This document shows positions 1 through 64,000 of a stretch of DNA of 64,000 bases, one piece after another (position 1 is the first letter of the stretch; each line of letters starts with the position of its first letter). The notes beneath the pieces are model-generated. The model was not told the DNA's origin. It did not search any database and saw only the letters and a list, made by a program, of their open reading frames with translations. The position numbers and the translations under genes were made by a program. This DNA is from Bacteroidota bacterium. GTDB lineage: Bacteria > Bacteroidota > Bacteroidia > JAHEXY01. The stretch spans positions 1 to 64,000 of the forward strand of contig JAHEXY010000003.1 of assembly GCA_023251875.1 (NCBI GenBank), in the 5' to 3' direction.

Positions 1-295
1 AACTCCAATAAAATATTTTATGTGTACCATATTGGACTTTTATTTAATTTGAAAAAAGAAATAACTTCTAAAGTATTGATTATTAGCAGTTCGTTATTTA
101 ACTAGGAACAGGAAAAGCGGAGTTCACTCCATCAAGGCAATACAAAAAAGATATGCCAAACCAACACAGCACATTTTTATTTTTGTTTGTTTTTTAAGGT
201 ATAAAAAAGAGCTGTATTGCCCTTCGGGTGCTTCATTTCATTACGCAGTTTGTCATACTTTTCATTGCCTTTCTTTCGTTCACGGCAGCCTCTCT

Positions 296-618
296 GGATT
301 TTTAGCCTTGCTGTTCGTACCTCACATCAAAGCTAAAAATCCATCGGCAGCCAATGTTAGGCTCGCCTGCGGGTCGCAAAATGGCTGCGGCTGATAATTT
401 TAATTGGCTTCCGCTACGCTCCAGCCGAAATTAAGGTAGCCTTGCGTAGAGCTTGCAATCCATCACACAAAGCTTTATTTGCAAGCTCTACATAGGTCGC
501 AAACGTACTCGTGCCTCGTACTTCCTTGCTCCCACCATTTGCTCCACTCGCAGGAGGCTCGCTGCACAACGGCTGCAAATCATTTCGTTCGTACCTCACT
601 CCATTTATTGCAGCCGTT
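296..618. repeat. Array of at least three perfect hairpins with a shared loop motif
   Basis: Three perfect inverted repeats are visible: GGATTTTTAGC at 296-306 with its complement at 332-342 (11 bp); TAGAGCTTGCAA at 447-458 with its complement at 479-490 (12 bp); and AACGGCTGCAA at 568-578 with its complement at 608-618 (11 bp). The motif GTTCGTACCTCAC lies in the first loop (313-325) and again in the third (587-599). A weaker pairing of the same style lies around 395-432. This reads as one family of structured intergenic repeat, not a gene. Whether it acts as DNA or RNA cannot be told. Confidence 0.6.
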
Positions 619-1007
619 TTCCCAACGCTTGCCGCAGGCGCTTTTTCCTTTACTCTGTACACAGAAATAAAATCAGTTTTTTAAAAAGATTGGTGCAACC
701 TTCCGCGCGAAATAAACTTTAAAGCTTCAAATTAAATTACTGCTCCGCTTGGATGCTTTATTTTATTGATAGATACACACAAACCAACCGCACAACCAAA
801 TATCAATCAATAAAACAAAGCCCGACAGCACAAAAACACATTACGGGAAAATGTAAAACGTTGCACAATTATTTTTTTGCAGAAAAGAAAACTGTTTTTA
901 CATTTTATCGGAATGCGCCAACTGTAAGGCGGCAGGGTGAAAGGGCAAGTGCGGAATAATCAAACAAAGAAAAGGGCTGATGATGTTTTGTTTTTTTGCA
1001 CGATAGC

Positions 1008-1088
1008 AAGCATAGCGTATAATGTGCCGCTGGCTTGCTGTAGTTATTTTTTTACAATTACAGCAAGCCCAAATTATACGCTGTGCTT
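1008..1088 (+). terminator. Long hairpin followed by a T run, terminator-like
   Basis: The outer stem pairs 1008-1023 with 1073-1088 (16 bp including one G-T pair). The inner stem GGCTTGCTGTA at 1032-1042 pairs perfectly with 1059-1069. The 3' arm runs into six T, as in an intrinsic terminator on the + strand, but no + strand gene lies upstream within the window. It may instead be a relic of a mobile element. Confidence 0.45.
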
Positions 1089-1289
1089 TTTTGTGCGTAG
1101 GAAAAAAAACGAACATTAACAGCCCTTTACCGCTTCCCTTCTTCAAACGAAATGGATACTTTTTTTTTCAACTGAAATTTTCAATTGAAAAAGCAATTGA
1201 AAAGAAAAAATCCTACCATCTTTTAATCTTTCCAACCTTCTAATTTTTAATACCTTTATTACTCACAACTGACAACACACAACAAAAAG

Positions 1290-2102
1290 ATGCAAGTAGC
1301 AGAAAACAAAAACAGTATTTTTAGAGGATTAGGGTACTATCCATTCGGCTCCGAAAAACCTGGACGAGCATTCGCATCCGGTAATTATAAGTATGGGTAC
1401 AACGGAAAAGAAATGGATAACGAAGTTAGTGGAGATGGAAATGAGTATAATTATGGTGCAAGAATCTATAATCCTAGATTGGGTAAGTTTTTAAGTGTAG
1501 ATCCTTTATCTAGTTTAATGCCATGGATGACACCATATCATTACACTTATGATAACCCAATATATTTTATTGATAATGATGGTAAAATACCATGGCCTAT
1601 TGCAAAAGATGGAAGTGGATTGGGTTGGAACACAAATGCAGGGTGGTTCGGACAACAACGATCTACACATCTTCATCAAGGGGTAGACATTAATAAAAAC
1701 ACAGGTGGATCAACAGATTTAGGAGCTTCTGTATATTCAACACATGAAGGCAAGGTTGTTAGTGTAAAACTATATTCTGATCACACAAATTCTTCTGGTA
1801 GTTATGTTGTGATACAATCTCCTGATGGTAGCTTTCAAACAGTATATATGCATATGGAAACTATTAAAGTAGAAGTAGGCGATGATATAAAGGAAGGTCA
1901 ACAAATTGGAACAGTTGGGGGATCCGGTTTCGGTAAAAAACTAGCTCACGCAGTTCATTTACATTATGAAATAAGAAAAAAACAAAGTGATGGTAATTAT
2001 GAAGCTATAAATCCTGAAACAAAAAGAGGAGAATTAATGGATCCTCAAAAGTGGATAGGAAATGAGGGGAATACATCTTCTAGTAGTGGTATGATCCTGT
2101 AG
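1290..2102 (+). CDS. Orphan Rhs tip: Rhs core domain joined to M23 (LytM) metallopeptidase, 270 aa
   Basis: The first ~90 residues are the RHS repeat-associated core found at the end of the Rhs/YD shell (YYPFG near the start, GYNGKEMDNE, YNYGARIYNPRLGKFLSVDPL, then a DNDGK hinge). After the hinge, residues ~115-245 are an M23 peptidase with the expected zinc ligands: HQGVD, then MHM and HLHYE. M23 enzymes cut peptidoglycan cross-links. A full Rhs protein is several times longer, so this is a detached C-terminal module; the frame opens at 1251, so no shell can be encoded upstream in phase. It has no signal peptide. The frame ends early at 2102, and the rest of the C-terminus continues in another frame (next entry). 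It could be an orphan toxin module or a decayed remnant. Confidence 0.75.
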   Translation: MQVAENKNSIFRGLGYYPFGSEKPGRAFASGNYKYGYNGKEMDNEVSGDGNEYNYGARIYNPRLGKFLSVDPLSSLMPWMTPYHYTYDNPIYFIDNDGKIPWPIAKDGSGLGWNTNAGWFGQQRSTHLHQGVDINKNTGGSTDLGASVYSTHEGKVVSVKLYSDHTNSSGSYVVIQSPDGSFQTVYMHMETIKVEVGDDIKEGQQIGTVGGSGFGKKLAHAVHLHYEIRKKQSDGNYEAINPETKRGELMDPQKWIGNEGNTSSSSGMIL

Positions 2103-2365
2103 TTGATTGGTGGAATTCTTGGAGTTTTTCTGATTTATTTTCGAGTGAAACTTCCAATGTAAATACAAATACGTATACAATTAATACGCAAAATGATCCT
2201 TTAAAATTCTACTCCACTGCAACAGGTACAGAAAGTGATTTAGGAACTATTAATAAGGGAGAATCTGTAATAAGCACAGGAAATACTGGTTCCGGACGAA
2301 CAGAGGTTTCTTATGGGGGAAAGACTGGATGGGTATCAAGCAAGTATATTAAAAAGAAGGACTAG
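2087..2365 (+). pseudogene. Out-of-frame C-terminus of the Rhs-M23 protein, SH3-like domain
   Basis: The frame open from 2087 to the TAG at 2363-2365 encodes about 90 residues beginning WYDPVVDWWNSW and ending in a bacterial SH3-like fold: SDLGTINKGESV, a Gly/Ser turn, then GKTGWVSSKYIKKKD. SH3b domains bind cell walls and often follow M23 domains. The overlap with the upstream frame is only 2087-2102, the join needs a -1 shift, and no start codon or RBS fits a separate gene. The simplest reading is a one-base deletion (in the cell or in the assembly) within an M23-SH3b tail of about 360 residues. I saw no slippery heptamer that would support programmed frameshifting. Confidence 0.65.
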
Positions 2366-2373
2366 GTTAAATT

Positions 2374-2928
2374 ATGAAACAGTTTATTTTATATTGGAGT
2401 ATTTTATGTTTATTAACCAGTTGTAGTTTTAAAGAAAATAAAGCACAGTCAGATTTATCCAATATTAGTACCACTTCAACAGAGGAAGAAATAATACAAC
2501 CTATAACTAATCAAAAAATTTCTAATAAACCTCAAATCTATGATACGTTAGTGCGTTGTGCCGATGGTATTTCCTATAATATACTTATTCATAAATTCCC
2601 CATTAAGGGAGAAATTTTTAATGGGGAATTAGATAATAAATTTCACTTGTTAGTAAAAAAAGAAAAAGATACTCTATACAATAGAAATTTCGATAAAAAT
2701 TATTTTAAGATTAATGATACTGATTTCTTAAAAAAAGCCACATTGTATAGCCTTTCATTTGAAAATATAGATTGTAATTCTGGAACCATTAAGTTTTTCT
2801 GTGGAGTTGTGGTTCCTGAAACTGATTGGAGCTATGTTTTTGAATTTTATATTGATAAAAATGGAAATTCAAAATTTTTCGAATTGGACGAAGAAGGAAT
2901 CCAAAAAAACAGACCTGATTTGCACTAG
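2374..2928 (+). CDS. Small lipoprotein, candidate immunity protein of the Rhs-M23 module, 184 aa
   Basis: The N-terminus is a lipoprotein signal with lipobox LTSC (Cys ~17), followed by a Lys/Glu/Ser linker and a soluble domain of about 140 residues with alternating short hydrophobic stretches that suggest a beta-rich fold. I do not recognise the family. It starts 8 bp after the stop of the split Rhs reading frame, in the place where Rhs/polymorphic toxin loci usually carry the immunity gene. An immunity protein against a peptidoglycan peptidase would be expected in the periplasm, which fits a lipoprotein. That role is inferred from position alone. Confidence 0.7.
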   Translation: MKQFILYWSILCLLTSCSFKENKAQSDLSNISTTSTEEEIIQPITNQKISNKPQIYDTLVRCADGISYNILIHKFPIKGEIFNGELDNKFHLLVKKEKDTLYNRNFDKNYFKINDTDFLKKATLYSLSFENIDCNSGTIKFFCGVVVPETDWSYVFEFYIDKNGNSKFFELDEEGIQKNRPDLH

Positions 2929-3083
2929 AGAAATATTTACAGAATATTTTTTACTCAAAACTCAAACAATTCTTTAGGATGGATTTCTTTTTATTTTTCA
3001 TTAATAGCTCTTGCAAATTTCAAAAACCAAAGAAAGTCTAAAACTGAAGAAGCATTACAAGGCTTAGAATACTCATTCTACTC
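2929..3083 (+). other. Gap between convergent genes; open but unsupported frame
   Basis: The frame of the lipoprotein stays open for 52 codons after its stop, to a TAA at 3085. The readable part has no start codon in a convincing place and no motif. It could be the tail of a deleted gene or chance. Nothing else is seen here. Confidence 0.25.
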
Positions 3084-3623
3084 TTAAGGATGAGTACTAG
3101 CTAAATACAATCTGCCACAGTTTCGGCAATGAAAACAAAGAATGCCATCAATTGGATTCTTTCTAATATCTTTCATAGCTTTTTTAGATTCTTGAATAAG
3201 AATATCAATATATTCACCTTTAATATTCCAATCTCTTTTTACTTCGCCTTCTAAAAAGTAAATATCTTGTTTTTCCAACATCCCGTTAAGTCTGATCTCT
3301 TCAACATCAATAACTGTTGCAGGACGATTACAGCAAATGGGCCAGGAAGTATTTTGAAACCCAAATGATGTTCCAACGGTAGCGACAAGTCGAGTCTTAA
3401 TCTCTTCTAGTGTTCCAATATCTGCCGCTGCATAACTTAAGGGATTCCAAATAGTGGATCGTTTTTTATCCGCATCTTCAACTATGACTAGCATTGGCTC
3501 ACTTACCAAACGATTTAGCTTGCCTTCTTCTATTACAGGATTAAGGCGACTCCACATCATATCAGAGATCCACAAAACAGGGCTTTTCAATTGATTTGAC
3601 AAATTTGTAATGGATGAGTTCAT
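3084..3623 (-). CDS. Hypothetical protein with C-terminal Cys-rich knuckle, 179 aa
   Basis: I do not recognise the family. The protein has no signal peptide or membrane segment. The middle part has a SWPICCN motif, and the last 20 residues hold CFHCRNCGRLYLASTH, in which three Cys and one or two His could bind zinc. It is encoded convergently to the lipoprotein and lies next to the Rhs fragment, a place often occupied by extra immunity-like genes, but nothing in the sequence proves a link. The start gives an N-terminus MNSSITNLSNQ after an AT-rich leader. Confidence 0.6.
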   Translation of the reverse strand: MNSSITNLSNQLKSPVLWISDMMWSRLNPVIEEGKLNRLVSEPMLVIVEDADKKRSTIWNPLSYAAADIGTLEEIKTRLVATVGTSFGFQNTSWPICCNRPATVIDVEEIRLNGMLEKQDIYFLEGEVKRDWNIKGEYIDILIQESKKAMKDIRKNPIDGILCFHCRNCGRLYLASTHP

Positions 3624-3726
3624 TTTTTACTGACGTTATAAACAGTTTATTTCCTATTTTTTGGTAATAAAACGGATTATATAATTAAAGATAAAGAAAT
3701 ATTATTTTTGTTGTATACCTCCCTGT

Positions 3727-3857
3727 GTTGGCCGTAGCGTCCCGCTCATGATATTTTATTTTAGGCATCTTGCCGGATATAAAATCTTAAAATTGTAAAT
3801 AAATATTATGCGGCCGGAGGTCTAAGTTTAAAATCGCAGCAGGATGCTACGGTTAAC
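3727..3857. repeat. 131-bp element closed by long imperfect inverted repeats
   Basis: The ends 3727-3742 and 3842-3857 pair over 16 bp (13 Watson-Crick, three G-T). After one mismatch, GCT at 3744-3746 pairs with AGC at 3838-3840. A small GGC-loop-GCC hairpin lies inside. It fills most of the 357-bp gap 3624-3980, which holds no gene. It could be a MITE-like element or a structured RNA. No target-site duplication could be recognised. Confidence 0.5.
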
Positions 3858-3980
3858 AGTTCTAATAATCTTTTTGCTAAATTTATAGTAGACCACGATT
3901 AACAGGGCTTTGAGGAATTAAACCATAAAAAGATTCAATAAAAGAAATATCTTTATATCCAATAAATACTTGTTTCAGCC

Positions 3981-5195
3981 ATGAAAAAACTTATTTTAGT
4001 TTATTTTTTTATCCTAACTACTAATGTTATTGCCCAATCAATAGAAACATGGGAATGGCAAGGATACAGCATTGGACAAAATGCAAATTCGAGTGCATAT
4101 ACTTCAGAAGCTTATATGCCCGAAGTACAATTAATCAATGGCCAGTATATTATGTATTATACGGGAAGATATAATAACGTAAGCGCAATACTATATGCTG
4201 TATCAAATGATCTTAGTTCATGGACAGTTATGGATACCATACTTGTTGGATTTTCTGATAGTACTAATAGGGAATTTGAAGTGGGCGGAGCCAGCATTGT
4301 GAGAACTTATAACGGACAATACCGTTTATTTTATAGGTGTTCTTCAAAAACACCTACTGATTCAATTCCGCAATATCATATACGCAGTGCTATTTCAAAT
4401 GATGGAATACACTTTAGTAGAGAAGGTATTCGAATAGAAATTCAACCTTATTTGGCTAACAGCTATTTTATTCTTGCCGGCCAATCTGCTTTTTATAAAG
4501 ATATAAATGGTGAAGTAAAAGCCATTATTACAGGAATTGATTCAAGTATTGGTTCAGGTGAGCCTGCTCAACTTTATGCCGCAGCATCACCTGATGAAGG
4601 ATTAAGCTGGACTAATTTTGTACCCTTATATGCTAATGGACATGATGCTGTAGTAATCAAAGATTCGCTGGGTATTTATCAAATGTATTTTTCATACTTG
4701 GCACAAGGCCATCGAAAAGCTTTTTCATTGGATGGAATTGGCTGGTCACTAATTGCAGATTCTATTCTATTAATACAAGATACATTGGCATTGACCGAAG
4801 AAAGCGCTCCCTACCATATTGCAGATTTAGGCGCAGTAGTTGATTCTAGCGGAAAAACTATCTTATTTAGCAACTATAAACCACATGGGCTAGGGCCATG
4901 GGAAAATATATGTTACTATTCTATGACAATCGCTAGTGCTTTAAGTGAAGCTCCTGTTAATAATAACAATATATGTTCGTTTATAGACCCTTATAACCAT
5001 TCGCTTAATTTTAATTCTAAATCTTTATCTGGTGAATCAAACATTCAAATTTTTAGCATGGATGGCAGAAAAATATATGAGAATACATTTGCTAAAGAAT
5101 TAAATATTAACCTTAAAGAATGGAAGAAAGGAATTTACTTTTATTATTTAAAAAATAATAATGGTATGGTAACTAATAAAATTCTTATAAATTAA
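3981..5195 (+). CDS. Secreted beta-propeller (glycosidase-like fold) protein with T9SS sorting domain, 404 aa
   Basis: The N-terminal signal peptide ends near VIAQ (residue ~19). Residues ~30-325 show the repeated blade pattern of five-bladed beta-propeller proteins of the GH43/GH32/GH130 type: INGQYIMYYTGRY, ILYAVSNDLSSW, NGQYRLFYR, HIRSAISNDGIHF, LYAAASPDEGLSW, AFSLDGIGWS. The last ~75 residues resemble a T9SS type A sorting domain (IQIFSMDGRKIYENTF, then KGIYFYYLKN and a basic end), although the usual YPNP opening is not present. The protein is likely secreted or surface attached. Catalytic acids cannot be assigned by eye, so enzyme activity is only possible. Confidence 0.75.
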   Translation: MKKLILVYFFILTTNVIAQSIETWEWQGYSIGQNANSSAYTSEAYMPEVQLINGQYIMYYTGRYNNVSAILYAVSNDLSSWTVMDTILVGFSDSTNREFEVGGASIVRTYNGQYRLFYRCSSKTPTDSIPQYHIRSAISNDGIHFSREGIRIEIQPYLANSYFILAGQSAFYKDINGEVKAIITGIDSSIGSGEPAQLYAAASPDEGLSWTNFVPLYANGHDAVVIKDSLGIYQMYFSYLAQGHRKAFSLDGIGWSLIADSILLIQDTLALTEESAPYHIADLGAVVDSSGKTILFSNYKPHGLGPWENICYYSMTIASALSEAPVNNNNICSFIDPYNHSLNFNSKSLSGESNIQIFSMDGRKIYENTFAKELNINLKEWKKGIYFYYLKNNNGMVTNKILIN

Positions 5196-5228
5196 TATTA
5201 GACCTCTTTCGTAAGTCGTATAATGATG

Positions 5229-5303
5229 AGATTACTTCGTCCCACGAAAATGTGGGACTCGTAATGATGGTAATTTTTAGCGTCATTGCGAATGAAGCAA
5301 TCT
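5229..5303. repeat. REP-like palindromic repeat, copy 1
   Basis: The pattern is AGATTRCTTCG, a variable middle, then a right arm ending GAAGCAATCT. The left half carries ACTCGTAATGA and the centre carries TTTTTAGCGTCATTGCGAA. The same pattern occurs at 14045-14117 and 62389-62466. A further half copy follows at 5331-5366 (AGATTATTTCGTTCG, then ACTCGTAATGACG). All copies are intergenic, so these are dispersed repeats of the REP type. Confidence 0.7.
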
Positions 5304-5404
5304 TCATTTTTACAACCATTAATTTTGAAAAGATTATTTCGTTCGTTCCTCACTCGTAATGACGTAAAAAAGACTTTTGAGACAGCCTCATAGATAGAAA
5401 AAAA

Positions 5405-5581
5405 TTAATTTTCCGTTTTTGTATTCATTTTATTTTTAAGCCGCTTTGCTTCTTTAAGACTATTATTCAGTATCCATTCAATTTGCCCATTAACGCTACG
5501 AAATTCATCAGCCGCCCATTTTTCAATGGCTTTCATGGTATCTGAATCTATTCTTAATGCAAATGATTTTTTTTCTGACAT
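5405..5581 (-). CDS. Arc-like ribbon-helix-helix DNA-binding protein, 58 aa
   Basis: This is a short gene immediately downstream of the SPFH gene (6 bp between the SPFH stop and this ATG). It encodes MSEKKSFALRIDSDTMKAIE followed by WAADEFRSVNGQIEWILNNS and a basic tail. The N-terminal strand (KSFALRID) and the NGQIEWIL helix match the Arc/MetJ ribbon-helix-helix family. In many Bacteroidota and other bacteria a similar small Arc-type gene is adjacent to an SPFH/band-7 gene. It probably regulates the pair; tandem 9-bp repeats upstream of the SPFH start (6463-6482) are a plausible operator. Confidence 0.8.
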   Translation of the reverse strand: MSEKKSFALRIDSDTMKAIEKWAADEFRSVNGQIEWILNNSLKEAKRLKNKMNTKTEN

Positions 5582-5587
5582 ATAATT

Positions 5588-6442
5588 TTATTGATTCAAA
5601 GTTCCGGTATTGATTACCGGTTTTGTTTCACTATCACCGCAAAGCACAACCATTAAATTGCTTACCATAGTTGCTTTTCTGTCTTCATCAAATTCGATAA
5701 TTTTCTTATCCGCCAACAAATTTAATGCACTTTCAACCATCCCCACAGCACCTTCAACAATTTTATGACGTGCAGCAACAACTGCAGAGGCCTGCTGCCT
5801 TCTTAACATGGAATGTGCAATTTCAGGAGCATAAGCTAAATATCCAATTCTTGATTCTATTACTTCAATTCCGGCAATTTCTAATCTTTCAGTTACTTCA
5901 CGCTCTAGCGCTTTATTTACATCTTCAAAATTAGTGCTCAAAGTAATACTTGCCGTTTCATCTTCAAAATGATCATATGGGAATGAACCTGCTAACTTTC
6001 TAACTGCTGAGTCTGTTTGTATTTTTATAAAATTTTCATAATTATCTACTTCATACATCGACTTAAATGTATCTTTTACTTTCCAAACTAAAATAACACT
6101 TATCAAAATTGGGTTTCCTAATTTATCGTTTACTTTTATTTTTTCACTTTCGAAATTTTTTGCTCTTAATGACAAGAGAGATCTGCTATAAAATGGATTG
6201 ATCCAAAACAAACCATTTTGTTTAACACTTCCTTTGTATTCGCCAAATAAGGCAAGAACAGCTGAATTATTGGGGCCAATAACAATTAAACCTTTTATAA
6301 GAACAGCCATGGGCAATACCAAAGCAATTACCAATACATCTATTTTTGCAAGAACACCATAAACAATTAATGCAAGAGAAATCAACAAAAGCCCAACAGC
6401 TACATAGCCATTAAATGGGGTAATAATTTTTTCAGTTTTCAT
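5588..6442 (-). CDS. SPFH/Band 7 (stomatin-prohibitin-like) membrane protein, 284 aa
   Basis: Two hydrophobic segments at residues ~12-32 and ~34-54 anchor the protein. The SPFH domain follows, with IGPNNSAVLALFGEYKGSV, GLFWINPFY, VNDKLGNPILISVILVWKV and a long helical C-terminal part (RQQASAVVAARHKIVEGAV) typical of the coiled-coil/oligomerisation region. SPFH proteins form large ring or cage assemblies in the inner membrane and mark membrane microdomains. The gene is cotranscribed with the small Arc-like gene downstream. A TATATTTG box and tandem repeats lie upstream. Confidence 0.85.
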   Translation of the reverse strand: MKTEKIITPFNGYVAVGLLLISLALIVYGVLAKIDVLVIALVLPMAVLIKGLIVIGPNNSAVLALFGEYKGSVKQNGLFWINPFYSRSLLSLRAKNFESEKIKVNDKLGNPILISVILVWKVKDTFKSMYEVDNYENFIKIQTDSAVRKLAGSFPYDHFEDETASITLSTNFEDVNKALEREVTERLEIAGIEVIESRIGYLAYAPEIAHSMLRRQQASAVVAARHKIVEGAVGMVESALNLLADKKIIEFDEDRKATMVSNLMVVLCGDSETKPVINTGTLNQ

Positions 6443-6743
6443 AAATAATTAAAATAATATTTAAATGATATTAAAATGATATCACAAATATAAATAAAAT
6501 TTTAATACAATAAACAAAATTTTGAAATAATTTGATTCTTTAACTTTTTATATGGGTGATAATGATCCGATATTTTATGTTACGTTCCTTACACACAAGC
6601 TTTGCTTCTAGGCTATGCAACCATCCCGACTCCCCTCAAAAGCTGCCACTCCAAATCGTCCATTGCCTACACACAAAATTTCTTTAAACAAAACTCAATA
6701 TAGAATCATTGGTAAATATTTTCATAAGAGCGTGAGCTGCATT
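6443..6743. other. 301-bp intergenic region between SPFH and homoserine dehydrogenase genes
   Basis: It holds the SPFH promoter region at its left. At its right edge an inverted repeat (TTTCATAA at 6720-6727 with TTATGAAA at 6744-6751) overlaps the stop codon of the homoserine dehydrogenase gene and may act as a weak terminator. I see no gene in the remaining part. Confidence 0.4.
6463..6492 (-). promoter_or_regulatory. Promoter -7 box with tandem operator-like repeats upstream of the SPFH gene
   Basis: On the minus strand TATATTTG (6485-6492) matches the Bacteroidota -7 form TAnnTTTG. Directly downstream, at the likely transcription start, AAATGATAT occurs twice on the + strand (6463-6471 and 6474-6482, 11-bp period). 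Ribbon-helix-helix repressors usually bind such short tandem sites, and the operon encodes one. Confidence 0.45.
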
Positions 6744-7952
6744 TTATGAAACCGCACAAACAAACACCGTTTGACTCCTACTCTCTTTAAGATGAAAGAG
6801 AGACTTTAAACTTACAGTAGCGACTAAATAATTTATTTTTTTTGACTCGTAACTTTCATCTATTTCTAAAATTTCTATCCCGTTTAATTCTGCTTTATCT
6901 TTATAACGTATATAAACCTTTTGATTGATGCTATTATCAAGCAAATGGACAGCATTTAAATTTTCTCCTAATTGAGATTTCACTTTTTTTAATTTCCTAT
7001 ATCCATAACGGTATTTATAAGTAAGTGCTGAAATATCTGACAGTACAGCACTGCCCGTAGGATAGCTTCCTGCCCCTTTACCAACAAAATATTGTTTATC
7101 AGAAAAAGCCCCTTCTACTTCAATGGCATTATTTTCATAAAGGGCATTGTAAAATTCCGAATCTTTGCTAACAAAATGAGGCATGGCAAAAACGTGTAGC
7201 TTCTCTCCTACTTTTCTTGCGGTTGCAAGCAATTTAATTCGCAATCCTTTTGCACGCGCATAGAGAATATCATCATCTGAAATATTTTGAATGCCTAATG
7301 TAAGTACTTGTTCGGGTTTTAAAATTACTCCAAAAGCATGTGCTGTTAGTAAACATAGTTTATTGAGTGTATCAAAACCGGCAACATCAAGCCAAGCATC
7401 TGTTTCGGCAAAACCATTTTGTTGGGCTTTTGCTAATGCATCAGCAAAACTCATATTATTTAGCTCCATGCAGGTAAGAATGTAATTGCATGAACCATTT
7501 AACAAGCCACGAATGCTACTTAACAACTCATTATCGTAATATTCTTCAAGGTTACGAATAATAGGAATACTACCTCCAACAGCACCTTCGTAAATAAGTG
7601 AAACCCCATTTTCTTGTTGTAGTTTAAATAATAATTCGAAATTATCTGCCAGCATTTTTTTATTGGCCGTAACTACGTTTATTCCATTTTTCATGGCCGT
7701 AGTAACAATTTCTAAAGCATCTTGGGCATTGTCAATCAACTCCACCACTACATCAATATCTTTTCTGTTGAGAATATCGTTTTTTTCATAGGTAAAATAG
7801 AAAAGGTCAATTTTTCTTTTCTTGTTTCTATCTTTTACACAAATTGTATTAATACTTGCACTTAAGCCTTGAGAATGGTTTAATACATCATAAAGACCTT
7901 GGCCTACTACACCAAAACCAAACAAGCCTATTGAAATTTTTTTATTGGCCAT
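6744..7952 (-). CDS. hom: Homoserine dehydrogenase, 402 aa
   Basis: The enzyme reduces aspartate-semialdehyde to homoserine, the branch point to threonine and methionine. The N-terminal Rossmann fold shows GLFGFGVVGQGLY. The central part has VVTANKKMLADN, GGSIPIIRNLEEYY and RGLLNGSCNYILTCM, and the family signature GFAETDAWLDVAGFDTLNKL. It is a stand-alone enzyme without fused aspartate kinase. The last ~75 residues are a short beta-rich tail in the position of an ACT-like regulatory domain, which I cannot assign with confidence. No other threonine genes are adjacent. Confidence 0.92.
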   Translation of the reverse strand: MANKKISIGLFGFGVVGQGLYDVLNHSQGLSASINTICVKDRNKKRKIDLFYFTYEKNDILNRKDIDVVVELIDNAQDALEIVTTAMKNGINVVTANKKMLADNFELLFKLQQENGVSLIYEGAVGGSIPIIRNLEEYYDNELLSSIRGLLNGSCNYILTCMELNNMSFADALAKAQQNGFAETDAWLDVAGFDTLNKLCLLTAHAFGVILKPEQVLTLGIQNISDDDILYARAKGLRIKLLATARKVGEKLHVFAMPHFVSKDSEFYNALYENNAIEVEGAFSDKQYFVGKGAGSYPTGSAVLSDISALTYKYRYGYRKLKKVKSQLGENLNAVHLLDNSINQKVYIRYKDKAELNGIEILEIDESYESKKINYLVATVSLKSLFHLKESRSQTVFVCAVS

Positions 7953-8013
7953 TTTATTATTTCATTTCAAATTGTAAGATGGGAATATACTAAGAAAAGC
8001 CAATGAATATACT

Positions 8014-8021
8014 TACCTTTG
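8014..8021 (+). promoter_or_regulatory. Promoter -7 box, TACCTTTG
   Basis: This matches TAnnTTTG and lies 22 bp before the ATG of the secreted protein at 8044. No clear -33 element was assigned. Confidence 0.5.
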
Positions 8022-8043
8022 CAAAAAATAATTCCCCAATATC

Positions 8044-9000
8044 ATGAAAAAACTTTATCCAATTTTACTCTTTGTCTTATTAGTTGCAAACACATTTATA
8101 CAAGCACAACAAAACGGATGTTTTATCAAAAAATTTACCATTAGCAGCACGCTGTACAATTACACCTATACTTATACTTGGTCAGATGCATATAACAATA
8201 CATGGACGAGTACTGATGGTAGTTATGGATCTAATGAATACAATACCAGTTACCAACCTACAAAAATAAGTACAACCAGTAGTGGTTTTACCACCACCAT
8301 TGATTACACATATAATTCGAGTGGTAAAATAAAAAAGACGGTTACCTCCAATTATAATGGAACTACAACGGTTACCTATACATGGTCAAATTCAAAAAAC
8401 AATACATGGACTAGTACTGACGGAAGCTATGGCTCAAACACCTATGATTCTGATGGAAATTTAACTTATTATTCAACAACAACCGGTAGCTATACATCAA
8501 CAGCAAGCTATACTTATAATAGTTCTAACCAAATTACAAAAGCCGTTACAACCAGCTATAATAGCACAACTACTACTACTTATACCTGGACAGGAAACGA
8601 CAATACCTGGTCAGATACCAATGGCAATTATGGCGCTTATAATTATGATTCATACGGCAACTTGACTGACTATACTTATAACACATCATCCTATTTATTT
8701 ATGGGGGTATATGAATATGACTGTACAACAGTTACTGAAATTGAAGAAAATAAAATGCCTGAAAATTCTCTGTTAATGTATCCCAATCCTGCAAAAGATA
8801 AAATTTTTATAACAAATGTATCCAATGAAAAAACTTCAATTGAAGTTTATGATTGTAATGGTAGAATAATAAAAAAGGTAAATAATGTTCCTATTAATAA
8901 TGAACAGGAAATAAAGCTTACTGAATTAAAGTCTGGAATATATTTGATCAAAGTTTATCAAGATAATCAAATCAAAACCGGTAAGGTTATTGTTCAATAA
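8044..9000 (+). CDS. Secreted Tyr/Thr/Ser-rich repeat protein with T9SS sorting domain, 318 aa
   Basis: A signal peptide (MKKLYPILLFVLLVANTF, cleavage near QAQ) is followed by three long imperfect repeats of about 60 residues, each with a YTW..NNTW.STDGSYGSN..Y core. The pattern resembles YD/DUF4595-type beta repeats. Residues ~240-318 are a T9SS type A domain (LLMYPNPAKDKIFI, SIEVYDCNGRI, LKSGIYLIKVYQDNQ, KTGKVIVQ). The protein is likely exported to the cell surface. Function is unknown, and the repeats probably serve as structural or adhesive material. Confidence 0.8.
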   Translation: MKKLYPILLFVLLVANTFIQAQQNGCFIKKFTISSTLYNYTYTYTWSDAYNNTWTSTDGSYGSNEYNTSYQPTKISTTSSGFTTTIDYTYNSSGKIKKTVTSNYNGTTTVTYTWSNSKNNTWTSTDGSYGSNTYDSDGNLTYYSTTTGSYTSTASYTYNSSNQITKAVTTSYNSTTTTTYTWTGNDNTWSDTNGNYGAYNYDSYGNLTDYTYNTSSYLFMGVYEYDCTTVTEIEENKMPENSLLMYPNPAKDKIFITNVSNEKTSIEVYDCNGRIIKKVNNVPINNEQEIKLTELKSGIYLIKVYQDNQIKTGKVIVQ

Positions 9001-9072
9001 TCTTACATAACTATTTAAATTTATCCTTTCTTTTAGCCAAGCTTTTGGGCTTTTAATATTTATTGTTCTTAT

Positions 9073-9213
9073 ACCTCTATGAGGTATTGGAAATATAAAT
9101 AATTAAAATTCTACAATACTGAATGTCCTACGGGCAAATAAGAAATATGCCTACGCCATAGGCGTTAAAGTATTGTAGAAAAAAATGTATCTAGTTTTAT
9201 ACCGCATAGCGGT
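9073..9213. repeat. Multi-hairpin repeat, copy 1
   Basis: Four elements follow in order: hairpin ACCTC-tat-GAGGT (9073-9085); a long stem CTACAATACT (9111-9120) with AGTATTGTAG (9169-9178), which encloses a GTCC-TAC-GGGC hairpin near 9125-9135 and ACGCC-ATA-GGCGT (9153-9165); then ACCGC-ATA-GCGGT (9201-9213). Copy 2 at 10753-10894 has the same order and spacing with compensatory changes. It ends 5 bp before the stop codon of the oxidase gene, so the two may share a 3' end. Confidence 0.75.
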
Positions 9214-9218
9214 TCAAC

Positions 9219-10628
9219 TTATACAAACATCTTTCCCGGATTCATAATATTATTGGGATCAAAAAGTTGTTTGATATTTTTTTGAAGCTCCAATGCTTTA
9301 GGTGAAAAAGCAATATCCATATACGATTTCTGCACCCAACCAATGCCATGTTCACCGGAAATGGTTCCTTTTAATTTTACACACAATTGAAATATTTCTC
9401 TAATGCCCAATGTGAGTTTATTATTCCAATCATCATCACTCATCTCTGCCTTTACAATATTTACATGCAAATTACCATCACCGGCATGTCCGTAGCAAAC
9501 AGATTTAAAGCCATAACGGGCACCAATATCTTTTACACCTTTTAATAATACAGCCAATTCAGCACGAGGCACAACGGTATCTTCTTCTTTGTAAACAGAA
9601 TTTGATTTTACTGCTTCGCCAATGCATCTGCGCAAGCGCCATAGATTTTCTTTTTCTTGAGCAGATTCAGCAAATAGAACTTCATCGCATTCATATTTCA
9701 TTAATACCTCCGAAATTTTTTCACATTCCTTTAAAATTAGTTCTTTTTCGTTTCCGTCCACCTCAATTAATAGATGTGCTTGAATATGATCAGGGATTGG
9801 AATATTTACGTTTTTGATAAATTTCATTCCCCATTCTAATGCATCACGTTCCATAAATTCTAAAGCTGATGGCGTTATCCCTGCTCTAAACACCGCAGAA
9901 ACTGCTTCGCAAGCTTTTTCTGCAGAATGAAAAGGCACCAACATTACTAATGTTTGAGTAGGATAAGGAATTAATCTGAAAACAATTTTTGTAATTATAC
10001 CCAATGTACCTTCGCTACCCACCATTAATTGTGTTAAATTATAGCCTGTAGAATTTTTTAAAACATTAGCACCTGTCCAAATGATTTCGCCTGTTGGCAA
10101 CACCACTTCCACGTTTAATACATAATCTTTGGTAACACCATATTTTACAGCTCTTGGTCCTCCGGCACACTCAGCTAAATTACCACCTAAAAAACAAGAA
10201 CCCTTACTTGAAGGGTCGGGAGGATAAAACAATCCTTTTTCTATTGCTGCTGTTTGAAATACCTGGGTAATTACACCGGGCTCAACGGTAGCTTGTAAAT
10301 TACGTTCATCTATTTCAATAATTTTAGTAAACCTTTCCATTGATACAATAACTCCGCCTTTTACCGCAAGCGCACCTCCACTTAATCCCGTACCCGCCCC
10401 ACGAGGCGTAACTGGAATTTTATGTTCATTACAAATTTTTAAGATGTCAGCAATTTCTTGAGCTGTATGTGGTTTTAAAACTACATCAGGGAAGAATTTT
10501 AAATCTTCCGTTTGGTCATGAGAATAATCTTTAAGCCGAGCATCTTCAGCAGTAATTACAAATTCATTTCCAATAATAGATTTGAATTGATTTACTATAT
10601 TGAGCGTTGTGTTGATTTCTTTGATCAT
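9219..10628 (-). CDS. FAD-linked oxidase, glycolate oxidase GlcD / D-lactate dehydrogenase family, 469 aa
   Basis: This flavoenzyme oxidises a 2-hydroxy acid (glycolate or D-lactate; substrate not decided by sequence) to the 2-oxo acid. The FAD-binding PCMH domain shows VTPRGAGTGLSGGALAV, PDPSSKGSCFLGGNLAECAG and VKYGVTKDYVLNVEVVLPTG. The C-terminal cap has CYGHAGDGNLHVNIVK and GEHGIGWVQKSYM. The start is put at 10628 (MIKEINTTL), the usual N-terminus; an in-frame ATG at 10658 would add ten residues and lies very close to a TAATTTTG box (10676-10683). The gene is bracketed by the two multi-hairpin repeats. Confidence 0.88.
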   Translation of the reverse strand: MIKEINTTLNIVNQFKSIIGNEFVITAEDARLKDYSHDQTEDLKFFPDVVLKPHTAQEIADILKICNEHKIPVTPRGAGTGLSGGALAVKGGVIVSMERFTKIIEIDERNLQATVEPGVITQVFQTAAIEKGLFYPPDPSSKGSCFLGGNLAECAGGPRAVKYGVTKDYVLNVEVVLPTGEIIWTGANVLKNSTGYNLTQLMVGSEGTLGIITKIVFRLIPYPTQTLVMLVPFHSAEKACEAVSAVFRAGITPSALEFMERDALEWGMKFIKNVNIPIPDHIQAHLLIEVDGNEKELILKECEKISEVLMKYECDEVLFAESAQEKENLWRLRRCIGEAVKSNSVYKEEDTVVPRAELAVLLKGVKDIGARYGFKSVCYGHAGDGNLHVNIVKAEMSDDDWNNKLTLGIREIFQLCVKLKGTISGEHGIGWVQKSYMDIAFSPKALELQKNIKQLFDPNNIMNPGKMFV

Positions 10629-10752
10629 GTTCTGAGATATTATTCTGCTAAATTGCAAATGATTTTATTATGATGCAAAATTAGTATCATGTTATAAAAA
10701 TAAAGTAAATTACAAAGCAGATCTCTTAAGTAAGATTATCTTTATTCTTTAA

Positions 10753-10894
10753 ACCTCTCCGAGGTATGAATATGAATTAAATAATTTTACTACAATAATT
10801 GAATGCCCTACGGGCAATTCGTAAAAAAATACGCCATAGGCGTTCTATTATTGTAAAACTGATTATAAATACATAGTCGATACCGCATAGCGGT
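10753..10894. repeat. Multi-hairpin repeat, copy 2
   Basis: It has the same architecture as copy 1: ACCTC-tcc-GAGGT (10753-10765); long stem TACAATAAT (10791-10799) with ATTATTGTA (10847-10855); inside it GCCC-TAC-GGGC (10805-10815) and ACGCC-ATA-GGCGT (10831-10843); then ACCGC-ATA-GCGGT (10882-10894). The long stem differs from copy 1 by a paired change (C-G to A-T), and the GCCC arm pairs perfectly where copy 1 has a G-T pair. Confidence 0.75.
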
Positions 10895-10918
10895 TATGCA
10901 TTTTTAAAATAAAATAGC

Positions 10919-11809
10919 ATGGAGCAAACAATACTACAAATAAACAGCCTAAGTAAAAATTATGGGAGTGTTAAAGCACTTTCTGATTTTTCGTGCAAAA
11001 TAGAAGCCGGTAAAACATACGGAATACTTGGCCCAAATGGCTCAGGAAAAACCACAACCTTGGGAATTGTTTTAGGCGTTATAAATGCCAGTGAAGGAAA
11101 TTACTCTTGGTTTGGAGGTTCTACATTAAATAAAAACAAACACAGAATAGGTGCCTTGCTCGAAACACCTAATTTTTATCCTTATTTATCAGCTTATAAA
11201 AACCTTGATGTTGTTGCTGCTATTAAGCAAATAACTAATCCTAAAATTGATGAAGTACTTGATTTTGTTGGATTGGAGAAATGGAAAAATGCTGCATTTA
11301 AATCTTTTTCATTGGGTATGAAACAGCGATTAGCAATTGCTTCAACTTTAATTGCTGATCCGGAAGTACTCATTTTAGATGAACCTACTAATGGACTCGA
11401 CCCGGAGGGAATTGCAGATGTAAGAAAATTAATAACAGCAATCGGGCAAAAAGGAAAAACCATTATTCTTGCAAGTCATTTAATTGATGAAGTTGAAAAA
11501 GTATGCACGGATGTGATCATTTTAAAATCAGGGAAAACCATAGAAAGCGGTTCTATTTATGAAGTACTTAAAGGTGATGATACCATTGAAATTGCTGCTG
11601 ATGATCTGAATAGCCTCTCAAATATTTTAAAAAGTATAAGCATTATTAAATCATTCAAAAAAGTAAATGATAAAATATCTGTTAGCTTAAATAAAGGCAA
11701 TACGGCAGCGGAACTCAATAAAGCTATTTTTGAAAAAGGCATTGTTCTTTCTCATTTGTTTGTGAAAAAGAAAAAATTGGAAGAACAGTTTTTAGAATTA
11801 ATAAAATAA
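10919..11809 (+). CDS. ABC-2 type exporter, ATP-binding protein, 296 aa
   Basis: All ABC motifs are present: Walker A GPNGSGKTTT (residues ~39-48), signature FSLGMKQRLAIA, Walker B EVLILDEPTNGLDPEG and the switch histidine in ILASHLIDEV. The ~80 C-terminal residues are a small accessory domain as in bacitracin/lantibiotic-resistance type ATPases. It is followed after 62 bp by its permease. Substrate is unknown. The ATG at 10919 lies 24 bp after multi-hairpin repeat copy 2, which therefore sits in the promoter or leader region. Confidence 0.9.
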   Translation: MEQTILQINSLSKNYGSVKALSDFSCKIEAGKTYGILGPNGSGKTTTLGIVLGVINASEGNYSWFGGSTLNKNKHRIGALLETPNFYPYLSAYKNLDVVAAIKQITNPKIDEVLDFVGLEKWKNAAFKSFSLGMKQRLAIASTLIADPEVLILDEPTNGLDPEGIADVRKLITAIGQKGKTIILASHLIDEVEKVCTDVIILKSGKTIESGSIYEVLKGDDTIEIAADDLNSLSNILKSISIIKSFKKVNDKISVSLNKGNTAAELNKAIFEKGIVLSHLFVKKKKLEEQFLELIK

Positions 11810-11871
11810 TCTAATGGTATAGATAAGATTAAATATTACCATATAAAACATTTTAGAACCAACAATAAGAT

Positions 11872-12678
11872 ATGTATTTATTAAAAATTGAATTTAAAAA
11901 ATTATCCTCCTACTTAACCTTTTGGGTTTTATTAGGCATCAGTTTGCTTTCTACCTTTCTGCTTACTTATTGGTCGACAGAGTTTAGTTTTAGAATCAAT
12001 TCAGCAGCACATCTAATAAATACTACAAGCTGGTATCAATTTCCAAGTATTTGGGGAAATGTTACCTGGTTGTGCAGTTATGCTAATTTATTTTTCATTA
12101 GCATTATTGTAATTACATTAGTTTGCAATGAATATACTTTTAAAACCATAAGACAAAATGTAATTGATGGATTAAGCAAATTTGAAATTGTGCTTGGTAA
12201 AATTATTTTAATTATAGGATTAAGTTTTGCCATGACGCTTTTTACAGGAACAGTTTGTTTGGTTTTTGGTCTCATTTATTCTGAAGGCGCAATCAATTTC
12301 TCAGGCATGTTTAATAATGTAAACTATTTAGGTGATTTTTTTATACAAGCCATAGCTTATGGAATGGTAGCATATTTTATTGCTACTTTATTTAAAAGAA
12401 CCGGACTTTCTATTGTTATGTTTTTTGTTTATAAATCTATTATTGAATCTATCATTGATTGGAAATTTTTACCCAACAATTTAGGAGATTATTTGCCCAT
12501 GAATCTTTTTTCGGAATTAACGCCAAAACCTTTTGCCCAAACTGCAGCCAATGCCTTAGGAAAAGGGATATTTAGTATGTACAGCATCACTTCTCCTACT
12601 ATTGAGATATTGGCAATAGTTTATATTATTGCTATTGGTGCCGGTGTATTTTTATTGATTAAAAACAGGGATTTGTAG
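11872..12678 (+). CDS. ABC-2 type permease, 268 aa
   Basis: About six hydrophobic segments are seen: LTFWVLLGISLLSTFLLTYW, LFFISIIVITLV, IILIIGLSFAMTLFTGTVCL, AIAYGMVAYFIATLF, LSIVMFFVYKSIIES and a C-terminal ILAIVYIIAIGAGVFLLI. It starts with MYLLKIEFKKLSSYLTFW, the usual cytoplasmic lead of this family. Between segments 2 and 3 is NEYTFKTIRQNVIDGLSK, the conserved stretch of bacitracin-type permeases. It forms the exporter with the upstream ATPase. Confidence 0.85.
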   Translation: MYLLKIEFKKLSSYLTFWVLLGISLLSTFLLTYWSTEFSFRINSAAHLINTTSWYQFPSIWGNVTWLCSYANLFFISIIVITLVCNEYTFKTIRQNVIDGLSKFEIVLGKIILIIGLSFAMTLFTGTVCLVFGLIYSEGAINFSGMFNNVNYLGDFFIQAIAYGMVAYFIATLFKRTGLSIVMFFVYKSIIESIIDWKFLPNNLGDYLPMNLFSELTPKPFAQTAANALGKGIFSMYSITSPTIEILAIVYIIAIGAGVFLLIKNRDL

Positions 12679-12703
12679 TGCTTCGTTCGCTCAGCATGAC
12701 AGC
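12679..12703. repeat. Degenerate half copy of the REP-like repeat
   Basis: TGCTTCGTTCGCTCAGCATG directly after the permease stop resembles the left half of the REP-like repeat (GATTGCTTCG, then CTCGCAATGACGG). No matching right half was found. Confidence 0.35.
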
Positions 12704-12718
12704 CAAAAACGAAGATGA

Positions 12719-14011
12719 TTATTTCCTCAACTTTGGATCCATTGCATCTGTTAAGCCTTCGCCAACTAAATTATAAACGGTAACCATTATAAAAATAGCT
12801 GTACCTGGAACAACTGCTAACCACCAAGAAGATGGAGATGATCTTGCAGAACTCAATAATGATCCCCATGTCATTACTTCTGGAGGAACTCCAACACCTA
12901 AAAATGATAGGGAAGCTTCCGTTAAAATAGCTGCAGCAATACCAAATGAAATACTAATCAATACGGGCGAAATGGCATTGGGGATAGCATGTTTAAACAC
13001 TATTCTAAATTCTTTAAAGCCTAAGGCTTTAGCAGCTTCAATATATTCGAGACTACGAACTTTAAGTAATTCTGCACGAATAAAACGTGCAATGCCCGTC
13101 CAACCGACTAAGCCAATTACGGCCATTACTAAAAAAACAGAAGGCTTAGCAATAGATATAATGGATATCATTAAAAATAAAGTAGGAATAGAAATTACAA
13201 TTTCTATCAATCGCATAATAATCATATCAACCGGAATGGGAATTTTTTTATTGAGTATGGGAATAAATGAAAATAGTTTAGCCAATAAATTGCCCAATAC
13301 CATAATACTGATAAACTCAAATAAACTTAATACTAATTGACCCAAAAAGATAATAAATGATTGTCCTATTGCATCACCAAGACTATAAGCTCTTGTTCCG
13401 AAAGCATAAAATAGGGCGAGAACAAAAAATAATAAATTAAAAAATATTCCTATTCTTGATATTTTCAAATGCGAATCTCCAAAAAAACCAGCTATTGATC
13501 CCAGAATAAGTCCAATTAAAGAAGCTACCGACATGGCTACAAGCCCAACTGATAGGGCAATACGTGTTGCATGAATGGTGCCGGCTAATACATCATGCCC
13601 AAGCTCGTCTGTGCCTAGCCAATGTCTCCATCTTTTTGATTTTACATGTTGTTCCTCAAAAGGACTAACCGATTGCGCATTTTCAAAGTCTATATTTTGT
13701 GGTAAATAAGGAATGAGAGGCCATATTGCCCAATCAAATTGCAAATTTTCCCAATCTACATTTAATAATGCTGAAGGCCATTTAGCTATACCCAAATCAA
13801 CAGCATATTCTTTAAATACCGGAAAATAAATTGTTCCCTTATATTTTGCCATTATAGGCTTTTCGTTGGCTAAAAAGTCTGCAAACATGGCAATAAATAT
13901 TGCAATTGCAATAACATACGATGCAAATACAGCAATACGATTTTTTTTAAATTGCTTTCTAACAACTGCCCAATAACTTTGATCGCTTTTTATTTTTTCT
14001 GTTGTGTTCAT
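12719..14011 (-). CDS. Oligopeptide ABC importer permease, OppC/DppC family, 430 aa
   Basis: After an N-terminal membrane segment (VFASYVIAIAIFIAMFADFLA) comes an extracytoplasmic insert of about 100 residues, then the permease core with LGTDELGHDVLAGTIHATRI, and the cytoplasmic loop EAAKALGFKEFRIVFKHAIP that contacts the ATPase, ending in SLSFLGVGVPPEVMTWGSLL. Family members are usually about 300 residues, so this one is long, with inserts after segment 1 and in the middle. It imports peptides or similar ligands together with the OppB-like permease and the two binding lipoproteins upstream. No ATPase gene is in the cluster. Confidence 0.88.
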   Translation of the reverse strand: MNTTEKIKSDQSYWAVVRKQFKKNRIAVFASYVIAIAIFIAMFADFLANEKPIMAKYKGTIYFPVFKEYAVDLGIAKWPSALLNVDWENLQFDWAIWPLIPYLPQNIDFENAQSVSPFEEQHVKSKRWRHWLGTDELGHDVLAGTIHATRIALSVGLVAMSVASLIGLILGSIAGFFGDSHLKISRIGIFFNLLFFVLALFYAFGTRAYSLGDAIGQSFIIFLGQLVLSLFEFISIMVLGNLLAKLFSFIPILNKKIPIPVDMIIMRLIEIVISIPTLFLMISIISIAKPSVFLVMAVIGLVGWTGIARFIRAELLKVRSLEYIEAAKALGFKEFRIVFKHAIPNAISPVLISISFGIAAAILTEASLSFLGVGVPPEVMTWGSLLSSARSSPSSWWLAVVPGTAIFIMVTVYNLVGEGLTDAMDPKLRK

Positions 14012-14044
14012 TAAATGTTTTTTAATTCCTCAATCTCAAAAATT

Positions 14045-14117
14045 AGATTGCTTCGTTTCACTCGCAATGACGGTTATAAATAGCATCATTGTAAACGAAG
14101 TATGAGTGAAGCAATCT
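14045..14117. repeat. REP-like palindromic repeat, copy 2
   Basis: It runs from AGATTGCTTCG with ACTCGCAATGACGG to a right arm ending GAAGCAATCT. It lies in the 183-bp gap between the two permease genes and may attenuate or stabilise the transcript there. Confidence 0.7.
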
Positions 14118-14194
14118 GATTTCAATATCATTTTATATTGTTTTTGAAAAAACACCACTCAGTATTACTACAGAATAGCAATCATGATATTTTA

Positions 14195-15622
14195 TTACTC
14201 ATCTTTTTTATTAAACGAAATTCTAGGATCGGCCACAGTATATAAAATATCTGCAACTAAATTGCCCAATAAAGTCATAAATGCTACCAGCATTAAATTA
14301 GTGAATACCATTGGATAATCCCTGTATATTAATGCATCAAAAGTTAATTTTCCCATGCCGGGTATGGTAAATAAATATTCTATTACAAATGCTCCGGATA
14401 TGATTGTTGGAAAAACATGAGCAAATTGCGTAATAATAGGAATGAGTGAATTACGAAAAGCGTGTTTCCAAATTACATTACTTTCACTTAAGCCTTTTGC
14501 ACGCGCTGTTCTGATATAATCATGCGAAAGAGCATTGAGCATGGCTCCTCTTTGTTGTCTGGAAATAAATGCAAGATTATTATAAAAAAGACAAAAAACA
14601 GGAAGTACAAAATGATAGGCAATATCCCAAAATCGATCTATAAAAGGAGCATTATTAGAAAGATTGGTTACCCCGAATGCTGGAAACCAATTTAAATAAT
14701 CCCCACCACCTAAAAAGATGATAGCTAATGTTCCTATCCAAAATACCGGTAAAGAATAAAGCATAAATAAAAACACTGAAATTATTTTTTCTCTTTTACT
14801 ACCTTTTTTAGCTGCAGAAATTACACCAAGGGGTATAGCAATTAAATAAGAAAATAAAATTGAAAAAAAACTAAGTATTAATGTCCAGCCAATGGCTTCT
14901 TTTATTTTAGCAGCAACGGGTCTTCTATCCTGGTAAGAAAGACCAAAATCACCAATCATAAAATGCGTAATCCAATGGTGGTATTCATTTTGTAATCCGT
15001 ACCAATATAATTTAGGTATGTATGATTTATAAGGCGTAGCAGAAGAAAGCACATTTGAAAAAGAAAATTGTATTGAATTAAATAAAGGCTGTATCAATTG
15101 AAAGGAAGCATCTTGTTTTAAAGTATTTTCAATTTGAGAAAATAAATAATTTATTTTTAGTGTATCGTATTCTAAATACAATTGAAAAATATCTTCTTTG
15201 GCTTTTTTTAAATACACTGCATTTGAATCTGTTTTTGCAACATCATACAATGCGTATTCAAATTTTTGCAAAGAAAGGTAATAAGCAGAAATTTGTTGCC
15301 AATTACCATACATAAAGGCAAGTCTCTTTAAGGTTTCTCTATGATATACAATAGAAATTTTATAAAGCGTATCCGGTGTTGATAATGCTGAAATAGAAAA
15401 ATAAAAAACGGGGAGATCTAAATTTAAATCGTGTCGAAGTTGATTGTATGATTTTTGATAAGATTCACGTTGTACATTTTGTCCTTCATTATTATCTCCA
15501 TGATTGAGCATCATATCAACCGGATCTCCGGGAGCATTAATGCTAATAATATGTGTAAGCAATGAAATAACCAACAGGGTGGGAATAAAGATTAAAATTC
15601 TCTTTAATAAATAGCCTGCCAT
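14195..15622 (-). CDS. Oligopeptide ABC importer permease, OppB/DppB family, with large extracytoplasmic insert, 475 aa
   Basis: Segment 1 (LLKRILIFIPTLLVISLLTH) and the following APGDPVD match OppB. The core returns with GDFGLSYQDRRPVAAKIKEA and four or five more membrane segments, the EAA-like loop RTARAKGLSESNVIWKHAFR, and GAFVIEYLFTIPGMG near the end. Between them, residues ~40-225 form a Tyr/Lys/Gln-rich helical insert not present in the common ~310-residue OppB. It lies where it should face the periplasm and may contact the binding proteins. The gene starts 12 bp after the stop of the binding protein gene upstream. Confidence 0.88.
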   Translation of the reverse strand: MAGYLLKRILIFIPTLLVISLLTHIISINAPGDPVDMMLNHGDNNEGQNVQRESYQKSYNQLRHDLNLDLPVFYFSISALSTPDTLYKISIVYHRETLKRLAFMYGNWQQISAYYLSLQKFEYALYDVAKTDSNAVYLKKAKEDIFQLYLEYDTLKINYLFSQIENTLKQDASFQLIQPLFNSIQFSFSNVLSSATPYKSYIPKLYWYGLQNEYHHWITHFMIGDFGLSYQDRRPVAAKIKEAIGWTLILSFFSILFSYLIAIPLGVISAAKKGSKREKIISVFLFMLYSLPVFWIGTLAIIFLGGGDYLNWFPAFGVTNLSNNAPFIDRFWDIAYHFVLPVFCLFYNNLAFISRQQRGAMLNALSHDYIRTARAKGLSESNVIWKHAFRNSLIPIITQFAHVFPTIISGAFVIEYLFTIPGMGKLTFDALIYRDYPMVFTNLMLVAFMTLLGNLVADILYTVADPRISFNKKDE

Positions 15623-15634
15623 TATTTATTATAA

Positions 15635-17404
15635 TTATTGCGTTGATTCATCAAGTTTAAAATTTGGCACCCAATAACCTGGTCTATATGGATTGGTAGT
15701 TACACTTCCAAACCTTTTATGAACGGCAATTCTTTCTTTGGGTACATATAAAAATATTTGCGCAGATTCATCATGAATGATTTCTTGTAATTTTTTAAAA
15801 AGGGGAACTAATTTATTTGTTTCGTCATTAACTTCTATTGAATCTAATATTGCATCAGATTCTGGTGTACCAAAACTTTCATAATTTGCACCGCCATTGG
15901 CCATCGTGGTAGAAAATAATTCCTTCAAACTTCCAATTTTTAAATCGGCTGTCCAAGAACCATAAGCCATTTCAAAATTATGTGTTTGTTCATTTTTACG
16001 AAACAAAGTTGGTTCAATAGCCCTTACCTCTACTTTTATCCCAACATTTCTTGCATCTTCTTGGTATAAAAGACATACTGTTTTTCTCATTTCATTTCCA
16101 GCCGGATAATCAAGATTAATAGTTAGCTCTGTATGTTTTCCATTAATACTTTTATCAAGATTACCATCTCCATTTGAATCCTTCCATCCTGCTTCGGCTA
16201 ATAGCTTTTTAGCTTCATCTACATTATAATCATATAATTTAATATCTGAATTATAAAATTCTTTTTGATCAGGCCTAATTGGGCCAACTGATCTTTCTCC
16301 AAAACCATACATGGCTACTTGAATCATTTTATCTATGTTGGCGATATGAGCCAATGCTTGTCTCACTTTTTTATCAGAAAACTTAGAAAGTTTGGTATTA
16401 ATGCCTAAATATGACCAAGCAGGGATTGGAACAACATACAAATTATATTTCTCTAAAAAGGCTTTATTTTTTTGAAGATCTACAAAATCTTTGGGTTTTA
16501 CAGATCGTATTACATCTATGTTTTCACCTTTCATAGCGGTAATAGCAGCTGATTGGTCATTAATAATTTGATGAATAATTCTTGTAGGGAAATTATCAAA
16601 ATAGGCGTTTTGCCCTTTAAGCACATCACCCCACCAATTTTGTTTCTTTTTCAAAACAATTTTTTGTCCTTGTATCCATTCTTCTATTTCATAGGGGCCT
16701 CCTCCTTTTAAAATATCTTTGTCTGTTTTATATTTTTCAGAATTCATTAAATTAGCAAATTCAATTATTTTAGGATTATCGGCTAATTTATCGGCATTAT
16801 AGGTTAATTCTTTTATTGTAAACTCATTCATCAAACCATTTGGATCAAATAAATATTGGGGAACAATTGGAATATCTCCAGAAACCCTTAATGAATTTAT
16901 ATATTTATGGCTAAAAACAATGGTGTATTTTTTAGGATTATCATTATACAAAATAACGTTATCAATAAATGTAAATTCTGAGCGATCAGCTTGACAATCT
17001 ACTTTAGGATTTTTCAATACCTTTAAACTAAATTCAAGATCTTTTGCAGTAATAGGGCTACCATTATCCCATTTAGCTTCGGGTCGTATTTCATACGTAA
17101 ATAATAATTCGCCTTTATCATTTGTTGATTTTTCCGGTAAACTTTTTACTAAAACAGGTACTAATTCTAATGTTTTACGATCGTAATTAGTAGATGTATA
17201 AAACATGGTCATCATAGTATACTGAGCTTCTGCAGCAGCATCAATCATAATATTAAGTGTTTTAAAATTTGCCAACTCCCATTCTATCACTTCATCAACG
17301 GGGCGATTTAGTTTGTACTCTTTTTTTGTTGTGTTGCTATCTGAACCACATGATGCAAGAAAAGTGATTGCAGTAATAAATAAAAGGAATTTTAATGGGC
17401 GCAT
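15635..17404 (-). CDS. Extracellular solute-binding protein family 5 (oligopeptide-binding lipoprotein), 589 aa
   Basis: The lipoprotein signal ends in lipobox LASC (Cys ~19). The SBP_bac_5 domain follows, with VLVKSLPEKSTNDKGELLFT, IRPEAKWDNGSPITAKDLEF, the SVGPIRPDQKEFYN segment and LLAEAGWKDSNGDGNLDK. It binds the transported peptide or related ligand for the OppB/OppC permeases encoded directly downstream. It is a paralogue of the next gene upstream (17454-19217), with the same motif order and a similar C-terminus (IHDESAQIFLYVPKERIAVH versus IHDEACTIFVYFPTEKIAIH). Confidence 0.9.
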   Translation of the reverse strand: MRPLKFLLFITAITFLASCGSDSNTTKKEYKLNRPVDEVIEWELANFKTLNIMIDAAAEAQYTMMTMFYTSTNYDRKTLELVPVLVKSLPEKSTNDKGELLFTYEIRPEAKWDNGSPITAKDLEFSLKVLKNPKVDCQADRSEFTFIDNVILYNDNPKKYTIVFSHKYINSLRVSGDIPIVPQYLFDPNGLMNEFTIKELTYNADKLADNPKIIEFANLMNSEKYKTDKDILKGGGPYEIEEWIQGQKIVLKKKQNWWGDVLKGQNAYFDNFPTRIIHQIINDQSAAITAMKGENIDVIRSVKPKDFVDLQKNKAFLEKYNLYVVPIPAWSYLGINTKLSKFSDKKVRQALAHIANIDKMIQVAMYGFGERSVGPIRPDQKEFYNSDIKLYDYNVDEAKKLLAEAGWKDSNGDGNLDKSINGKHTELTINLDYPAGNEMRKTVCLLYQEDARNVGIKVEVRAIEPTLFRKNEQTHNFEMAYGSWTADLKIGSLKELFSTTMANGGANYESFGTPESDAILDSIEVNDETNKLVPLFKKLQEIIHDESAQIFLYVPKERIAVHKRFGSVTTNPYRPGYWVPNFKLDESTQ

Positions 17405-17453
17405 ATTAGATTTATATTTTTTAGAATTTGTTTGGAATCATTTTCAATTACAT

Positions 17454-19217
17454 TTATTCCGCCTCAACTGCTTTCATTCCCGCTAACCAATATCCAGGCC
17501 TCCTTGTTGTTGTTTGTGCATTTATAAACCGCTTATGAATTGCAATTTTTTCTGTTGGGAAATATACAAAAATAGTACATGCTTCGTCATGTATTATTTC
17601 TTGTAAGCGTTTATAAAGCATTGCTCTCTTATCTTCATCTAATTCTGTCCTTATTTTATCAATTAATGAATCAGATTCTATAGTTCCAAAACTAACATAA
17701 TTACTGCCTCCATTAGTTGCAGATGTAGTATAAAAAACTTGCTTGGGATCATCAGGTACAGACGGTAATTGAAAACCGCCTATATAGATTTCAAAATCAT
17801 GTTTTTTCTTGGTGTCAACAAAAATAGACATGTCTTGTCCTAAAATATCAACATCAATACCCACTTTTCTGGCTTCTTCTTGAAACAAAGTTGCCATTGT
17901 TTTTCTAGCATCGTTTCCTTGATTATAGGTTATTTTAATAGTAAATTTTTCTTTTTTACCGTTTAATATTTTATCTAAAAAGCCATCTCCATCCGTATCC
18001 TTCCATCCTGCTTCAGCTAATAGTTGTTTGGCTGTTTCTAAATTATAATCATAAGGCACAATATCATTATTATAAAACTTTTTATTTCCGGGATAAATTG
18101 GGCCAATGGTAGGTTTCCCCATTCCATATGCTGCTAATTCAATAATTTTATTTACATCGACTATATGAGCAAGGGCTTGTCGTGTTTTTTTATCCGAAAA
18201 TTTAGGGAGCTTACAATTAATTCCAAAACCATAATAAGCCAATTGATCTGGAGTATAAAAATTATAATTACTCTTGGCTTTTTCTGATTCTTTTAATTCA
18301 ATAAATTTATTAGCAGGAATACTTCTTATTACATCAATATTCTCAGCCAATAAGGCAGTAACAGCTACCGCATAATCATTAATAATTTGATAGGTTATTT
18401 TTTTAGGTTCCGCATCAAAAAGTGGATTAGTTCCTTTTAATATGTCTCCCCACCACTGCTCTTTGCGTTTTAGAACAATTTTTTGTCCCGTTATCCACTC
18501 CTCTAATTCATATGCACCAGAGCCCGCTATAAATTCTTTTTGGCGTTGAAATTTTTCAGAATTAAACCATTCTGCAAATTTAATTATTGTAGTATCGTTA
18601 GCGAGTTTATCTCCATCATAAGACAATTGTTTAACCGAAAAGCCATTCATCATGCCTTTGGGGTCATAAATATATCTGGGAAGAACAGGAATATCTCCGC
18701 TTGTAATAATAGCTTTCAGGTATTTTTCTTTTAAAACAATCGTGAATTTTTTGGGATCATTATTATCAAAAATAAAATCATGAATAATATCATCATTTGT
18801 TCTGCTTGAAGCATCATCAACTTTGGGGTTTTTAATTACTTTAAGTGTAAATTCTACATCTTTTGCCGTAATAGGCTCGCCATTATCCCATTTAGCTCCT
18901 GATCTTATTTTATAGGTATAGAATTGTTCTCCTTGAGCATTTTCATAATGTATGGGGAGGCTATCTGCTAAAACAGGAGTCAGCTGAAGCGAAAAGGGAT
19001 CAACAGCAATAAGTGTTTGAAAAATATTTTCTATAACATACATAGAAGGACCATCTGCAACATTGATTGGATTTAGAGTAGCAGCTTCGGTTATTTCATG
19101 AGCAATTAGTTCATTTTCGGGACGATTTAATGCATGCTTTTTTGTGGAATTTGTACACGAAAAAAGGCTAGATAAAATTACACATAGAAAAAAAATACAA
19201 TTTAATTGCATAAGCAT
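17454..19217 (-). CDS. Extracellular solute-binding protein family 5 lipoprotein, paralogue, 587 aa
   Basis: The lipobox is LFSC (Cys ~21). The SBP_bac_5 signature run includes IRSGAKWDNGEPITAKDVEF, IIDKI and a C-terminal EEDK-like helix, and GKPTIGPIYPGNKKFYN aligns with the paralogue downstream. It is the first gene of the importer operon (SBP, SBP, OppB, OppC). Two divergent binding proteins for one permease pair suggest two ligand sets. The start could be Met 1 or Met 3 (19217 or 19211); both give a good lipoprotein signal. Confidence 0.9.
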   Translation of the reverse strand: MLMQLNCIFFLCVILSSLFSCTNSTKKHALNRPENELIAHEITEAATLNPINVADGPSMYVIENIFQTLIAVDPFSLQLTPVLADSLPIHYENAQGEQFYTYKIRSGAKWDNGEPITAKDVEFTLKVIKNPKVDDASSRTNDDIIHDFIFDNNDPKKFTIVLKEKYLKAIITSGDIPVLPRYIYDPKGMMNGFSVKQLSYDGDKLANDTTIIKFAEWFNSEKFQRQKEFIAGSGAYELEEWITGQKIVLKRKEQWWGDILKGTNPLFDAEPKKITYQIINDYAVAVTALLAENIDVIRSIPANKFIELKESEKAKSNYNFYTPDQLAYYGFGINCKLPKFSDKKTRQALAHIVDVNKIIELAAYGMGKPTIGPIYPGNKKFYNNDIVPYDYNLETAKQLLAEAGWKDTDGDGFLDKILNGKKEKFTIKITYNQGNDARKTMATLFQEEARKVGIDVDILGQDMSIFVDTKKKHDFEIYIGGFQLPSVPDDPKQVFYTTSATNGGSNYVSFGTIESDSLIDKIRTELDEDKRAMLYKRLQEIIHDEACTIFVYFPTEKIAIHKRFINAQTTTRRPGYWLAGMKAVEAE

Positions 19218-19425
19218 AGGGTATGGAAGGCCTCAAAAATAGAATATTCTGCTTAAAAAATAAGATTTAATGTATATATTTTTATATATTAAAAAATTAC
19301 AAGGATGTTTTTTGTCTAATTTAAATGTATTTACTTACTTTTATGCATTCATTTAGAATAAGGCTTATAAAACAAGCATATTCGTACTTATAAATAAAGC
19401 AATAACATATTTCTCATATTTTTTT

Positions 19426-19562
<137 letters not shown>

Positions 19563-19569
19563 AGCTTAG

Positions 19570-19590
19570 TTAGCCCACATTTAGCCCACA
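19570..19590. repeat. Candidate integrase arm site, left
   Basis: This 21-bp segment is two tandem TTAGCCCACA units. It is identical and in the same orientation to 38654-38674 near the other end. Its place 7 bp inside attL suits an arm-type binding site for the recombinase. Confidence 0.55.
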
Positions 19591-19762
19591 ACCAATCGGA
19601 TGTATACATTTCAGTCGAATTTCTTAAAACTGATTCCGATAACTTAGTTAAATTTTTAATGTTGGATATACCAAATAATATTAAATTGGTAAAGAAAAGT
19701 AGACTATGAAAATTTTATTGGGTCTGATTAAATAGGCTTAAATGAAAATAAAAAAAAATACA

Positions 19763-19784
19763 AAGGGATTAGATGTCATCCCTT
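19763..19784 (-). terminator. Intrinsic terminator of the umuD-umuC-SRAP operon
   Basis: On the minus strand, AAGGGAT pairs with ATCCCTT (arms at 19778-19784 and 19763-19769), followed by a T-rich run, just after the stop codon of the SRAP gene. The rest of 19563-19792 holds the arm site and no gene. Confidence 0.65.
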
Positions 19785-19792
19785 CAAACCTT

Positions 19793-20518
19793 TTAAAATA
19801 ATGTATTCAATTCTTGATAATAAAATGGATTTGAAATTTCCGGAACATTTGTATTGATTCCTTTAGCCGTTATTGTTTTACTAATTGTTCTTGCCTCTAA
19901 GTTTAAAGTATAGTTTTCATTTAAAATTTCTTTCATTTGCTCCACATTCAAATTTGAATTGATCCAAGTTTTTTCAACTTCAATCGGCAAAATAACAGGC
20001 ATACGCTTTTTTGTATTGTGTATCTCGGCCATTAGTTTATTTGCTGGTTTTGTTAAAATAGAGAATGTTTTGAATATTTCGCCTGTTATCTTATCAACCC
20101 ATTCTTGCCATATACCAGCCATCGAGAATATTTCACTTGATTTATCATAAATGAAATATGGATATTTCTTACCTCCTACTTCTTTCCATTCAAAAAAACC
20201 GGTAGAAGGAATTAAACATCTATTAGTTTTAAATGAATCTTTAAATGATGGTTTTTCAAATGCAGTTTCAGACATTGCATTTAATGTCATACTTTTTATC
20301 TCATTGGCTTTTTCTCTTGATTGTGCCCATTTGGGAATCAGCCCCCATGACATTAATTCAATACTATCATTATTAAAGTTGGTTATTGTTAACCAATTGG
20401 GATATACAAATCCGCTTGAATGAAAAATAGGATTGAATTGAAGTTCTGGAATTACTTTGATATTATAACGTTGTGCTACTTCAAGCGCTTTTTTGCTTAA
20501 TGAATTATGAAAACACAT
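19793..20518 (-). CDS. SOS response-associated peptidase, SRAP (YedK/HMCES family), 241 aa
   Basis: SRAP proteins bind single-stranded DNA and form a stable cross-link with abasic sites through Cys2. Here the second residue is Cys (MCFHN). Other family marks are NAMSETAFEKPSFKDSF, RCLIPSTGFFEWK and the Glu/His pair in the AEIHNTKKRMPVIL stretch. The gene begins 1 bp after the umuC stop, so the three genes umuD-umuC-SRAP form one DNA-damage operon inside the mobile element. SRAP would protect abasic sites met by the replication fork while UmuC copies past damage. Confidence 0.93.
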   Translation of the reverse strand: MCFHNSLSKKALEVAQRYNIKVIPELQFNPIFHSSGFVYPNWLTITNFNNDSIELMSWGLIPKWAQSREKANEIKSMTLNAMSETAFEKPSFKDSFKTNRCLIPSTGFFEWKEVGGKKYPYFIYDKSSEIFSMAGIWQEWVDKITGEIFKTFSILTKPANKLMAEIHNTKKRMPVILPIEVEKTWINSNLNVEQMKEILNENYTLNLEARTISKTITAKGINTNVPEISNPFYYQELNTLF

Positions 20519-20519
20519 A

Positions 20520-21782
20520 TTAAGCTACTTTTACATTAATTATATCATTCCAATTTGTTGTGTAGCAAGGAGAAAGTTTTTCTTGTCGTAATTTCCACAT
20601 CTTTTCAAATCCCATAGAGCCTACAATTATGGTGTCTTTTCCGTATTTTTTATTTAGTTTATCCATTACGCTTGATGCAATATTACTTTTTGCTCTACTT
20701 TCTGTATCAAATAAATTCCCTTGTATTTCGTTTTGTGGGAAAAGCCCCGTTACAATTACACCGGCTTTTTTATACTTGAACCCGTCTTTAAAAATTGCCT
20801 TTAATCCAATAAGGGCAAAGCGAATCAGCTCAAAAGTATTATTACTTGCTTGTGGTAAAGTTATAGTTATGTTTTGAGCATATTGAGGCAAGTCCTCTCG
20901 AAACTGATTTGTATGTATGAATACAGTTATGTTTGAAGCACAACTTTCTTGTTTACGTAGTTTCTGAGCACATTTTGCAGCATAATTAGAAACGGCCTCA
21001 CTAATTGGCATATATTCAGACAATAGCTTTCCAAAACTTCTTGAGGTGCAAATTGCTTTTTTTGATTCGCGCTCTGCATTCATATCATGACAACAATTGC
21101 CTCTCAATTCATGAATTAATCGTAGTCCTTGTATAGTTAAATTTTTTCTAATCCACTCATCATTAAGTTGGGTAAGATCATACGCAGTAAGTACATTATT
21201 ACTGTATAGTTTTTTCGCATACTGACGACCTATTCCCCAAACATCATTAACGGGAAAACTTTTTAAACACTCAAAAATAGTATTGTCATTTATAATAAAA
21301 ACTCCAGAGCCTAATTTGATTTTTTTAGCTTTTTTATTTGCCATTTTAGCTAGTGACTTGGTGGGGGCTATGCCTATTGAAATTGGTATACCTGTCCATC
21401 TACGAACAGTTTCTTTGAGATCAATTGCCCATTTTTCTAAATCAAAAAAATTCATTCCTCTTAGGTCAATAAAAGCCTCATCAATTGAATACACCTCAAT
21501 ATTGGGTGCAAATTCAGTTAGAGTATTCATTACTCGTCTTGAAATATCACCGTAAAGGGTATAATTAGAAGAAAAAACCTCTATTTTATTCTTTTTGAGT
21601 AAATCTTTTATTTTAAAGGCAGGAACTCCCATTTCAACACCAGCATCTTTTGCTTCTTGAGATCGAGCAATAACACAACCGTCATTGTTTGATAATACAA
21701 TTACCGGCTTACCTTCTAGATGTGGTTTAAATAAACGCTCACACGAGGCATAAAAGTTATTACAGTCTACTAATGCAAACAT
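20520..21782 (-). CDS. umuC: Y-family translesion DNA polymerase, UmuC, 420 aa
   Basis: Error-prone DNA polymerase subunit. Catalytic metal ligands are visible in DCNNFYASCERLF and in YSIDEAFIDL, and GISIGIAPTKSLAKMANKKA is the typical UmuC motif. Little-finger and C-terminal domains follow, for a normal length of 420. The ATG lies 5 bp after the umuD stop. Mobile-element umuDC operons supply mutagenic repair to the host after DNA damage. Confidence 0.95.
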   Translation of the reverse strand: MFALVDCNNFYASCERLFKPHLEGKPVIVLSNNDGCVIARSQEAKDAGVEMGVPAFKIKDLLKKNKIEVFSSNYTLYGDISRRVMNTLTEFAPNIEVYSIDEAFIDLRGMNFFDLEKWAIDLKETVRRWTGIPISIGIAPTKSLAKMANKKAKKIKLGSGVFIINDNTIFECLKSFPVNDVWGIGRQYAKKLYSNNVLTAYDLTQLNDEWIRKNLTIQGLRLIHELRGNCCHDMNAERESKKAICTSRSFGKLLSEYMPISEAVSNYAAKCAQKLRKQESCASNITVFIHTNQFREDLPQYAQNITITLPQASNNTFELIRFALIGLKAIFKDGFKYKKAGVIVTGLFPQNEIQGNLFDTESRAKSNIASSVMDKLNKKYGKDTIIVGSMGFEKMWKLRQEKLSPCYTTNWNDIINVKVA

Positions 21783-21787
21783 ATAGT

Positions 21788-22231
21788 TTAACGTTTACGT
21801 AATTGCTTTACTATTGAAGAAACAACACCCCAAATTTTCAGATCATTCCCGCTATCAATTTTTACAGGTTTAAACAATGGATTTGCAGAAACTAAAAATA
21901 ATATATTGTTGATTAACTCGATTTTCTTGACCAATAATTCTCCATCTAAAACACATACAACTATATCTCCATTTTGAGCGGTTAACGAACGATCAACAAC
22001 CAAAAGATCATTTGTATCAATTCCTGCATCAATCATTGAATTACCATTTGCTCTCACATAGAAAGTTGCTTGAGGCTTAGTATTCAAAAATTTATTTAGA
22101 TCTAGCTTTTCTTCCAAGAAATCGTCAGCAGGCGAAGGGAAGCCGGTTGCGCCAGCATTTACAGTTGGTAAATAAATTGGGATTAAATGTTGGTTATTTA
22201 CGTCTATATTAAAAATTTCTACTTCTTTCAT
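21788..22231 (-). CDS. umuD: UmuD-like S24 peptidase, translesion accessory protein, 147 aa
   Basis: The autocleavage bond Ala-Gly is seen in NAGATGFPSP near residue 27. The catalytic Ser lies in ANGNSMIDAGI and the Lys in LLVKKIE. RecA filaments trigger self-cleavage, and the processed dimer joins UmuC to form Pol V. It is the first gene of the operon. A TATACTTTA stretch in the 60 bp upstream is a weak -7 candidate, and an ACTTC...GAAGT inverted repeat (about 22278-22300) could be an operator. Confidence 0.93.
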   Translation of the reverse strand: MKEVEIFNIDVNNQHLIPIYLPTVNAGATGFPSPADDFLEEKLDLNKFLNTKPQATFYVRANGNSMIDAGIDTNDLLVVDRSLTAQNGDIVVCVLDGELLVKKIELINNILFLVSANPLFKPVKIDSGNDLKIWGVVSSIVKQLRKR

Positions 22232-22640
22232 ATTTTTAAAACTTACTTAAAATTATGAAGAATTAAAGTATAAATGAACTTCGAAATAACTTTGTGAAGT
22301 GATTCGCCTGCTAATTAACTTAATAAGATTATGGAACTAGCCTAATTAAAATCATTAAAAAATTCTGAAAGTGTCAGCTTATGAATATTAAGTATTGTTA
22401 ACCAATCGGATTTCTACATTATCGGTAGAAGCACAGGCCATAAAAATAATTTTTGATACCCTAAACAATTCGCTTTTATCGATCGGTTTCCTTTTTATAA
22501 ATGGGGTGGGGGTGTTTTTAAGGGTATTACTTCCTATATATACAAATTGTTTTCTCTGTCTAATTGATAATGTGCTTATCGGTTTCATTTATTATTACAC
22601 TTTTATGTGAATTAGATGAATCGTTTGTTATTTTTAACAC
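22232..22640. other. 409-bp divergent intergenic region between umuD and the AlbA-ATPase gene
   Basis: It contains the umuD promoter region, an inverted repeat ATACCCT (22456-22462) / AGGGTAT (22521-22527) around an unusual G-rich run, and a 21-bp segment (22400-22420) that matches 19590-19610 at 19 positions. A 66-codon minus-strand frame at 22388-22588 is open but has no RBS or known motif, and I do not call it a gene. Confidence 0.4.
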
Positions 22641-23951
22641 GTGAAAAAAGAAGATCAGCATACCGAGTATAAACAATCATGGAGAGATGAATACTTGAAA
22701 TGGATTTGCGCCTTTGCTAATACCAATGGCGGAAGGCTTTACATTGGCATAAATGATAGTGGGAGCGCAATAGGACTTGAGGATTTCAAAAAACTGCTTG
22801 AAGATATTCCCAGTAAAATTGTTAATGTACTTGGCATAACGGCTGATGTGAACCTGAAAAAAGAAAAGGGAAAAGAATACATTGAAATAAAAGTTAAGCA
22901 TTATGATGTTCCGGTTTCATGCAGGGGAAAATTTTATGTTAGGTCGGGAAGTACCACACAGGAATTAAATGGGGCTTCATTACAAAATTTTCTGTTGAAA
23001 AAGGGTGGTTTGGCTTGGGAGTCGTTGGTAGAAGAAAGAGCCACCATAAAAGATATTAATCCTGAAACCATAGCCCATTTTAAAGAACTTGCCAAAGAAA
23101 GATTTCCTTTGGCCGAAAAAGAAAAATCTACTTTGTATTTACTTGAAAAACTTCGATTGCTTCATAAAGGCAAACTCACACGAGCCGCTATTTTACTTTT
23201 TGGAAAAGACCCACAGCAGTTTTATATCAGTTCAATTATAAGAGTAGGAAAATTTTTGGATGAAGCCACCTTGCATAGTATGGATGAAATAAAAGGTAAT
23301 TTATTTGAGCAAGTAGAAGAAACAATGGAAGTGCTAAAGAAAAAATACCTTCATGCCGAAGTAAAAATAAAAGGCTTGCATAGAAAAGAATATCTTGAAT
23401 ATCCGGAAGAGGCCCTGCGCGAGGCTATTATTAATGCAGTAGCGCATCGTGATTATTCGGCAGTGCATACACAACTAAAAATATATCCTGACCAACTTAC
23501 ACTTTGGAATAATGGAGAACTTACCGAAAAGCTTACCATTGAAGGGTTGAAGAAAAAACATTCATCCTATCCAAGAAATGTACTTATTGCTGATGTGTTT
23601 TTTAAAGCCGGTTATATTGATGCATGGGGACATGGCACTATAAAAATGATTGAAGAATGTAAAAAAGCAAAATTACCTGAACCGGTTTATGAAGATGCAT
23701 TCGGAGGAATGCAGGTTACTTTTCTAAAAGATATTTATACGGAGGAATATCTTGCAAAAAAAGGACTGAATGAGAAGCAAATAAAAGCAATCCTTTACGT
23801 AAAAAAAAACGGTAGCATCACAAACTCAGAATATCGTAAAATTTTTGAAACACCAGACAGAACAACTTCAAGGGATTTAATGACCTTGGTTAGTATTGGC
23901 GTTCTGAGAAAAGAAGGCGATAAAAAAAGCAGTAAATATTTGCTTAGATAA
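22641..23951 (+). CDS. Schlafen/AlbA_2 domain protein with RecG-like C-terminal ATPase (HATPase_c_4), 436 aa
   Basis: The N-terminal AlbA_2/Schlafen domain shows ESTEYK-like HTEYKQSW, FANTNGGRLYIGINDSG and YFRVRSGS-like GKFYVRSGSTTQEL. The central and C-terminal part resembles the RecG-like putative DNA-binding family: YPEEALREAIINAVAHRDYS, LTLWNNGEL and GYIDAWGHGTIKMIEECKKA. A winged-helix end (NGSITNSEYRKIFETPDRTT) closes the protein. These proteins are common in mobile elements and serve as regulators or, in some cases, in phage defence; which applies here is unknown. The start codon is GTG. Confidence 0.85.
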   Translation: MKKEDQHTEYKQSWRDEYLKWICAFANTNGGRLYIGINDSGSAIGLEDFKKLLEDIPSKIVNVLGITADVNLKKEKGKEYIEIKVKHYDVPVSCRGKFYVRSGSTTQELNGASLQNFLLKKGGLAWESLVEERATIKDINPETIAHFKELAKERFPLAEKEKSTLYLLEKLRLLHKGKLTRAAILLFGKDPQQFYISSIIRVGKFLDEATLHSMDEIKGNLFEQVEETMEVLKKKYLHAEVKIKGLHRKEYLEYPEEALREAIINAVAHRDYSAVHTQLKIYPDQLTLWNNGELTEKLTIEGLKKKHSSYPRNVLIADVFFKAGYIDAWGHGTIKMIEECKKAKLPEPVYEDAFGGMQVTFLKDIYTEEYLAKKGLNEKQIKAILYVKKNGSITNSEYRKIFETPDRTTSRDLMTLVSIGVLRKEGDKKSSKYLLR

Positions 23952-24275
23952 TTTTGGCAGATAAATGGCTTTTACTTGGCGGATATGGCCGATAAATGGC
24001 GGATAAAAAATCTTCAATATTTTTGATTAATAGGAAAAACTGATAAAGGAACTAAATATTTGCTAAGACGCTATAAAGATGCCACGAAGACGTCATAATG
24101 CCGCCAAATTATTTTTTGATGAAAAGTAACATCTGGTTTGGCTTAAATAAATGTTGTATAAAAAAACGGGGGTGAATTTTATACAACTCGATGGCACAAT
24201 ATGCGTATGTTTATCTATGATAAAAACTCAAATTATTACTATGCTTGATATATGCTACCATTTTTATAATTTCAA
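23952..24275. other. 324-bp intergenic region with short direct repeats
   Basis: Just after the AlbA-ATPase stop, GATAAATGGC occurs at 23960-23969 and 23991-24000, and GGCGGATA at 23978-23985 and 23998-24005. These make an imperfect tandem pattern of GGC, GATA and ATGGC units over about 50 bp. Nothing else recognisable lies in the remaining AT-rich sequence. Confidence 0.45.
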
Positions 24276-26048
24276 CTATCGATTCCTTTCAGTAAAATTA
24301 TCAACTAATGATTTTTCTTCTTCTTCAAATGAAATATGATAATTTTTATTAACGAATAATACCATAAGATAAGGGGTAATTGTTTTTTCATCAATAATTT
24401 TATCATTATAGTATGAAATATCAAGAAGCATATTCTCATTCGTTAAAATAAATAAACCATTTTTATCGATGTTATTAATTGCAGGCAAGCTTTTTGGTTG
24501 CATTTTTAATTTATTAATTGCAATGTTTTTAAGTTCTTCCGCAAGTTTTTTAGAATTACCAACTCCAATGCGAAAAGGTGCGAAAATAAAACTAGCACCA
24601 GTTACCTTAGCGTTATCATTATACTTTTTATCATAGTAGTCAATCACTCTATCATTATAGTAACTTTCTGACCAAACATTATATTTCTTTACGATTTTAT
24701 ATATAGGAATATCAGTATAGGTTTTATCTGAAAAATAATAATTTGCTTGGGCTACCATTAACTCATTATTCATATTTAAATCTGGTTTTTTAATTTTCAA
24801 GTCGTATGCATTTAAATCGTCCATTGAAGTTTTAGGATACATACCCAAAATATCTTGCATTGTTGTTCTATTGGAAATATTTCGGATTTGTTCTTCATTG
24901 GAATTTTCAAAGAAATTATTTGCCAATGTTTCATAATCTACATAATCGGAATATTGTATGCCTAACCAACAGCCATTGCATATCCAAACATCATCAAATT
25001 GTGGGTTTACAATATAAGTTCCATTTTCATTTAAAATTCCATATTTGTCGGATGATTGCACGACTGCAAAATCGCTAACATAACCAAGTTTAACATTGTC
25101 AAATTGTGGATTGACTATATATTTACCATCATTGTCGATGAAGCCATATTTTTTATCTGACCCCTGAACAGCAGCATTTCCTGAACTTGTAAAATCTTGT
25201 ACCGATAGAAATTGTGGATTTATAATATATTTCCCTGATTTATCAATATAACCCCAAGTTTCACCCTGTTTGATTGCAGCCTTACCATTTTTAAATTTAT
25301 ATTCTCCTTTATCTTCAAAATTCAAATCCAAATTAAACCATCCGTCAAATTGAGGGTTAATTTCGTAATTACCTTCTTTGTTAATAAATCCCCACTTGTT
25401 TCCGTCATTACTGACGAATGATAAGCCTTCGGAAAAATAACTCGGAGCACATGAGTTAATAGTATCTTCAATAAATTGAAAATCAATTTTAATTTCACCT
25501 TCTTTGTTAATAAATCCCCATTTTTTTTGTTTTGTTTTTGTATCGATTTTTGATACAGCAGCTAACCCTTCACTAAACATATTTGCGTTTTCATATAAGG
25601 GATTAATTTTTATTGTCCCATCTTTATCTATATAACCCCATTTGCCTTTTATTTTAAATGGAGCCATTCCTTCAGAAAATCCACCACAAGCATCAGCGTC
25701 AACTGTAAATATAATTTTACCCTCTTTATTAATAAACTGTGGCTTGCTATTTTCTGAAATTACACATGCTAATTCCTCTGAGAAACTATTTGCACTTTTG
25801 TAAGTAGGGTTTATTACATATTTGCCATCTATTCCAATGAATCCGAATTTGTTTTCATTCGATTTCACTAATGCCAATCCATCCCTAAATAAATGCGCTT
25901 CTTCAAATTGAGTATTAATAATAAATTTGCCTTGTTTATCAATATAACCCCATTTGTCTCCTGATTTAATTGGAATAAGTTTTATATCATTATTTTTTTT
26001 ACATGATATAAAAGCAATAAGAATAAAAATGATGATGATGTTTTTCAT
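24276..26048 (-). CDS. WG-repeat lipoprotein, 590 aa
   Basis: The N-terminal lipobox is FISC (Cys ~16). Residues ~20-370 carry about nine WG repeats with the core KWGYIDKQGKFIINTQFEEA (variants GFINKEGEI, GFIDNDGKY, GILNENGTY). The last ~210 residues are a different domain with many Asn/Tyr/Lys that I do not recognise. WG proteins in Bacteroidota are cell-envelope proteins of unknown role. It is the last minus-strand gene of the exported-protein block of the mobile element, 168 bp after the T9SS protein gene. Confidence 0.85.
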   Translation of the reverse strand: MKNIIIIFILIAFISCKKNNDIKLIPIKSGDKWGYIDKQGKFIINTQFEEAHLFRDGLALVKSNENKFGFIGIDGKYVINPTYKSANSFSEELACVISENSKPQFINKEGKIIFTVDADACGGFSEGMAPFKIKGKWGYIDKDGTIKINPLYENANMFSEGLAAVSKIDTKTKQKKWGFINKEGEIKIDFQFIEDTINSCAPSYFSEGLSFVSNDGNKWGFINKEGNYEINPQFDGWFNLDLNFEDKGEYKFKNGKAAIKQGETWGYIDKSGKYIINPQFLSVQDFTSSGNAAVQGSDKKYGFIDNDGKYIVNPQFDNVKLGYVSDFAVVQSSDKYGILNENGTYIVNPQFDDVWICNGCWLGIQYSDYVDYETLANNFFENSNEEQIRNISNRTTMQDILGMYPKTSMDDLNAYDLKIKKPDLNMNNELMVAQANYYFSDKTYTDIPIYKIVKKYNVWSESYYNDRVIDYYDKKYNDNAKVTGASFIFAPFRIGVGNSKKLAEELKNIAINKLKMQPKSLPAINNIDKNGLFILTNENMLLDISYYNDKIIDEKTITPYLMVLFVNKNYHISFEEEEKSLVDNFTERNR

Positions 26049-26216
26049 TTTGTTAACAGTTTTTATTTGCCATTTTGGCTTGTCGTTAATATCCCGTTTT
26101 TGTATAAGTGGTCGCTGGACTCCACTATTATTTTATAAATGTTTTATAACGAATCATTAAAAAATATTATGGAAAATAATTGTTCTGCGTTTTAATATTA
26201 TAGTTTGTAATGCTGT

Positions 26217-26702
26217 TTATTTTTTTACGACCGTATATGTATTTTCCTTATTCTCCCTTATAGATTTTATCCGAAGAAAATAACTACCGCTAGAGTATAA
26301 ACTCATAGGAAGCATATAAGTAGAATTTTGTTTCCATTCTTTTGTTAATAATTGCTTTCCATTCATATCTAATAATTCAATTTGTAGAGGAAGATTTTTA
26401 ATGGGACACTCAATAGATAGTTGCTCTGCTGTTGGGTTGGGATAAATGCAAATATTTTTAATAATTGCTAAATCGTCAATGCTTGAAATTTCTATAATCG
26501 GCTGATGAAATCCTTGGGTAAGCGTTTGAGAATTTCCTGTATATGTTTCGGTTAATATTTCTCCTAATGTCCATGAAATTATGTTGATACTATCAGAATA
26601 TTGATCACCACTACTTGCCACAACTTCCGGAACAATTGTTTGAGAATAAGAAATATAATTTGCCAATAAAATAATCAGTAATAAAATAAAAATGTTCTTC
26701 AT
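26217..26702 (-). CDS. Short secreted protein with T9SS type A sorting domain, 161 aa
   Basis: After the signal peptide (cleavage near SYSQ, residue ~20) comes a short segment ISWTLGEILTETYTGNSQTL and TQGFHQP, a conserved lead seen before T9SS domains in many Bacteroidota proteins. The sorting domain follows: ICIYPNPTAEQLSIE, IELLDMNGKQLL, SGSYFLRIKS. No catalytic domain is present. It may be a small surface protein or structural subunit. Confidence 0.8.
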   Translation of the reverse strand: MKNIFILLLIILLANYISYSQTIVPEVVASSGDQYSDSINIISWTLGEILTETYTGNSQTLTQGFHQPIIEISSIDDLAIIKNICIYPNPTAEQLSIECPIKNLPLQIELLDMNGKQLLTKEWKQNSTYMLPMSLYSSGSYFLRIKSIRENKENTYTVVKK

Positions 26703-26781
26703 GTAATCGTAATTAATTTAATTCGCACCAATACAAAATTTTAACTGCTCCATTTCTTATTTTTTTTAATATTCAGTTCTA

Positions 26782-29196
26782 TTATTTTGTATAATTAGAC
26801 GTTGGTATTTTTTTTATATTTATTGCATAGTTTAATCCTAAACGGCCATCATCTATACCTGAGGTTATTATCCCAACTACCTCTTCTTGCATATTTAGTA
26901 ATGGACCTCCACTATTTCCATGAGTAACTTTAGCATCAGTTAAAATGAAAAAATCATCAACGCCATTAGCATTTTGGAATTGAGTTACAAATCCTTTTGA
27001 TGGAATCTTAAATAACCCTTTTGGATTTCCAATAGCAAGAACTGGAGACAACATTTCAGGCTGAATTGTAGCAAGTTTTAAGTAATAAAAATTTTGATAG
27101 TCATTTTTCTTTTTCACTTTAAAAATTACATAATCCTTTTTTTTATCTTCCTCTAATACTTCTTCAACTTCAAAAAATTTAGACAAGTCTGATTTATCTT
27201 TTTCATAATTTTCACCTGTATAAATAATTGCATTTTTATACGAATTACGATTAAGTACGTGATAATTACTAATTGCAATTCCTCCGGCTGAAATAAAAAA
27301 TCCTGTCCCTTGCGAAGCCTCATCCGAATTAGTTTCAGATGATACTAAAATCATAAATACTGCATTTTTGCAATCACTAAATATAGCAGCGTCACTCCCA
27401 TAAGATTTAGATTCATTTGCTTTTTTGTCTATTGCGGCTATTTGATTTTTAGGATACGATTCATCGGGTTTTAATTCTGAAGCTTGTTCATATAATTCTT
27501 TGGCGTTATCATATTCTCTTTTTTTCATTGCCAAGTCAGCATTTTTTAAATAGGCAACATATTTTATGTCTATATTTCTTTGCTCTAATTCCTCTTTTTT
27601 TCTTTCTATTTTTTCAATTTGACTAGTCGGATAATCAGCTCCATTTTTAATAGTCAATGATTTGTTATATAAATCAAGAGCTTTATCAATTTGCATATGA
27701 TTAAATGCATAATCCGCTTGTTTAATCAATGAGCTGTATTCATCATCAATTTTCTTTTGTCTCATTTTTTCTTTTATCTCCTCTATTTTTTCAGCTTGAG
27801 TCATAGAATAATCGTCCTTATAGTTTTTAAGAGCCCACGCATTCATATATAAATCATGCGCCTTTTCATATTGAACAATCTTAAATGCTGCATCTGCTTG
27901 TTTAATCAATGAGCTGTATTCATTGTTAATTTTCTGTTGTTGTATTTCTGCTATTCTTTGAGTTGGGCAAATTTCCGGGTTGATTTCACATGCTTTTTTT
28001 AAAAACACAATACTCGTATCATAATTATTGTTTTTTAATTCTGTTTCTGCACATGCAATAAATCCGTTATATATGCTATCGGTTTTTAGTTGGTTAATGA
28101 TTCTTGAAATTTCTGCAATACTATTCTTTAAACTTTGGTTTTCAGGTTGCATCTTTATAGCCTTACTGTAAAACATTAAAGATGCTGTATAAAATTTTTC
28201 TGAATATAGTGAGTCCGCTTTTTGTAGTAGGCTTTGATAGAGTTCTTCTCTTGCTTTGATTGCCGACAAAGTATCATTTGTTTCTGCTATTTTATTTTTT
28301 GTGAACTCCTCATTTGGATTGAGATTTAGAGCGTTTTTATATTCGACTAAAGCTTCATTGTATTTTTGATCTTCAAAAAATTTGTTAGCTTTTTGAGTAG
28401 TTTTTTCAAATGGGTTTTGCGTATTAAGGTATATTGCATCAGAATATGCAATTACCAGTTGAAGGCTTTGTTTATAATAGTATTTACTATTTTTGGCACT
28501 TAGTTCTTTTTTAACTTTTCTTGCTTTTAGCAATATGCCACTTAAATCGAAAACCCAAATTGCGGTTGCAACACTTGCAGAAATTAATGATAATTGATAT
28601 TGCTGTTTTGATTGAAGAAATAAATTATTGCTTTGAGTAATGTCATAAGAATTTCTATAGAGATTATAATTGCTTTCGGCCTGTTGGTTGAGATAAATTG
28701 AAGAAGCAATTAATCCGTATGATACTACACCATAAATAAAATAATGCCAACCATTGCGGAGTTGATAATCCCCTATTCCGGGAAATAATAAAGATCGTTC
28801 AATATGTTTTAAAGTTGATATTTGAGGCAAGGTATATGCGCTTATTTTTAATTGAACGGTATCATCTAAAACATATCCGTCAGTTCGCTGGCTCCATTTA
28901 AAGTTTTTAATTCCATCTCCGCTTATATTTGATGTTTCACCGGATAAGGTTTTGATATTTAATTTGGTTTCCTTTTCATACGAAGGAAATGGAGGGAATG
29001 TATTTATTTTTTGTGCTTCAATTAAAAGCGTAAACTTATCAAAGGGTTTGGTGTTTGAAAGTTTATAGGAAAAATTAACATCATCTTTTATTGAATCATA
29101 ACGGAACAGAATATTTGAGATAACAGCATTCGTATGCTTTTGCCCATAAGCTATATTTACAATGAATAGTAATATGATGTAAAATATTTTTCTCAT
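26782..29196 (-). CDS. Membrane-anchored TPR protein with C-terminal trypsin-like serine protease, 804 aa
   Basis: Order of parts: signal peptide (to ~18), beta-rich domain (~20-125), two hydrophobic segments near 150-170 and 200-225, TPR repeats with Lys/Glu-rich spacers (~265-595), and a trypsin-like protease domain (~605-804). The catalytic triad is visible as His ~646 (SNYHVLN), Asp ~688 (KKDYVIFKV) and Ser ~762 (HGNSGGPLL), as in Deg/HtrA enzymes, but no PDZ domain follows. It is the last gene of a tight operon: 1 bp separates it from the gene upstream. The protease likely acts in the periplasm, with the TPR part binding partners. Confidence 0.85.
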   Translation of the reverse strand: MRKIFYIILLFIVNIAYGQKHTNAVISNILFRYDSIKDDVNFSYKLSNTKPFDKFTLLIEAQKINTFPPFPSYEKETKLNIKTLSGETSNISGDGIKNFKWSQRTDGYVLDDTVQLKISAYTLPQISTLKHIERSLLFPGIGDYQLRNGWHYFIYGVVSYGLIASSIYLNQQAESNYNLYRNSYDITQSNNLFLQSKQQYQLSLISASVATAIWVFDLSGILLKARKVKKELSAKNSKYYYKQSLQLVIAYSDAIYLNTQNPFEKTTQKANKFFEDQKYNEALVEYKNALNLNPNEEFTKNKIAETNDTLSAIKAREELYQSLLQKADSLYSEKFYTASLMFYSKAIKMQPENQSLKNSIAEISRIINQLKTDSIYNGFIACAETELKNNNYDTSIVFLKKACEINPEICPTQRIAEIQQQKINNEYSSLIKQADAAFKIVQYEKAHDLYMNAWALKNYKDDYSMTQAEKIEEIKEKMRQKKIDDEYSSLIKQADYAFNHMQIDKALDLYNKSLTIKNGADYPTSQIEKIERKKEELEQRNIDIKYVAYLKNADLAMKKREYDNAKELYEQASELKPDESYPKNQIAAIDKKANESKSYGSDAAIFSDCKNAVFMILVSSETNSDEASQGTGFFISAGGIAISNYHVLNRNSYKNAIIYTGENYEKDKSDLSKFFEVEEVLEEDKKKDYVIFKVKKKNDYQNFYYLKLATIQPEMLSPVLAIGNPKGLFKIPSKGFVTQFQNANGVDDFFILTDAKVTHGNSGGPLLNMQEEVVGIITSGIDDGRLGLNYAINIKKIPTSNYTK

Positions 29197-29197
29197 A

Positions 29198-30202
29198 TCA
29201 GTTTTGAATGTGTTTTACTGAACCGTATCGTACCGTATTTTCAAAAATGGCATAGGCCCGGTAATAGTAATCAACTCCTGGAATCATATTTTCTAAAGTA
29301 GTTGTGAATATTTCAGCTTGAGAAGTTGTGCCTAGCGATAGTCTGGTGTCATTAATAGATGGGTTAGATGTTGTATATGACCAACAGTGGCCATAATCTA
29401 TAATAGGATAAATACCAATACTAAGAATTTCTCCTTCTAATATGGCATTTGTAGAATCGACCATAATAAAACTATCCGTTTCTACAATCAAATCAGGTAT
29501 GAAAAAAGTAATTATATCTCCATATTTAAAAATGGATTCACCTAATTTTACGTAGGCGCGAACATTATATCCTGTTGTTAAGCTGAGATCAGAAAGAGTA
29601 CTGCTAAAAGTTATACTACTCGATAAACCACCAAATGAAGTTTTATTATCAAAGCTGTAAGATGAGTCGCTCCATTGATGGCCATAGTCAACAATATTTA
29701 CAGAATAAATGCCTGTAATATCTGAACTAACATTTACTGTTGAATTATCTATTATTTCATAATGGGTGTTGGTAATTTTTATTTCAGCGAATGAACTGTT
29801 AAAACTAATTTCTTTGCCATATATGGTTTCAGTTTTATTGCTTAAATAGGATCGTACATAATAGGTGGTGTAGGGCTCTAGATTTATTAAGGTGCTGTTA
29901 AAGTATCTTGTTTCAGTACTGTTTCCAAAGTCAGTTTTATTGTCATAAATATCTGGGTTAGGTTTTGTTGACCAGCAATGGCCATAACTTGTAATACCAT
30001 CTTCTGAAATATCAACGATTGTACCTTTTGCTGTTATTATAGAGTCGGTAGATTCAATAGCATCGGTAGTAATTTTATTTATTCTTTTAATATTAAGTTT
30101 TTTGCAAGAGGTATTATTCAAACTAAAACATAAGAGTAGTATCCATATAACTATAGCAGATAATCGAAGGTGAAATTTGTAATATGTACAAGGATTTCTC
30201 AT
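29198..30202 (-). CDS. Exported lipoprotein-like protein with three fibronectin III-like repeats, 334 aa
   Basis: The hydrophobic N-terminus ends in SLNNTSCKK, a possible lipobox (TSC). Three repeats of about 95 residues each contain a GHCWS or GHQWS motif followed by a FGN/FGG turn, an F.STL..L stretch and a Y.VRAY strand. These repeats resemble FN3-type modules of Bacteroidota surface proteins. It is the middle gene of the operon, 7 bp after the upstream gene. The role is probably structural. Confidence 0.75.
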   Translation of the reverse strand: MRNPCTYYKFHLRLSAIVIWILLLCFSLNNTSCKKLNIKRINKITTDAIESTDSIITAKGTIVDISEDGITSYGHCWSTKPNPDIYDNKTDFGNSTETRYFNSTLINLEPYTTYYVRSYLSNKTETIYGKEISFNSSFAEIKITNTHYEIIDNSTVNVSSDITGIYSVNIVDYGHQWSDSSYSFDNKTSFGGLSSSITFSSTLSDLSLTTGYNVRAYVKLGESIFKYGDIITFFIPDLIVETDSFIMVDSTNAILEGEILSIGIYPIIDYGHCWSYTTSNPSINDTRLSLGTTSQAEIFTTTLENMIPGVDYYYRAYAIFENTVRYGSVKHIQN

Positions 30203-30209
30203 GCTCTTA

Positions 30210-31862
30210 TTATTTCAAATAACCATTAATGGACATAGGATAAGAGGATAATGAATAAAGGCTTTTAATGGTTTGTCCTTCCTTGACAAAAATTGGTAGG
30301 CCAAAATCTATATAAATTGAGGTTGATGAAGATGCATCATAATTACTGGTACCATACGTGACATAATTATTGTCAATTTTAATTGCGTTGGATGCTGTGT
30401 AGGAATAAATATTGGTAATGTAAAATGTGTATCCCTGTGGCACTACATAGGGAGTGCTATAAAAATTATTTAAAGTGATGGGAGTAACTTTTCCCTTTAT
30501 TAGAAAACCATTTATACTACTATTATTGTCGGCAGATTTTATTGCACTACCAGCCCCGGCTATTAATGGCTGAATCAATGGGCGAGAGTAATAAGCTGCT
30601 TTATCAGATTTAAAAACGGTAATGCCGTCTATTGATAAATTACCAGCATTTGTATTGCCATTATAAAATCTTGTAATGTATAGGTTGTATCCAGTAGGAA
30701 CGGTATAAGGAACAGATAATAAACTATCCATTGTGATAGGTGTAATATTATCAGTACCATCAGGGAATGAAAAATTAAAAGGAGGTGGTATGTAAACTGA
30801 ATTTCCATTTGTTATACTAAGTGTATCATTAGAAAATTTTATATTTTGAGTATCTGTGTTATCCAAATAAACATCAAGGGCCACTTTATTTCCTTTTGAA
30901 ATGCTTAAGGTGTCACTGGCAAGAAATAAATTCTGTATCTCATTTGTTGTGTCTGCATCAACATCAGGAGGCAAAACAATAGAATTTCCATTACTGATAG
31001 ATATTGTATCATTAGAAAGGGATAAGGTTTGTAGTTCATTTGAGCTATCATTGTCATTTAACTTTACAGAGTTTCCTTTAGAAATAAGTAGCGTATCTTT
31101 ATTTATTGATATATATTGAATTTCATTTATACTGTCGTTATCATTTAGCATAACATAATTACTTCCGCTAATTTTTAAAGAATCATTATTAAGTGATAGG
31201 TTTTGAATTTCATTTAAAGGGTCATAATCTAAATCAACCGTACCCCCAATTTGAACCGAATTACCATAACTAATGCTTAGCATAGTGCCGGATAAGCTTA
31301 ATGTTTGGCTATCATCATCTGTAAATGATCCCCCTCCATTTGATAAATATACGGTACTGCCTGATTTGGTAATTGTTTGTAGTTCGTTTGTAGAATCAAT
31401 ATCAAAATCAGTAGCTGAACTCCCACTGGTTTCTGCATATAAAGCATAAGGAACTGATAACAGTTGAGAAGTTCCCATAAAAATATAATTGCTATTACCC
31501 TTAGTGTCCAGCTCTATTTTTATAAAAAAAGTATTGCTGCCCCAATTTATAGTTGCAAAATTTCCGGTAACAATACTACCCTCTCCTATATTCAAATTAA
31601 CCAGTCCAAATTCATTAGTTGCAACCTGATGGGTTTCTGAATAAATAACAGTACCTATAGCACTACCTTCAAGTATGCTAATCCGCAAGGAAACAATAGT
31701 ATTCTCAATTGCACTTCCATTTGCTTCTCTAACTACAGCCTGGTATTTAAATGCCTGAGGTGTTTGGGCATAAGAGCTAATGCCAATAATAAAGGCAAGA
31801 AAAATAAATACGAAGAGATTTTTCTCTTTTCGTAATCTTTGGGTATAAAATTTTCTCATTCG
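30210..31862 (-). CDS. Secreted repeat protein with conserved Bacteroidota N-terminal domain, 550 aa
   Basis: A basic lead and hydrophobic signal (cleavage near SYAQ, residue ~34) precede a ~120-residue domain common in Bacteroidota surface proteins (FKYQAVVREANGSAI, VSLRISILEG, VIYSETHQV, NEFGLVNLNIGEG, LLSVPYALYAETSG). Next come six or more ~25-residue repeats of the form DSxNEIQxLSLxNDTLxISxGN, then a beta-rich tail of two similar halves (ITMDSLLSVPYTVPTGY and ITLNNFYSTPYVVPQGY). The start is put at 31862 (MRKFYTQRLRK), right after the leader hairpin; an in-frame ATG at 31880 is blocked within that hairpin. It is the first gene of the operon. Confidence 0.75.
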   Translation of the reverse strand, partial: RMRKFYTQRLRKEKNLFVFIFLAFIIGISSYAQTPQAFKYQAVVREANGSAIENTIVSLRISILEGSAIGTVIYSETHQVATNEFGLVNLNIGEGSIVTGNFATINWGSNTFFIKIELDTKGNSNYIFMGTSQLLSVPYALYAETSGSSATDFDIDSTNELQTITKSGSTVYLSNGGGSFTDDDSQTLSLSGTMLSISYGNSVQIGGTVDLDYDPLNEIQNLSLNNDSLKISGSNYVMLNDNDSINEIQYISINKDTLLISKGNSVKLNDNDSSNELQTLSLSNDTISISNGNSIVLPPDVDADTTNEIQNLFLASDTLSISKGNKVALDVYLDNTDTQNIKFSNDTLSITNGNSVYIPPPFNFSFPDGTDNITPITMDSLLSVPYTVPTGYNLYITRFYNGNTNAGNLSIDGITVFKSDKAAYYSRPLIQPLIAGAGSAIKSADNNSSINGFLIKGKVTPITLNNFYSTPYVVPQGYTFYITNIYSYTASNAIKIDNNYVTYGTSNYDASSSTSIYIDFGLPIFVKEGQTIKSLYSLSSYPMSINGYLK

Positions 31863-31863
31863 C

Positions 31864-32020
31864 TTTTTGTGTATTGCCACAAAAAACCTGCGTGGGTCAT
31901 TCTACTTATCCGCTACTGAGGTACTAGAATACCTGCAAACGAAATAAGCAAAAGCCCACGCATTGCGTGAGCGTTTCACCTTTCTCTCGTTTGCTATTAA
32001 ATTTCTAGTTTTCAGTAGCG
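31864..32020 (-). promoter_or_regulatory. Highly structured leader of the exported-protein operon
   Basis: Nested perfect stems: CGCTACTGA (31911-31919) with 32012-32020; ACTAGAA (31923-31929) with 32003-32009; GCAAACGA (31935-31942) with 31987-31994; and an apical hairpin 31954-31961 with 31965-31972 (one mismatch). TGCGTGGG at 31889-31896 can pair over 8 bp with 31955-31962, competing with the apical hairpin. TTTTTGTG (31864-31871) pairs with 31878-31885 directly before the start codon. On the minus strand this would be a 5' untranslated leader. Alternatively it is a DNA element. The rest of 31863-32308 shows no gene. Confidence 0.6.
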
Positions 32021-32308
32021 AGGAATCAGCTTAACGCAAATTCTTATATGTGATTAATTATTATTTTTCTATCTACTTAATTTTAAAATGGTTTATATCA
32101 AAAATAGAATTTAATTTTTGTTTGCAAAATATTCTGCGTTCTAATTGTTCTTAATCTGCAAAAGCAAAAAAATAATTGAGCTTCATCCGTTCTGTTTTTT
32201 GTTTTAAAATATGGTAATATAATTGCTGTGATTGCTTCCATTTTAGCTACAAAAAGGCTATCTTAAAGTAAGCAAAAATGCAATTTGAACACTGTAATAA
32301 ATTTAAGA

Positions 32309-32824
32309 ATGACGGCTTTCAAAAACTACATTCGTAAAACTACCCTCAAAGAAGTTAGGCGAGTATTTACCCTACTTCATAAATCTGAGTTGGCAAGGGT
32401 GTTAAAACTTAACGATCGAGAAAAAACGCTTATAAAATTTTTGTATGAGCATGGATATAAAATAAAACATGTGGCAAATTGCATGGGTACTACCACAGAA
32501 AATATAAACCTTTTATATTTTAGAACATGGAAGAAAATTGGTAATAGACTTGCATCTGCAATAAAAGCCTATGATAGATTAGCCGGCAAGAAAAAGTTAA
32601 GTACCGGCACCCTATTCTTAACCGAATTTGATTTTAAAAAATCAACAATAAGAATGTTTGAAAAGCATAATATAACTAGAGTAAGTGAGTTGATTGATTT
32701 AACTGATATGAGATTGAAACAAATTGGATTTAGTAATACTGCCCGGTTAGATATTAAGCAAACATTATGGAATAATGGCAATCTAACATTAAAGCATTTT
32801 GGAAATAGTTATATACCTTATTAA
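32309..32824 (+). CDS. Small regulator-like protein: sigma region 4-like HTH plus alpha-CTD-like HhH domain, 171 aa
   Basis: Residues ~35-85 (LNDREKTLIKFLYEHGYKIK, then HVANCMGTTTENINLLYFRT) follow the pattern of sigma-70 region 4 or a LuxR-type HTH. Residues ~110-165 (STIRMFEKHNITRVSELIDL, then RLKQIGFSNTARLDIKQTLW) resemble the helix-hairpin-helix domain of the RNA polymerase alpha subunit C-terminus. I know of no named family with this pairing. It is encoded divergently from the exported-protein operon, so it may control it. The start at 32309 is the first ATG; a TTG at 32285 would add eight residues. Confidence 0.6.
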   Translation: MTAFKNYIRKTTLKEVRRVFTLLHKSELARVLKLNDREKTLIKFLYEHGYKIKHVANCMGTTTENINLLYFRTWKKIGNRLASAIKAYDRLAGKKKLSTGTLFLTEFDFKKSTIRMFEKHNITRVSELIDLTDMRLKQIGFSNTARLDIKQTLWNNGNLTLKHFGNSYIPY

Positions 32825-33081
32825 TCCCAATTTTAATGTAGTTCATATCAAATTTTTAAATAAAAAATTGATTTTAAATAAATTAAATTTTATAAATAAT
32901 GAAAAGGATATATATATAAGGATTGTCAGTCCGTCATTTATTTTGAAAAAGAATGGAATTTAGTTCCAAAGAAATTTTAATAATAAAATTCCGTTTGATA
33001 ATGAGTCTGTTATGTTATAAATGCTATTTGTTGTTATTACTTGGGCATAGAAATTAATTTTTTTATTCTTTTGATATATTT

Positions 33082-34518
33082 TCAGGTGGATATTTGACCA
33101 TTTGATTCTAATTTTGTTTTTATTTCCTTTAACCGGTTAAAATATGGTAAAAAAGTTCGGTTACCATTATTTGCCTTTACTGTAGCTAAGTGCGAACTGA
33201 CAAAAAAATTAACATCTGTTATAGTAGTACATGCTCCCAATTTTATTGGATGAGTTGGAAGGGCTGTTGTATTAAAGAAATCTTCAAGTTGGGAAATATT
33301 CCATAAATTATTTTCTATGACTTTCTTTACATCAAAATCATCATTTATAAAATTTGTTTTTATAGCTTCACTTTTTTCACCTATTTCACTTTTGGGGACT
33401 GTTATCGGCTCCGGTTTTGGCTGAAGTAGTATTTGCTCAACTATGATTTTTTCATGTATTTGTTCAACTGATTGAGTTCTGAATTTTCGCCAATCCATTT
33501 TTATAAGTATGTCGGCAATATCATTACCTTGTTCTTTTAGTTTATTTGGCGCAAGCTTTTCCAGTAAGTCTGAAATTTCAAACCATGTACCAGGCATACG
33601 GTCTGAAAATTCTTTTGCTTTTTTGCTCCATAATTCAAAGGCGTTACCGTTTCTTGATAGATCTGGAAACAAATAAACATCCCTTCCTTTTAATACTTTG
33701 CATTTCTCGAAATTTAAACTACTAAGATTATAAACGGCCAACCAAAGTAAATTTTCAGTATTGTCAGGGAATCCTAAATACAATGTTCCGTAAATAGCCG
33801 TCTTTGGTGCTTCAACTAGCGCAACAGGATTGAATAAGTATTTATTCAAAAGGTGTTCGCCAAATAAACAGGAAACTTTTGAATCGTTTGTATTGTATTC
33901 TTTCAACCAACCAGGCAGCTCTTCATTTTTATTTTGGTGCTGCTTTTCAATAATTGAGTGTAAAAAATCCGTTCCTATAGTGCGGTTTTCTTGGTCAAAT
34001 TGTTTTACCTGAATAGTACGGACGTTGTCAATCTTATCAATAAAAGGAAATGTAATTGATCCGGCTCTGTATCCATCGCAAACTGTACCTAAACAATATT
34101 GAGAAATTATCCGGTCCACATCTTTAGTTTCAAAAGGAAATGCAACATTGTTTAAAAGATTTTGAATGAATATGTTTTGTTCATAGCCTTCGCATATTAA
34201 TGTTTGTTTGAATACATCCTTTGGAATAAATACAGTTTCGGATTTTGCGGCTGGTTTTGGCATGGGTGCAGGTCTTTGTGGTTTCCAATTACCTGAATAC
34301 TTGCCCCGTTCCTGATCCCGTATCATTTTTGCGTATCCATCTGTATAGGGATTAAAATGGCAGCTACAATTTATTTCACGGTCGCAACGGCCATATAGTT
34401 CCGGTAAGTAGTTACCTGTATTAATATCAATGTATCGAACAAAGGCTTTTTTACCACAGTTAGGGCAATAGTGCTTTTTACTGCCCATCTCTAATATGTA
34501 TCGGTGTTCATTTGTCAT
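33082..34518 (-). CDS. Primase-like protein with N-terminal zinc finger and TOPRIM-like domain, 478 aa
   Basis: The N-terminus has a Cys cluster, CPNCGKKAFVRY, then GRCDREINCSCHFNP, like the CHC2-type zinc finger of mobile-element primases (DUF6371-like proteins of Bacteroidota). The centre carries a TOPRIM-like pattern with Glu in ALVEAPKTAIYGTLYLG and Asp in DVYLFPDLSRNGNAFELW. It lies downstream of the D5-type helicase gene, the usual replication pair of integrative elements and satellites. It likely primes replication of the excised element. The array of 9-bp repeats lies 28 bp upstream of its start. Confidence 0.75.
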   Translation of the reverse strand: MTNEHRYILEMGSKKHYCPNCGKKAFVRYIDINTGNYLPELYGRCDREINCSCHFNPYTDGYAKMIRDQERGKYSGNWKPQRPAPMPKPAAKSETVFIPKDVFKQTLICEGYEQNIFIQNLLNNVAFPFETKDVDRIISQYCLGTVCDGYRAGSITFPFIDKIDNVRTIQVKQFDQENRTIGTDFLHSIIEKQHQNKNEELPGWLKEYNTNDSKVSCLFGEHLLNKYLFNPVALVEAPKTAIYGTLYLGFPDNTENLLWLAVYNLSSLNFEKCKVLKGRDVYLFPDLSRNGNAFELWSKKAKEFSDRMPGTWFEISDLLEKLAPNKLKEQGNDIADILIKMDWRKFRTQSVEQIHEKIIVEQILLQPKPEPITVPKSEIGEKSEAIKTNFINDDFDVKKVIENNLWNISQLEDFFNTTALPTHPIKLGACTTITDVNFFVSSHLATVKANNGNRTFLPYFNRLKEIKTKLESNGQIST

Positions 34519-34545
34519 TGGTGAAATATACTTTTGTATCAGATG

Positions 34546-34619
34546 TTCACACTTTTCACATTTTTCACAAAGCAGAAATTTAATTTTCCTTTTTCTGTGA
34601 ATTGTGTGAATTGTGTGAA
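34546..34619. repeat. Inverted array of 9-bp iteron-like repeats, candidate origin or operator
   Basis: TTCACA occurs at 34546, 34555 and 34564 (9-bp period), and its complement TGTGAA at 34596, 34605 and 34614 (9-bp period again). The two triplets face each other across a 26-bp AT-rich spacer. The array sits in the 124-bp gap between the helicase stop and the primase start, just upstream of the primase. Iterons of this size bind replication initiators, but a transcription factor site is equally possible. Confidence 0.7.
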
Positions 34620-34642
34620 GGAATCAGAAAACATTTTTTCTT

Positions 34643-36259
34643 TTAAAATGATGAGTTATCTTTTTTTAAATAGGCTATCTTTTGTCCAGTACCTGACTCC
34701 CTGCCAAGGGATACTCCTAATGCCTGGAGTTGCTTGGAAAAATTGATTTTCTTAAATGCTATCATGCCATCCGCAATACAATAGTTCCTATATTCCGGAT
34801 ATAAATCTTTGATTAATTGGTAATCGGTTGAGTTGTTTTTGTAGCCACTTTCGTCTAGAAACAGTTTAATACTATTACTTTCAGTTTTATATTGTTCAAT
34901 AGCTTGTTTTGCAGCTTCACAATGAGAAAATCGTTTTTGTTCCAATAATCGGTTAAGCCCTTCTAATACCCAATTAAAAACTCCTGAAAGTTCTTTATCA
35001 ATGATTTTATAGCTTAATTGCTTATCCTGATCCTGCTCCGGTATTGTTACGCAAAAAGGAATGATTAAAAACCTTCTATAATAAGCATTCGAGTGTTCGA
35101 TATCTTTTGGTAATTCATTACAATTGAAAATAAACTTTGAATAATCATTCATTGTAAAAGGCTGACCGTATTTTAAACAGGCTTCCACGGGTTCACCTGA
35201 AACCAATTGCTTGAACATTGCAACTTCTAATTTTGTACTTATATCACTACAATAATTCAATAATTTGTTTGCAATTTTAGCACGGTAAAACCCTTTTTCT
35301 TCTGTAAGATTTTGCAAAGTATAGTTACTTACATTCTCCCTTCCCATAAGTGCAGTTACAATATCAAACAAAACAGACTTACCGTTTGCTCCGGCTCCGT
35401 AAAGTATTAGGGCTTTTTCTTCTTTTAATGTATTACTGCTATGCTTAATAAATACGTAACCTAGATATTCAGCCAAAATCCTTTGACTTTCCTTATCAGG
35501 CAACACTTTATTTAAATATTCTTCAAATAAAGGTGCACTTGCCTGAGGGTTGTAGTCAAATGGCAATTGATAGGTAATGAAATCTGAACAGTTAAATGGT
35601 CTTAATTTTGTTCCCAGTGGGCTTATTTCAAATGTGCCATTTTTTAAATTGATCAGTACTATATTATTTTTGACTTGGGGGGTATTTATATATTCCGTTG
35701 CGAGGAATTGTTTAAACAACTGTTCCCTAAATAGATAATCCTGTGCATTATCCCAACGAACACCCATTTTTTCCGCTGCTTCACCCAAGAATTTTTGGAA
35801 TACCTCTTTATCTATTTCAGCCCAATAGGTTCCATTATACAGGTAAATAAAATCGTTGTTTTTACATAAGCCCCAACGATTCTTTAAAGCTGTTTTGGAA
35901 ACATTCTTTATTGATAATATCCGATAATGCTTCGCATTGACTTTAATTTTATCAAGTCGTTTTCTTATATCCTTTGCTTGTTCATTTTCAGGATTGAGGT
36001 TTTCTAATTGTTTTCTAAATTCTTCAACTTCAGGGAATGCCAACATTTCAAAATCTAACGGTTCAAACTGTTCAATCAATTGGTTTAATATTTCAGTGTG
36101 TAAAATTGGTTCATTTTTCTTTACCAATTGTTTAATGTGATTAATGATTTTTTCGGGATCAAAAATACTGTCATCAAATTGCGGATTAAGCCTTGTTATA
36201 TTCGTATCTTTACTTTGCGAGTTTGAAGAATTACTAGGAGCTACGATGGAATTATTCAT
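34643..36259 (-). CDS. D5/P4-family replicative helicase (phage/plasmid primase-helicase), 538 aa
   Basis: The superfamily 3 helicase core shows Walker A YGAGANGKS, a following KQLVSGEPVEA segment (sensor region), NCNELPKDIEHSNAYYRRFL and IPFCV, all typical of the D5 N/poxvirus D5-like family. The N-terminal ~210 residues hold the D5_N-like domain (GLCKNNDFIYLYNGTYW). Start at 36259 because AAAGGAG lies 7 bp before that ATG on the minus strand and the ATG at 36280 would lack an RBS. It overlaps the HTH gene stop by 8 bp, so the two are probably translationally coupled. It unwinds the excised element at its origin. Confidence 0.88.
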   Translation of the reverse strand: MNNSIVAPSNSSNSQSKDTNITRLNPQFDDSIFDPEKIINHIKQLVKKNEPILHTEILNQLIEQFEPLDFEMLAFPEVEEFRKQLENLNPENEQAKDIRKRLDKIKVNAKHYRILSIKNVSKTALKNRWGLCKNNDFIYLYNGTYWAEIDKEVFQKFLGEAAEKMGVRWDNAQDYLFREQLFKQFLATEYINTPQVKNNIVLINLKNGTFEISPLGTKLRPFNCSDFITYQLPFDYNPQASAPLFEEYLNKVLPDKESQRILAEYLGYVFIKHSSNTLKEEKALILYGAGANGKSVLFDIVTALMGRENVSNYTLQNLTEEKGFYRAKIANKLLNYCSDISTKLEVAMFKQLVSGEPVEACLKYGQPFTMNDYSKFIFNCNELPKDIEHSNAYYRRFLIIPFCVTIPEQDQDKQLSYKIIDKELSGVFNWVLEGLNRLLEQKRFSHCEAAKQAIEQYKTESNSIKLFLDESGYKNNSTDYQLIKDLYPEYRNYCIADGMIAFKKINFSKQLQALGVSLGRESGTGQKIAYLKKDNSSF

Positions 36260-36563
36260 TGTTAGCTCCTTTCTTTTCATTAAGCGGTTTTATTGCAGCT
36301 AAAACTTCAGTCAGTTTGTAATAAACACGATTCCCAATGCCATAAGCTTTTAGTTTCCCCTTGCGTGTCCAATTATGAACTGTTGAAATATCACATTTAA
36401 GCATTTGTTTCACCTGATCACGCGTTAAATACTCTTCAGGCTCCTTTGGTTGAAAGTTTTGTTTCAACTCTTTTAATTGTTCTTGTAGCTGCTCTTGACC
36501 GGATAAATATTCTTCATACGATACGTTATGAAGAATAGTAGAATTTGGAATAGGATTTTTCAT
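36252..36563 (-). CDS. Helix-turn-helix DNA-binding protein, excisionase/MerR-like, 103 aa
   Basis: A single winged HTH lies in the second half: EYLTRDQVKQMLKCDISTVH, then NWTRKGKLKAYGIGNRVYYK. This is the HTH_17 excisionase pattern. The N-terminal half is a Gln/Glu/Leu-rich helix (coiled coil). In such elements this protein directs excision and controls the int/rep genes. Start chosen at 36563 (MKNPIPNSTIL); an in-frame ATG at 36593 would add ten residues (MRLLIKKIST) of less usual composition. Confidence 0.8.
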   Translation of the reverse strand: MKNPIPNSTILHNVSYEEYLSGQEQLQEQLKELKQNFQPKEPEEYLTRDQVKQMLKCDISTVHNWTRKGKLKAYGIGNRVYYKLTEVLAAIKPLNEKKGANNE

Positions 36564-36632
36564 TGTACTTATTTTTTTAATTAATAAGCGCAAAGAAAAC
36601 TTAGGTAATTTTTAGGTAAAACCTAAATTGCA

Positions 36633-37391
36633 TTAAATACGTTTAATTGGGTCGAATCCAATCTTCTTAAGTTCGGCAAGTACCTTATTTACTGAATCCA
36701 TTTTTTTTGCATTATATGGATTTTTAGAGCTTTCAGGATTATTAATTATGACATTGAGCGTAGAACTAATTGTTGTGTGGTTTTCTCCTGTAATTGCTGA
36801 AAGAAGTGTCGCAAGTCTATTAACGTTATTTTTAAATGGATGTTTAACTTTTAAAAAATTTATAATTCCCACTTCATTGAGATATATAATTTTTTCAGTT
36901 GGTGTAGTATTGCTTAAGTCCTCCTTATAATCAGCAGCATTTTTCAATAAATAAAATGATCTAATATTTTTTATCCCATTTAAATCTTCTTCTATGCATT
37001 CTATGTCATGTATTATGCAACCCTCTTTAATTACTTCTTGTACTCTTGTCCAAAATTGATAAGTAAAAATTATATAGTCTTTACGAAGCCCATTATTAAT
37101 ACCGTTTTCAGGGTTTTTAATATGATCCATTACAAAACATCTTTCCTCATTAAAATTTTCATCTCTTAGATATAAAGGGCGATTACTTAATAAGGATTTT
37201 AGATATGTAATTTGCTTTTCTTTCGACAATAAAACCAAATTACATTTTATTTCATCTTTAAATGGCGTAAGTAATTCATCGATTCCTAAACCATCCATAT
37301 AAGACAGTAATCCTTCCACGTCTCTTTCAAAACAATCCCAAAATTCTATATACCAGAAACAATCTATTATTTTATTGTATGCTTTATTCAT
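36633..37391 (-). CDS. Hypothetical mobile-element protein, 252 aa
   Basis: I cannot name the family. It is soluble and acidic-helical. Its C-terminal ~80 residues (IIYLNEVGIINFLKVKHPF, then NRLATLLSAITGENHTTISS) resemble a tail seen in many Bacteroidota mobile-element proteins encoded next to integrases. It lies between the integrase and the HTH/replication genes on the same strand, in the usual place of a regulatory or accessory gene. Position suggests a role in excision or replication control. Confidence 0.65.
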   Translation of the reverse strand: MNKAYNKIIDCFWYIEFWDCFERDVEGLLSYMDGLGIDELLTPFKDEIKCNLVLLSKEKQITYLKSLLSNRPLYLRDENFNEERCFVMDHIKNPENGINNGLRKDYIIFTYQFWTRVQEVIKEGCIIHDIECIEEDLNGIKNIRSFYLLKNAADYKEDLSNTTPTEKIIYLNEVGIINFLKVKHPFKNNVNRLATLLSAITGENHTTISSTLNVIINNPESSKNPYNAKKMDSVNKVLAELKKIGFDPIKRI

Positions 37392-37428
37392 TTTCTTTTG
37401 TTAAATGGGTTATGTAAGGATATATTAA

Positions 37429-38637
37429 CTAAAAATACTCAGCTAACTGTATTGCCTTTTGAGTATCTGTTTTACCAATATATTCAAGAAACATACCCTC
37501 CGTACTATGACCTGTTGCGCCTATTAATAAAGAGGTAGGAATACGACCATAATTATTGGAGGCAAATGACCTTCTTCCAATATGACTTGTAACCAATTGC
37601 CATTTTTCAAAAATTCCTGATTCTTTCTTATGTGTTATCGGGTTTTGCTTGCCACCGCTTATTTGTTGAGTTATGCCGGAAAGCTTACAAACAATTTTAA
37701 TAAACTCATTATATCTTTGATCACTAATTTTTCTTGGAAACTCTCCTCCTCTTTTTTGAAGTATTGCCATCACCATTTTACTTAGTGGAACCGTCATTAT
37801 TTTGTCGGTTTTAACTTGAGTAAACTCTATCAATGGTTTTCCGTTCTCATATCTTATTTGCTCTTTTGTAAAACGCATAAAATCTGAAACACGCTGGCCC
37901 GTTTCACAGCTTATAATGAGCCAATCTCTTGCATTTATTAAATATTCCTTACCATCAAGTGTTGCATTTTTTATTAATGCAAGTTCATCTATTGTCAAAT
38001 AGATTTTATCCACTTTTTGAATGTCAGTTTTTATACTTTGTAATAAATGACTTGTTTCTATCTTATTGGTTTGAGCATGATAGCAAATTGTCTTAATAAA
38101 TTTTATTGTACGTGCTATTGTATTTTGAGCATAATTTTCCTGCATACAATAGGATTCAAACTTTAGTTTAAAGTTATTATCAACATCCTTTATTAAATAT
38201 TCTGTTTTAGTAGCTAGCTGAAAACGCTCAAGAAGATGCTTTATCACATTTAACTTAACAAATGAGGCCTTTTTCATTTCATTCTTTTTATGCTTTGCAT
38301 AAAAATCAAAGTATTCAATAAGCTTAGTGGTAATTTCATCAGGCTGCTGAGGGGGAGTAATAAACTCTTTCAACCATTGAGAATTAATAGAGGTAGTTCT
38401 AACACTTTTGTTATAAGCATTTAATAATTCTGTTTTAAAATTTTCAAGGTCATTGTGAAGCCTCTTAAAACCGGCATCTTTTAGATTTTTTGGTTGGCCT
38501 TTGGTAACACTCCAATCATTAGGATTAACTAAAAATTGGGTTCTTGCTTTTAGATCAAGCGTTCTTCCTTCTTTTAATCGTACAAATATTCCGGTAGGAT
38601 TATTTTTACTTTGAATTATAAATCTAATTGTAGCCAT
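37429..38637 (-). CDS. Tyrosine recombinase (integrase) of the tRNA-Ser element, 402 aa
   Basis: The N-terminal arm-binding and SAM-like core-binding domains are followed by the catalytic domain with the Arg in CETGQRVSDFMRF, a Lys in the hairpin region, SHIGRRSFASNNY, and GATGHSTEGMFLEYIG with the nucleophile Tyr near residue 387. It catalyses integration and excision between the 62-bp att sites. Start at 38637 (MATIRFIIQ, the usual integrase start); the upstream ATG at 38664 adds MWAKPYLCI, which reads out of the arm site. A TATCTTTG box lies only 5 bp upstream of the chosen ATG. Confidence 0.93.
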   Translation of the reverse strand: MATIRFIIQSKNNPTGIFVRLKEGRTLDLKARTQFLVNPNDWSVTKGQPKNLKDAGFKRLHNDLENFKTELLNAYNKSVRTTSINSQWLKEFITPPQQPDEITTKLIEYFDFYAKHKKNEMKKASFVKLNVIKHLLERFQLATKTEYLIKDVDNNFKLKFESYCMQENYAQNTIARTIKFIKTICYHAQTNKIETSHLLQSIKTDIQKVDKIYLTIDELALIKNATLDGKEYLINARDWLIISCETGQRVSDFMRFTKEQIRYENGKPLIEFTQVKTDKIMTVPLSKMVMAILQKRGGEFPRKISDQRYNEFIKIVCKLSGITQQISGGKQNPITHKKESGIFEKWQLVTSHIGRRSFASNNYGRIPTSLLIGATGHSTEGMFLEYIGKTDTQKAIQLAEYF

Positions 38638-38641
38638 AATG

Positions 38642-38649
38642 CAAAGATA
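38642..38649 (-). promoter_or_regulatory. Promoter -7 box of the integrase gene, TATCTTTG
   Basis: It matches TAnnTTTG on the minus strand and lies between the arm site and the start codon. Because the ATG follows after 4 bp, transcription would begin at or near the start codon (leaderless or very short leader), and the bound recombinase would sit over the promoter. Confidence 0.5.
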
Positions 38650-38653
38650 CGGT

Positions 38654-38674
38654 TTAGCCCACATTTAGCCCACA
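38654..38674. repeat. Candidate integrase arm site, right
   Basis: It is the same tandem TTAGCCCACA pair as at 19570-19590, in the same orientation, 141 bp from the right att core and just upstream of the integrase promoter, where binding could also repress int. The rest of 38665-38815 is AT-rich and shows no gene. Confidence 0.55.
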
Positions 38675-38815
38675 TTTATTCTATTTATCTCGATTTATTT
38701 AAATCCATGTAAATAATGTATATCTTTACGGAACCGTTGTAGGTATTGAATTTACTAAGGATGAGTATGTTTTATATAGTAAAATAAAAAATGAGAGATT
38801 GAAGATATTGTGGAA

Positions 38816-38877
38816 CCCCTCTCTCCGCCAATTAAAAACGCAAATATCTTTATTTTAGGTATTTGCGTTTTTTGTTT
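38816..38877. repeat. attR, right copy of the 62-bp direct repeat
   Basis: It is identical to 19501-19562 and includes the 3' end of a tRNA-Ser and its terminator without the rest of the tRNA. Sequence downstream belongs to the chromosome. Confidence 0.9.
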
Positions 38878-38898
38878 GCATCATTTATCAAATTATTT

Positions 38899-40131
38899 AT
38901 GGCCCATTTATTATTTACAATAATTATCTCTTTACTGTTTTTTGATTTTATCCTTGATCGTATTCTAGATTATTTAAATTTTAAAAGATGGGATAGTCAG
39001 CTTCCTGAAGAAGTAAAGGGAATATATAATGAAGATGAATATAAAAAGTCTCAAGAATATGAAAAGGTAAATTATCAATTTTCTTTACTCAGCAATACTT
39101 TTAGCTTACTATCAATGCTAATTATGTTATTTGCTGATGGCTTTGTTTATGTTGATAATTTTGTTCGCCAATATACGCAGTCTCCTATTTTAATGGCTCT
39201 TCTCTTTTTTGGAATAATTGGTATTGCGTCAGATATACTAAGTCTACCCTTTTCACTTTATCACACCTTTGTGATAGAAGAAAAATTTGGCTTTAATAAA
39301 ACTACATTAGGTACTTATTTTATAGACAAATTAAAAGGTTATTTATTGGGGGGTATTATTGGAGGAGCGCTACTCTCATTATTTATTTGGTTTTATCAAA
39401 CTGCAGGAAATTTATTTTGGGTATATGCTTGGATTGTGTTTACGTTATTTTCAATACTAATGGTTATGTTTTATTCATCGTTGATCGTTCCCTTATTTAA
39501 CAAATTATCTCCTTTGCCTGATGGAGAATTAAGAAAAGCAATTGAAGAGTATTGTAAAAAAGTAGGATTTCAATTGGATAATTTATTTGTGATTGATGGC
39601 TCAAAAAGATCTACAAAAGCCAATGCCTATTTTAGTGGCCTAGGCCCTAAAAAAAGAATTGTATTGTACGATACACTTATTAATGATCACTCAACGGAAG
39701 AATTAGTAGGCATTTTAGCACATGAAGTAGGTCATTATAAGAAAAAACATACCTTATGGTCAATTCTAATTTCAATCATTCAAAGCGGTATCATGCTTTT
39801 TATTTTATCTCTTTTTATAAACACTCCTGCATTATCTTATGCTCTTGGTGTTTCTCAGCCTAGTTTTCACATTGCCATTATTACCTTTGGTATGTTGTAT
39901 AGCCCATTATCAATGTTATTAGGCATTGGCATGAACATGTTATCGAGAAAAAATGAATTTGAAGCCGACCAATATGCCGCAGAAACCTATAATGGATTAT
40001 CATTGCAAACAGCCTTAGTTAAATTATCAGTAAAACATTTAAGCAATTTAAATCCCCACCCGGCATATGTGTTTGTGCATTATTCACATCCTCCCTTATT
40101 AGAAAGGATACATGCATTAAAAAATCTTTAA
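38899..40131 (+). CDS. M48 family metallopeptidase, CAAX-protease (Ste24)-like, 410 aa
   Basis: An integral membrane zinc protease with about seven hydrophobic segments, the catalytic motif HEVGH in VGILAHEVGHYKKKH, and the third zinc ligand in EFEADQYAAE. The N-terminal part (FDFILDRILDYLNFKRWDSQ, LPFSLYHTFVIEEKFGFNKT) matches the Ste24/HtpX-related branch. It takes part in membrane protein quality control or prenylated-like protein processing. Its start is at 38899 (ATG), 21 bp after attR; a TTG at 38863 lies inside the terminator and is unlikely. Before integration this gene followed tRNA-Ser directly. Confidence 0.9.
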   Translation: MAHLLFTIIISLLFFDFILDRILDYLNFKRWDSQLPEEVKGIYNEDEYKKSQEYEKVNYQFSLLSNTFSLLSMLIMLFADGFVYVDNFVRQYTQSPILMALLFFGIIGIASDILSLPFSLYHTFVIEEKFGFNKTTLGTYFIDKLKGYLLGGIIGGALLSLFIWFYQTAGNLFWVYAWIVFTLFSILMVMFYSSLIVPLFNKLSPLPDGELRKAIEEYCKKVGFQLDNLFVIDGSKRSTKANAYFSGLGPKKRIVLYDTLINDHSTEELVGILAHEVGHYKKKHTLWSILISIIQSGIMLFILSLFINTPALSYALGVSQPSFHIAIITFGMLYSPLSMLLGIGMNMLSRKNEFEADQYAAETYNGLSLQTALVKLSVKHLSNLNPHPAYVFVHYSHPPLLERIHALKNL

Positions 40132-40282
40132 AACGTAAATTCAAAATCGTAAAACTAATTTTTTTATAGTTACGCTTACAGGCTTAAGAAAAATCTTATG
40201 ATATTTCAAAATTAGTTGTGTACAAATAGACAAAAAAAATCAACCGAAGATTATGATAAGGAGAATTTTAATAACTCTTAAA

Positions 40283-41437
40283 TTATTCGTTGTGTACATC
40301 CTCAAGCAAACCCAAAGCATTTTTTATTTCAATTCGATTACCATTATCAAGAATAACATATCCATTGTAATAACCCATTACTTGTTTTAAATCGTTTTTA
40401 AAAAATAAATAATTTCGTTTACTTGCTTCTTTCATAAAAGGAGTAAAAATCATTTCAAAACGATGATTACTGCTTGTAATTTTCCAAGAGGTTAATAAAT
40501 TAGTTTTATCAAACGCAATATTAATAGTATCAATTTTATGACCAATGCCGTTATAGAAAATAATATTTTGAGAATAACCAATATCTGTTGTGTCATTTCT
40601 TGTTCCAATATTCCATGAAATTGTTACCGTATCATTTCGCAAACACCCAAACCCCCACTGCCAATTGTTTTTCTTAGGTCGAACAGTTCTTCCCCAATCT
40701 AAAACAGCATATGTATCTTTTGCACTTAAACTAATTTCTTTTTTCCCAATCTGTACTTTTCCCTCAACGGGCATCGCAATAATTTTTTGACTTACTGTAA
40801 AGAAATATGAATTTTCTTTCCAAGGCAATGCAATGGAAATATTTTCTTTATCGTTTTCCTGGTTTAAAATTAGTTCGGCACTAATTCCTGTATCTGCATC
40901 AATGATAAATTTCGGAAAATCGATAACAACATCTCTTTCCTCTGATTTTCTTACAAACTGCAATGAATTTTTTCTTTTGTATAAAATAATATCCCCACTA
41001 TCAGGACTACAAGGCATTTTCGCTTTTCGAAAAGGCAATAAAATAATTTTTGTAGTAGAATATATTTTAGTTGTTATATGGTCTCTATATTTCAGCAACA
41101 TAATTTGAGCCAGGGGAATTTTTGCACAAGTAACTGCTAAACTAAAATCAGGATGAATAATATTGTAGTTATCCCATTCTTTTAATTTGCCTCGTATATC
41201 TCTTTTATTAAAATCGAATAAAAAAGATCGAGCCCAGCCTTTCGTATTTAATATGCCATCAGCTCGTACTAATTTTTCTTTTTTAATTATTTCATGAGTT
41301 GAATGTGGAATGGTATCAATACGAGTAAAAGAATATATTTTACTATTTAGTAAAAATAAAAGCGAAAAAACAAAACAGACTATTTTTTGATACGGAAAGG
41401 GCATTGAATTACTATTTGGTCTGCCAATATAATGCAT
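40283..41437 (-). CDS. DUF2804 family protein with signal-like N-terminus, 384 aa
   Basis: The match to DUF2804 is visible in DGILNTKGWARSFLFDFNKR, KEWDNYNIIHPDFSLAVTCA, the AVLDWGRTVRPKKNNWQWGF motif and WNIGTRN. Family members are beta-barrel-like proteins of unknown activity. A hydrophobic stretch (IVCFVFSLLFLLNSKIYSF) near residues 18-36 suggests export, which is unusual for this family. The start is uncertain: an alternative Met at residue 12 would give a more normal signal peptide. It lies alone between the M48 gene and the giant surface-protein gene. Confidence 0.8.
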   Translation of the reverse strand: MHYIGRPNSNSMPFPYQKIVCFVFSLLFLLNSKIYSFTRIDTIPHSTHEIIKKEKLVRADGILNTKGWARSFLFDFNKRDIRGKLKEWDNYNIIHPDFSLAVTCAKIPLAQIMLLKYRDHITTKIYSTTKIILLPFRKAKMPCSPDSGDIILYKRKNSLQFVRKSEERDVVIDFPKFIIDADTGISAELILNQENDKENISIALPWKENSYFFTVSQKIIAMPVEGKVQIGKKEISLSAKDTYAVLDWGRTVRPKKNNWQWGFGCLRNDTVTISWNIGTRNDTTDIGYSQNIIFYNGIGHKIDTINIAFDKTNLLTSWKITSSNHRFEMIFTPFMKEASKRNYLFFKNDLKQVMGYYNGYVILDNGNRIEIKNALGLLEDVHNE

Positions 41438-41609
41438 AAACGGATTTTAAATAGGTGTTCTTTCCTGATTTAAAACTAACATCACGTTTTCAATTCGTCT
41501 ACCAGAATGTTTATTAACTAGATTAAAGGAAAAAGCCAATGAGCTTAATATCCCTTACCAATCCTTAATAAAACAATATTAGTCATTAGGTTTAGTAAAA
41601 TAATAGTAT

Positions 41610-41656
41610 AAAAACTAAAATCCCAACCATCATTGATAGTCGGGATTTTAGTTTTT
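41610..41656 (-). terminator. Intrinsic terminator of the giant surface-protein gene
   Basis: A 15-bp perfect stem, AAAAACTAAAATCCC at 41610-41624 with 41642-41656, lies 16 bp after the giant gene's stop. The stem is A/T-rich at its base and could work in either direction. Confidence 0.75.
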
Positions 41657-41671
41657 ATTAGAATTTTGCTT

Positions 41672-44600
41672 CTAATTTACTTTAGTTACCATTTGTGAAA
41701 TAACATGCTCTCGGCTAAACACTCTTATGGTATAAACTCCTTCTGATTTATTTAGGAAGCTAATATTAGCACTCTTTTCACCCATTACCATTTTACTGGA
41801 AATTAATTCTCCAATAGAATTAAATACTTCTACTTTATCAATTCCCTTATTTCCGGAAGAGGAAGTCATAACAACATTTAATTCTTCTGAAACCGGATTA
41901 GGAAACAATTGAATAGTTATATTTTCAGATAATTCTGCAATTCCTGCACATATAGCAATTGTTATGGTATCCATACTTGTACAACCATTGGTATCTTCAA
42001 CCATTACTGAATAAGTTCCAATTGTAGTAACATTAACAGTTTGAGTAGATGCTCCTGTTGACCAATGATAAGAAACATAACCTGTGCCGGCATTTAATTG
42101 TAATTCATCTCCCTGGCAAAGCACTGTATCAGCACCTAAATTAACTGCAGGTGTTTTGTATTGCTCTACTTGAACACCACCCGATGTTGAACAACCATTG
42201 GTATCACTTACCAATACATAGTAGTATCCATTTGTAGTTACTGTAATTGAAGTATCGGTACTTCCATTACTCCACAAGTAGCTGGCATAACCTGAGCCTG
42301 CATTAATGGTATAGGATGAGCCTGAACATAAATATTGCGTTGGACCAAATGTTACACTCGGCACCAAATATACCGTTACATCAACACTATCAACACTCAC
42401 ACAACCATTGGCTTTAACAACATTTACAGTATAATAACCGCCATCTGTAACTTTTATAGTTTGTGTTGAATCTCCATTACTCCAAATATATGAACTAAAT
42501 CCTGATCCGGCATCAAGTGTTACACTTGCACCTTTACATATTGCAGTATCATTTCCTAATACAACAGAAGGAGTATTATCCATTGATACTTCAATAGTAT
42601 CTGTAGAAGCACAATTTGCTTTATCTATTGCAACAACAGCATAATTTCCACTTGATGTTACTGTAATATCTTGTGATGTTGCTCCTGTAGACCATAAATA
42701 AGATGCATATCCGGAACCAGCATTAATTACTACAGCATTGCCATTACATAAAACTAAATTACTTCCTAGACCTACTCCGGCACCTAATTTCACAACTAAA
42801 GTATCGCTACTCTTACATCCGTTGGTATCAAGTACCGTAACGCTATAGGAACCCGATTGTGTAACTGTAATTGAAACATCATTTGATCCTGTAGACCAAG
42901 AATAGTATGTATAGCCGGTGCCTGCATTAATTACCATAGGATCCGTATTGCAAACACTTGTATCATTTCCTAACGAGATAGAACCACCTCCCATTAATAC
43001 CACTTCAATTTCATCAGATGAAACACAAGCATATTGATTGGTTACATATACAGTATAAATTCCAGAATTTGCAACAGTAAGCGTTGATGTTGTTTGTCCG
43101 GTTGACCATAAATAAGAATTGTAACCTGTTCCTGCATTTAAAGTATAAGTTGATTGACAAACAATAGTATCGTTTCCAATATTTACAGAAGACGCTGCAT
43201 TTACATATACCGTAACGCTATCAGTAAATTTACAGCCATTGTTATTAATGATATCAATATAATAAGTTGTAGTTGTACTTGGCGTTGCAAATGGATTTGC
43301 AACATGTACATCGCTTAAGCTTGATGATGTGTACCACTCATATGTTTTGCCACCTTTAGCATTTAATTGAACAGTATCACCTTGACAAATATTTACATCA
43401 TTACCTGCATCCGGAGTTTGTAATTGAGAACAAAGTGAATTATGATATCCTAGATACGAATAAGTATCTATTGAATAAACATCCCATTCTGTGGCACCCA
43501 CAATCCAATTGGTTTGGCCTGTTGTTACATTGTAATTTCTAACTAAAGTATAATTTTCAGTACTTCCTGTATCAACAGTCCATGATGTTGATTGGCCTAT
43601 TTCTCCAATTTTGTCTATAACAACTCCATTTTTATCAAGTGTTACAACATCATTACCATTAAAATTAATAGAGCCCGTAGTAAGATCTGTAACGTTTAAG
43701 ATGTCTGCTGCCGCACTTGGATTAGACAATACAAAAACATCTCCTCCATTTAACATGCCTTTTAAATTAATAGTTGAAGAAGCAGTTAAACTTCCATTTG
43801 TATATATTGAGATTGAATAATTAACCAAATCAATACTTCCTGATGTTGGATTAAAAATTTCAACTGATTTATTATTTGAACTACCTTCTATATATTCTGA
43901 TAAGTAAAGTTCGTTGCAACCACTAATAGTATTGGTATTTACATCTACAACAACAGTGTCAGATGATGAACAACCATTAGAATCTGTAACTGTTACATAA
44001 TAAGTTCCGGCTGAATCAGCAACAATACTTGATGTATTTTCTCCTGTTGACCAAGAATAAGCATAATATCCATTACCAGCATCGATCACCGTACTTGTAT
44101 TTTGACATAGTACAATATCTCCACCTAAATTCACTAAAGGTACAGTACTAAAGCTAATGTGAACTTCATCTACAGCTGTACATCCATTTTTATCTGTTAC
44201 CGTTACAGCATAAGCGGAAGCAGTATTTACAGATATAGTTTGCGTTGTAGCACCGTTTGACCATAAATAAGAAACAAAACCTGCTCCTGCATCAAGTGTT
44301 ACACTTTCGCCTTTGCAAATAATTTTATCGCCACCTAAATCAATTGTAATAGGATTAAGAATACATGGATCAGTTGTTACAGTATCATTTACAACTACAC
44401 TTTCTGTAGCAGTACAATTACCATCGCTTACTGTTACAGTATATGTTCCTGGTAAAAGCCCAGTTGCAGTTGATGTAGTTTGAACCGGAGTAGTACTCCA
44501 GCTATAGGTATACGTTCCTGTTCCTCCTGTAACAACAACAGTTGCCGTACCATTTGCATTTCCATTTACTGCATCTGTTGAAGAAACAGTAAGTGTAGGT

Positions 44601-47600
44601 GCAGCATTATCAATCACAGTTATTGATTGAGTTGTACTACAACCATTAGCATCGGTAACTATTAATGAATAAGTTCCTGCAGAAAGATTGGTTATTTTAT
44701 AAGTTGTTTTTCCATTGCTCCATAAATAAGTATAAGGTCCTGTACCTCCTGTTACATTAGCAGTAGCCTTTCCTTTTGATTGTGTACAATAATCGTCAGT
44801 AACTTTTACACTAACAGTTGGGCCAGATGTATTGCTAATATTAGCAGTAGCAGTAGCAGTACAACCATTCGCATCCGTAACAGTTACAGTATAAGAACCT
44901 GCAGCAAGATTGGTAGCTGAGCTTGTCGAAGCTCCATTGCTCCATGAATAAGTATATGGAGATGTTCCTCCGGTTACGGTAGCTTCAGCATAACCATTAT
45001 TTTGTCCGCATGAAGCATCAGTAGTACTAACTTTTATACTTGGTCCGGAAGTAGAACTAATAGTAACAGTTTCGGTTGATGAACATCCGTTTGCATCAGT
45101 AACTTTTACAGTATAGGTTCCGGCAGCAAGATTTGAAGCGTAATAAGTAGTATTTCCATTACTCCACAAATAAGTATATGGAGATGTTCCTCCACTTACA
45201 GTTACATATGCACCACCGTTGCTTTGTCCACAACTTGCGTTAGCAGATGACACTTTTATTGTTATGCTTGATGAAGAGCTAATAGTAACTGTTTCAGTAG
45301 CAGTACATCCATTTGCATCAGTAATTGTTACGCTATAAGAACCAGCAGCAAGGCTGGTAGCTGAACTTGTCGAAGCTCCATTGCTCCAAGAATACGTATA
45401 AGGAGATGTTCCACTACTAGCAGTAGCAGTAGCTGTTCCATTACTATTGCCACATGTAGCAGCTGTTGTTACAACACTTACACTTGGTCCATTTGAATTT
45501 GAAATAGTAGCAGTAGATGTGGTAGTACAACCATTAGCATCTGTAACTATTAGTGTATAAGATCCAGCAGCAAGAGATTGATCAAATGAAGTAGTTTGAC
45601 CATTACTCCACAAATAAGTGTATGGAGAAGTTCCTCCTGTTACTGTTGCTGAAGCATAACCGTTACTTTGTCCGCATGTAGCTTTTGTAGTAGCAATTGT
45701 TACAGAAGGCCCGGTACTTGATGAAACCGTAGTGGTAGCTTTTCCGGTACAACCATTCGCATCAGTTACTGTAACGTAATATGCACCACTTGATAAGCCC
45801 GTAATAGATGCAGTAGTTTTTCCATTGCTCCATACATAAGTATAAGGAGATGTTCCGCCACTTACTGCAGCAGTAGCTGCTCCATTACTATTTCCACATG
45901 TTGCATTAGATGCTGATATGGTAACAGTAGGTGCAGTTGTTGATGTAACAGTAGCAGTAGCAGTACCTGTACATCCTTTAGAATCGGTAACCGTTACCGT
46001 ATAAGAACCAGCCGCAAGATTGGTAGCTGAGCTTGTCGAAGCTCCATTACTCCATGAATAGGTATAAGGAGAAGTTCCTCCACTTACACTTGCAGCAACT
46101 TCACCATTGCTTTCACTGCATTTTGCATTGGTAGTAGAAACAGTAACTGTTAAACCTGCAGATGAATTTACTAGTGCTGTATCAGTAGCTATACAACCAT
46201 TCGCATCAGTAACTGTTACAATATAAGTTCCTGCAGCTATGCCTGTAAAAGCAGAAGTTGTTTTACCATTATTCCATAAATAGGTATAAGGAGATTTACC
46301 GCCTGTTACGCTGGCAGAAACTCCTCCATTATTTTGTCCGCATGTAGCATCATAGGCAGTTATTGTTACAACTGGTGAAGAATAAGATTCAACTTTAACA
46401 GTATCTGATGAAGAACAACCATTGGCATCAGTAACCGTTACAATATAACTAGCTTCAGAAAGAGCAGTAATTGAAGACGATGTTTCTCCATTACTCCATA
46501 CATAAGTATAAGGAGATTTTCCTCCTGTTACAGTAGCTGTAGCAGTTCCATTACTTTGCCCACATGTTGCATTAGTAGAACTTAACGAAATAGAAGGAGC
46601 ATCGTTTACTGTTACAGTAACACTATCAGTAGATACACATCCATTTCCATCTGTAATATCAACTATATATATTGTAGTTTTTTCAGGTTCAGCAACCGGG
46701 TTAGCAATTGTTAAACTACTTAATGTATTTGAAGCATGCCATTGGTATGCAGTACCACCGCTTGCATTTAATGTTGTGTTTGATCCTTCGCAAATAGCAA
46801 CATCTGATCCTGCTGAAGGAACTGCATTACCACATGAAGAGGTATGTGTGCTCAAATAAGTATAGGTATCTGTTGCATAAGCATCCCATTCTGTAGCACC
46901 AACTGTCCAATTGGTTTGACCTGCTGTTACAGAACTTTTTCTAACTAGGGTATGATCTTGAGTTGTACCGGAACCAACTGTCCAAACGGTAGCTTGGCCA
47001 ATTTCTCCAACCTGATCTATTACGGTTCCATTTTTTGTTAAAGCAACAACATCATCACCATTATATCCCATTGCAGCAGAAGTCATATCTGCCAATGCCT
47101 TTAAAGAACTTGTAGCGCTTGAATGTGTTAAAACAAAAACATCTTTAGCAGCAATACTTCCTACAAGAGTTATGGTTCCGTTAACTGTTAAACTTCCATT
47201 ATTATAAAATGCAATTTTATATCCGGTAAGGCTTATAGCAGCATTAGTAGGATTGTATATTTCAACAGCTTTATTATTTGAACTTCCTTCAACATATTCT
47301 GACAAGAAAAGTTCAGAACAGCCAGAAGTTGTATTCATAGTAACAACAATAGTATCGCTAGCTGTACAACCATTGGCATCTGTAATGGTAACATAATAAG
47401 TACCGGCAGTACTCACCGTAATATGTTCATCATTTGATCCGGTTGACCAACTGTAAGTAGAAAATCCTGTTCCTGCAGAAAGTGTTGTTGAAGTATTAGT
47501 ACATAATACCACATCTCCTCCTAAATTAACTGAAGGTGGGTTAAGAATGCAAGGATCCGTAACTATTGTAGAATCTTGTACTGTAACAGTTCCCGTAGTT

Positions 47601-50581
47601 GAGCAATTACCATCCGTAACTGTTACAACATAAGTTCCTGCTAAAAGGCCCGTAGCAGTTGATGTTGTTTGTACAGGAGATGTATTCCATGAGTAAGTAT
47701 AAGTTCCGGAACCACCACTTGCAACAACTGTTGCTGTTCCATCGGCTTGGCCATTGGTTGATTTTGTAGAGGTAAGTGTTAATGTAGGTAACGGATTAAC
47801 TGTAACGGTAACACTATCACTCGTTACACAACCATTGGCATCAGTAATATCTACAATATACGTAGTTGTAGTTTTAGGTTCAGCAACAGGATTAGCAATT
47901 GTTAAACTACTTAAGGTTGATGATGTATGCCATAAATAAGAAGAACCGCCACTTGCATTTAATGTTGTTGTTTCTCCTTTACAAATTGTAACATCGGCAC
48001 CAGCGCTTCCGCTAGAAGTATTTGAACAATTAGAAGTATGAGAACCTAAATTGGTAAATGTATCTGAAGAATAAGCATCCCATTCTGTAACGCCAACAGT
48101 CCAATTGGTTTGACCTGCATTTACAGAACTTTTTCTTACTAGTGTATGATCTTGTGTTGTTCCGGAACCCACTGTCCAAACGGTAGCTTGACCAATTTGG
48201 CCAACTTGGTCGATTATAGTTCCATTTTTTGTAAGCGCAACAACATCATCTCCGTTATACCCTAATGAACCTGATGTTTGATCTGCCAATGCTTTTAACG
48301 TACTTCCTGCACTTGAATGCGTTAACACATACACATCTTTAGCCGCAATGCTTCCGCTTAATGTGATGGTAGCACTTGAAGTAGCACTTCCATTATTATA
48401 TAAAACAATTTTATAGCTAGAAAGACTAATTGTTGATGAAGTAGGATTGTATATTTCAATGGCTTTATTATTTGAACTTCCTTCTACATATTCAGAAATA
48501 AATAATTCACTACAACCAGCACTTGCAGCAGTAACAACAACTGTATCACTTGCAGTACAACCATTGGCATCAGTAACTGTAACATAATATGTGCCCGCTG
48601 TACTTACAGTAATATGTTGATCATTTGATCCGGTTGACCAACTGTAAGTAGAAAATCCTGTACCTGCAGAAAGGGTTTCTGAATTTCCATTACACAATAC
48701 AACATCTCCACCTAAATTAACTGAAGGAGGATTAAGAATACAAGGATCAGTAGCACTAGAAATTTCAATTTTCCCTGAATATACATTATAAGAAAGTGGG
48801 TTAAAATTTTTATCTATAAACTCAAGTGAAGTAGGAGAATTTTTAAAATCTAAACTTGTTTGATCTCCGGCATTTCCAACTAAGGTATAGGTAATGGTAA
48901 AGATTACAGTAGAATCAGCTAATGTTTGTCCGGTTAAATTAGCATCATTCCATGAAAATGTTAATTTCCCTGAGCTTGTTAAAGTAGTTCCAAAATTACT
49001 TGCATTCATTCCTGATAAACCAAAAGATTGAACACTGGCATAAGTTGCTACACTTGTATTCCATTGTATTGTTCCTTGAATTGAAACTACATCAGTAAAA
49101 TTAGCAACTTTAACCGGAATGGTAACTTGCGAACCAGAAATACCAGTTGCCGTACCCAACACAAATGCTAAAGTATCGTTGGTAGTAGTTGTTGTATTGG
49201 TGATAGTAACACTTTTAGTTGTAGAACATCCATTTGCATCGGTAACTGTTACCGTATAGGTTCCTGCAGCAAGATTGGTAGCTGAGCTTGAAGAAGCTCC
49301 ATTGCTCCATAAATAGGTATAAGGTGAAGTACCGCCACTTGCAGTAACAGTAGCTGTTCCATTAGATAATAAATTGGTTTCATTTGTTGAACTTACAGTA
49401 GCGGAAACAGCAGTTGAAGTAACAATAGTAACAGATTCAGTTGTAGAACAACTTTTAGAATCTGTAACAGTAACCGTATATGTTCCTGCAGCAAGATTGG
49501 TAGCTGAGCTTGTCGAAGCTCCATTACTCCATAAATAAGTATACGGAGAAGTACCGCCACTTGCAGTAGCAGCAGCCGTTCCATTACTTTCTCCACATGT
49601 AGTATTTACAGAAGCAGTTGTAACCGTTGGACCATTGCTTGAATTAACAGTGGTCGTAGCTGTAGCAGTACACCCTTTAGCATCTGTAATTGTTACAGTA
49701 TAAGTGCCCGTAGCAAGACCCGTAAGAGAAGCTGTAGTTTTTCCATTGCTCCATGAATAAGTATAAGGAGATGTTCCACTACTTGCTGTTGCAGTTGCCG
49801 TACCATTACTTTGGCCGCATGTAGCATCTGTTGATGAAGCAGCCGCAGTAACTGCAGAAGAAGAACTAATCGTTGCTGTTTCTGTAGCAGTACAGCTATT
49901 GGCATCCGTAACGGTTACGGTATAAGAACCTGCAGCAAGGTTGGTAGCTGAGCTTGTCGAAGCTCCATTGCTCCAAGCATAAGTATAAGGAGATGTTCCT
50001 CCGGAAACAGTAGTTGAGGCAGTACCATTACTATTTCCACAAGTTGTATTGGTAGCCAATACAGATGCTACAACCGGATTGGATAAACAAGGATTAGTTG
50101 TACCTGTAACCGTAATAATACCGGTTGATGTAGTAACCGTAACATTTGCCATGTTTTCATCTATTACCTCAATAGTAGTGGGTGAACTGGTAAATGAAAC
50201 ATTAGAAGTAGTACCTGCAGCTCCTATCAATGTAAAACGTATAGCAAAAATAACAGAATTATCCGATAGGGTTACACCTACTAAATCACTTTCGAACCAT
50301 GAAAAGGTAAGTTTACCACTTGAAGTTTTTGAAGTACCAAAATTACTAGAACTTAAACCATTTAAACCATATTGCTCAACACTTGCATAAGTTGCAACAC
50401 TTGCATCCCATTGGATGGTGCCTTGCATTGAAATGATTTTGTTAAAATCTTTTACAGTAATGGGAACAACCACCTGAGAACCAGATATACCACTCTCATT
50501 TGTAGCACTTAGTGTAAATGCAGAAAGCTTAGTAATTAGAAACAAAAAAGATAAAACAGATAAAAAGATAAACTTTCTCAT
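41672..50581 (-). CDS. Giant SprB/PKD-repeat surface protein with cohesin-like and lamin-tail domains, T9SS sorted, 2,969 aa
   Basis: Order of domains: signal peptide (to ~21); cohesin-like domain (~25-160); SprB-like repeats 1-4 (~165-465, unit NGTATATVSGGTSPYTYxWS then TNLAAGTYTVTVTDANGC); second cohesin-like domain (~470-605); PKD-like repeat; lamin-tail domain (~688-850); Ig-like; one SprB repeat; PKD; lamin-tail 2 (~1087-1250); Ig-like; ten SprB repeats (~1330-2063); two PKD; lamin-tail 3 (~2220-2384); Ig-like; six PKD-like repeats (~2463-2873, LGxDTxxCxGxxxxLNAGxGYxSYLWSTG); T9SS type A sorting domain (~2884-2969, LFPNPVSEELNV). It resembles SprB-type adhesins of gliding Bacteroidota. 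The frame is unbroken over 8.9 kb, so the gene is functional. Confidence 0.9.
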   Translation of the reverse strand: MRKFIFLSVLSFLFLITKLSAFTLSATNESGISGSQVVVPITVKDFNKIISMQGTIQWDASVATYASVEQYGLNGLSSSNFGTSKTSSGKLTFSWFESDLVGVTLSDNSVIFAIRFTLIGAAGTTSNVSFTSSPTTIEVIDENMANVTVTTSTGIITVTGTTNPCLSNPVVASVLATNTTCGNSNGTASTTVSGGTSPYTYAWSNGASTSSATNLAAGSYTVTVTDANSCTATETATISSSSAVTAAASSTDATCGQSNGTATATASSGTSPYTYSWSNGKTTASLTGLATGTYTVTITDAKGCTATATTTVNSSNGPTVTTASVNTTCGESNGTAAATASGGTSPYTYLWSNGASTSSATNLAAGTYTVTVTDSKSCSTTESVTIVTSTAVSATVSSTNETNLLSNGTATVTASGGTSPYTYLWSNGASSSSATNLAAGTYTVTVTDANGCSTTKSVTITNTTTTTNDTLAFVLGTATGISGSQVTIPVKVANFTDVVSIQGTIQWNTSVATYASVQSFGLSGMNASNFGTTLTSSGKLTFSWNDANLTGQTLADSTVIFTITYTLVGNAGDQTSLDFKNSPTSLEFIDKNFNPLSYNVYSGKIEISSATDPCILNPPSVNLGGDVVLCNGNSETLSAGTGFSTYSWSTGSNDQHITVSTAGTYYVTVTDANGCTASDTVVVTAASAGCSELFISEYVEGSSNNKAIEIYNPTSSTISLSSYKIVLYNNGSATSSATITLSGSIAAKDVYVLTHSSAGSTLKALADQTSGSLGYNGDDVVALTKNGTIIDQVGQIGQATVWTVGSGTTQDHTLVRKSSVNAGQTNWTVGVTEWDAYSSDTFTNLGSHTSNCSNTSSGSAGADVTICKGETTTLNASGGSSYLWHTSSTLSSLTIANPVAEPKTTTTYIVDITDANGCVTSDSVTVTVNPLPTLTLTSTKSTNGQADGTATVVASGGSGTYTYSWNTSPVQTTSTATGLLAGTYVVTVTDGNCSTTGTVTVQDSTIVTDPCILNPPSVNLGGDVVLCTNTSTTLSAGTGFSTYSWSTGSNDEHITVSTAGTYYVTITDANGCTASDTIVVTMNTTSGCSELFLSEYVEGSSNNKAVEIYNPTNAAISLTGYKIAFYNNGSLTVNGTITLVGSIAAKDVFVLTHSSATSSLKALADMTSAAMGYNGDDVVALTKNGTVIDQVGEIGQATVWTVGSGTTQDHTLVRKSSVTAGQTNWTVGATEWDAYATDTYTYLSTHTSSCGNAVPSAGSDVAICEGSNTTLNASGGTAYQWHASNTLSSLTIANPVAEPEKTTIYIVDITDGNGCVSTDSVTVTVNDAPSISLSSTNATCGQSNGTATATVTGGKSPYTYVWSNGETSSSITALSEASYIVTVTDANGCSSSDTVKVESYSSPVVTITAYDATCGQNNGGVSASVTGGKSPYTYLWNNGKTTSAFTGIAAGTYIVTVTDANGCIATDTALVNSSAGLTVTVSTTNAKCSESNGEVAASVSGGTSPYTYSWSNGASTSSATNLAAGSYTVTVTDSKGCTGTATATVTSTTAPTVTISASNATCGNSNGAATAAVSGGTSPYTYVWSNGKTTASITGLSSGAYYVTVTDANGCTGKATTTVSSSTGPSVTIATTKATCGQSNGYASATVTGGTSPYTYLWSNGQTTSFDQSLAAGSYTLIVTDANGCTTTSTATISNSNGPSVSVVTTAATCGNSNGTATATASSGTSPYTYSWSNGASTSSATSLAAGSYSVTITDANGCTATETVTISSSSSITIKVSSANASCGQSNGGAYVTVSGGTSPYTYLWSNGNTTYYASNLAAGTYTVKVTDANGCSSTETVTISSTSGPSIKVSTTDASCGQNNGYAEATVTGGTSPYTYSWSNGASTSSATNLAAGSYTVTVTDANGCTATATANISNTSGPTVSVKVTDDYCTQSKGKATANVTGGTGPYTYLWSNGKTTYKITNLSAGTYSLIVTDANGCSTTQSITVIDNAAPTLTVSSTDAVNGNANGTATVVVTGGTGTYTYSWSTTPVQTTSTATGLLPGTYTVTVSDGNCTATESVVVNDTVTTDPCILNPITIDLGGDKIICKGESVTLDAGAGFVSYLWSNGATTQTISVNTASAYAVTVTDKNGCTAVDEVHISFSTVPLVNLGGDIVLCQNTSTVIDAGNGYYAYSWSTGENTSSIVADSAGTYYVTVTDSNGCSSSDTVVVDVNTNTISGCNELYLSEYIEGSSNNKSVEIFNPTSGSIDLVNYSISIYTNGSLTASSTINLKGMLNGGDVFVLSNPSAAADILNVTDLTTGSINFNGNDVVTLDKNGVVIDKIGEIGQSTSWTVDTGSTENYTLVRNYNVTTGQTNWIVGATEWDVYSIDTYSYLGYHNSLCSQLQTPDAGNDVNICQGDTVQLNAKGGKTYEWYTSSSLSDVHVANPFATPSTTTTYYIDIINNNGCKFTDSVTVYVNAASSVNIGNDTIVCQSTYTLNAGTGYNSYLWSTGQTTSTLTVANSGIYTVYVTNQYACVSSDEIEVVLMGGGSISLGNDTSVCNTDPMVINAGTGYTYYSWSTGSNDVSITVTQSGSYSVTVLDTNGCKSSDTLVVKLGAGVGLGSNLVLCNGNAVVINAGSGYASYLWSTGATSQDITVTSSGNYAVVAIDKANCASTDTIEVSMDNTPSVVLGNDTAICKGASVTLDAGSGFSSYIWSNGDSTQTIKVTDGGYYTVNVVKANGCVSVDSVDVTVYLVPSVTFGPTQYLCSGSSYTINAGSGYASYLWSNGSTDTSITVTTNGYYYVLVSDTNGCSTSGGVQVEQYKTPAVNLGADTVLCQGDELQLNAGTGYVSYHWSTGASTQTVNVTTIGTYSVMVEDTNGCTSMDTITIAICAGIAELSENITIQLFPNPVSEELNVVMTSSSGNKGIDKVEVFNSIGELISSKMVMGEKSANISFLNKSEGVYTIRVFSREHVISQMVTKVN

Positions 50582-50717
50582 AGGGAGATGGTATTTGAAA
50601 AATAATTAAAAACAATTATATAAATAAGAACCTCTTAAAGGGTTTTAGGTTCTTTCTTTTCCATTAAATAGGCATGTTTTGGGGAGGAAAAACACTCTTA
50701 TTCTTTATAAGAGAGTG

Positions 50718-50725
50718 CAAAGATA
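50718..50725 (-). promoter_or_regulatory. Promoter -7 box of the giant surface-protein gene, TATCTTTG
   Basis: It matches TAnnTTTG, about 137 bp before the ATG at 50581. The 323-bp gap 50582-50904 holds this box and an AT-rich leader and no gene. Confidence 0.5.
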
Positions 50726-50904
50726 CTGCATTTTTTTCTAAAAATATAACTTCATTTATTTAACATGCTTGTTTATTTATTAAACCGCACCTTATAATTA
50801 TTTAAAACTTATTTTTAAAACATCAAAATGCTAATGAATGATCTAAAATGAGGCTTTAGCCATGATATTAAAATAAAATTATAAAATTTAAAGGCTCTTA
50901 GCTT

Positions 50905-53106
50905 TTACGGATTCTGCACTGAAATAATTTCAAACTCTGTTCTGCGGTTTTTACTTTTGCCTAATTCAGTATCATTAGAGTCAATTGGTTTTGTTGCTCC
51001 AAAACCTTTATAGGTTAATCTTACAGCAACAATACCGGTTTCAAGTAAATAGTCATAAACTGCTTTGGCTCTATTTTCCGACAATACTAAATTTTGTTGT
51101 GGGTCACCTTCATTATCAGTATGCCCGTATATGGCAACTTTAACACTTGGATTATCTTTTAAAAATTGAACAAACTCATCAATAATTTTTTTTGAAGTTG
51201 AACTTAAATCGTATTGATTGGTTGCAAAGTTGATGTCCTTTAACACATATTTTTCTCCGGATTTAACAGGCTTAATTTCTACTTTTACTTCTGCTTTTGG
51301 AGGCAAGCCACTAGTTTTTTTAATTGCTGTTTTTACGTTTTCTGTTTTATTGGCTGTTGTTTTTTTATCTTCTTCATTCTCTTTCTCTTTTATAGTTACC
51401 AGTTGTGTACTGTATACATATCCCTTTTTCTTCACAGTCATGGCAACTTCTTCGCTTTCTTTATTAGGATCTGCCTTAACAACAGCAACAAATTTGCCTG
51501 TTTCATTATCCACAACTCCTTCGGTAACTTTTCCTGTAGTTAAGCTTTTAAATTCAACTTTTGCATCTGTAATTTTATTGCCTTTGTCATCTGTAAGTTG
51601 ACCTTTTACAAATGCTACTTTCTCAGGCCTTGCCCCCTCATATAACGGAAAAGAATACAAATCCCAATTTTTTTTTGTAGAAAACATATTAGATGTAAAG
51701 TATCCCAATTTACCATCGGTACTTACAAAAAAAGCAACTTCATCTCCCTCTGAATTGATAGGATAACCAATATTTTTAGGTTTTGTCCAAGTATTATCAG
51801 TAAGCATTTTTGCATAATAAATATCATAGCCACCGATACCGCCCGGCCTGCCGTTAGAAGAAAAATAAAGTGTTTCGCTATCCGGATGTAGGAAAGGTGT
51901 TTTTTCATCTCCTTCAGTATTAATGGTAGGGCCAAGATTAATGGGTTTGCTCCATGTGCCATTTGGCCTTCTTATGGATTTGTATATATCCATACTCTGG
52001 CCAATGCTTTCTTCTCGTGCACTTACAAAATAAAGTATTTTACCATCAGCAGAAATAGTAGGCTGACCTTCCCAGGTATCTCTATGATTAATGCTATCGC
52101 CAATACTCATTAAAGCTCCCCATTTACCATTCTGAAAAACAGAATAATAAATATCTCCATTTTCAAAACCATGGCCGTATAAATTTATATGCTCAACAAC
52201 TGTAATAAATAACTCTCTGTTATCAATAGAAATTGCCACAGCTCCTTGGCCCGAAGTGCCTGTATTAAATGGATTGGGTAGTGGCGTACCAACCGTAAAA
52301 GAATCAATATCGACTCTTTCGCTCACTGTAAAATCTTCATACCAATTGTCTGTTAAATCACCCTTGTTTCTTTTGCCAAAATATTTACGGGTAAAAAAAG
52401 TATATTCATTATCAGGAGAAAGTTTTGCAATGTATTCATCTTTATCGGTACTAAGGCCCCTTACTATTTCCGGAGTAAAAGGAACAGGATTTGCCAATAC
52501 ATCAAAATATTCCATTTGCATAATGCTTAACATATTTTTAGCAGATGCTAAATCTTTTTCGTTTACATTGGCTTGTTGGGAATAATAAGAAAGATAATTT
52601 TTAGCATCAACATATTGTCGATTTTCATAATAATAAGAGCCTAACCAATAATAGGCATCATACTTAAACATAGATGGACAAAGCTCTACTACTTTTTTAG
52701 CTTTGCTTACCATGTCTTTTAAACATTTATCAGCCTCCATATTATCGGGATAGTCTCTATCATCAAGAGGATCTAAGGCCAAATCTGCCTCTTTTAATTT
52801 TATATCTGCCATAAAATAATTGGGATCGGCAAAGGAGGGTTCTAAATCAGCTGCATCTTTAAAAATAGCATACGCACTATCAAGTCTTGTTCTTGGATTG
52901 TGAATGGGAATGCCGGCTTCTTCTGCACTTAAATAATTCTGATAAATAGAAATACCTTGCTCAAAAACCTTTTTCGCTTTTTTATTGCTTACTTCACACT
53001 CGTATTCTATTTCCATTTGTGACTGAACGTTTTTCACAAACAGAGATAAAAATAAAATACATATCACAATTCGCAGGAAAGGGTATTGCTGCATGAGTTT
53101 ATTCAT
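50905..53106 (-). CDS. PorE-like envelope protein: TPR, WD40-like propeller, carboxypeptidase-regulatory and OmpA domains, 733 aa
   Basis: Signal peptide (VICILFLSLFVKNVQSQ) then TPR region (~45-190), a six-bladed WD40/PD40-like propeller (~190-490: LSPDNEYTFFTRK, YYAKMLTDNTWTKPKNIGYP, TSADGKI-like motifs), a carboxypeptidase regulatory-like domain (~500-570), a Lys-rich linker and an OmpA peptidoglycan-binding domain (~615-733, IYGHTDNEGDPQQNLVLSENRA). This order is that of PorE of the type IX secretion system in Porphyromonas. It likely fixes the T9SS or other surface apparatus to the cell wall. Start taken at 53106 (MNKLMQQYPF), after which the signal is normal. Confidence 0.8.
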   Translation of the reverse strand: MNKLMQQYPFLRIVICILFLSLFVKNVQSQMEIEYECEVSNKKAKKVFEQGISIYQNYLSAEEAGIPIHNPRTRLDSAYAIFKDAADLEPSFADPNYFMADIKLKEADLALDPLDDRDYPDNMEADKCLKDMVSKAKKVVELCPSMFKYDAYYWLGSYYYENRQYVDAKNYLSYYSQQANVNEKDLASAKNMLSIMQMEYFDVLANPVPFTPEIVRGLSTDKDEYIAKLSPDNEYTFFTRKYFGKRNKGDLTDNWYEDFTVSERVDIDSFTVGTPLPNPFNTGTSGQGAVAISIDNRELFITVVEHINLYGHGFENGDIYYSVFQNGKWGALMSIGDSINHRDTWEGQPTISADGKILYFVSAREESIGQSMDIYKSIRRPNGTWSKPINLGPTINTEGDEKTPFLHPDSETLYFSSNGRPGGIGGYDIYYAKMLTDNTWTKPKNIGYPINSEGDEVAFFVSTDGKLGYFTSNMFSTKKNWDLYSFPLYEGARPEKVAFVKGQLTDDKGNKITDAKVEFKSLTTGKVTEGVVDNETGKFVAVVKADPNKESEEVAMTVKKKGYVYSTQLVTIKEKENEEDKKTTANKTENVKTAIKKTSGLPPKAEVKVEIKPVKSGEKYVLKDINFATNQYDLSSTSKKIIDEFVQFLKDNPSVKVAIYGHTDNEGDPQQNLVLSENRAKAVYDYLLETGIVAVRLTYKGFGATKPIDSNDTELGKSKNRRTEFEIISVQNP

Positions 53107-53151
53107 TTTTTTACAATGTAAATAAAATGAAATTAACCCCAAAGTAGAATG

Positions 53152-54129
53152 TTAGCAACAAACAGCTTCTGCATTTTGTTTTGCATAGGCCAGCCTAGGA
53201 AGTAATCCTAATAAATCAAACATCATTTTATCTTGATCAAAATCAGGATTGGGAGTAGTTAATAATTTATCACCTGCAAAAATTGAATTAGCACCGGCCA
53301 TAAAACATAAAGCTTGGGCTTCTATATTCATTTGTGTACGACCTGCAGATAAACGTACATCCGATTTTGGTAGTACAATACGTGCAGTAGCAATCATACG
53401 AACCATATCCCAAGTTGTTACATTTGCTTGTACTTCTAATGGTGTTCCATCAATGGGTACCAATGCATTTATGGGTACCGATTCAGGATGTGGCGTTAAA
53501 TGACTTAATGTATAAAGCATGCTAATGCGATCTTCTTCTTTTTCTCCTAATCCAATTATGCCACCACTACAAACTGTAATTTTGGTTTTACGAACATTGT
53601 TGAGTGTATTAAGCCGGTCTTCATATGTACGTGTTGTAATTACATTATTATAATTTTCTTCTGAAGTATCTAAATTGTGATTGTAGGCATATAATCCGGC
53701 CTCTTCTAATTTTTTTGCTTGACTTTCTGTAATCATTCCAAGGGTGCAACATACTTCCATATCTAAATTATTTACCTCACGCACCATTTCTAAAATTTTA
53801 TCAAAATCTTTATTATCACGCACTTCTCTCCAAGCTGCTCCCATACAAAAACGTGACGAACCACCGGCTTTAGCATTTTTTGCCGATTCAATAACCTCTT
53901 GTACACTTAATAATTTATGAACATTAATTTCTGTTTTATAACGAGCCGATTGGGAACAATAAGAACAATCTTCTGTACAACCTCCTGTTTTTATTGATAA
54001 AAGAGAACTCACCTGCACTTCTCTTGGATTATGAAATTCACGATGAACAGTAGCTGCTTTGTATAATAAATCAATTAATGGGGTATTATATATTGCTTTA
54101 ATTTCTTCTTTGGTCCAATTGTTGCGCAT
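53152..54129 (-). CDS. bioB: Biotin synthase, 325 aa
   Basis: Radical SAM enzyme that inserts sulfur into dethiobiotin. The [4Fe-4S] cluster ligands are Cys 51, 55 and 58 ([11 protein letters not shown]), and the second cluster residues appear in [14 protein letters not shown] and SAGRTQM. Length is normal. No other bio gene is adjacent. Its -7 box (TACCTTTG) lies at 54171-54178. Biotin is needed by the acyl-CoA carboxylase encoded nearby. Confidence 0.96.
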
Positions 54130-54170
54130 ATTTTATTAGTTGTTCGTTATTGGTTATTAGAAAAACACTA

Positions 54171-54178
54171 CAAAGGTA
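54171..54178 (-). promoter_or_regulatory. Promoter -7 box of bioB, TACCTTTG
   Basis: It matches TAnnTTTG, 41 bp before the bioB ATG. No BirA-like operator was recognised. Confidence 0.5.
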
Positions 54179-54224
54179 CTATTTAAAGGCTCAAATTAAA
54201 ATGCTTCTCTTTACAAAAATCGTA

Positions 54225-54247
54225 TCCTTCTCCCAAAGGGAGAAGGA
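54225..54247. repeat. CT/GA-rich intergenic hairpin, copy 1
   Basis: TCCTTCTCCC pairs perfectly over 10 bp with GGGAGAAGGA around an AAA loop. It lies between the acyltransferase stop and bioB. A similar hairpin occurs at 57247-57265, in the same kind of place. Confidence 0.6.
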
Positions 54248-54263
54248 ACAAGGATGAGGGCCC

Positions 54264-54851
54264 CTACACATACTGCAAATCCAAACTGAATTTTTCTGGA
54301 AATTTAGGGGTAAAGTTTTTATAAAAGTCCATTATTTTTTTCATATCGGCAGCCATATCGCCACTTGGCATAATTACTTTACCTACTCCGGCAATTTTTT
54401 TCTTGTAATCGAGATAACCCAATGCAATTGGCACTTTTGCATTTAAGGCAACATGATAAAATCCTGTTTTCCATTTTTCAACTTTTTTTCTTGTGCCTTC
54501 AGCAGTAACAACAACAACTAATTCTTTATGTTCCTTAAATAAATCGACCATGGCTTCAACCATGCTTTTCTTCTCTTTTTTTCCGGGGGCAGGATTTCTA
54601 TCAATACCAACAGCTCCAAGCGAAGTCATTAATAATTTAAATGGAAAACGAACCCATTCTTTTTTAATAGTAAAACGAACCTTAATTTTTAAAATTTTAA
54701 ATGTGCACATGGCATATACAAAATCCCAATTACTGGTATGAGGCGCAGCAACCAATACACATTTTTTGCGCATTTCTGTTGGCATATTGTAATCAATTTT
54801 CCAACCTGCGATTTTTAAAATGAGATGAGGGATGAGTTTTAGCATAGGCAT
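54264..54851 (-). CDS. 1-acylglycerol-3-phosphate acyltransferase family protein (PlsC-like), 195 aa
   Basis: The catalytic H(x)4D motif is HTSNWD (residues ~37-42), followed by RFTIKKEWVRFPFKLLMTSL, GAVGIDR and AEGTRKKVEKWKTGFYHVAL, the substrate-binding motif of the PlsC superfamily. At 195 residues it is shorter than typical PlsC and has one short hydrophobic start. Proteins of this subgroup transfer acyl groups to phospholipid precursors or ornithine-type lipids. The exact acceptor is unknown. Confidence 0.85.
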   Translation of the reverse strand: MPMLKLIPHLILKIAGWKIDYNMPTEMRKKCVLVAAPHTSNWDFVYAMCTFKILKIKVRFTIKKEWVRFPFKLLMTSLGAVGIDRNPAPGKKEKKSMVEAMVDLFKEHKELVVVVTAEGTRKKVEKWKTGFYHVALNAKVPIALGYLDYKKKIAGVGKVIMPSGDMAADMKKIMDFYKNFTPKFPEKFSLDLQYV

Positions 54852-54891
54852 ATTAAAATAAAAATGAGATGGCTCTTTTGAATCTCACTAA

Positions 54892-54899
54892 CAAAGGTA
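54892..54899 (-). promoter_or_regulatory. Promoter -7 box of the acyltransferase gene, TACCTTTG
   Basis: It matches TAnnTTTG on the minus strand, 40 bp before the ATG. Confidence 0.5.
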
Positions 54900-54961
54900 A
54901 TTTTTTTTAGAGAGGTATGATGAGATTTGTACCTATAAAATAAAAACGCTTAAAAAATATC

Positions 54962-55282
54962 CTAGTCTTGTATTTTTATTTGAATCAATATATTTTTTAA
55001 GGTTTCCGGATTTCTATTAAAATCCCAAATGGTAAGTATTTGTATTTCGCTCTTTGTTATTCGATATACTAAGCCAAAATCCCTAACCGATTTTAATCTA
55101 ACGTTTTCAATTTCCATCTTTTTTCCAAGGTTTGGATATAACAGTAGTAGCTCTGCCGCTTCGTTAAACAAATCGTTTAGTTTTCTAGAATAATTTTTCG
55201 ATTTATTACGGTTATTCCAAAATTCAAAAATTTCTTTCTTCTGTTTATGGGACATTTTTGTCCATATTAATCTTTTAGCCAT
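54962..55282 (-). CDS. RelE/ParE-family toxin, 106 aa
   Basis: The compact basic fold and length fit the RelE/ParE superfamily: LIWTKMSHKQKKEIFEFWNN, NPNLG-like LLLYPNLGKKMEIENVRLKS, VRDFGLVYRITKSEIQILTI, and WDFNRNPETLK, the conserved end of ParE-type toxins. Its start overlaps the antitoxin gene by 16 bp, as in toxin-antitoxin operons. ParE toxins poison DNA gyrase and RelE cuts mRNA; which applies is not settled by sequence. Confidence 0.85.
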   Translation of the reverse strand: MAKRLIWTKMSHKQKKEIFEFWNNRNKSKNYSRKLNDLFNEAAELLLLYPNLGKKMEIENVRLKSVRDFGLVYRITKSEIQILTIWDFNRNPETLKNILIQIKIQD

Positions 55283-55503
55283 TTATTCATTTCTTTTTTA
55301 GCGGCTGCATGTGTTAAAAATTCCCCATTTTCTATTTCCTTTATAGCTAATTTAATTTCGTCTATTTGTTTTTTATTTAATTTAATAACCTGTTTGTCAT
55401 CCAAATTAATATCTATCAATTTGCTAATCTCCATCAATAAAACTGGATTGCTAGTTTGATTAATTGCATTAATTAAATTAGTTTTTATATGGTGTGTATT
55501 CAT
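55267..55503 (-). CDS. Antitoxin of the ParE-like pair, 78 aa
   Basis: A small, helical, acidic protein with a C-terminal EIENGEFLTHAAAKKEMNKW segment that is a common toxin-binding tail in addiction modules. The DNA-binding part is not a clear ribbon-helix-helix. The gene lies directly upstream of and overlaps the toxin gene, with its own -7 box at 55526-55533. Confidence 0.75.
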   Translation of the reverse strand: MNTHHIKTNLINAINQTSNPVLLMEISKLIDINLDDKQVIKLNKKQIDEIKLAIKEIENGEFLTHAAAKKEMNKWLKD

Positions 55504-55525
55504 AAAAATTGAATTTTTGAAAACA

Positions 55526-55533
55526 CAAAGGTA
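55526..55533 (-). promoter_or_regulatory. Promoter -7 box of the toxin-antitoxin pair, TACCTTTG
   Basis: It matches TAnnTTTG, 22 bp before the antitoxin ATG, and so is probably autoregulated. Confidence 0.5.
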
Positions 55534-55621
55534 AATCTTTTTTAGGCAGATATGAATGTAATTTCTATTTTAGCCCATTGTTTTTCTAACAACGAACAAC
55601 TAAAAAACAACAACGAAATTT

Positions 55622-57235
55622 ATGCAAGTAATCAAATCAAAAATAAATACCAATTCAGAAGCCTATAAAGCTAATTATGCAGGGATGTTAAAAAAAGTAG
55701 AAGAGCTGGAAGCTTTAATGAAAAAAAGCACTTGGCAGGGCGATGAAAAACTTACCTCACGCGTAAAACAGGCTGGACGTATGCTTGCACGTGAGCGTAT
55801 AGAATTATTGTTAGATCAAGATTCTCCCTTTATGGAACTTTGTCCATTAGCGGGTTTTGGCCGTGATTCATTTGCACTTGGAGGAACACTTACTGCCGGA
55901 ATTGGTTTGGTATGCGGAAAACTTAGTTTAATTATAGCCAATATTCCCACTATAAAAGGAGGAGCGGTTGATCATGTTACTTTGCAAAAGGGAATGCGTT
56001 TGAATGAAATTGCACTAGAAAATCGTTTACCTGTAATTTATTTGGTAGAATCTGCAGGAGCTAATTTACAAGAACAAGCAAGCATTTTTAATTTAGGGGG
56101 AACTAACTTTCGTGATATTACACGCAGATCACAGAAAAAAATCCCAACCATTTCTGTTGTATTTGGAAGCAGTACTGCCGGAGGAGCTTATATTCCGGGC
56201 ATGTCGGATTATGTAATAATGATAAAAAACCAAGCTAAAGTTTTTTTGGCAGGTCCACCCTTAGTAAAAATGGCAACTGGAGAAATAACTGATGATGAAA
56301 CATTAGGAGGAGCTGAAGTACACAGTAAAATTTCAGGCGTTTCAGATTTTTTCGCACAAGATGAAAATGATGCCATTCGTATAGCTCGTGAATTAATAAA
56401 TCATTTAAATACGCAAGAGCAAGAAAGAGCTGAAAAGATACAAGAACCCAAATACAGTGCAGAAGAAATTTTAGGCATCGTTTCTGACGATATCAAAAAA
56501 CAATACGATGCCCGAGAAGTAATTGCTCGCATTGTTGATGCTTCTGATTTTACAGAGTTTAAACCTGATTATGGAACTACTTTGGTTACGGGTTTTGCAC
56601 TTATAAATGGATATCAAGTAGGAATTATAGCAAACAATGGCGTTATCTTTCCAGAAGCTTCTAATAAAGGCGCACATTTTATTCAGCTCTGCAATAAAAA
56701 TAATACCCCTCTCCTTTTCCTACAAAATATTACCGGTTTTATGGTAGGAAAAAAATACGAACACCAGGGCATTATTAAAGACGGTGCTAAAATGATTAAT
56801 GCAGTTTCAAATTCTAAAGTTCCTGCCATAACTATAATTATTGGTGCTTCTTATGGTGCAGGTAATTATGCTATGTGTGGCAGAGCATTTCAACCACGCT
56901 TTTTATTCTCTTGGCCTCATTCAAAAATTGCAGTAATGGGGGCCGATCAGCTTACAGGCGTTATGGAAATGATACAACGTGAAGCAGCCATGAAAGCAGG
57001 TATTCAAATTAATGAAGAACAAGCTAAAGCTGTAAAAGCAAAAGTTGCAAAAGAAGTAGAACATCAATCAAGTGCATTTTTTGCATCCGGACAACTGTGG
57101 GATGATGGAGTAATTGATCCTAGAGAAACACGCAATTACTTGGGCATGTCCTTAGCTGTTATTTACGATGGACTTGCAAAAGAAAAAGATTACAAGCAAC
57201 AAATGGATAATGAATTTGGCGTTTTTAGGATGTGA
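55622..57235 (+). CDS. Acyl-CoA carboxylase beta subunit (carboxyltransferase), methylcrotonyl/propionyl type, 537 aa
   Basis: The two crotonase-like halves of a carboxyltransferase are complete: GGTLTAGIGLVCGKLSLI, DHVTLQKGMRLNEIALENRL, IYLVESAGANLQEQ, FGSSTAGGAYIPGMSDYVIM, and GASYGAGNYAMCGRAFQPRF with GADQLTGVMEMIQREA near the end. Length and motifs fit the MccB/PccB family used in leucine or odd-chain/valine breakdown. The biotin carboxylase/carrier subunit is not in the window. BioB nearby supplies the cofactor of that partner. Confidence 0.92.
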   Translation: MQVIKSKINTNSEAYKANYAGMLKKVEELEALMKKSTWQGDEKLTSRVKQAGRMLARERIELLLDQDSPFMELCPLAGFGRDSFALGGTLTAGIGLVCGKLSLIIANIPTIKGGAVDHVTLQKGMRLNEIALENRLPVIYLVESAGANLQEQASIFNLGGTNFRDITRRSQKKIPTISVVFGSSTAGGAYIPGMSDYVIMIKNQAKVFLAGPPLVKMATGEITDDETLGGAEVHSKISGVSDFFAQDENDAIRIARELINHLNTQEQERAEKIQEPKYSAEEILGIVSDDIKKQYDAREVIARIVDASDFTEFKPDYGTTLVTGFALINGYQVGIIANNGVIFPEASNKGAHFIQLCNKNNTPLLFLQNITGFMVGKKYEHQGIIKDGAKMINAVSNSKVPAITIIIGASYGAGNYAMCGRAFQPRFLFSWPHSKIAVMGADQLTGVMEMIQREAAMKAGIQINEEQAKAVKAKVAKEVEHQSSAFFASGQLWDDGVIDPRETRNYLGMSLAVIYDGLAKEKDYKQQMDNEFGVFRM

Positions 57236-57246
57236 CCTCTCCCCAG

Positions 57247-57265
57247 CCCTCTCCAAAGGAGAGGG
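57247..57265. repeat. CT/GA-rich intergenic hairpin, copy 2
   Basis: CCCTCTCC pairs with GGAGAGGG around an AAA loop, directly after the carboxylase stop and before the stop of the convergent sulfotransferase. It has the same type and position as 54225-54247 and may act as a terminator. Confidence 0.55.
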
Positions 57266-57281
57266 AGAAAAAAAGTTCAAC

Positions 57282-58184
57282 TTACCAAGGTACTTGTTTA
57301 CCGCAAATATTTCCTAAAGCTTCTTTTTGACCCATATAATACGATTGTAAAAAAAATTGGGTTTCGGGAGATATAGTAACACTTGTACTTCTTTTATCTC
57401 TGTTCATTTTTAAATACAATGGTTCTATTGTTTTTTGTTTCCCTCTTAACCATTTTCCTATAAAAGTAGATTTAGGAACCAATTTTCTAAACCCTCTTCT
57501 TGTTGAACGATAGAAATTATGAAAAGCAGGTGATTTTAATTTTTCCGTTTTATTATGAATTTGAAAATTAAAAGTTTCATAAAATTGTTCGTTTATACTT
57601 ATAAACTCGCATACCTGTTTTATGGTATTATGAAGGTGGCTTTCAATATCTTCATAAAATAAAATAAGAATGTTGTTTTGCCCAAAAGCATCATAGTATG
57701 ATCTAAGATATTGTGCATACTTACCCTGTTCAAGAGCCATAAAATGCTGTTCTTTATTATAACCCGGTAATGGTTTTTGTTGCATTACAACAAATTCATC
57801 AAAAGAAATAGTGGCAGAAAGTAAGTTATTCTGTATTGCAAACTTATACCATGAAACCAACCTGGAAACCGGTTCTCTTACAATAAAAATAAGTTTAACA
57901 TTAGGAATTAAAGCCTTTATTTTTTGTGGCGTTTCATGAGAATATAAATAATCAGGACTAGCTTCCAATCGTACTCGCTTATCTATACATCCATCAAAAA
58001 GGCTATTGTATTGCTCTATGGAACCAAAAGGAATCTTTTTTTCAAGGGGATAATTTTCATCTAAAAAAAAACGAGACTCTTTAAATTTTGATCCACAAAT
58101 ATCAGGATGTGCGCTCAAATATTCAAACAAAGATGTGGTAGCAGCCTTTGTTGTACCCCCTATAATTACATATTGTGAATTCAT
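57282..58184 (-). CDS. Sulfotransferase family protein, 300 aa
   Basis: The 5'-phosphosulfate (PAPS) loop is GGTTKAATTSLFEYL (residues ~7-21) and the 3'-phosphate site REPVSRLVSWY lies near 108-118, with RLEASPDYLYSH between them. It transfers sulfate from PAPS to a carbohydrate or lipid acceptor; the acceptor is not predictable. The start is set at 58184 (MNSQYVIIGG) because a TACCTTTG box lies at 58227-58234, only just upstream of an alternative ATG at 58229, which would lie inside the box. Confidence 0.88.
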   Translation of the reverse strand: MNSQYVIIGGTTKAATTSLFEYLSAHPDICGSKFKESRFFLDENYPLEKKIPFGSIEQYNSLFDGCIDKRVRLEASPDYLYSHETPQKIKALIPNVKLIFIVREPVSRLVSWYKFAIQNNLLSATISFDEFVVMQQKPLPGYNKEQHFMALEQGKYAQYLRSYYDAFGQNNILILFYEDIESHLHNTIKQVCEFISINEQFYETFNFQIHNKTEKLKSPAFHNFYRSTRRGFRKLVPKSTFIGKWLRGKQKTIEPLYLKMNRDKRSTSVTISPETQFFLQSYYMGQKEALGNICGKQVPW

Positions 58185-58226
58185 TTTTTCTTTCAATATA
58201 CTAGAACAACAATAAAAGCATAAAAA

Positions 58227-58234
58227 CAAAGGTA
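58227..58234 (-). promoter_or_regulatory. Promoter -7 box of the sulfotransferase gene, TACCTTTG
   Basis: It matches TAnnTTTG. It overlaps the upstream ATG candidate and so supports the later start codon. Confidence 0.5.
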
Positions 58235-58425
58235 TAATTTTTTTGAAATTGCAAATTTATCATCTTATTTTATATTTTAAGCAATTGGCTGTATGAAAAT
58301 AACTGATTTTTATCTACTTTTGTACTTTAAATAAATAAAATACTCTATCTACATTGTGCTACGATTGATCCGGCCCCCTCAAGTTTACCTATAGCGCAAT
58401 CGCTTAATAATTTTTATGTGTTATT

Positions 58426-59541
58426 ATGTTTAAGGTAATAGTTACTATATTTTTATTTTTTTTATTTGCTTCTATTTTATTTGCACAAACTGCCGCAATA
58501 ATAACTCAAGAAGATTTAGCTCAGCCCGGTTATGTAATTTATGTAGTGCACGATTCTTTACCAGAAGTAGCTATTGCAAAACAAATAATGAATAATATTG
58601 GTGTACAGCAAACATGGAATTTTACCAATATGCATTCTCATTTTGCAGATACCGTTTATATTGTAGAATCAAACCAAACTTTATATCAAAATGTATTTTC
58701 TAATGCTAATATATGTGCAGTAAAAGCTGAAGAAGGAAAAGATTTCTATATACAAAACAATAGTATTGGATTATTTATAGAAGGAAATGCAAGTAACGCT
58801 TATTCATCTAATTCAAAAATAATTAAACGCAGTCCCCCTTTGCAAATAATTCGCTATCCGTATACTTATTTAGATACACTTTCAAGTACAAGCTTAACAG
58901 ACGAAACCTCTTATTACGGAAAAAATGTAAAAATTGGTAAGGATACCGTTTTTGTTGATTCAACAAGGATAATTGCTACCACTTGTCAAACTAGTTTTGT
59001 AGATGCCTATGGCGATTTATATACACCCAATAATATATTTAATGCTATTAGACAAAATATTACAAGAAGCTTAAAAAAAGAAGTATTTAATTATATACAA
59101 GGGCAAGGATGGAGCTATTATAAATCTATAGTTGATACAAGCTTTCAATTAAAATGGTGGGCAGAAAATGCTCAGTATCCTATAGTAGAATGTAGCTATT
59201 ATGCCCGAAATGATTATGATTCTATTTATGATTTAAAATTTTCGTCATTTAGATTAATTGACAGTAGTGAAGGTATTGAAAATGCAATACAATCTCCAAA
59301 CATACTTGTATATCCTAACCCTGCATCAGAATTAGTTAATTTTGCAAACTTACCTACTGATGCTTATTACATTAAGATATATACTATTTTAGGGAAGCTT
59401 CTTTTAGAAGAAAAACTACTATTAGGTTCTCAAAAATATACTTTATCTCTTTCTAAATTATCGGATGGTGTTTATCATTGCTCCTTATTTGATAAAAATA
59501 TCGAAAAACTTACTCAATATACCTTAATCAAACAAAAATAG
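58426..59541 (+). CDS. Secreted T9SS protein, paralogue 1, 371 aa
   Basis: Signal peptide (MFKVIVTIFLFFLFASILFA) then a ~260-residue domain I do not recognise and a T9SS type A sorting domain (LVYPNPASELVNF, IKIYTILGKLLLEEK, LSDGVYHCSLF). The core shares a series of motifs with the next gene: ITQEDLAQPGYVIYVVHDS / SSQTWNF-like TWNFTNMHSHFADT, YLDTLSSTS, NGQGWSYYK, KWWAENAQYPIVECSYY. The two genes follow each other with ~120 bp between, and arose by duplication. Confidence 0.8.
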   Translation: MFKVIVTIFLFFLFASILFAQTAAIITQEDLAQPGYVIYVVHDSLPEVAIAKQIMNNIGVQQTWNFTNMHSHFADTVYIVESNQTLYQNVFSNANICAVKAEEGKDFYIQNNSIGLFIEGNASNAYSSNSKIIKRSPPLQIIRYPYTYLDTLSSTSLTDETSYYGKNVKIGKDTVFVDSTRIIATTCQTSFVDAYGDLYTPNNIFNAIRQNITRSLKKEVFNYIQGQGWSYYKSIVDTSFQLKWWAENAQYPIVECSYYARNDYDSIYDLKFSSFRLIDSSEGIENAIQSPNILVYPNPASELVNFANLPTDAYYIKIYTILGKLLLEEKLLLGSQKYTLSLSKLSDGVYHCSLFDKNIEKLTQYTLIKQK

Positions 59542-59634
59542 GATATTGATTAATTACTTTGCTCAGTTATAAGTAAATATCTTAAAATCTGATTTTTAAA
59601 TATATTTGTCTTCGTTGAATAGCGTATAAATACT

Positions 59635-59642
59635 TATCTTTG
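59635..59642 (+). promoter_or_regulatory. Promoter -7 box, TATCTTTG, of the second T9SS paralogue
   Basis: It matches TAnnTTTG, 22 bp before the ATG at 59665, with a TTG at 59614-59616 spaced 18 bp upstream. The two paralogues therefore have separate promoters. Confidence 0.5.
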
Positions 59643-59664
59643 CAGTAAAATTAAACCCTGATTT

Positions 59665-60762
59665 ATGATTAAAATTTACCCAATTGCATTACTAATACTT
59701 GCCGTAAGCTTTAATTCTAATGCGCAAAATGCCATTAAAATAACAAGTGAAGATATGCCTATAGCTGGTCAAACAAAGTATGTATATCATGACACTACTT
59801 ATGTTTATCCTTCAAATATTAATACTGAAGCTGTAAAAAATGGAGCCAGTCAAACTTGGGATTTCTCTTCATTAGTTGTTCATACTATAGATACTGTTGA
59901 ATATGTAAATTCCGCTACTACTGCGTATGCAGATAGTTTTCCTAATTCAACAGTATGTGGCATTTCAAGTATGTATAAAAATGAAGTGTACTTTCATAAT
60001 TCAACAACGAACCTTTCTATTGATGGATTTGCAAATCTTTCAAATTCTATTATGGTATTTCAATATGATGAACCATTATTATTAATGAATTATAACTCTA
60101 CCTATTTGGATACTTTTAATGGTACAAGTGCTATTGTATACCAACAAGTATATGGGAAATATGTAAAAATAAATGGAATCAAATATTTAGCTGATTCAGT
60201 AAGAAAAGTAGTAACGTATAATACAATAAGTGAAATTAATGGATATGGGAGTGTTACAACCCCAACAGGTACCTTTGATGCACTTAAACAATTTTATACA
60301 AAAAACATTACTAGAGAAACCTATTATTTTGTAAATGGACAAGGTTGGACGCTTTATAAAACAAAATTAATTACTTCTTATAAATTAAGATGGTGGGCAA
60401 ACGGATATTGTTATCCTATTGTTGAATGTAATTATTATCCAAGTAATGGTATAGTAACATCCTTTTCATTTGCAGAGAAAAATGATGATGTTGTTTTAAC
60501 AAACATAAACGATATCAATAATAATAATGTAACAGTATATCCAAATCCTGCTACATCTTACATTACTTTTTCCGGACTTACTCAAAACAACAATACATTA
60601 TCCATTTATAATTCTACAGGAAGTTTAATCGACAAGAAAAATATTTCAACATTAAATGCAACTGTAAATATTCAGGATTTGGCTAAGGGTGTGTATTTAT
60701 ATACCATTGTTAATTTTGCCGGAGAAACGATTGGTTCCGGAAGATTTAATGTAGCACAATAA
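59665..60762 (+). CDS. Secreted T9SS protein, paralogue 2, 365 aa
   Basis: Signal peptide (cleavage near SNAQ, residue ~20) followed by the same unknown domain as the preceding gene (ITSEDMPIAGQTKYVYHDTT, GASQTWDFSSLVVH, TYLDTFNGTS, NGQGWTLYKTKL, RWWANGYCYPIVECNYY) and a T9SS type A domain (VTVYPNPATSYITF, LSIYNSTGSLIDKK, AKGVYLYTIVN). The shared WW.NG.YPIVEC stretch is the clearest family mark. Function unknown; surface-exposed. Confidence 0.8.
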   Translation: MIKIYPIALLILAVSFNSNAQNAIKITSEDMPIAGQTKYVYHDTTYVYPSNINTEAVKNGASQTWDFSSLVVHTIDTVEYVNSATTAYADSFPNSTVCGISSMYKNEVYFHNSTTNLSIDGFANLSNSIMVFQYDEPLLLMNYNSTYLDTFNGTSAIVYQQVYGKYVKINGIKYLADSVRKVVTYNTISEINGYGSVTTPTGTFDALKQFYTKNITRETYYFVNGQGWTLYKTKLITSYKLRWWANGYCYPIVECNYYPSNGIVTSFSFAEKNDDVVLTNINDINNNNVTVYPNPATSYITFSGLTQNNNTLSIYNSTGSLIDKKNISTLNATVNIQDLAKGVYLYTIVNFAGETIGSGRFNVAQ

Positions 60763-60869
60763 ATAATTTAAGCAAAAGATTTTTGTACTTCCCAAGAGTA
60801 CTCTGAAAGGCTATCTACGATAAACATTTATGTTATCATGTAGGTAGCTATTTTGCTTTTAATGCTCAA

Positions 60870-62390
60870 ATGCATTCTTTAACTTTGAAAGTATTGAGCA
60901 CAAACAAACACATATTAAGCAAATCTTCTTTTTTAAAGGGACTTCAATGTACTAAAGCTTTGTATTTATACAAATACCACTACAATTGGAAAGATCCTGT
61001 TAGTACTGATGATCAAATAAAATTTTCGAATGGAAATAATGTGGGCATACTTGCCAGGCAACTTTTTCCTGATGGAATAGATGCGAGCCCTAAATCACAT
61101 AAAGATTTTAAACCATCTGTTGCACTTACCAAAAAATTAATAAAAGAAGGTACAGATGTAATTTACGAAGCTGCTTTTAATCATAATGAAGTATTGGCAG
61201 CAATGGATATATTGGTAAAGCACAACAATAAATGGAAAGCATATGAGGTAAAAAGCTCAACCAGAATTAGTACAGTATATATTCAAGACGCAGCTTTGCA
61301 ATATTATATAATTACACAATCAGGAATTGAGTTGGAAGACATCAATATTATTACAATCAATAATCAATATGTTCGTGAAGATTTTTTAGACATTCAAAAA
61401 CTATTCAATATAAATTCAGTACTTAAAGATGTATTAGAAATGCAACCTTTAATACATTCAAAAATTATTGAATTAAAAGAAGTATTGAATTTGCCTTTCA
61501 TTCCTATAAAAGAAATAGGCGAACAATGCTTCTCTCCCTACAAATGCAATTTTATGGGTAACTGCTGGAAACATATCCCTAAAGATTCTGTTTTTGAACT
61601 TTCCGGAATTTCAAGAGAAGAACAATTTGCTTTATACAATTCCGGAACTAAAAAAATAATAGATATTCAAGATATTGCTTCTTTAAAACATGCACAACAA
61701 GTGCACATACAAAGCGTAAAAGAACAACAGGCGGTTATTAATTTTGAAGGTTTACAACATTTTTTCTCTACCATTAAATATCCACTTTATTTTATGGATT
61801 TTGAGTCATCCATGCCCTCTATTCCATCGCTCTCTCATACGCGCCCTTATGAAAATATTCCTGTACAATACTCGTTACATTATAAAAAATCCCTTAAAAG
61901 TAAACTCATACATTATGAATATTTAGCACAAGCGGGAGGAGATCCAAGAAAAGAATTTATTGAAAATTTATTGAGAGATACCGAATGTGAAGGATGTATT
62001 TTGGTTTATGATAAAACTTTTGAGATTAAAATTTTACAATCACTCGCAAAATTATTTCCAGAATTTGATGAGAAAATAAAGAATAGAATTTCTCGTATTA
62101 AAGATTTGATGGAACCTTTTGAAAAAAAACATTATTACATTCATGAAATGAAAGGCTCTCATTCCATCAAAAATATTTTACCGGCAATGGTCCCCGAATT
62201 AAGTTATGATAAGTTAAAAATTAATAGTGGAGCTTTAGCTATGGTAGCATTTCATAGTTTGCATCAAGCGCAAGATCTTTTTCACATTGCAGAAACACGA
62301 GAAGCTTTACTTGAATACTGTAAAATGGATACTTATGCTATGGTAAAAATTTTTGAAAGGTTGGAGGAGATCATTACTTCAAATAATTAG
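60870..62390 (+). CDS. DUF2779 protein: Cas4-like nuclease fold plus DEDD-exonuclease-like domain, 506 aa
   Basis: The first half has the PD-(D/E)xK pattern of Cas4/RecB-type nucleases: Asp in AAMDILVKHNNKWKAYEVKS with Glu and Lys following, and a Cys cluster (CxxPxxCNFMGNCW) that may hold an iron-sulfur or zinc site. The second half (YFMDFESSMPSIPSLSHTRP, then SYDKTFEIKIL-like VYDKTFEIKILQSL) shows the RNase H-like DEDD motif of DUF2779. Such proteins are thought to process nucleic acids, perhaps in DNA repair or defence. A REP-like repeat overlaps the stop codon. Confidence 0.8.
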   Translation: MHSLTLKVLSTNKHILSKSSFLKGLQCTKALYLYKYHYNWKDPVSTDDQIKFSNGNNVGILARQLFPDGIDASPKSHKDFKPSVALTKKLIKEGTDVIYEAAFNHNEVLAAMDILVKHNNKWKAYEVKSSTRISTVYIQDAALQYYIITQSGIELEDINIITINNQYVREDFLDIQKLFNINSVLKDVLEMQPLIHSKIIELKEVLNLPFIPIKEIGEQCFSPYKCNFMGNCWKHIPKDSVFELSGISREEQFALYNSGTKKIIDIQDIASLKHAQQVHIQSVKEQQAVINFEGLQHFFSTIKYPLYFMDFESSMPSIPSLSHTRPYENIPVQYSLHYKKSLKSKLIHYEYLAQAGGDPRKEFIENLLRDTECEGCILVYDKTFEIKILQSLAKLFPEFDEKIKNRISRIKDLMEPFEKKHYYIHEMKGSHSIKNILPAMVPELSYDKLKINSGALAMVAFHSLHQAQDLFHIAETREALLEYCKMDTYAMVKIFERLEEIITSNN

Positions 62391-62466
62391 ATTGCTTCTC
62401 GCGCAAAAAAGCGCGCTCGCAATGACGGTAATTTTTAGCGTCATTGCGAGAGAAGCGAAGCAATCT
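62389..62466. repeat. REP-like palindromic repeat, copy 3, overlapping a stop codon
   Basis: AGATTGCTTCTCGCG to GAAGCGAAGCAATCT, with the centre CGCAATGACGGTAATTTTTA and GCGTCATTGCG. It begins at the last two bases of the TAG stop of the DUF2779 gene and ends 8 bp before the stop of the convergent Pit gene, so it fills the whole gap and probably marks both transcript ends. Confidence 0.7.
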
Positions 62467-62473
62467 TCATATA

Positions 62474-63454
62474 TTATAATAACTTAAACAACTTATAAAA
62501 AATTATTGCAAGAACACCCGAAACAGGGATTGTAAGTAGCCAAGCCCAAACAAGATTTAGTGTTACGCCCCATTTAACTGCTGAAAGTCTTTTTGTAATT
62601 CCCACACCAATAATTGAGCCTGTAATAGTATGTGTAGTACTTACGGGAATACCAAGTGCTCCTGTAGCAAATAAAGTAATGGCCCCACCTGTTTCTGCAG
62701 AAAAACCTTCAAATGGTGTGAGTTTTGTAATTTTTTGCCCCATTGTTTTTACAATTCTCCAGCCACCAATGAGCGTACCAAATGAGATGGCAGTATAGCA
62801 CGCAATAGGTATCCATTCCTGCATGTGTTGTAAATCCGGAATAAGCCCCTGAGCAACTGAAGCGGCAGCAATAATTCCCATTACTTTTTGAGCATCGTTT
62901 CCTCCATGTCCCAAACTATATGCAGCGGCAGATAATAATTGTAAACGCCTAAATACCCTATCAACTTTTACAGGATTTGATCTTTTACAAATATGAAGTG
63001 TAATAATTGAAATGGTATAAGACACAAACATGCCAATAAATGGCGCCAACACAATAAAATAAATGGGTTTCATTATTGCACCCATGTCAATTGCTCCCAT
63101 ACCGCCTGCAGCAATACCAGCTCCTGCAAAACCTCCAATTAATGTATGGGATGAACTAGAGGGTATTCCATAATACCAAGTTAGTAAATTCCAAAATATT
63201 GCAGAGGCCAATCCTGCAGAAATAACAATCATATCAATATTTTCTTTGTGTACAATTTTAGCAACTGCATTAGCAACATGCATTGGAAATATCCAATAGG
63301 CTATAAAATTAAAGGCGGCAGCCCAAATTACAGCAATGCCCGGAGAAAGTACTCGAGTAGATACAACTGTAGCAATGGAATTTGCAGCATCATGAAATCC
63401 ATTAATTAAATCAAAACACAAGGCAAGTATTACAACAGCAATAAAAAGTTCCAT
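62474..63454 (-). CDS. pit: Inorganic phosphate transporter, Pit family, 326 aa
   Basis: Low-affinity metal-phosphate/H+ symporter in the inner membrane with about ten hydrophobic segments and the two inverted Pit signatures: FDLINGFHDAANSIATVVST near the start and SLGHGGNDAQKVMGIIA in the middle. GIPVSTTHTITGSIIGVG and SSSSHTLIGGFAGAGIA are the paired loop motifs. Its gene begins 15 bp after the DUF47 gene, its usual partner. Confidence 0.93.
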   Translation of the reverse strand: MELFIAVVILALCFDLINGFHDAANSIATVVSTRVLSPGIAVIWAAAFNFIAYWIFPMHVANAVAKIVHKENIDMIVISAGLASAIFWNLLTWYYGIPSSSSHTLIGGFAGAGIAAGGMGAIDMGAIMKPIYFIVLAPFIGMFVSYTISIITLHICKRSNPVKVDRVFRRLQLLSAAAYSLGHGGNDAQKVMGIIAAASVAQGLIPDLQHMQEWIPIACYTAISFGTLIGGWRIVKTMGQKITKLTPFEGFSAETGGAITLFATGALGIPVSTTHTITGSIIGVGITKRLSAVKWGVTLNLVWAWLLTIPVSGVLAIIFYKLFKLL

Positions 63455-63469
63455 TCAGGGTTTCAATTA

Positions 63470-64000
63470 TTAAGCGTGTTTAACAATAATAGATTTAACA
63501 ACATTGGCAGCATCTTCGCATTTATCAGTTGCAACTTCAAGAGCAGAAATAATTTCTTTAAACTTAATTATTTTAATAGGATCTTTTTCTTCCTCAAATA
63601 ATTTTGCGATATACATATTATAAATATCGTCAGCATGATTTTCTATACTATTAATTCTTACACATGCTTCATTAATTTTTTCAACACTTTTTAGATCTTT
63701 CAATTCCTTTATTGCGATGTCTAATTCAATACTACCCTTTAAACATAAATCAGCCAAAATTTTTACTTCAGAAGGAAGTTCATTCACTTTATACAAATCA
63801 ATGCGTTTTGAAGCTCCATGAATAAAATCAATAATATCATCAATAACAGAAGCTAATTCATGAATATCCTCCCTATCAAAAGGAGTAATAAATGTTCTTC
63901 CCAAATGATCAAATACGTCATGTGTTATTTGATCACCAACATGCTCCAATTCTTCAATTTTTTTTATCAATTCTTTTCTTTTTTCCATTGAAGAAGTATT
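63470..64000 (-). CDS. DUF47/PhoU-like partner of the phosphate transporter (cut by window end)
   Basis: All-helical protein of the DUF47/PhoU-related family encoded with Pit transporters: KIEELEHVGDQITHDVFDHL, FDREDIHELASVIDDIIDFI, GASKRIDLY, and the second three-helix half ENHADDIYNMYIAKLFEEEK. The frame stays open past the internal Met at 63988 to the window edge (N-T-S-S before it), and the usual N-terminal ~35 residues of this family are missing, so the true start lies beyond 64000. It regulates or assists the transporter. Confidence 0.88.
   Translation of the reverse strand, partial: NTSSMEKRKELIKKIEELEHVGDQITHDVFDHLGRTFITPFDREDIHELASVIDDIIDFIHGASKRIDLYKVNELPSEVKILADLCLKGSIELDIAIKELKDLKSVEKINEACVRINSIENHADDIYNMYIAKLFEEEKDPIKIIKFKEIISALEVATDKCEDAANVVKSIIVKHA

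Follow-up and report, generated by a model that had tools for sequence, protein, structure and literature searches.

The stretch of Bacteroidota DNA analysed here (the window; 64,000 nt) carries an integrated 19.3-kb tRNA-Ser island, within which integrase and primase-like genes lie upstream of a structured minus-strand leader and an exported-protein cargo lies downstream of it (Table 1). The att repeats lie elsewhere and the leader is internal to the island, which rules out, for the window, an element at the boundary of the mobile unit. Just outside the island, a 2969-aa minus-strand ORF (41672-50581) contains long internal repeats (blocks about 70-88% identical), and a 51-bp imperfect palindrome (41608-41658; 90%) just downstream of this ORF is probably its terminator.

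The leader itself spans 31883-32038, together with a terminal hairpin that reaches as far as 31864. Four nested stems enclosing an apical hairpin, which a first-pass annotation had placed within 31864-32020, are all present on the minus strand, as are the 8-nt competing segment that it described nearer the gene, which is the full complement of the 3' arm of the apical hairpin, and the further hairpin that it saw against the ATG. The conserved family element begins at 32038, however, so that the structure is larger than originally drawn. The 184-nt sequence 32040-31857 has a minimum free energy of -71.2 kcal/mol compared to -42.4 ± 4.4 kcal/mol for 200 dinucleotide shuffles (z -6.6), none of which is as good.

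Table 1. Positions of the leader, its parts and the surrounding island in the window
Feature	Position	Strand	Evidence or remark
Integrated 19.3-kb tRNA-Ser island carrying the leader	19501-38877
Perfect 62-bp direct repeats bounding the island	19501-19562 and 38816-38877		First at tRNA-Ser(GCT) 3' end; second beyond Tyr integrase
Tyr integrase of the island	37429-38664
Primase-like genes of the island (DUF6371, D5_N/DUF5906)	33082-36280
Predicted sigma-A promoter (Bacteroidota): -33 TTTG (32128-32125), 18-nt spacer, -7 TATTTTTG (32106-32099)	32099-32128	-	Start site expected near 32094
Predicted 5' leader RNA of the exported-protein gene	31860-32094	-	Promoter, fold z -6.6, covariation
Segment 1: invariant A0 (TGCGTT here; AGCGTT in the family) and linker L5	32021-32038	-	Alternative-state partner is segment 2
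P1, outer stem, 9 bp	32020-32012 / 31919-31911	-	Covariation
P2, 7 bp; 3' strand is the loop of hairpin P4	32009-32003 / 31929-31923	-	Covariation
P3, 8 bp	31994-31987 / 31942-31935	-	Covariation
P3b, imperfect, about 7 bp	31981-31975 / 31953-31947	-
Segment 2: P3b 5' strand and B1 (AACGCTCACG)	31965-31981	-	Partner is segment 3 (2:3) or segment 1
Apical hairpin B1:B2, 8 bp, GCTCACGC-AAT-GCGTGGGC then TTTTGCTT	31972-31965 / 31961-31954	-	Terminator- or pause-like; terminator-like match
Segment 3: B2 (TGCGTGGG, 31962-31955) and P3b 3' strand	31943-31962	-	3:4 sign test
P4 hairpin GGTA/TACC, loop is P2 3' strand	31920-31933	-	Flanks fit their own partners better than exchanged ones (permutation p<1e-4)
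Segment 4, competing segment: linker L3 and B3 (CCCACGCA, 31896-31889)	31889-31910	-	B2:B3 pairing
U-run after segment 4	31881-31886	-	With 3:4 hairpin, terminator-like
Terminal hairpin, 8-10 bp, adjoining the start codon	31864-31885	-	Ends 4 nt before ATG 31859
First cargo gene, exported 549-aa protein	30210-31859	-	Weak similarity to Bdello_MAT_N adhesin domain, below cut-off
Next co-directional genes: 334 aa; TPR and trypsin, 804 aa; T9SS tail, 161 aa; WG-repeat, 590 aa	24276-30202	-

Distribution and structural conservation

The first-pass annotation matched the leader to no known class, and Rfam 15 likewise yields no match, either for the whole window at gathering thresholds or for the leader region at relaxed thresholds. 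No description of the element was found in the literature searched, which was largely without subscription papers, and plasmid and phage collections gave no match to it; two viral contigs do match the leader. When 84,980 species genomes were searched with a pattern composed of the apical hairpin and the competing segment, 82 loci were obtained, essentially all of them Bacteroidota by record title, the exceptions being a few probably contaminated metagenome bins and the chance match L086. Leader copies in bins named as other phyla (L081, a Williamsia bin; L075, a Patescibacteria bin) are probably Bacteroidota contamination. A covariance-model search, suggested in the annotation as a check and run here with a model built from 53 sequences, recovered the element in 105 of 395 genomes of the class and in 40 of 296 genomes of the phylum, 11 of these 40 coming from other classes. 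Genomes have one to seven copies among the matches listed, and 11 were seen in one genome with looser filters. The source genome has a second copy (G000:C10, 126.8 bits with the covariance model), and further copies occur in other families of the class. The leader apparently belongs to an undescribed, widespread RNA family of Bacteroidota. Two local arrangements were also observed: at L189 (genome G015) two leaders about 5 kb apart lie in opposite orientation beside methylase genes (4973-5123, minus strand; 9928-10087, plus strand), and at LamG-type loci (e.g. L032, L039, L066, L082) a small recurring hairpin, ACAGCCnnnnNGGCTGACATA, stands immediately upstream of the element.

Conservation of the fold is evident in an alignment-free swap test, in which native 5' and 3' halves fold at -58.4 kcal/mol compared to -39.4 kcal/mol with the halves of other members, the native partner ranking first in 50 of 53 cases. 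Over the 40 modelled pairs in 101 model-aligned sequences, 91.0% of cells are paired compared to 66.3% after shuffling, and double-change cells number 986 compared to 293, with such changes in 36 of the 40 pairs; these counts lean towards model R1, to which alignment A7 was fitted, while P4, 1:2 and 3:4 lie outside the model. Sliding the alignment by one base lowers pairing to about 40%. The main block of P1 is paired in 97.3% of cells (81% for the outermost pair) and P3 in 78-96% across blocks, both stems having both-side changes in 8/8 pairs, and P2 is paired in 99.5% of cells with all four Watson-Crick types represented. Pairing of the apical hairpin B1:B2 is complete (100% of cells in 101 sequences). 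Moreover, the flanks of P4, which is outside the covariance model, covary, and P2 and P4 are predicted from sequence either to form a pseudoknot or to alternate with each other.

Competing pairings, promoter and mini-ORFs

Four segments can be distinguished throughout the family: segment 1, the 5' AGCGTT and a linker; segment 2, the 5' arm of the upper stem and apical hairpin; segment 3, the corresponding 3' arm; and segment 4, a linker and CCCACGC. The 2:3 pairing is part of the main fold, and 1:2 and 3:4 are mutually exclusive with it. The 3:4 core, GCGTGGG:CCCACGC (B2:B3), is paired in 701 of 704 cells (99.6%), including 22 of the 25 cells that depart from this sequence, and A0:B1 is paired in 91.9% of cells. 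Compensatory changes, the lack of which in homologous loci had been named in advance as evidence against the structure, are present in every stem and in the competing pairing (for example, GCGTGAG/CTCACGC in L113 and GGGTGGG/TCCACCC in L125), and they rule out chance complementarity of the 8-nt segment. Some relatedness among the sequences remains in the swap and permutation tests, and a nearest-relative sign test was designed to remove it; partners were swapped within 50 disjoint pairs of nearest relatives and scored outside the invariant core. Native partners are favoured over swapped ones for 3:4 (37:5, p=2e-7) and for 1:2 (38:8, p=5e-6), the ratio for 2:3 being 25:15, whereas the control segment pairs show nothing (15:20 for 1:3 and 23:23 for 2:4), implying that the alternative state is selected.

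When folded alone, the 3' half of the window leader (31962-31881) gives a single long hairpin (-35 kcal/mol, z -5.8) that ends 2 nt before six U residues, and the 3' half of L025, the one other member tested, folds at z -3.1. In addition, a run of at least five T within 16 nt after segment 4 is found in 78% of the family compared to 5% of background windows. The general marks of an attenuator, namely exclusive 2:3 and 3:4 pairings and a U-run after the 3:4 hairpin, are thus both found, and the earlier suggestion that mutually exclusive pairings point to a riboswitch or attenuator is strengthened by a competing pairing that is conserved and extends to a 1:2 / 2:3 / 3:4 layout.

The housekeeping sigma factor of Bacteroidota has TAnnTTTG as its -7 box (PMC6847099), and 51 of 101 family members have an exact copy 45-75 nt before the element, compared to two expected by shuffling. 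In the window this promoter consensus is upstream of the element and not downstream, so that a transcription start downstream of 31889, which the first-pass annotation had listed as an observation that would speak against the leader, is not indicated computationally. Among 125 distinct leaders, 64 contain, in the interval that separates promoter and element, an ATG with an in-frame stop 0-2 codons later. These mini-ORFs (ATGTAA, ATGNNNTAA) lie 27-50 nt upstream of the element, as in L025, L061 and L122, and mostly end at least 20 nt upstream of segment 1. The spacing of ATG and stop keeps the frame in 80 cases and breaks it in 48 (one third in frame expected; p 1.5e-11), and 79% of ATGs in the promoter-element interval open mini-ORFs compared to 14% behind other AT-rich promoter-like sites. 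In the window copy the promoter-element interval contains no ATG, and the methylase-type leaders inspected likewise have no mini-ORF.

Proposed mechanism and alternative readings

A cis-acting transcription attenuator or riboswitch-like leader is the best reading of these data. Judged from sequence, we consider it moderately probable that this is a two-fold 5' leader acting in cis, in which 3:4 and the U-run resemble a terminator and the fold favoured by a trigger decides read-through into the accessory gene; we infer that the leader is transcribed and terminated, that it switches, and that there is a trigger, of whatever nature. In fold I, P1, P2 (pseudoknotted with P4), P3, P3b and the apical hairpin (2:3) would form. 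In fold II, 1:2 and 3:4 would pair instead, 3:4 giving a long hairpin like that of an intrinsic terminator, with its G+C-rich base directly before the U-run. A trigger, perhaps a small molecule, a protein, an RNA or ribosome behaviour at the 5' end, would favour one of these folds and thereby determine whether transcription continues into the accessory gene behind the leader; once RNA polymerase has read through, translation may be controlled further by hairpins at the start codon. Nested energy models, in which pseudoknots cannot be represented, give fold I the greater stability, and forcing 3:4 in the full leader costs 8.4 kcal/mol for the window copy in the nested model (family median 12.4). 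Co-transcriptionally, the 3:4 hairpin would have to outcompete stems already formed, and termination may be weakened by the gap of 2-3 nt between the end of the 3:4 stem and the U-run.

In a context set of 41 loci, all but L211 have a first listed downstream gene that runs in the same direction as the leader, mostly at +24 to +60 nt from the element. Domains in the 87 first genes scanned include the T9SS tail (15), LamG (11) and N6_N4 methylase (6), with PLD, sigma factor, TonB plug and others, and 57% of first genes look exported by a simple rule compared to 22% of control ORFs. A leader specific to restriction-modification had been suspected, as the first relatives precede methylases, and was ruled out by the many exported-protein genes in the pattern scan. 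Because the leader can adopt two competing folds and stands ahead of many different accessory genes, it is probably an on/off switch for them, and the great variety of these genes gives no hint of a ligand. The second copy in the source genome and that in genome G058 both lie close to a tRNA gene, and a related integrase is encoded 6-7 kb upstream of each. In genome G296, seven short accessory cassettes set between core genes each begin with a leader, and four of them have a common hairpin at the far end; this hairpin, of about 60 nt (CAAAGAAAAACGCTCGTGAGTCTTAG...GACAAACGAGCGTTTT; L158, L160, L163, L164), is about 87-95% identical between loci.

The element is absent from Rfam even though about a quarter of the genomes sampled in the class have it, often more than once, and it precedes host-interaction and phage-defence genes (exported T9SS, LamG adhesin-like, restriction-modification methylases), partly on mobile islands. 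Were it a switch, it would account for the way in which such imported genes stay off until needed. More speculatively, and we regard this broader idea as tentative, the leaders might form a phylum-wide bistable pseudoknotted class that travels with accessory genes and senses initiating or terminating ribosomes, through the start-stop mini-ORF, or a global signal, thereby providing a ready-made switch for acquired surface and defence genes in any Bacteroidota host.

Features near the start codon bear on a second reading. Most relatives have an extra hairpin between the U-run and the start codon, with a GGGACAT-like loop that pairs with bases in front of B3, overlapping the start of segment 4; this GGGACAT/ATGTCCC-type pairing covaries (permutation p<2e-4), as in AAGACCC/GGGTCTT, CGAGCCT/AGGCTCG and TATCCCC/GGGGATA. 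The window copy and a subclass mostly preceding methylase genes have instead a hairpin of U-run and A-run adjoining the AUG, which in its restriction-modification type reads U6-7GUGGC-loop-ACACAAAAAA. The terminal loop is an exact repeat of the P2 5' strand in six of ten aligned members (L084, L080, L078, L189, L009 and L112) with six different P2 sequences, and by eye also in L005, L006 and L007; exact matches between loop and P2 number seven among 101 overall compared to 0.7% in swaps. A loop that matches the P2 5' strand in this way could base-pair with that of P4. In F. johnsoniae, initiation is reduced by structure close to the start codon (PMC6847099). The start-codon hairpins suggest an added level of translational control, and the loop matches, the GGGACAT/ATGTCCC-type covariation and the F. 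johnsoniae result would suit a translational switch, in which transcription always continues into the next gene, whose start region is exposed or masked according to the pairings formed. Nevertheless, we think this reading unlikely, as the conserved U-run and the upstream 3:4 hairpin would be left unexplained and the P2-like loop is lost in the window copy, where the terminal loop (GCAATA) does not repeat the P2 5' strand.

The promoter signature, terminator-like end and strong fold would also suit an independent trans-acting small RNA terminated by 3:4 and the U-run, the downstream gene being expressed only by leak-through, but such a role is improbable given that this gene nearly always has the same orientation as the leader, typically at a distance of 24-60 nt with another conserved hairpin in the gap, and that members of the same gene families follow the leader in unrelated species. 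Despite the tRNA-integrated islands in the window and at L178 and L179 (same integrase family 6-7 kb upstream) and the seven leader-headed G296 cassettes, four with the common far-end hairpin, a DNA-level element of mobile cassettes (a single-strand-folding recombination or replication site, integron attC-like) rather than a regulatory RNA is very improbable, since strand and distance to the gene are fixed, the promoter signature and U-run are oriented to the gene, the pattern scan shows a single match at 82/82 loci and no array, RYYYAAC / GTTRRRY ends are not found in attC order, and the window leader is internal to its island and not at the island ends.

Comparison with known systems

Integron attC sites resemble the leader in having a conserved fold, variable stem sequence and a position before diverse accessory genes. 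The leader differs in its fixed orientation, promoter signature and U-run, and shows neither ordered attC boxes nor, in the pattern scan of the 82 loci, arrays; identity with attC was rejected on these grounds and because the element starts with AGCGTT and ends with CCCACGC, without a 5' RYYYAAC or a 3' GTTRRRY. Flavo-1 (RF01705) and other Bacteroidota motifs are alike in being phylum-restricted structured RNAs of unknown role, and structured 5' regions have been mapped in F. psychrophilum (PMC9723704). Neither Flavo-1 nor another Rfam motif was found at the leader, the one Flavo-1 match (L078, 7323-7467) being about 4 kb from the L078 leader (3171-3327).

Riboswitches share with the leader a conserved complex fold with a pseudoknot core and an expression platform, predicted for the leader, at a terminator or start codon, but the leader has no Rfam match or known ligand and its downstream genes are common to no pathway. 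The leader-peptide attenuators of the trp and ilv type are alike in their four ordered segments, in 1:2 and 3:4 pairings that exclude 2:3, and in the U-run after 3:4. They differ in that the leader has no peptide of regulatory codons (no regulatory ORF overlaps segment 1); instead, half of the family carries a mini-ORF (AUG-stop or AUG-X-stop) placed well before segment 1, and none is present in the window copy. Moreover, the antiterminator of the leader is a long stalk with a pseudoknot, and the genes are unrelated accessory genes rather than those of biosynthesis. The leader would represent a new structured family that works like an attenuator.
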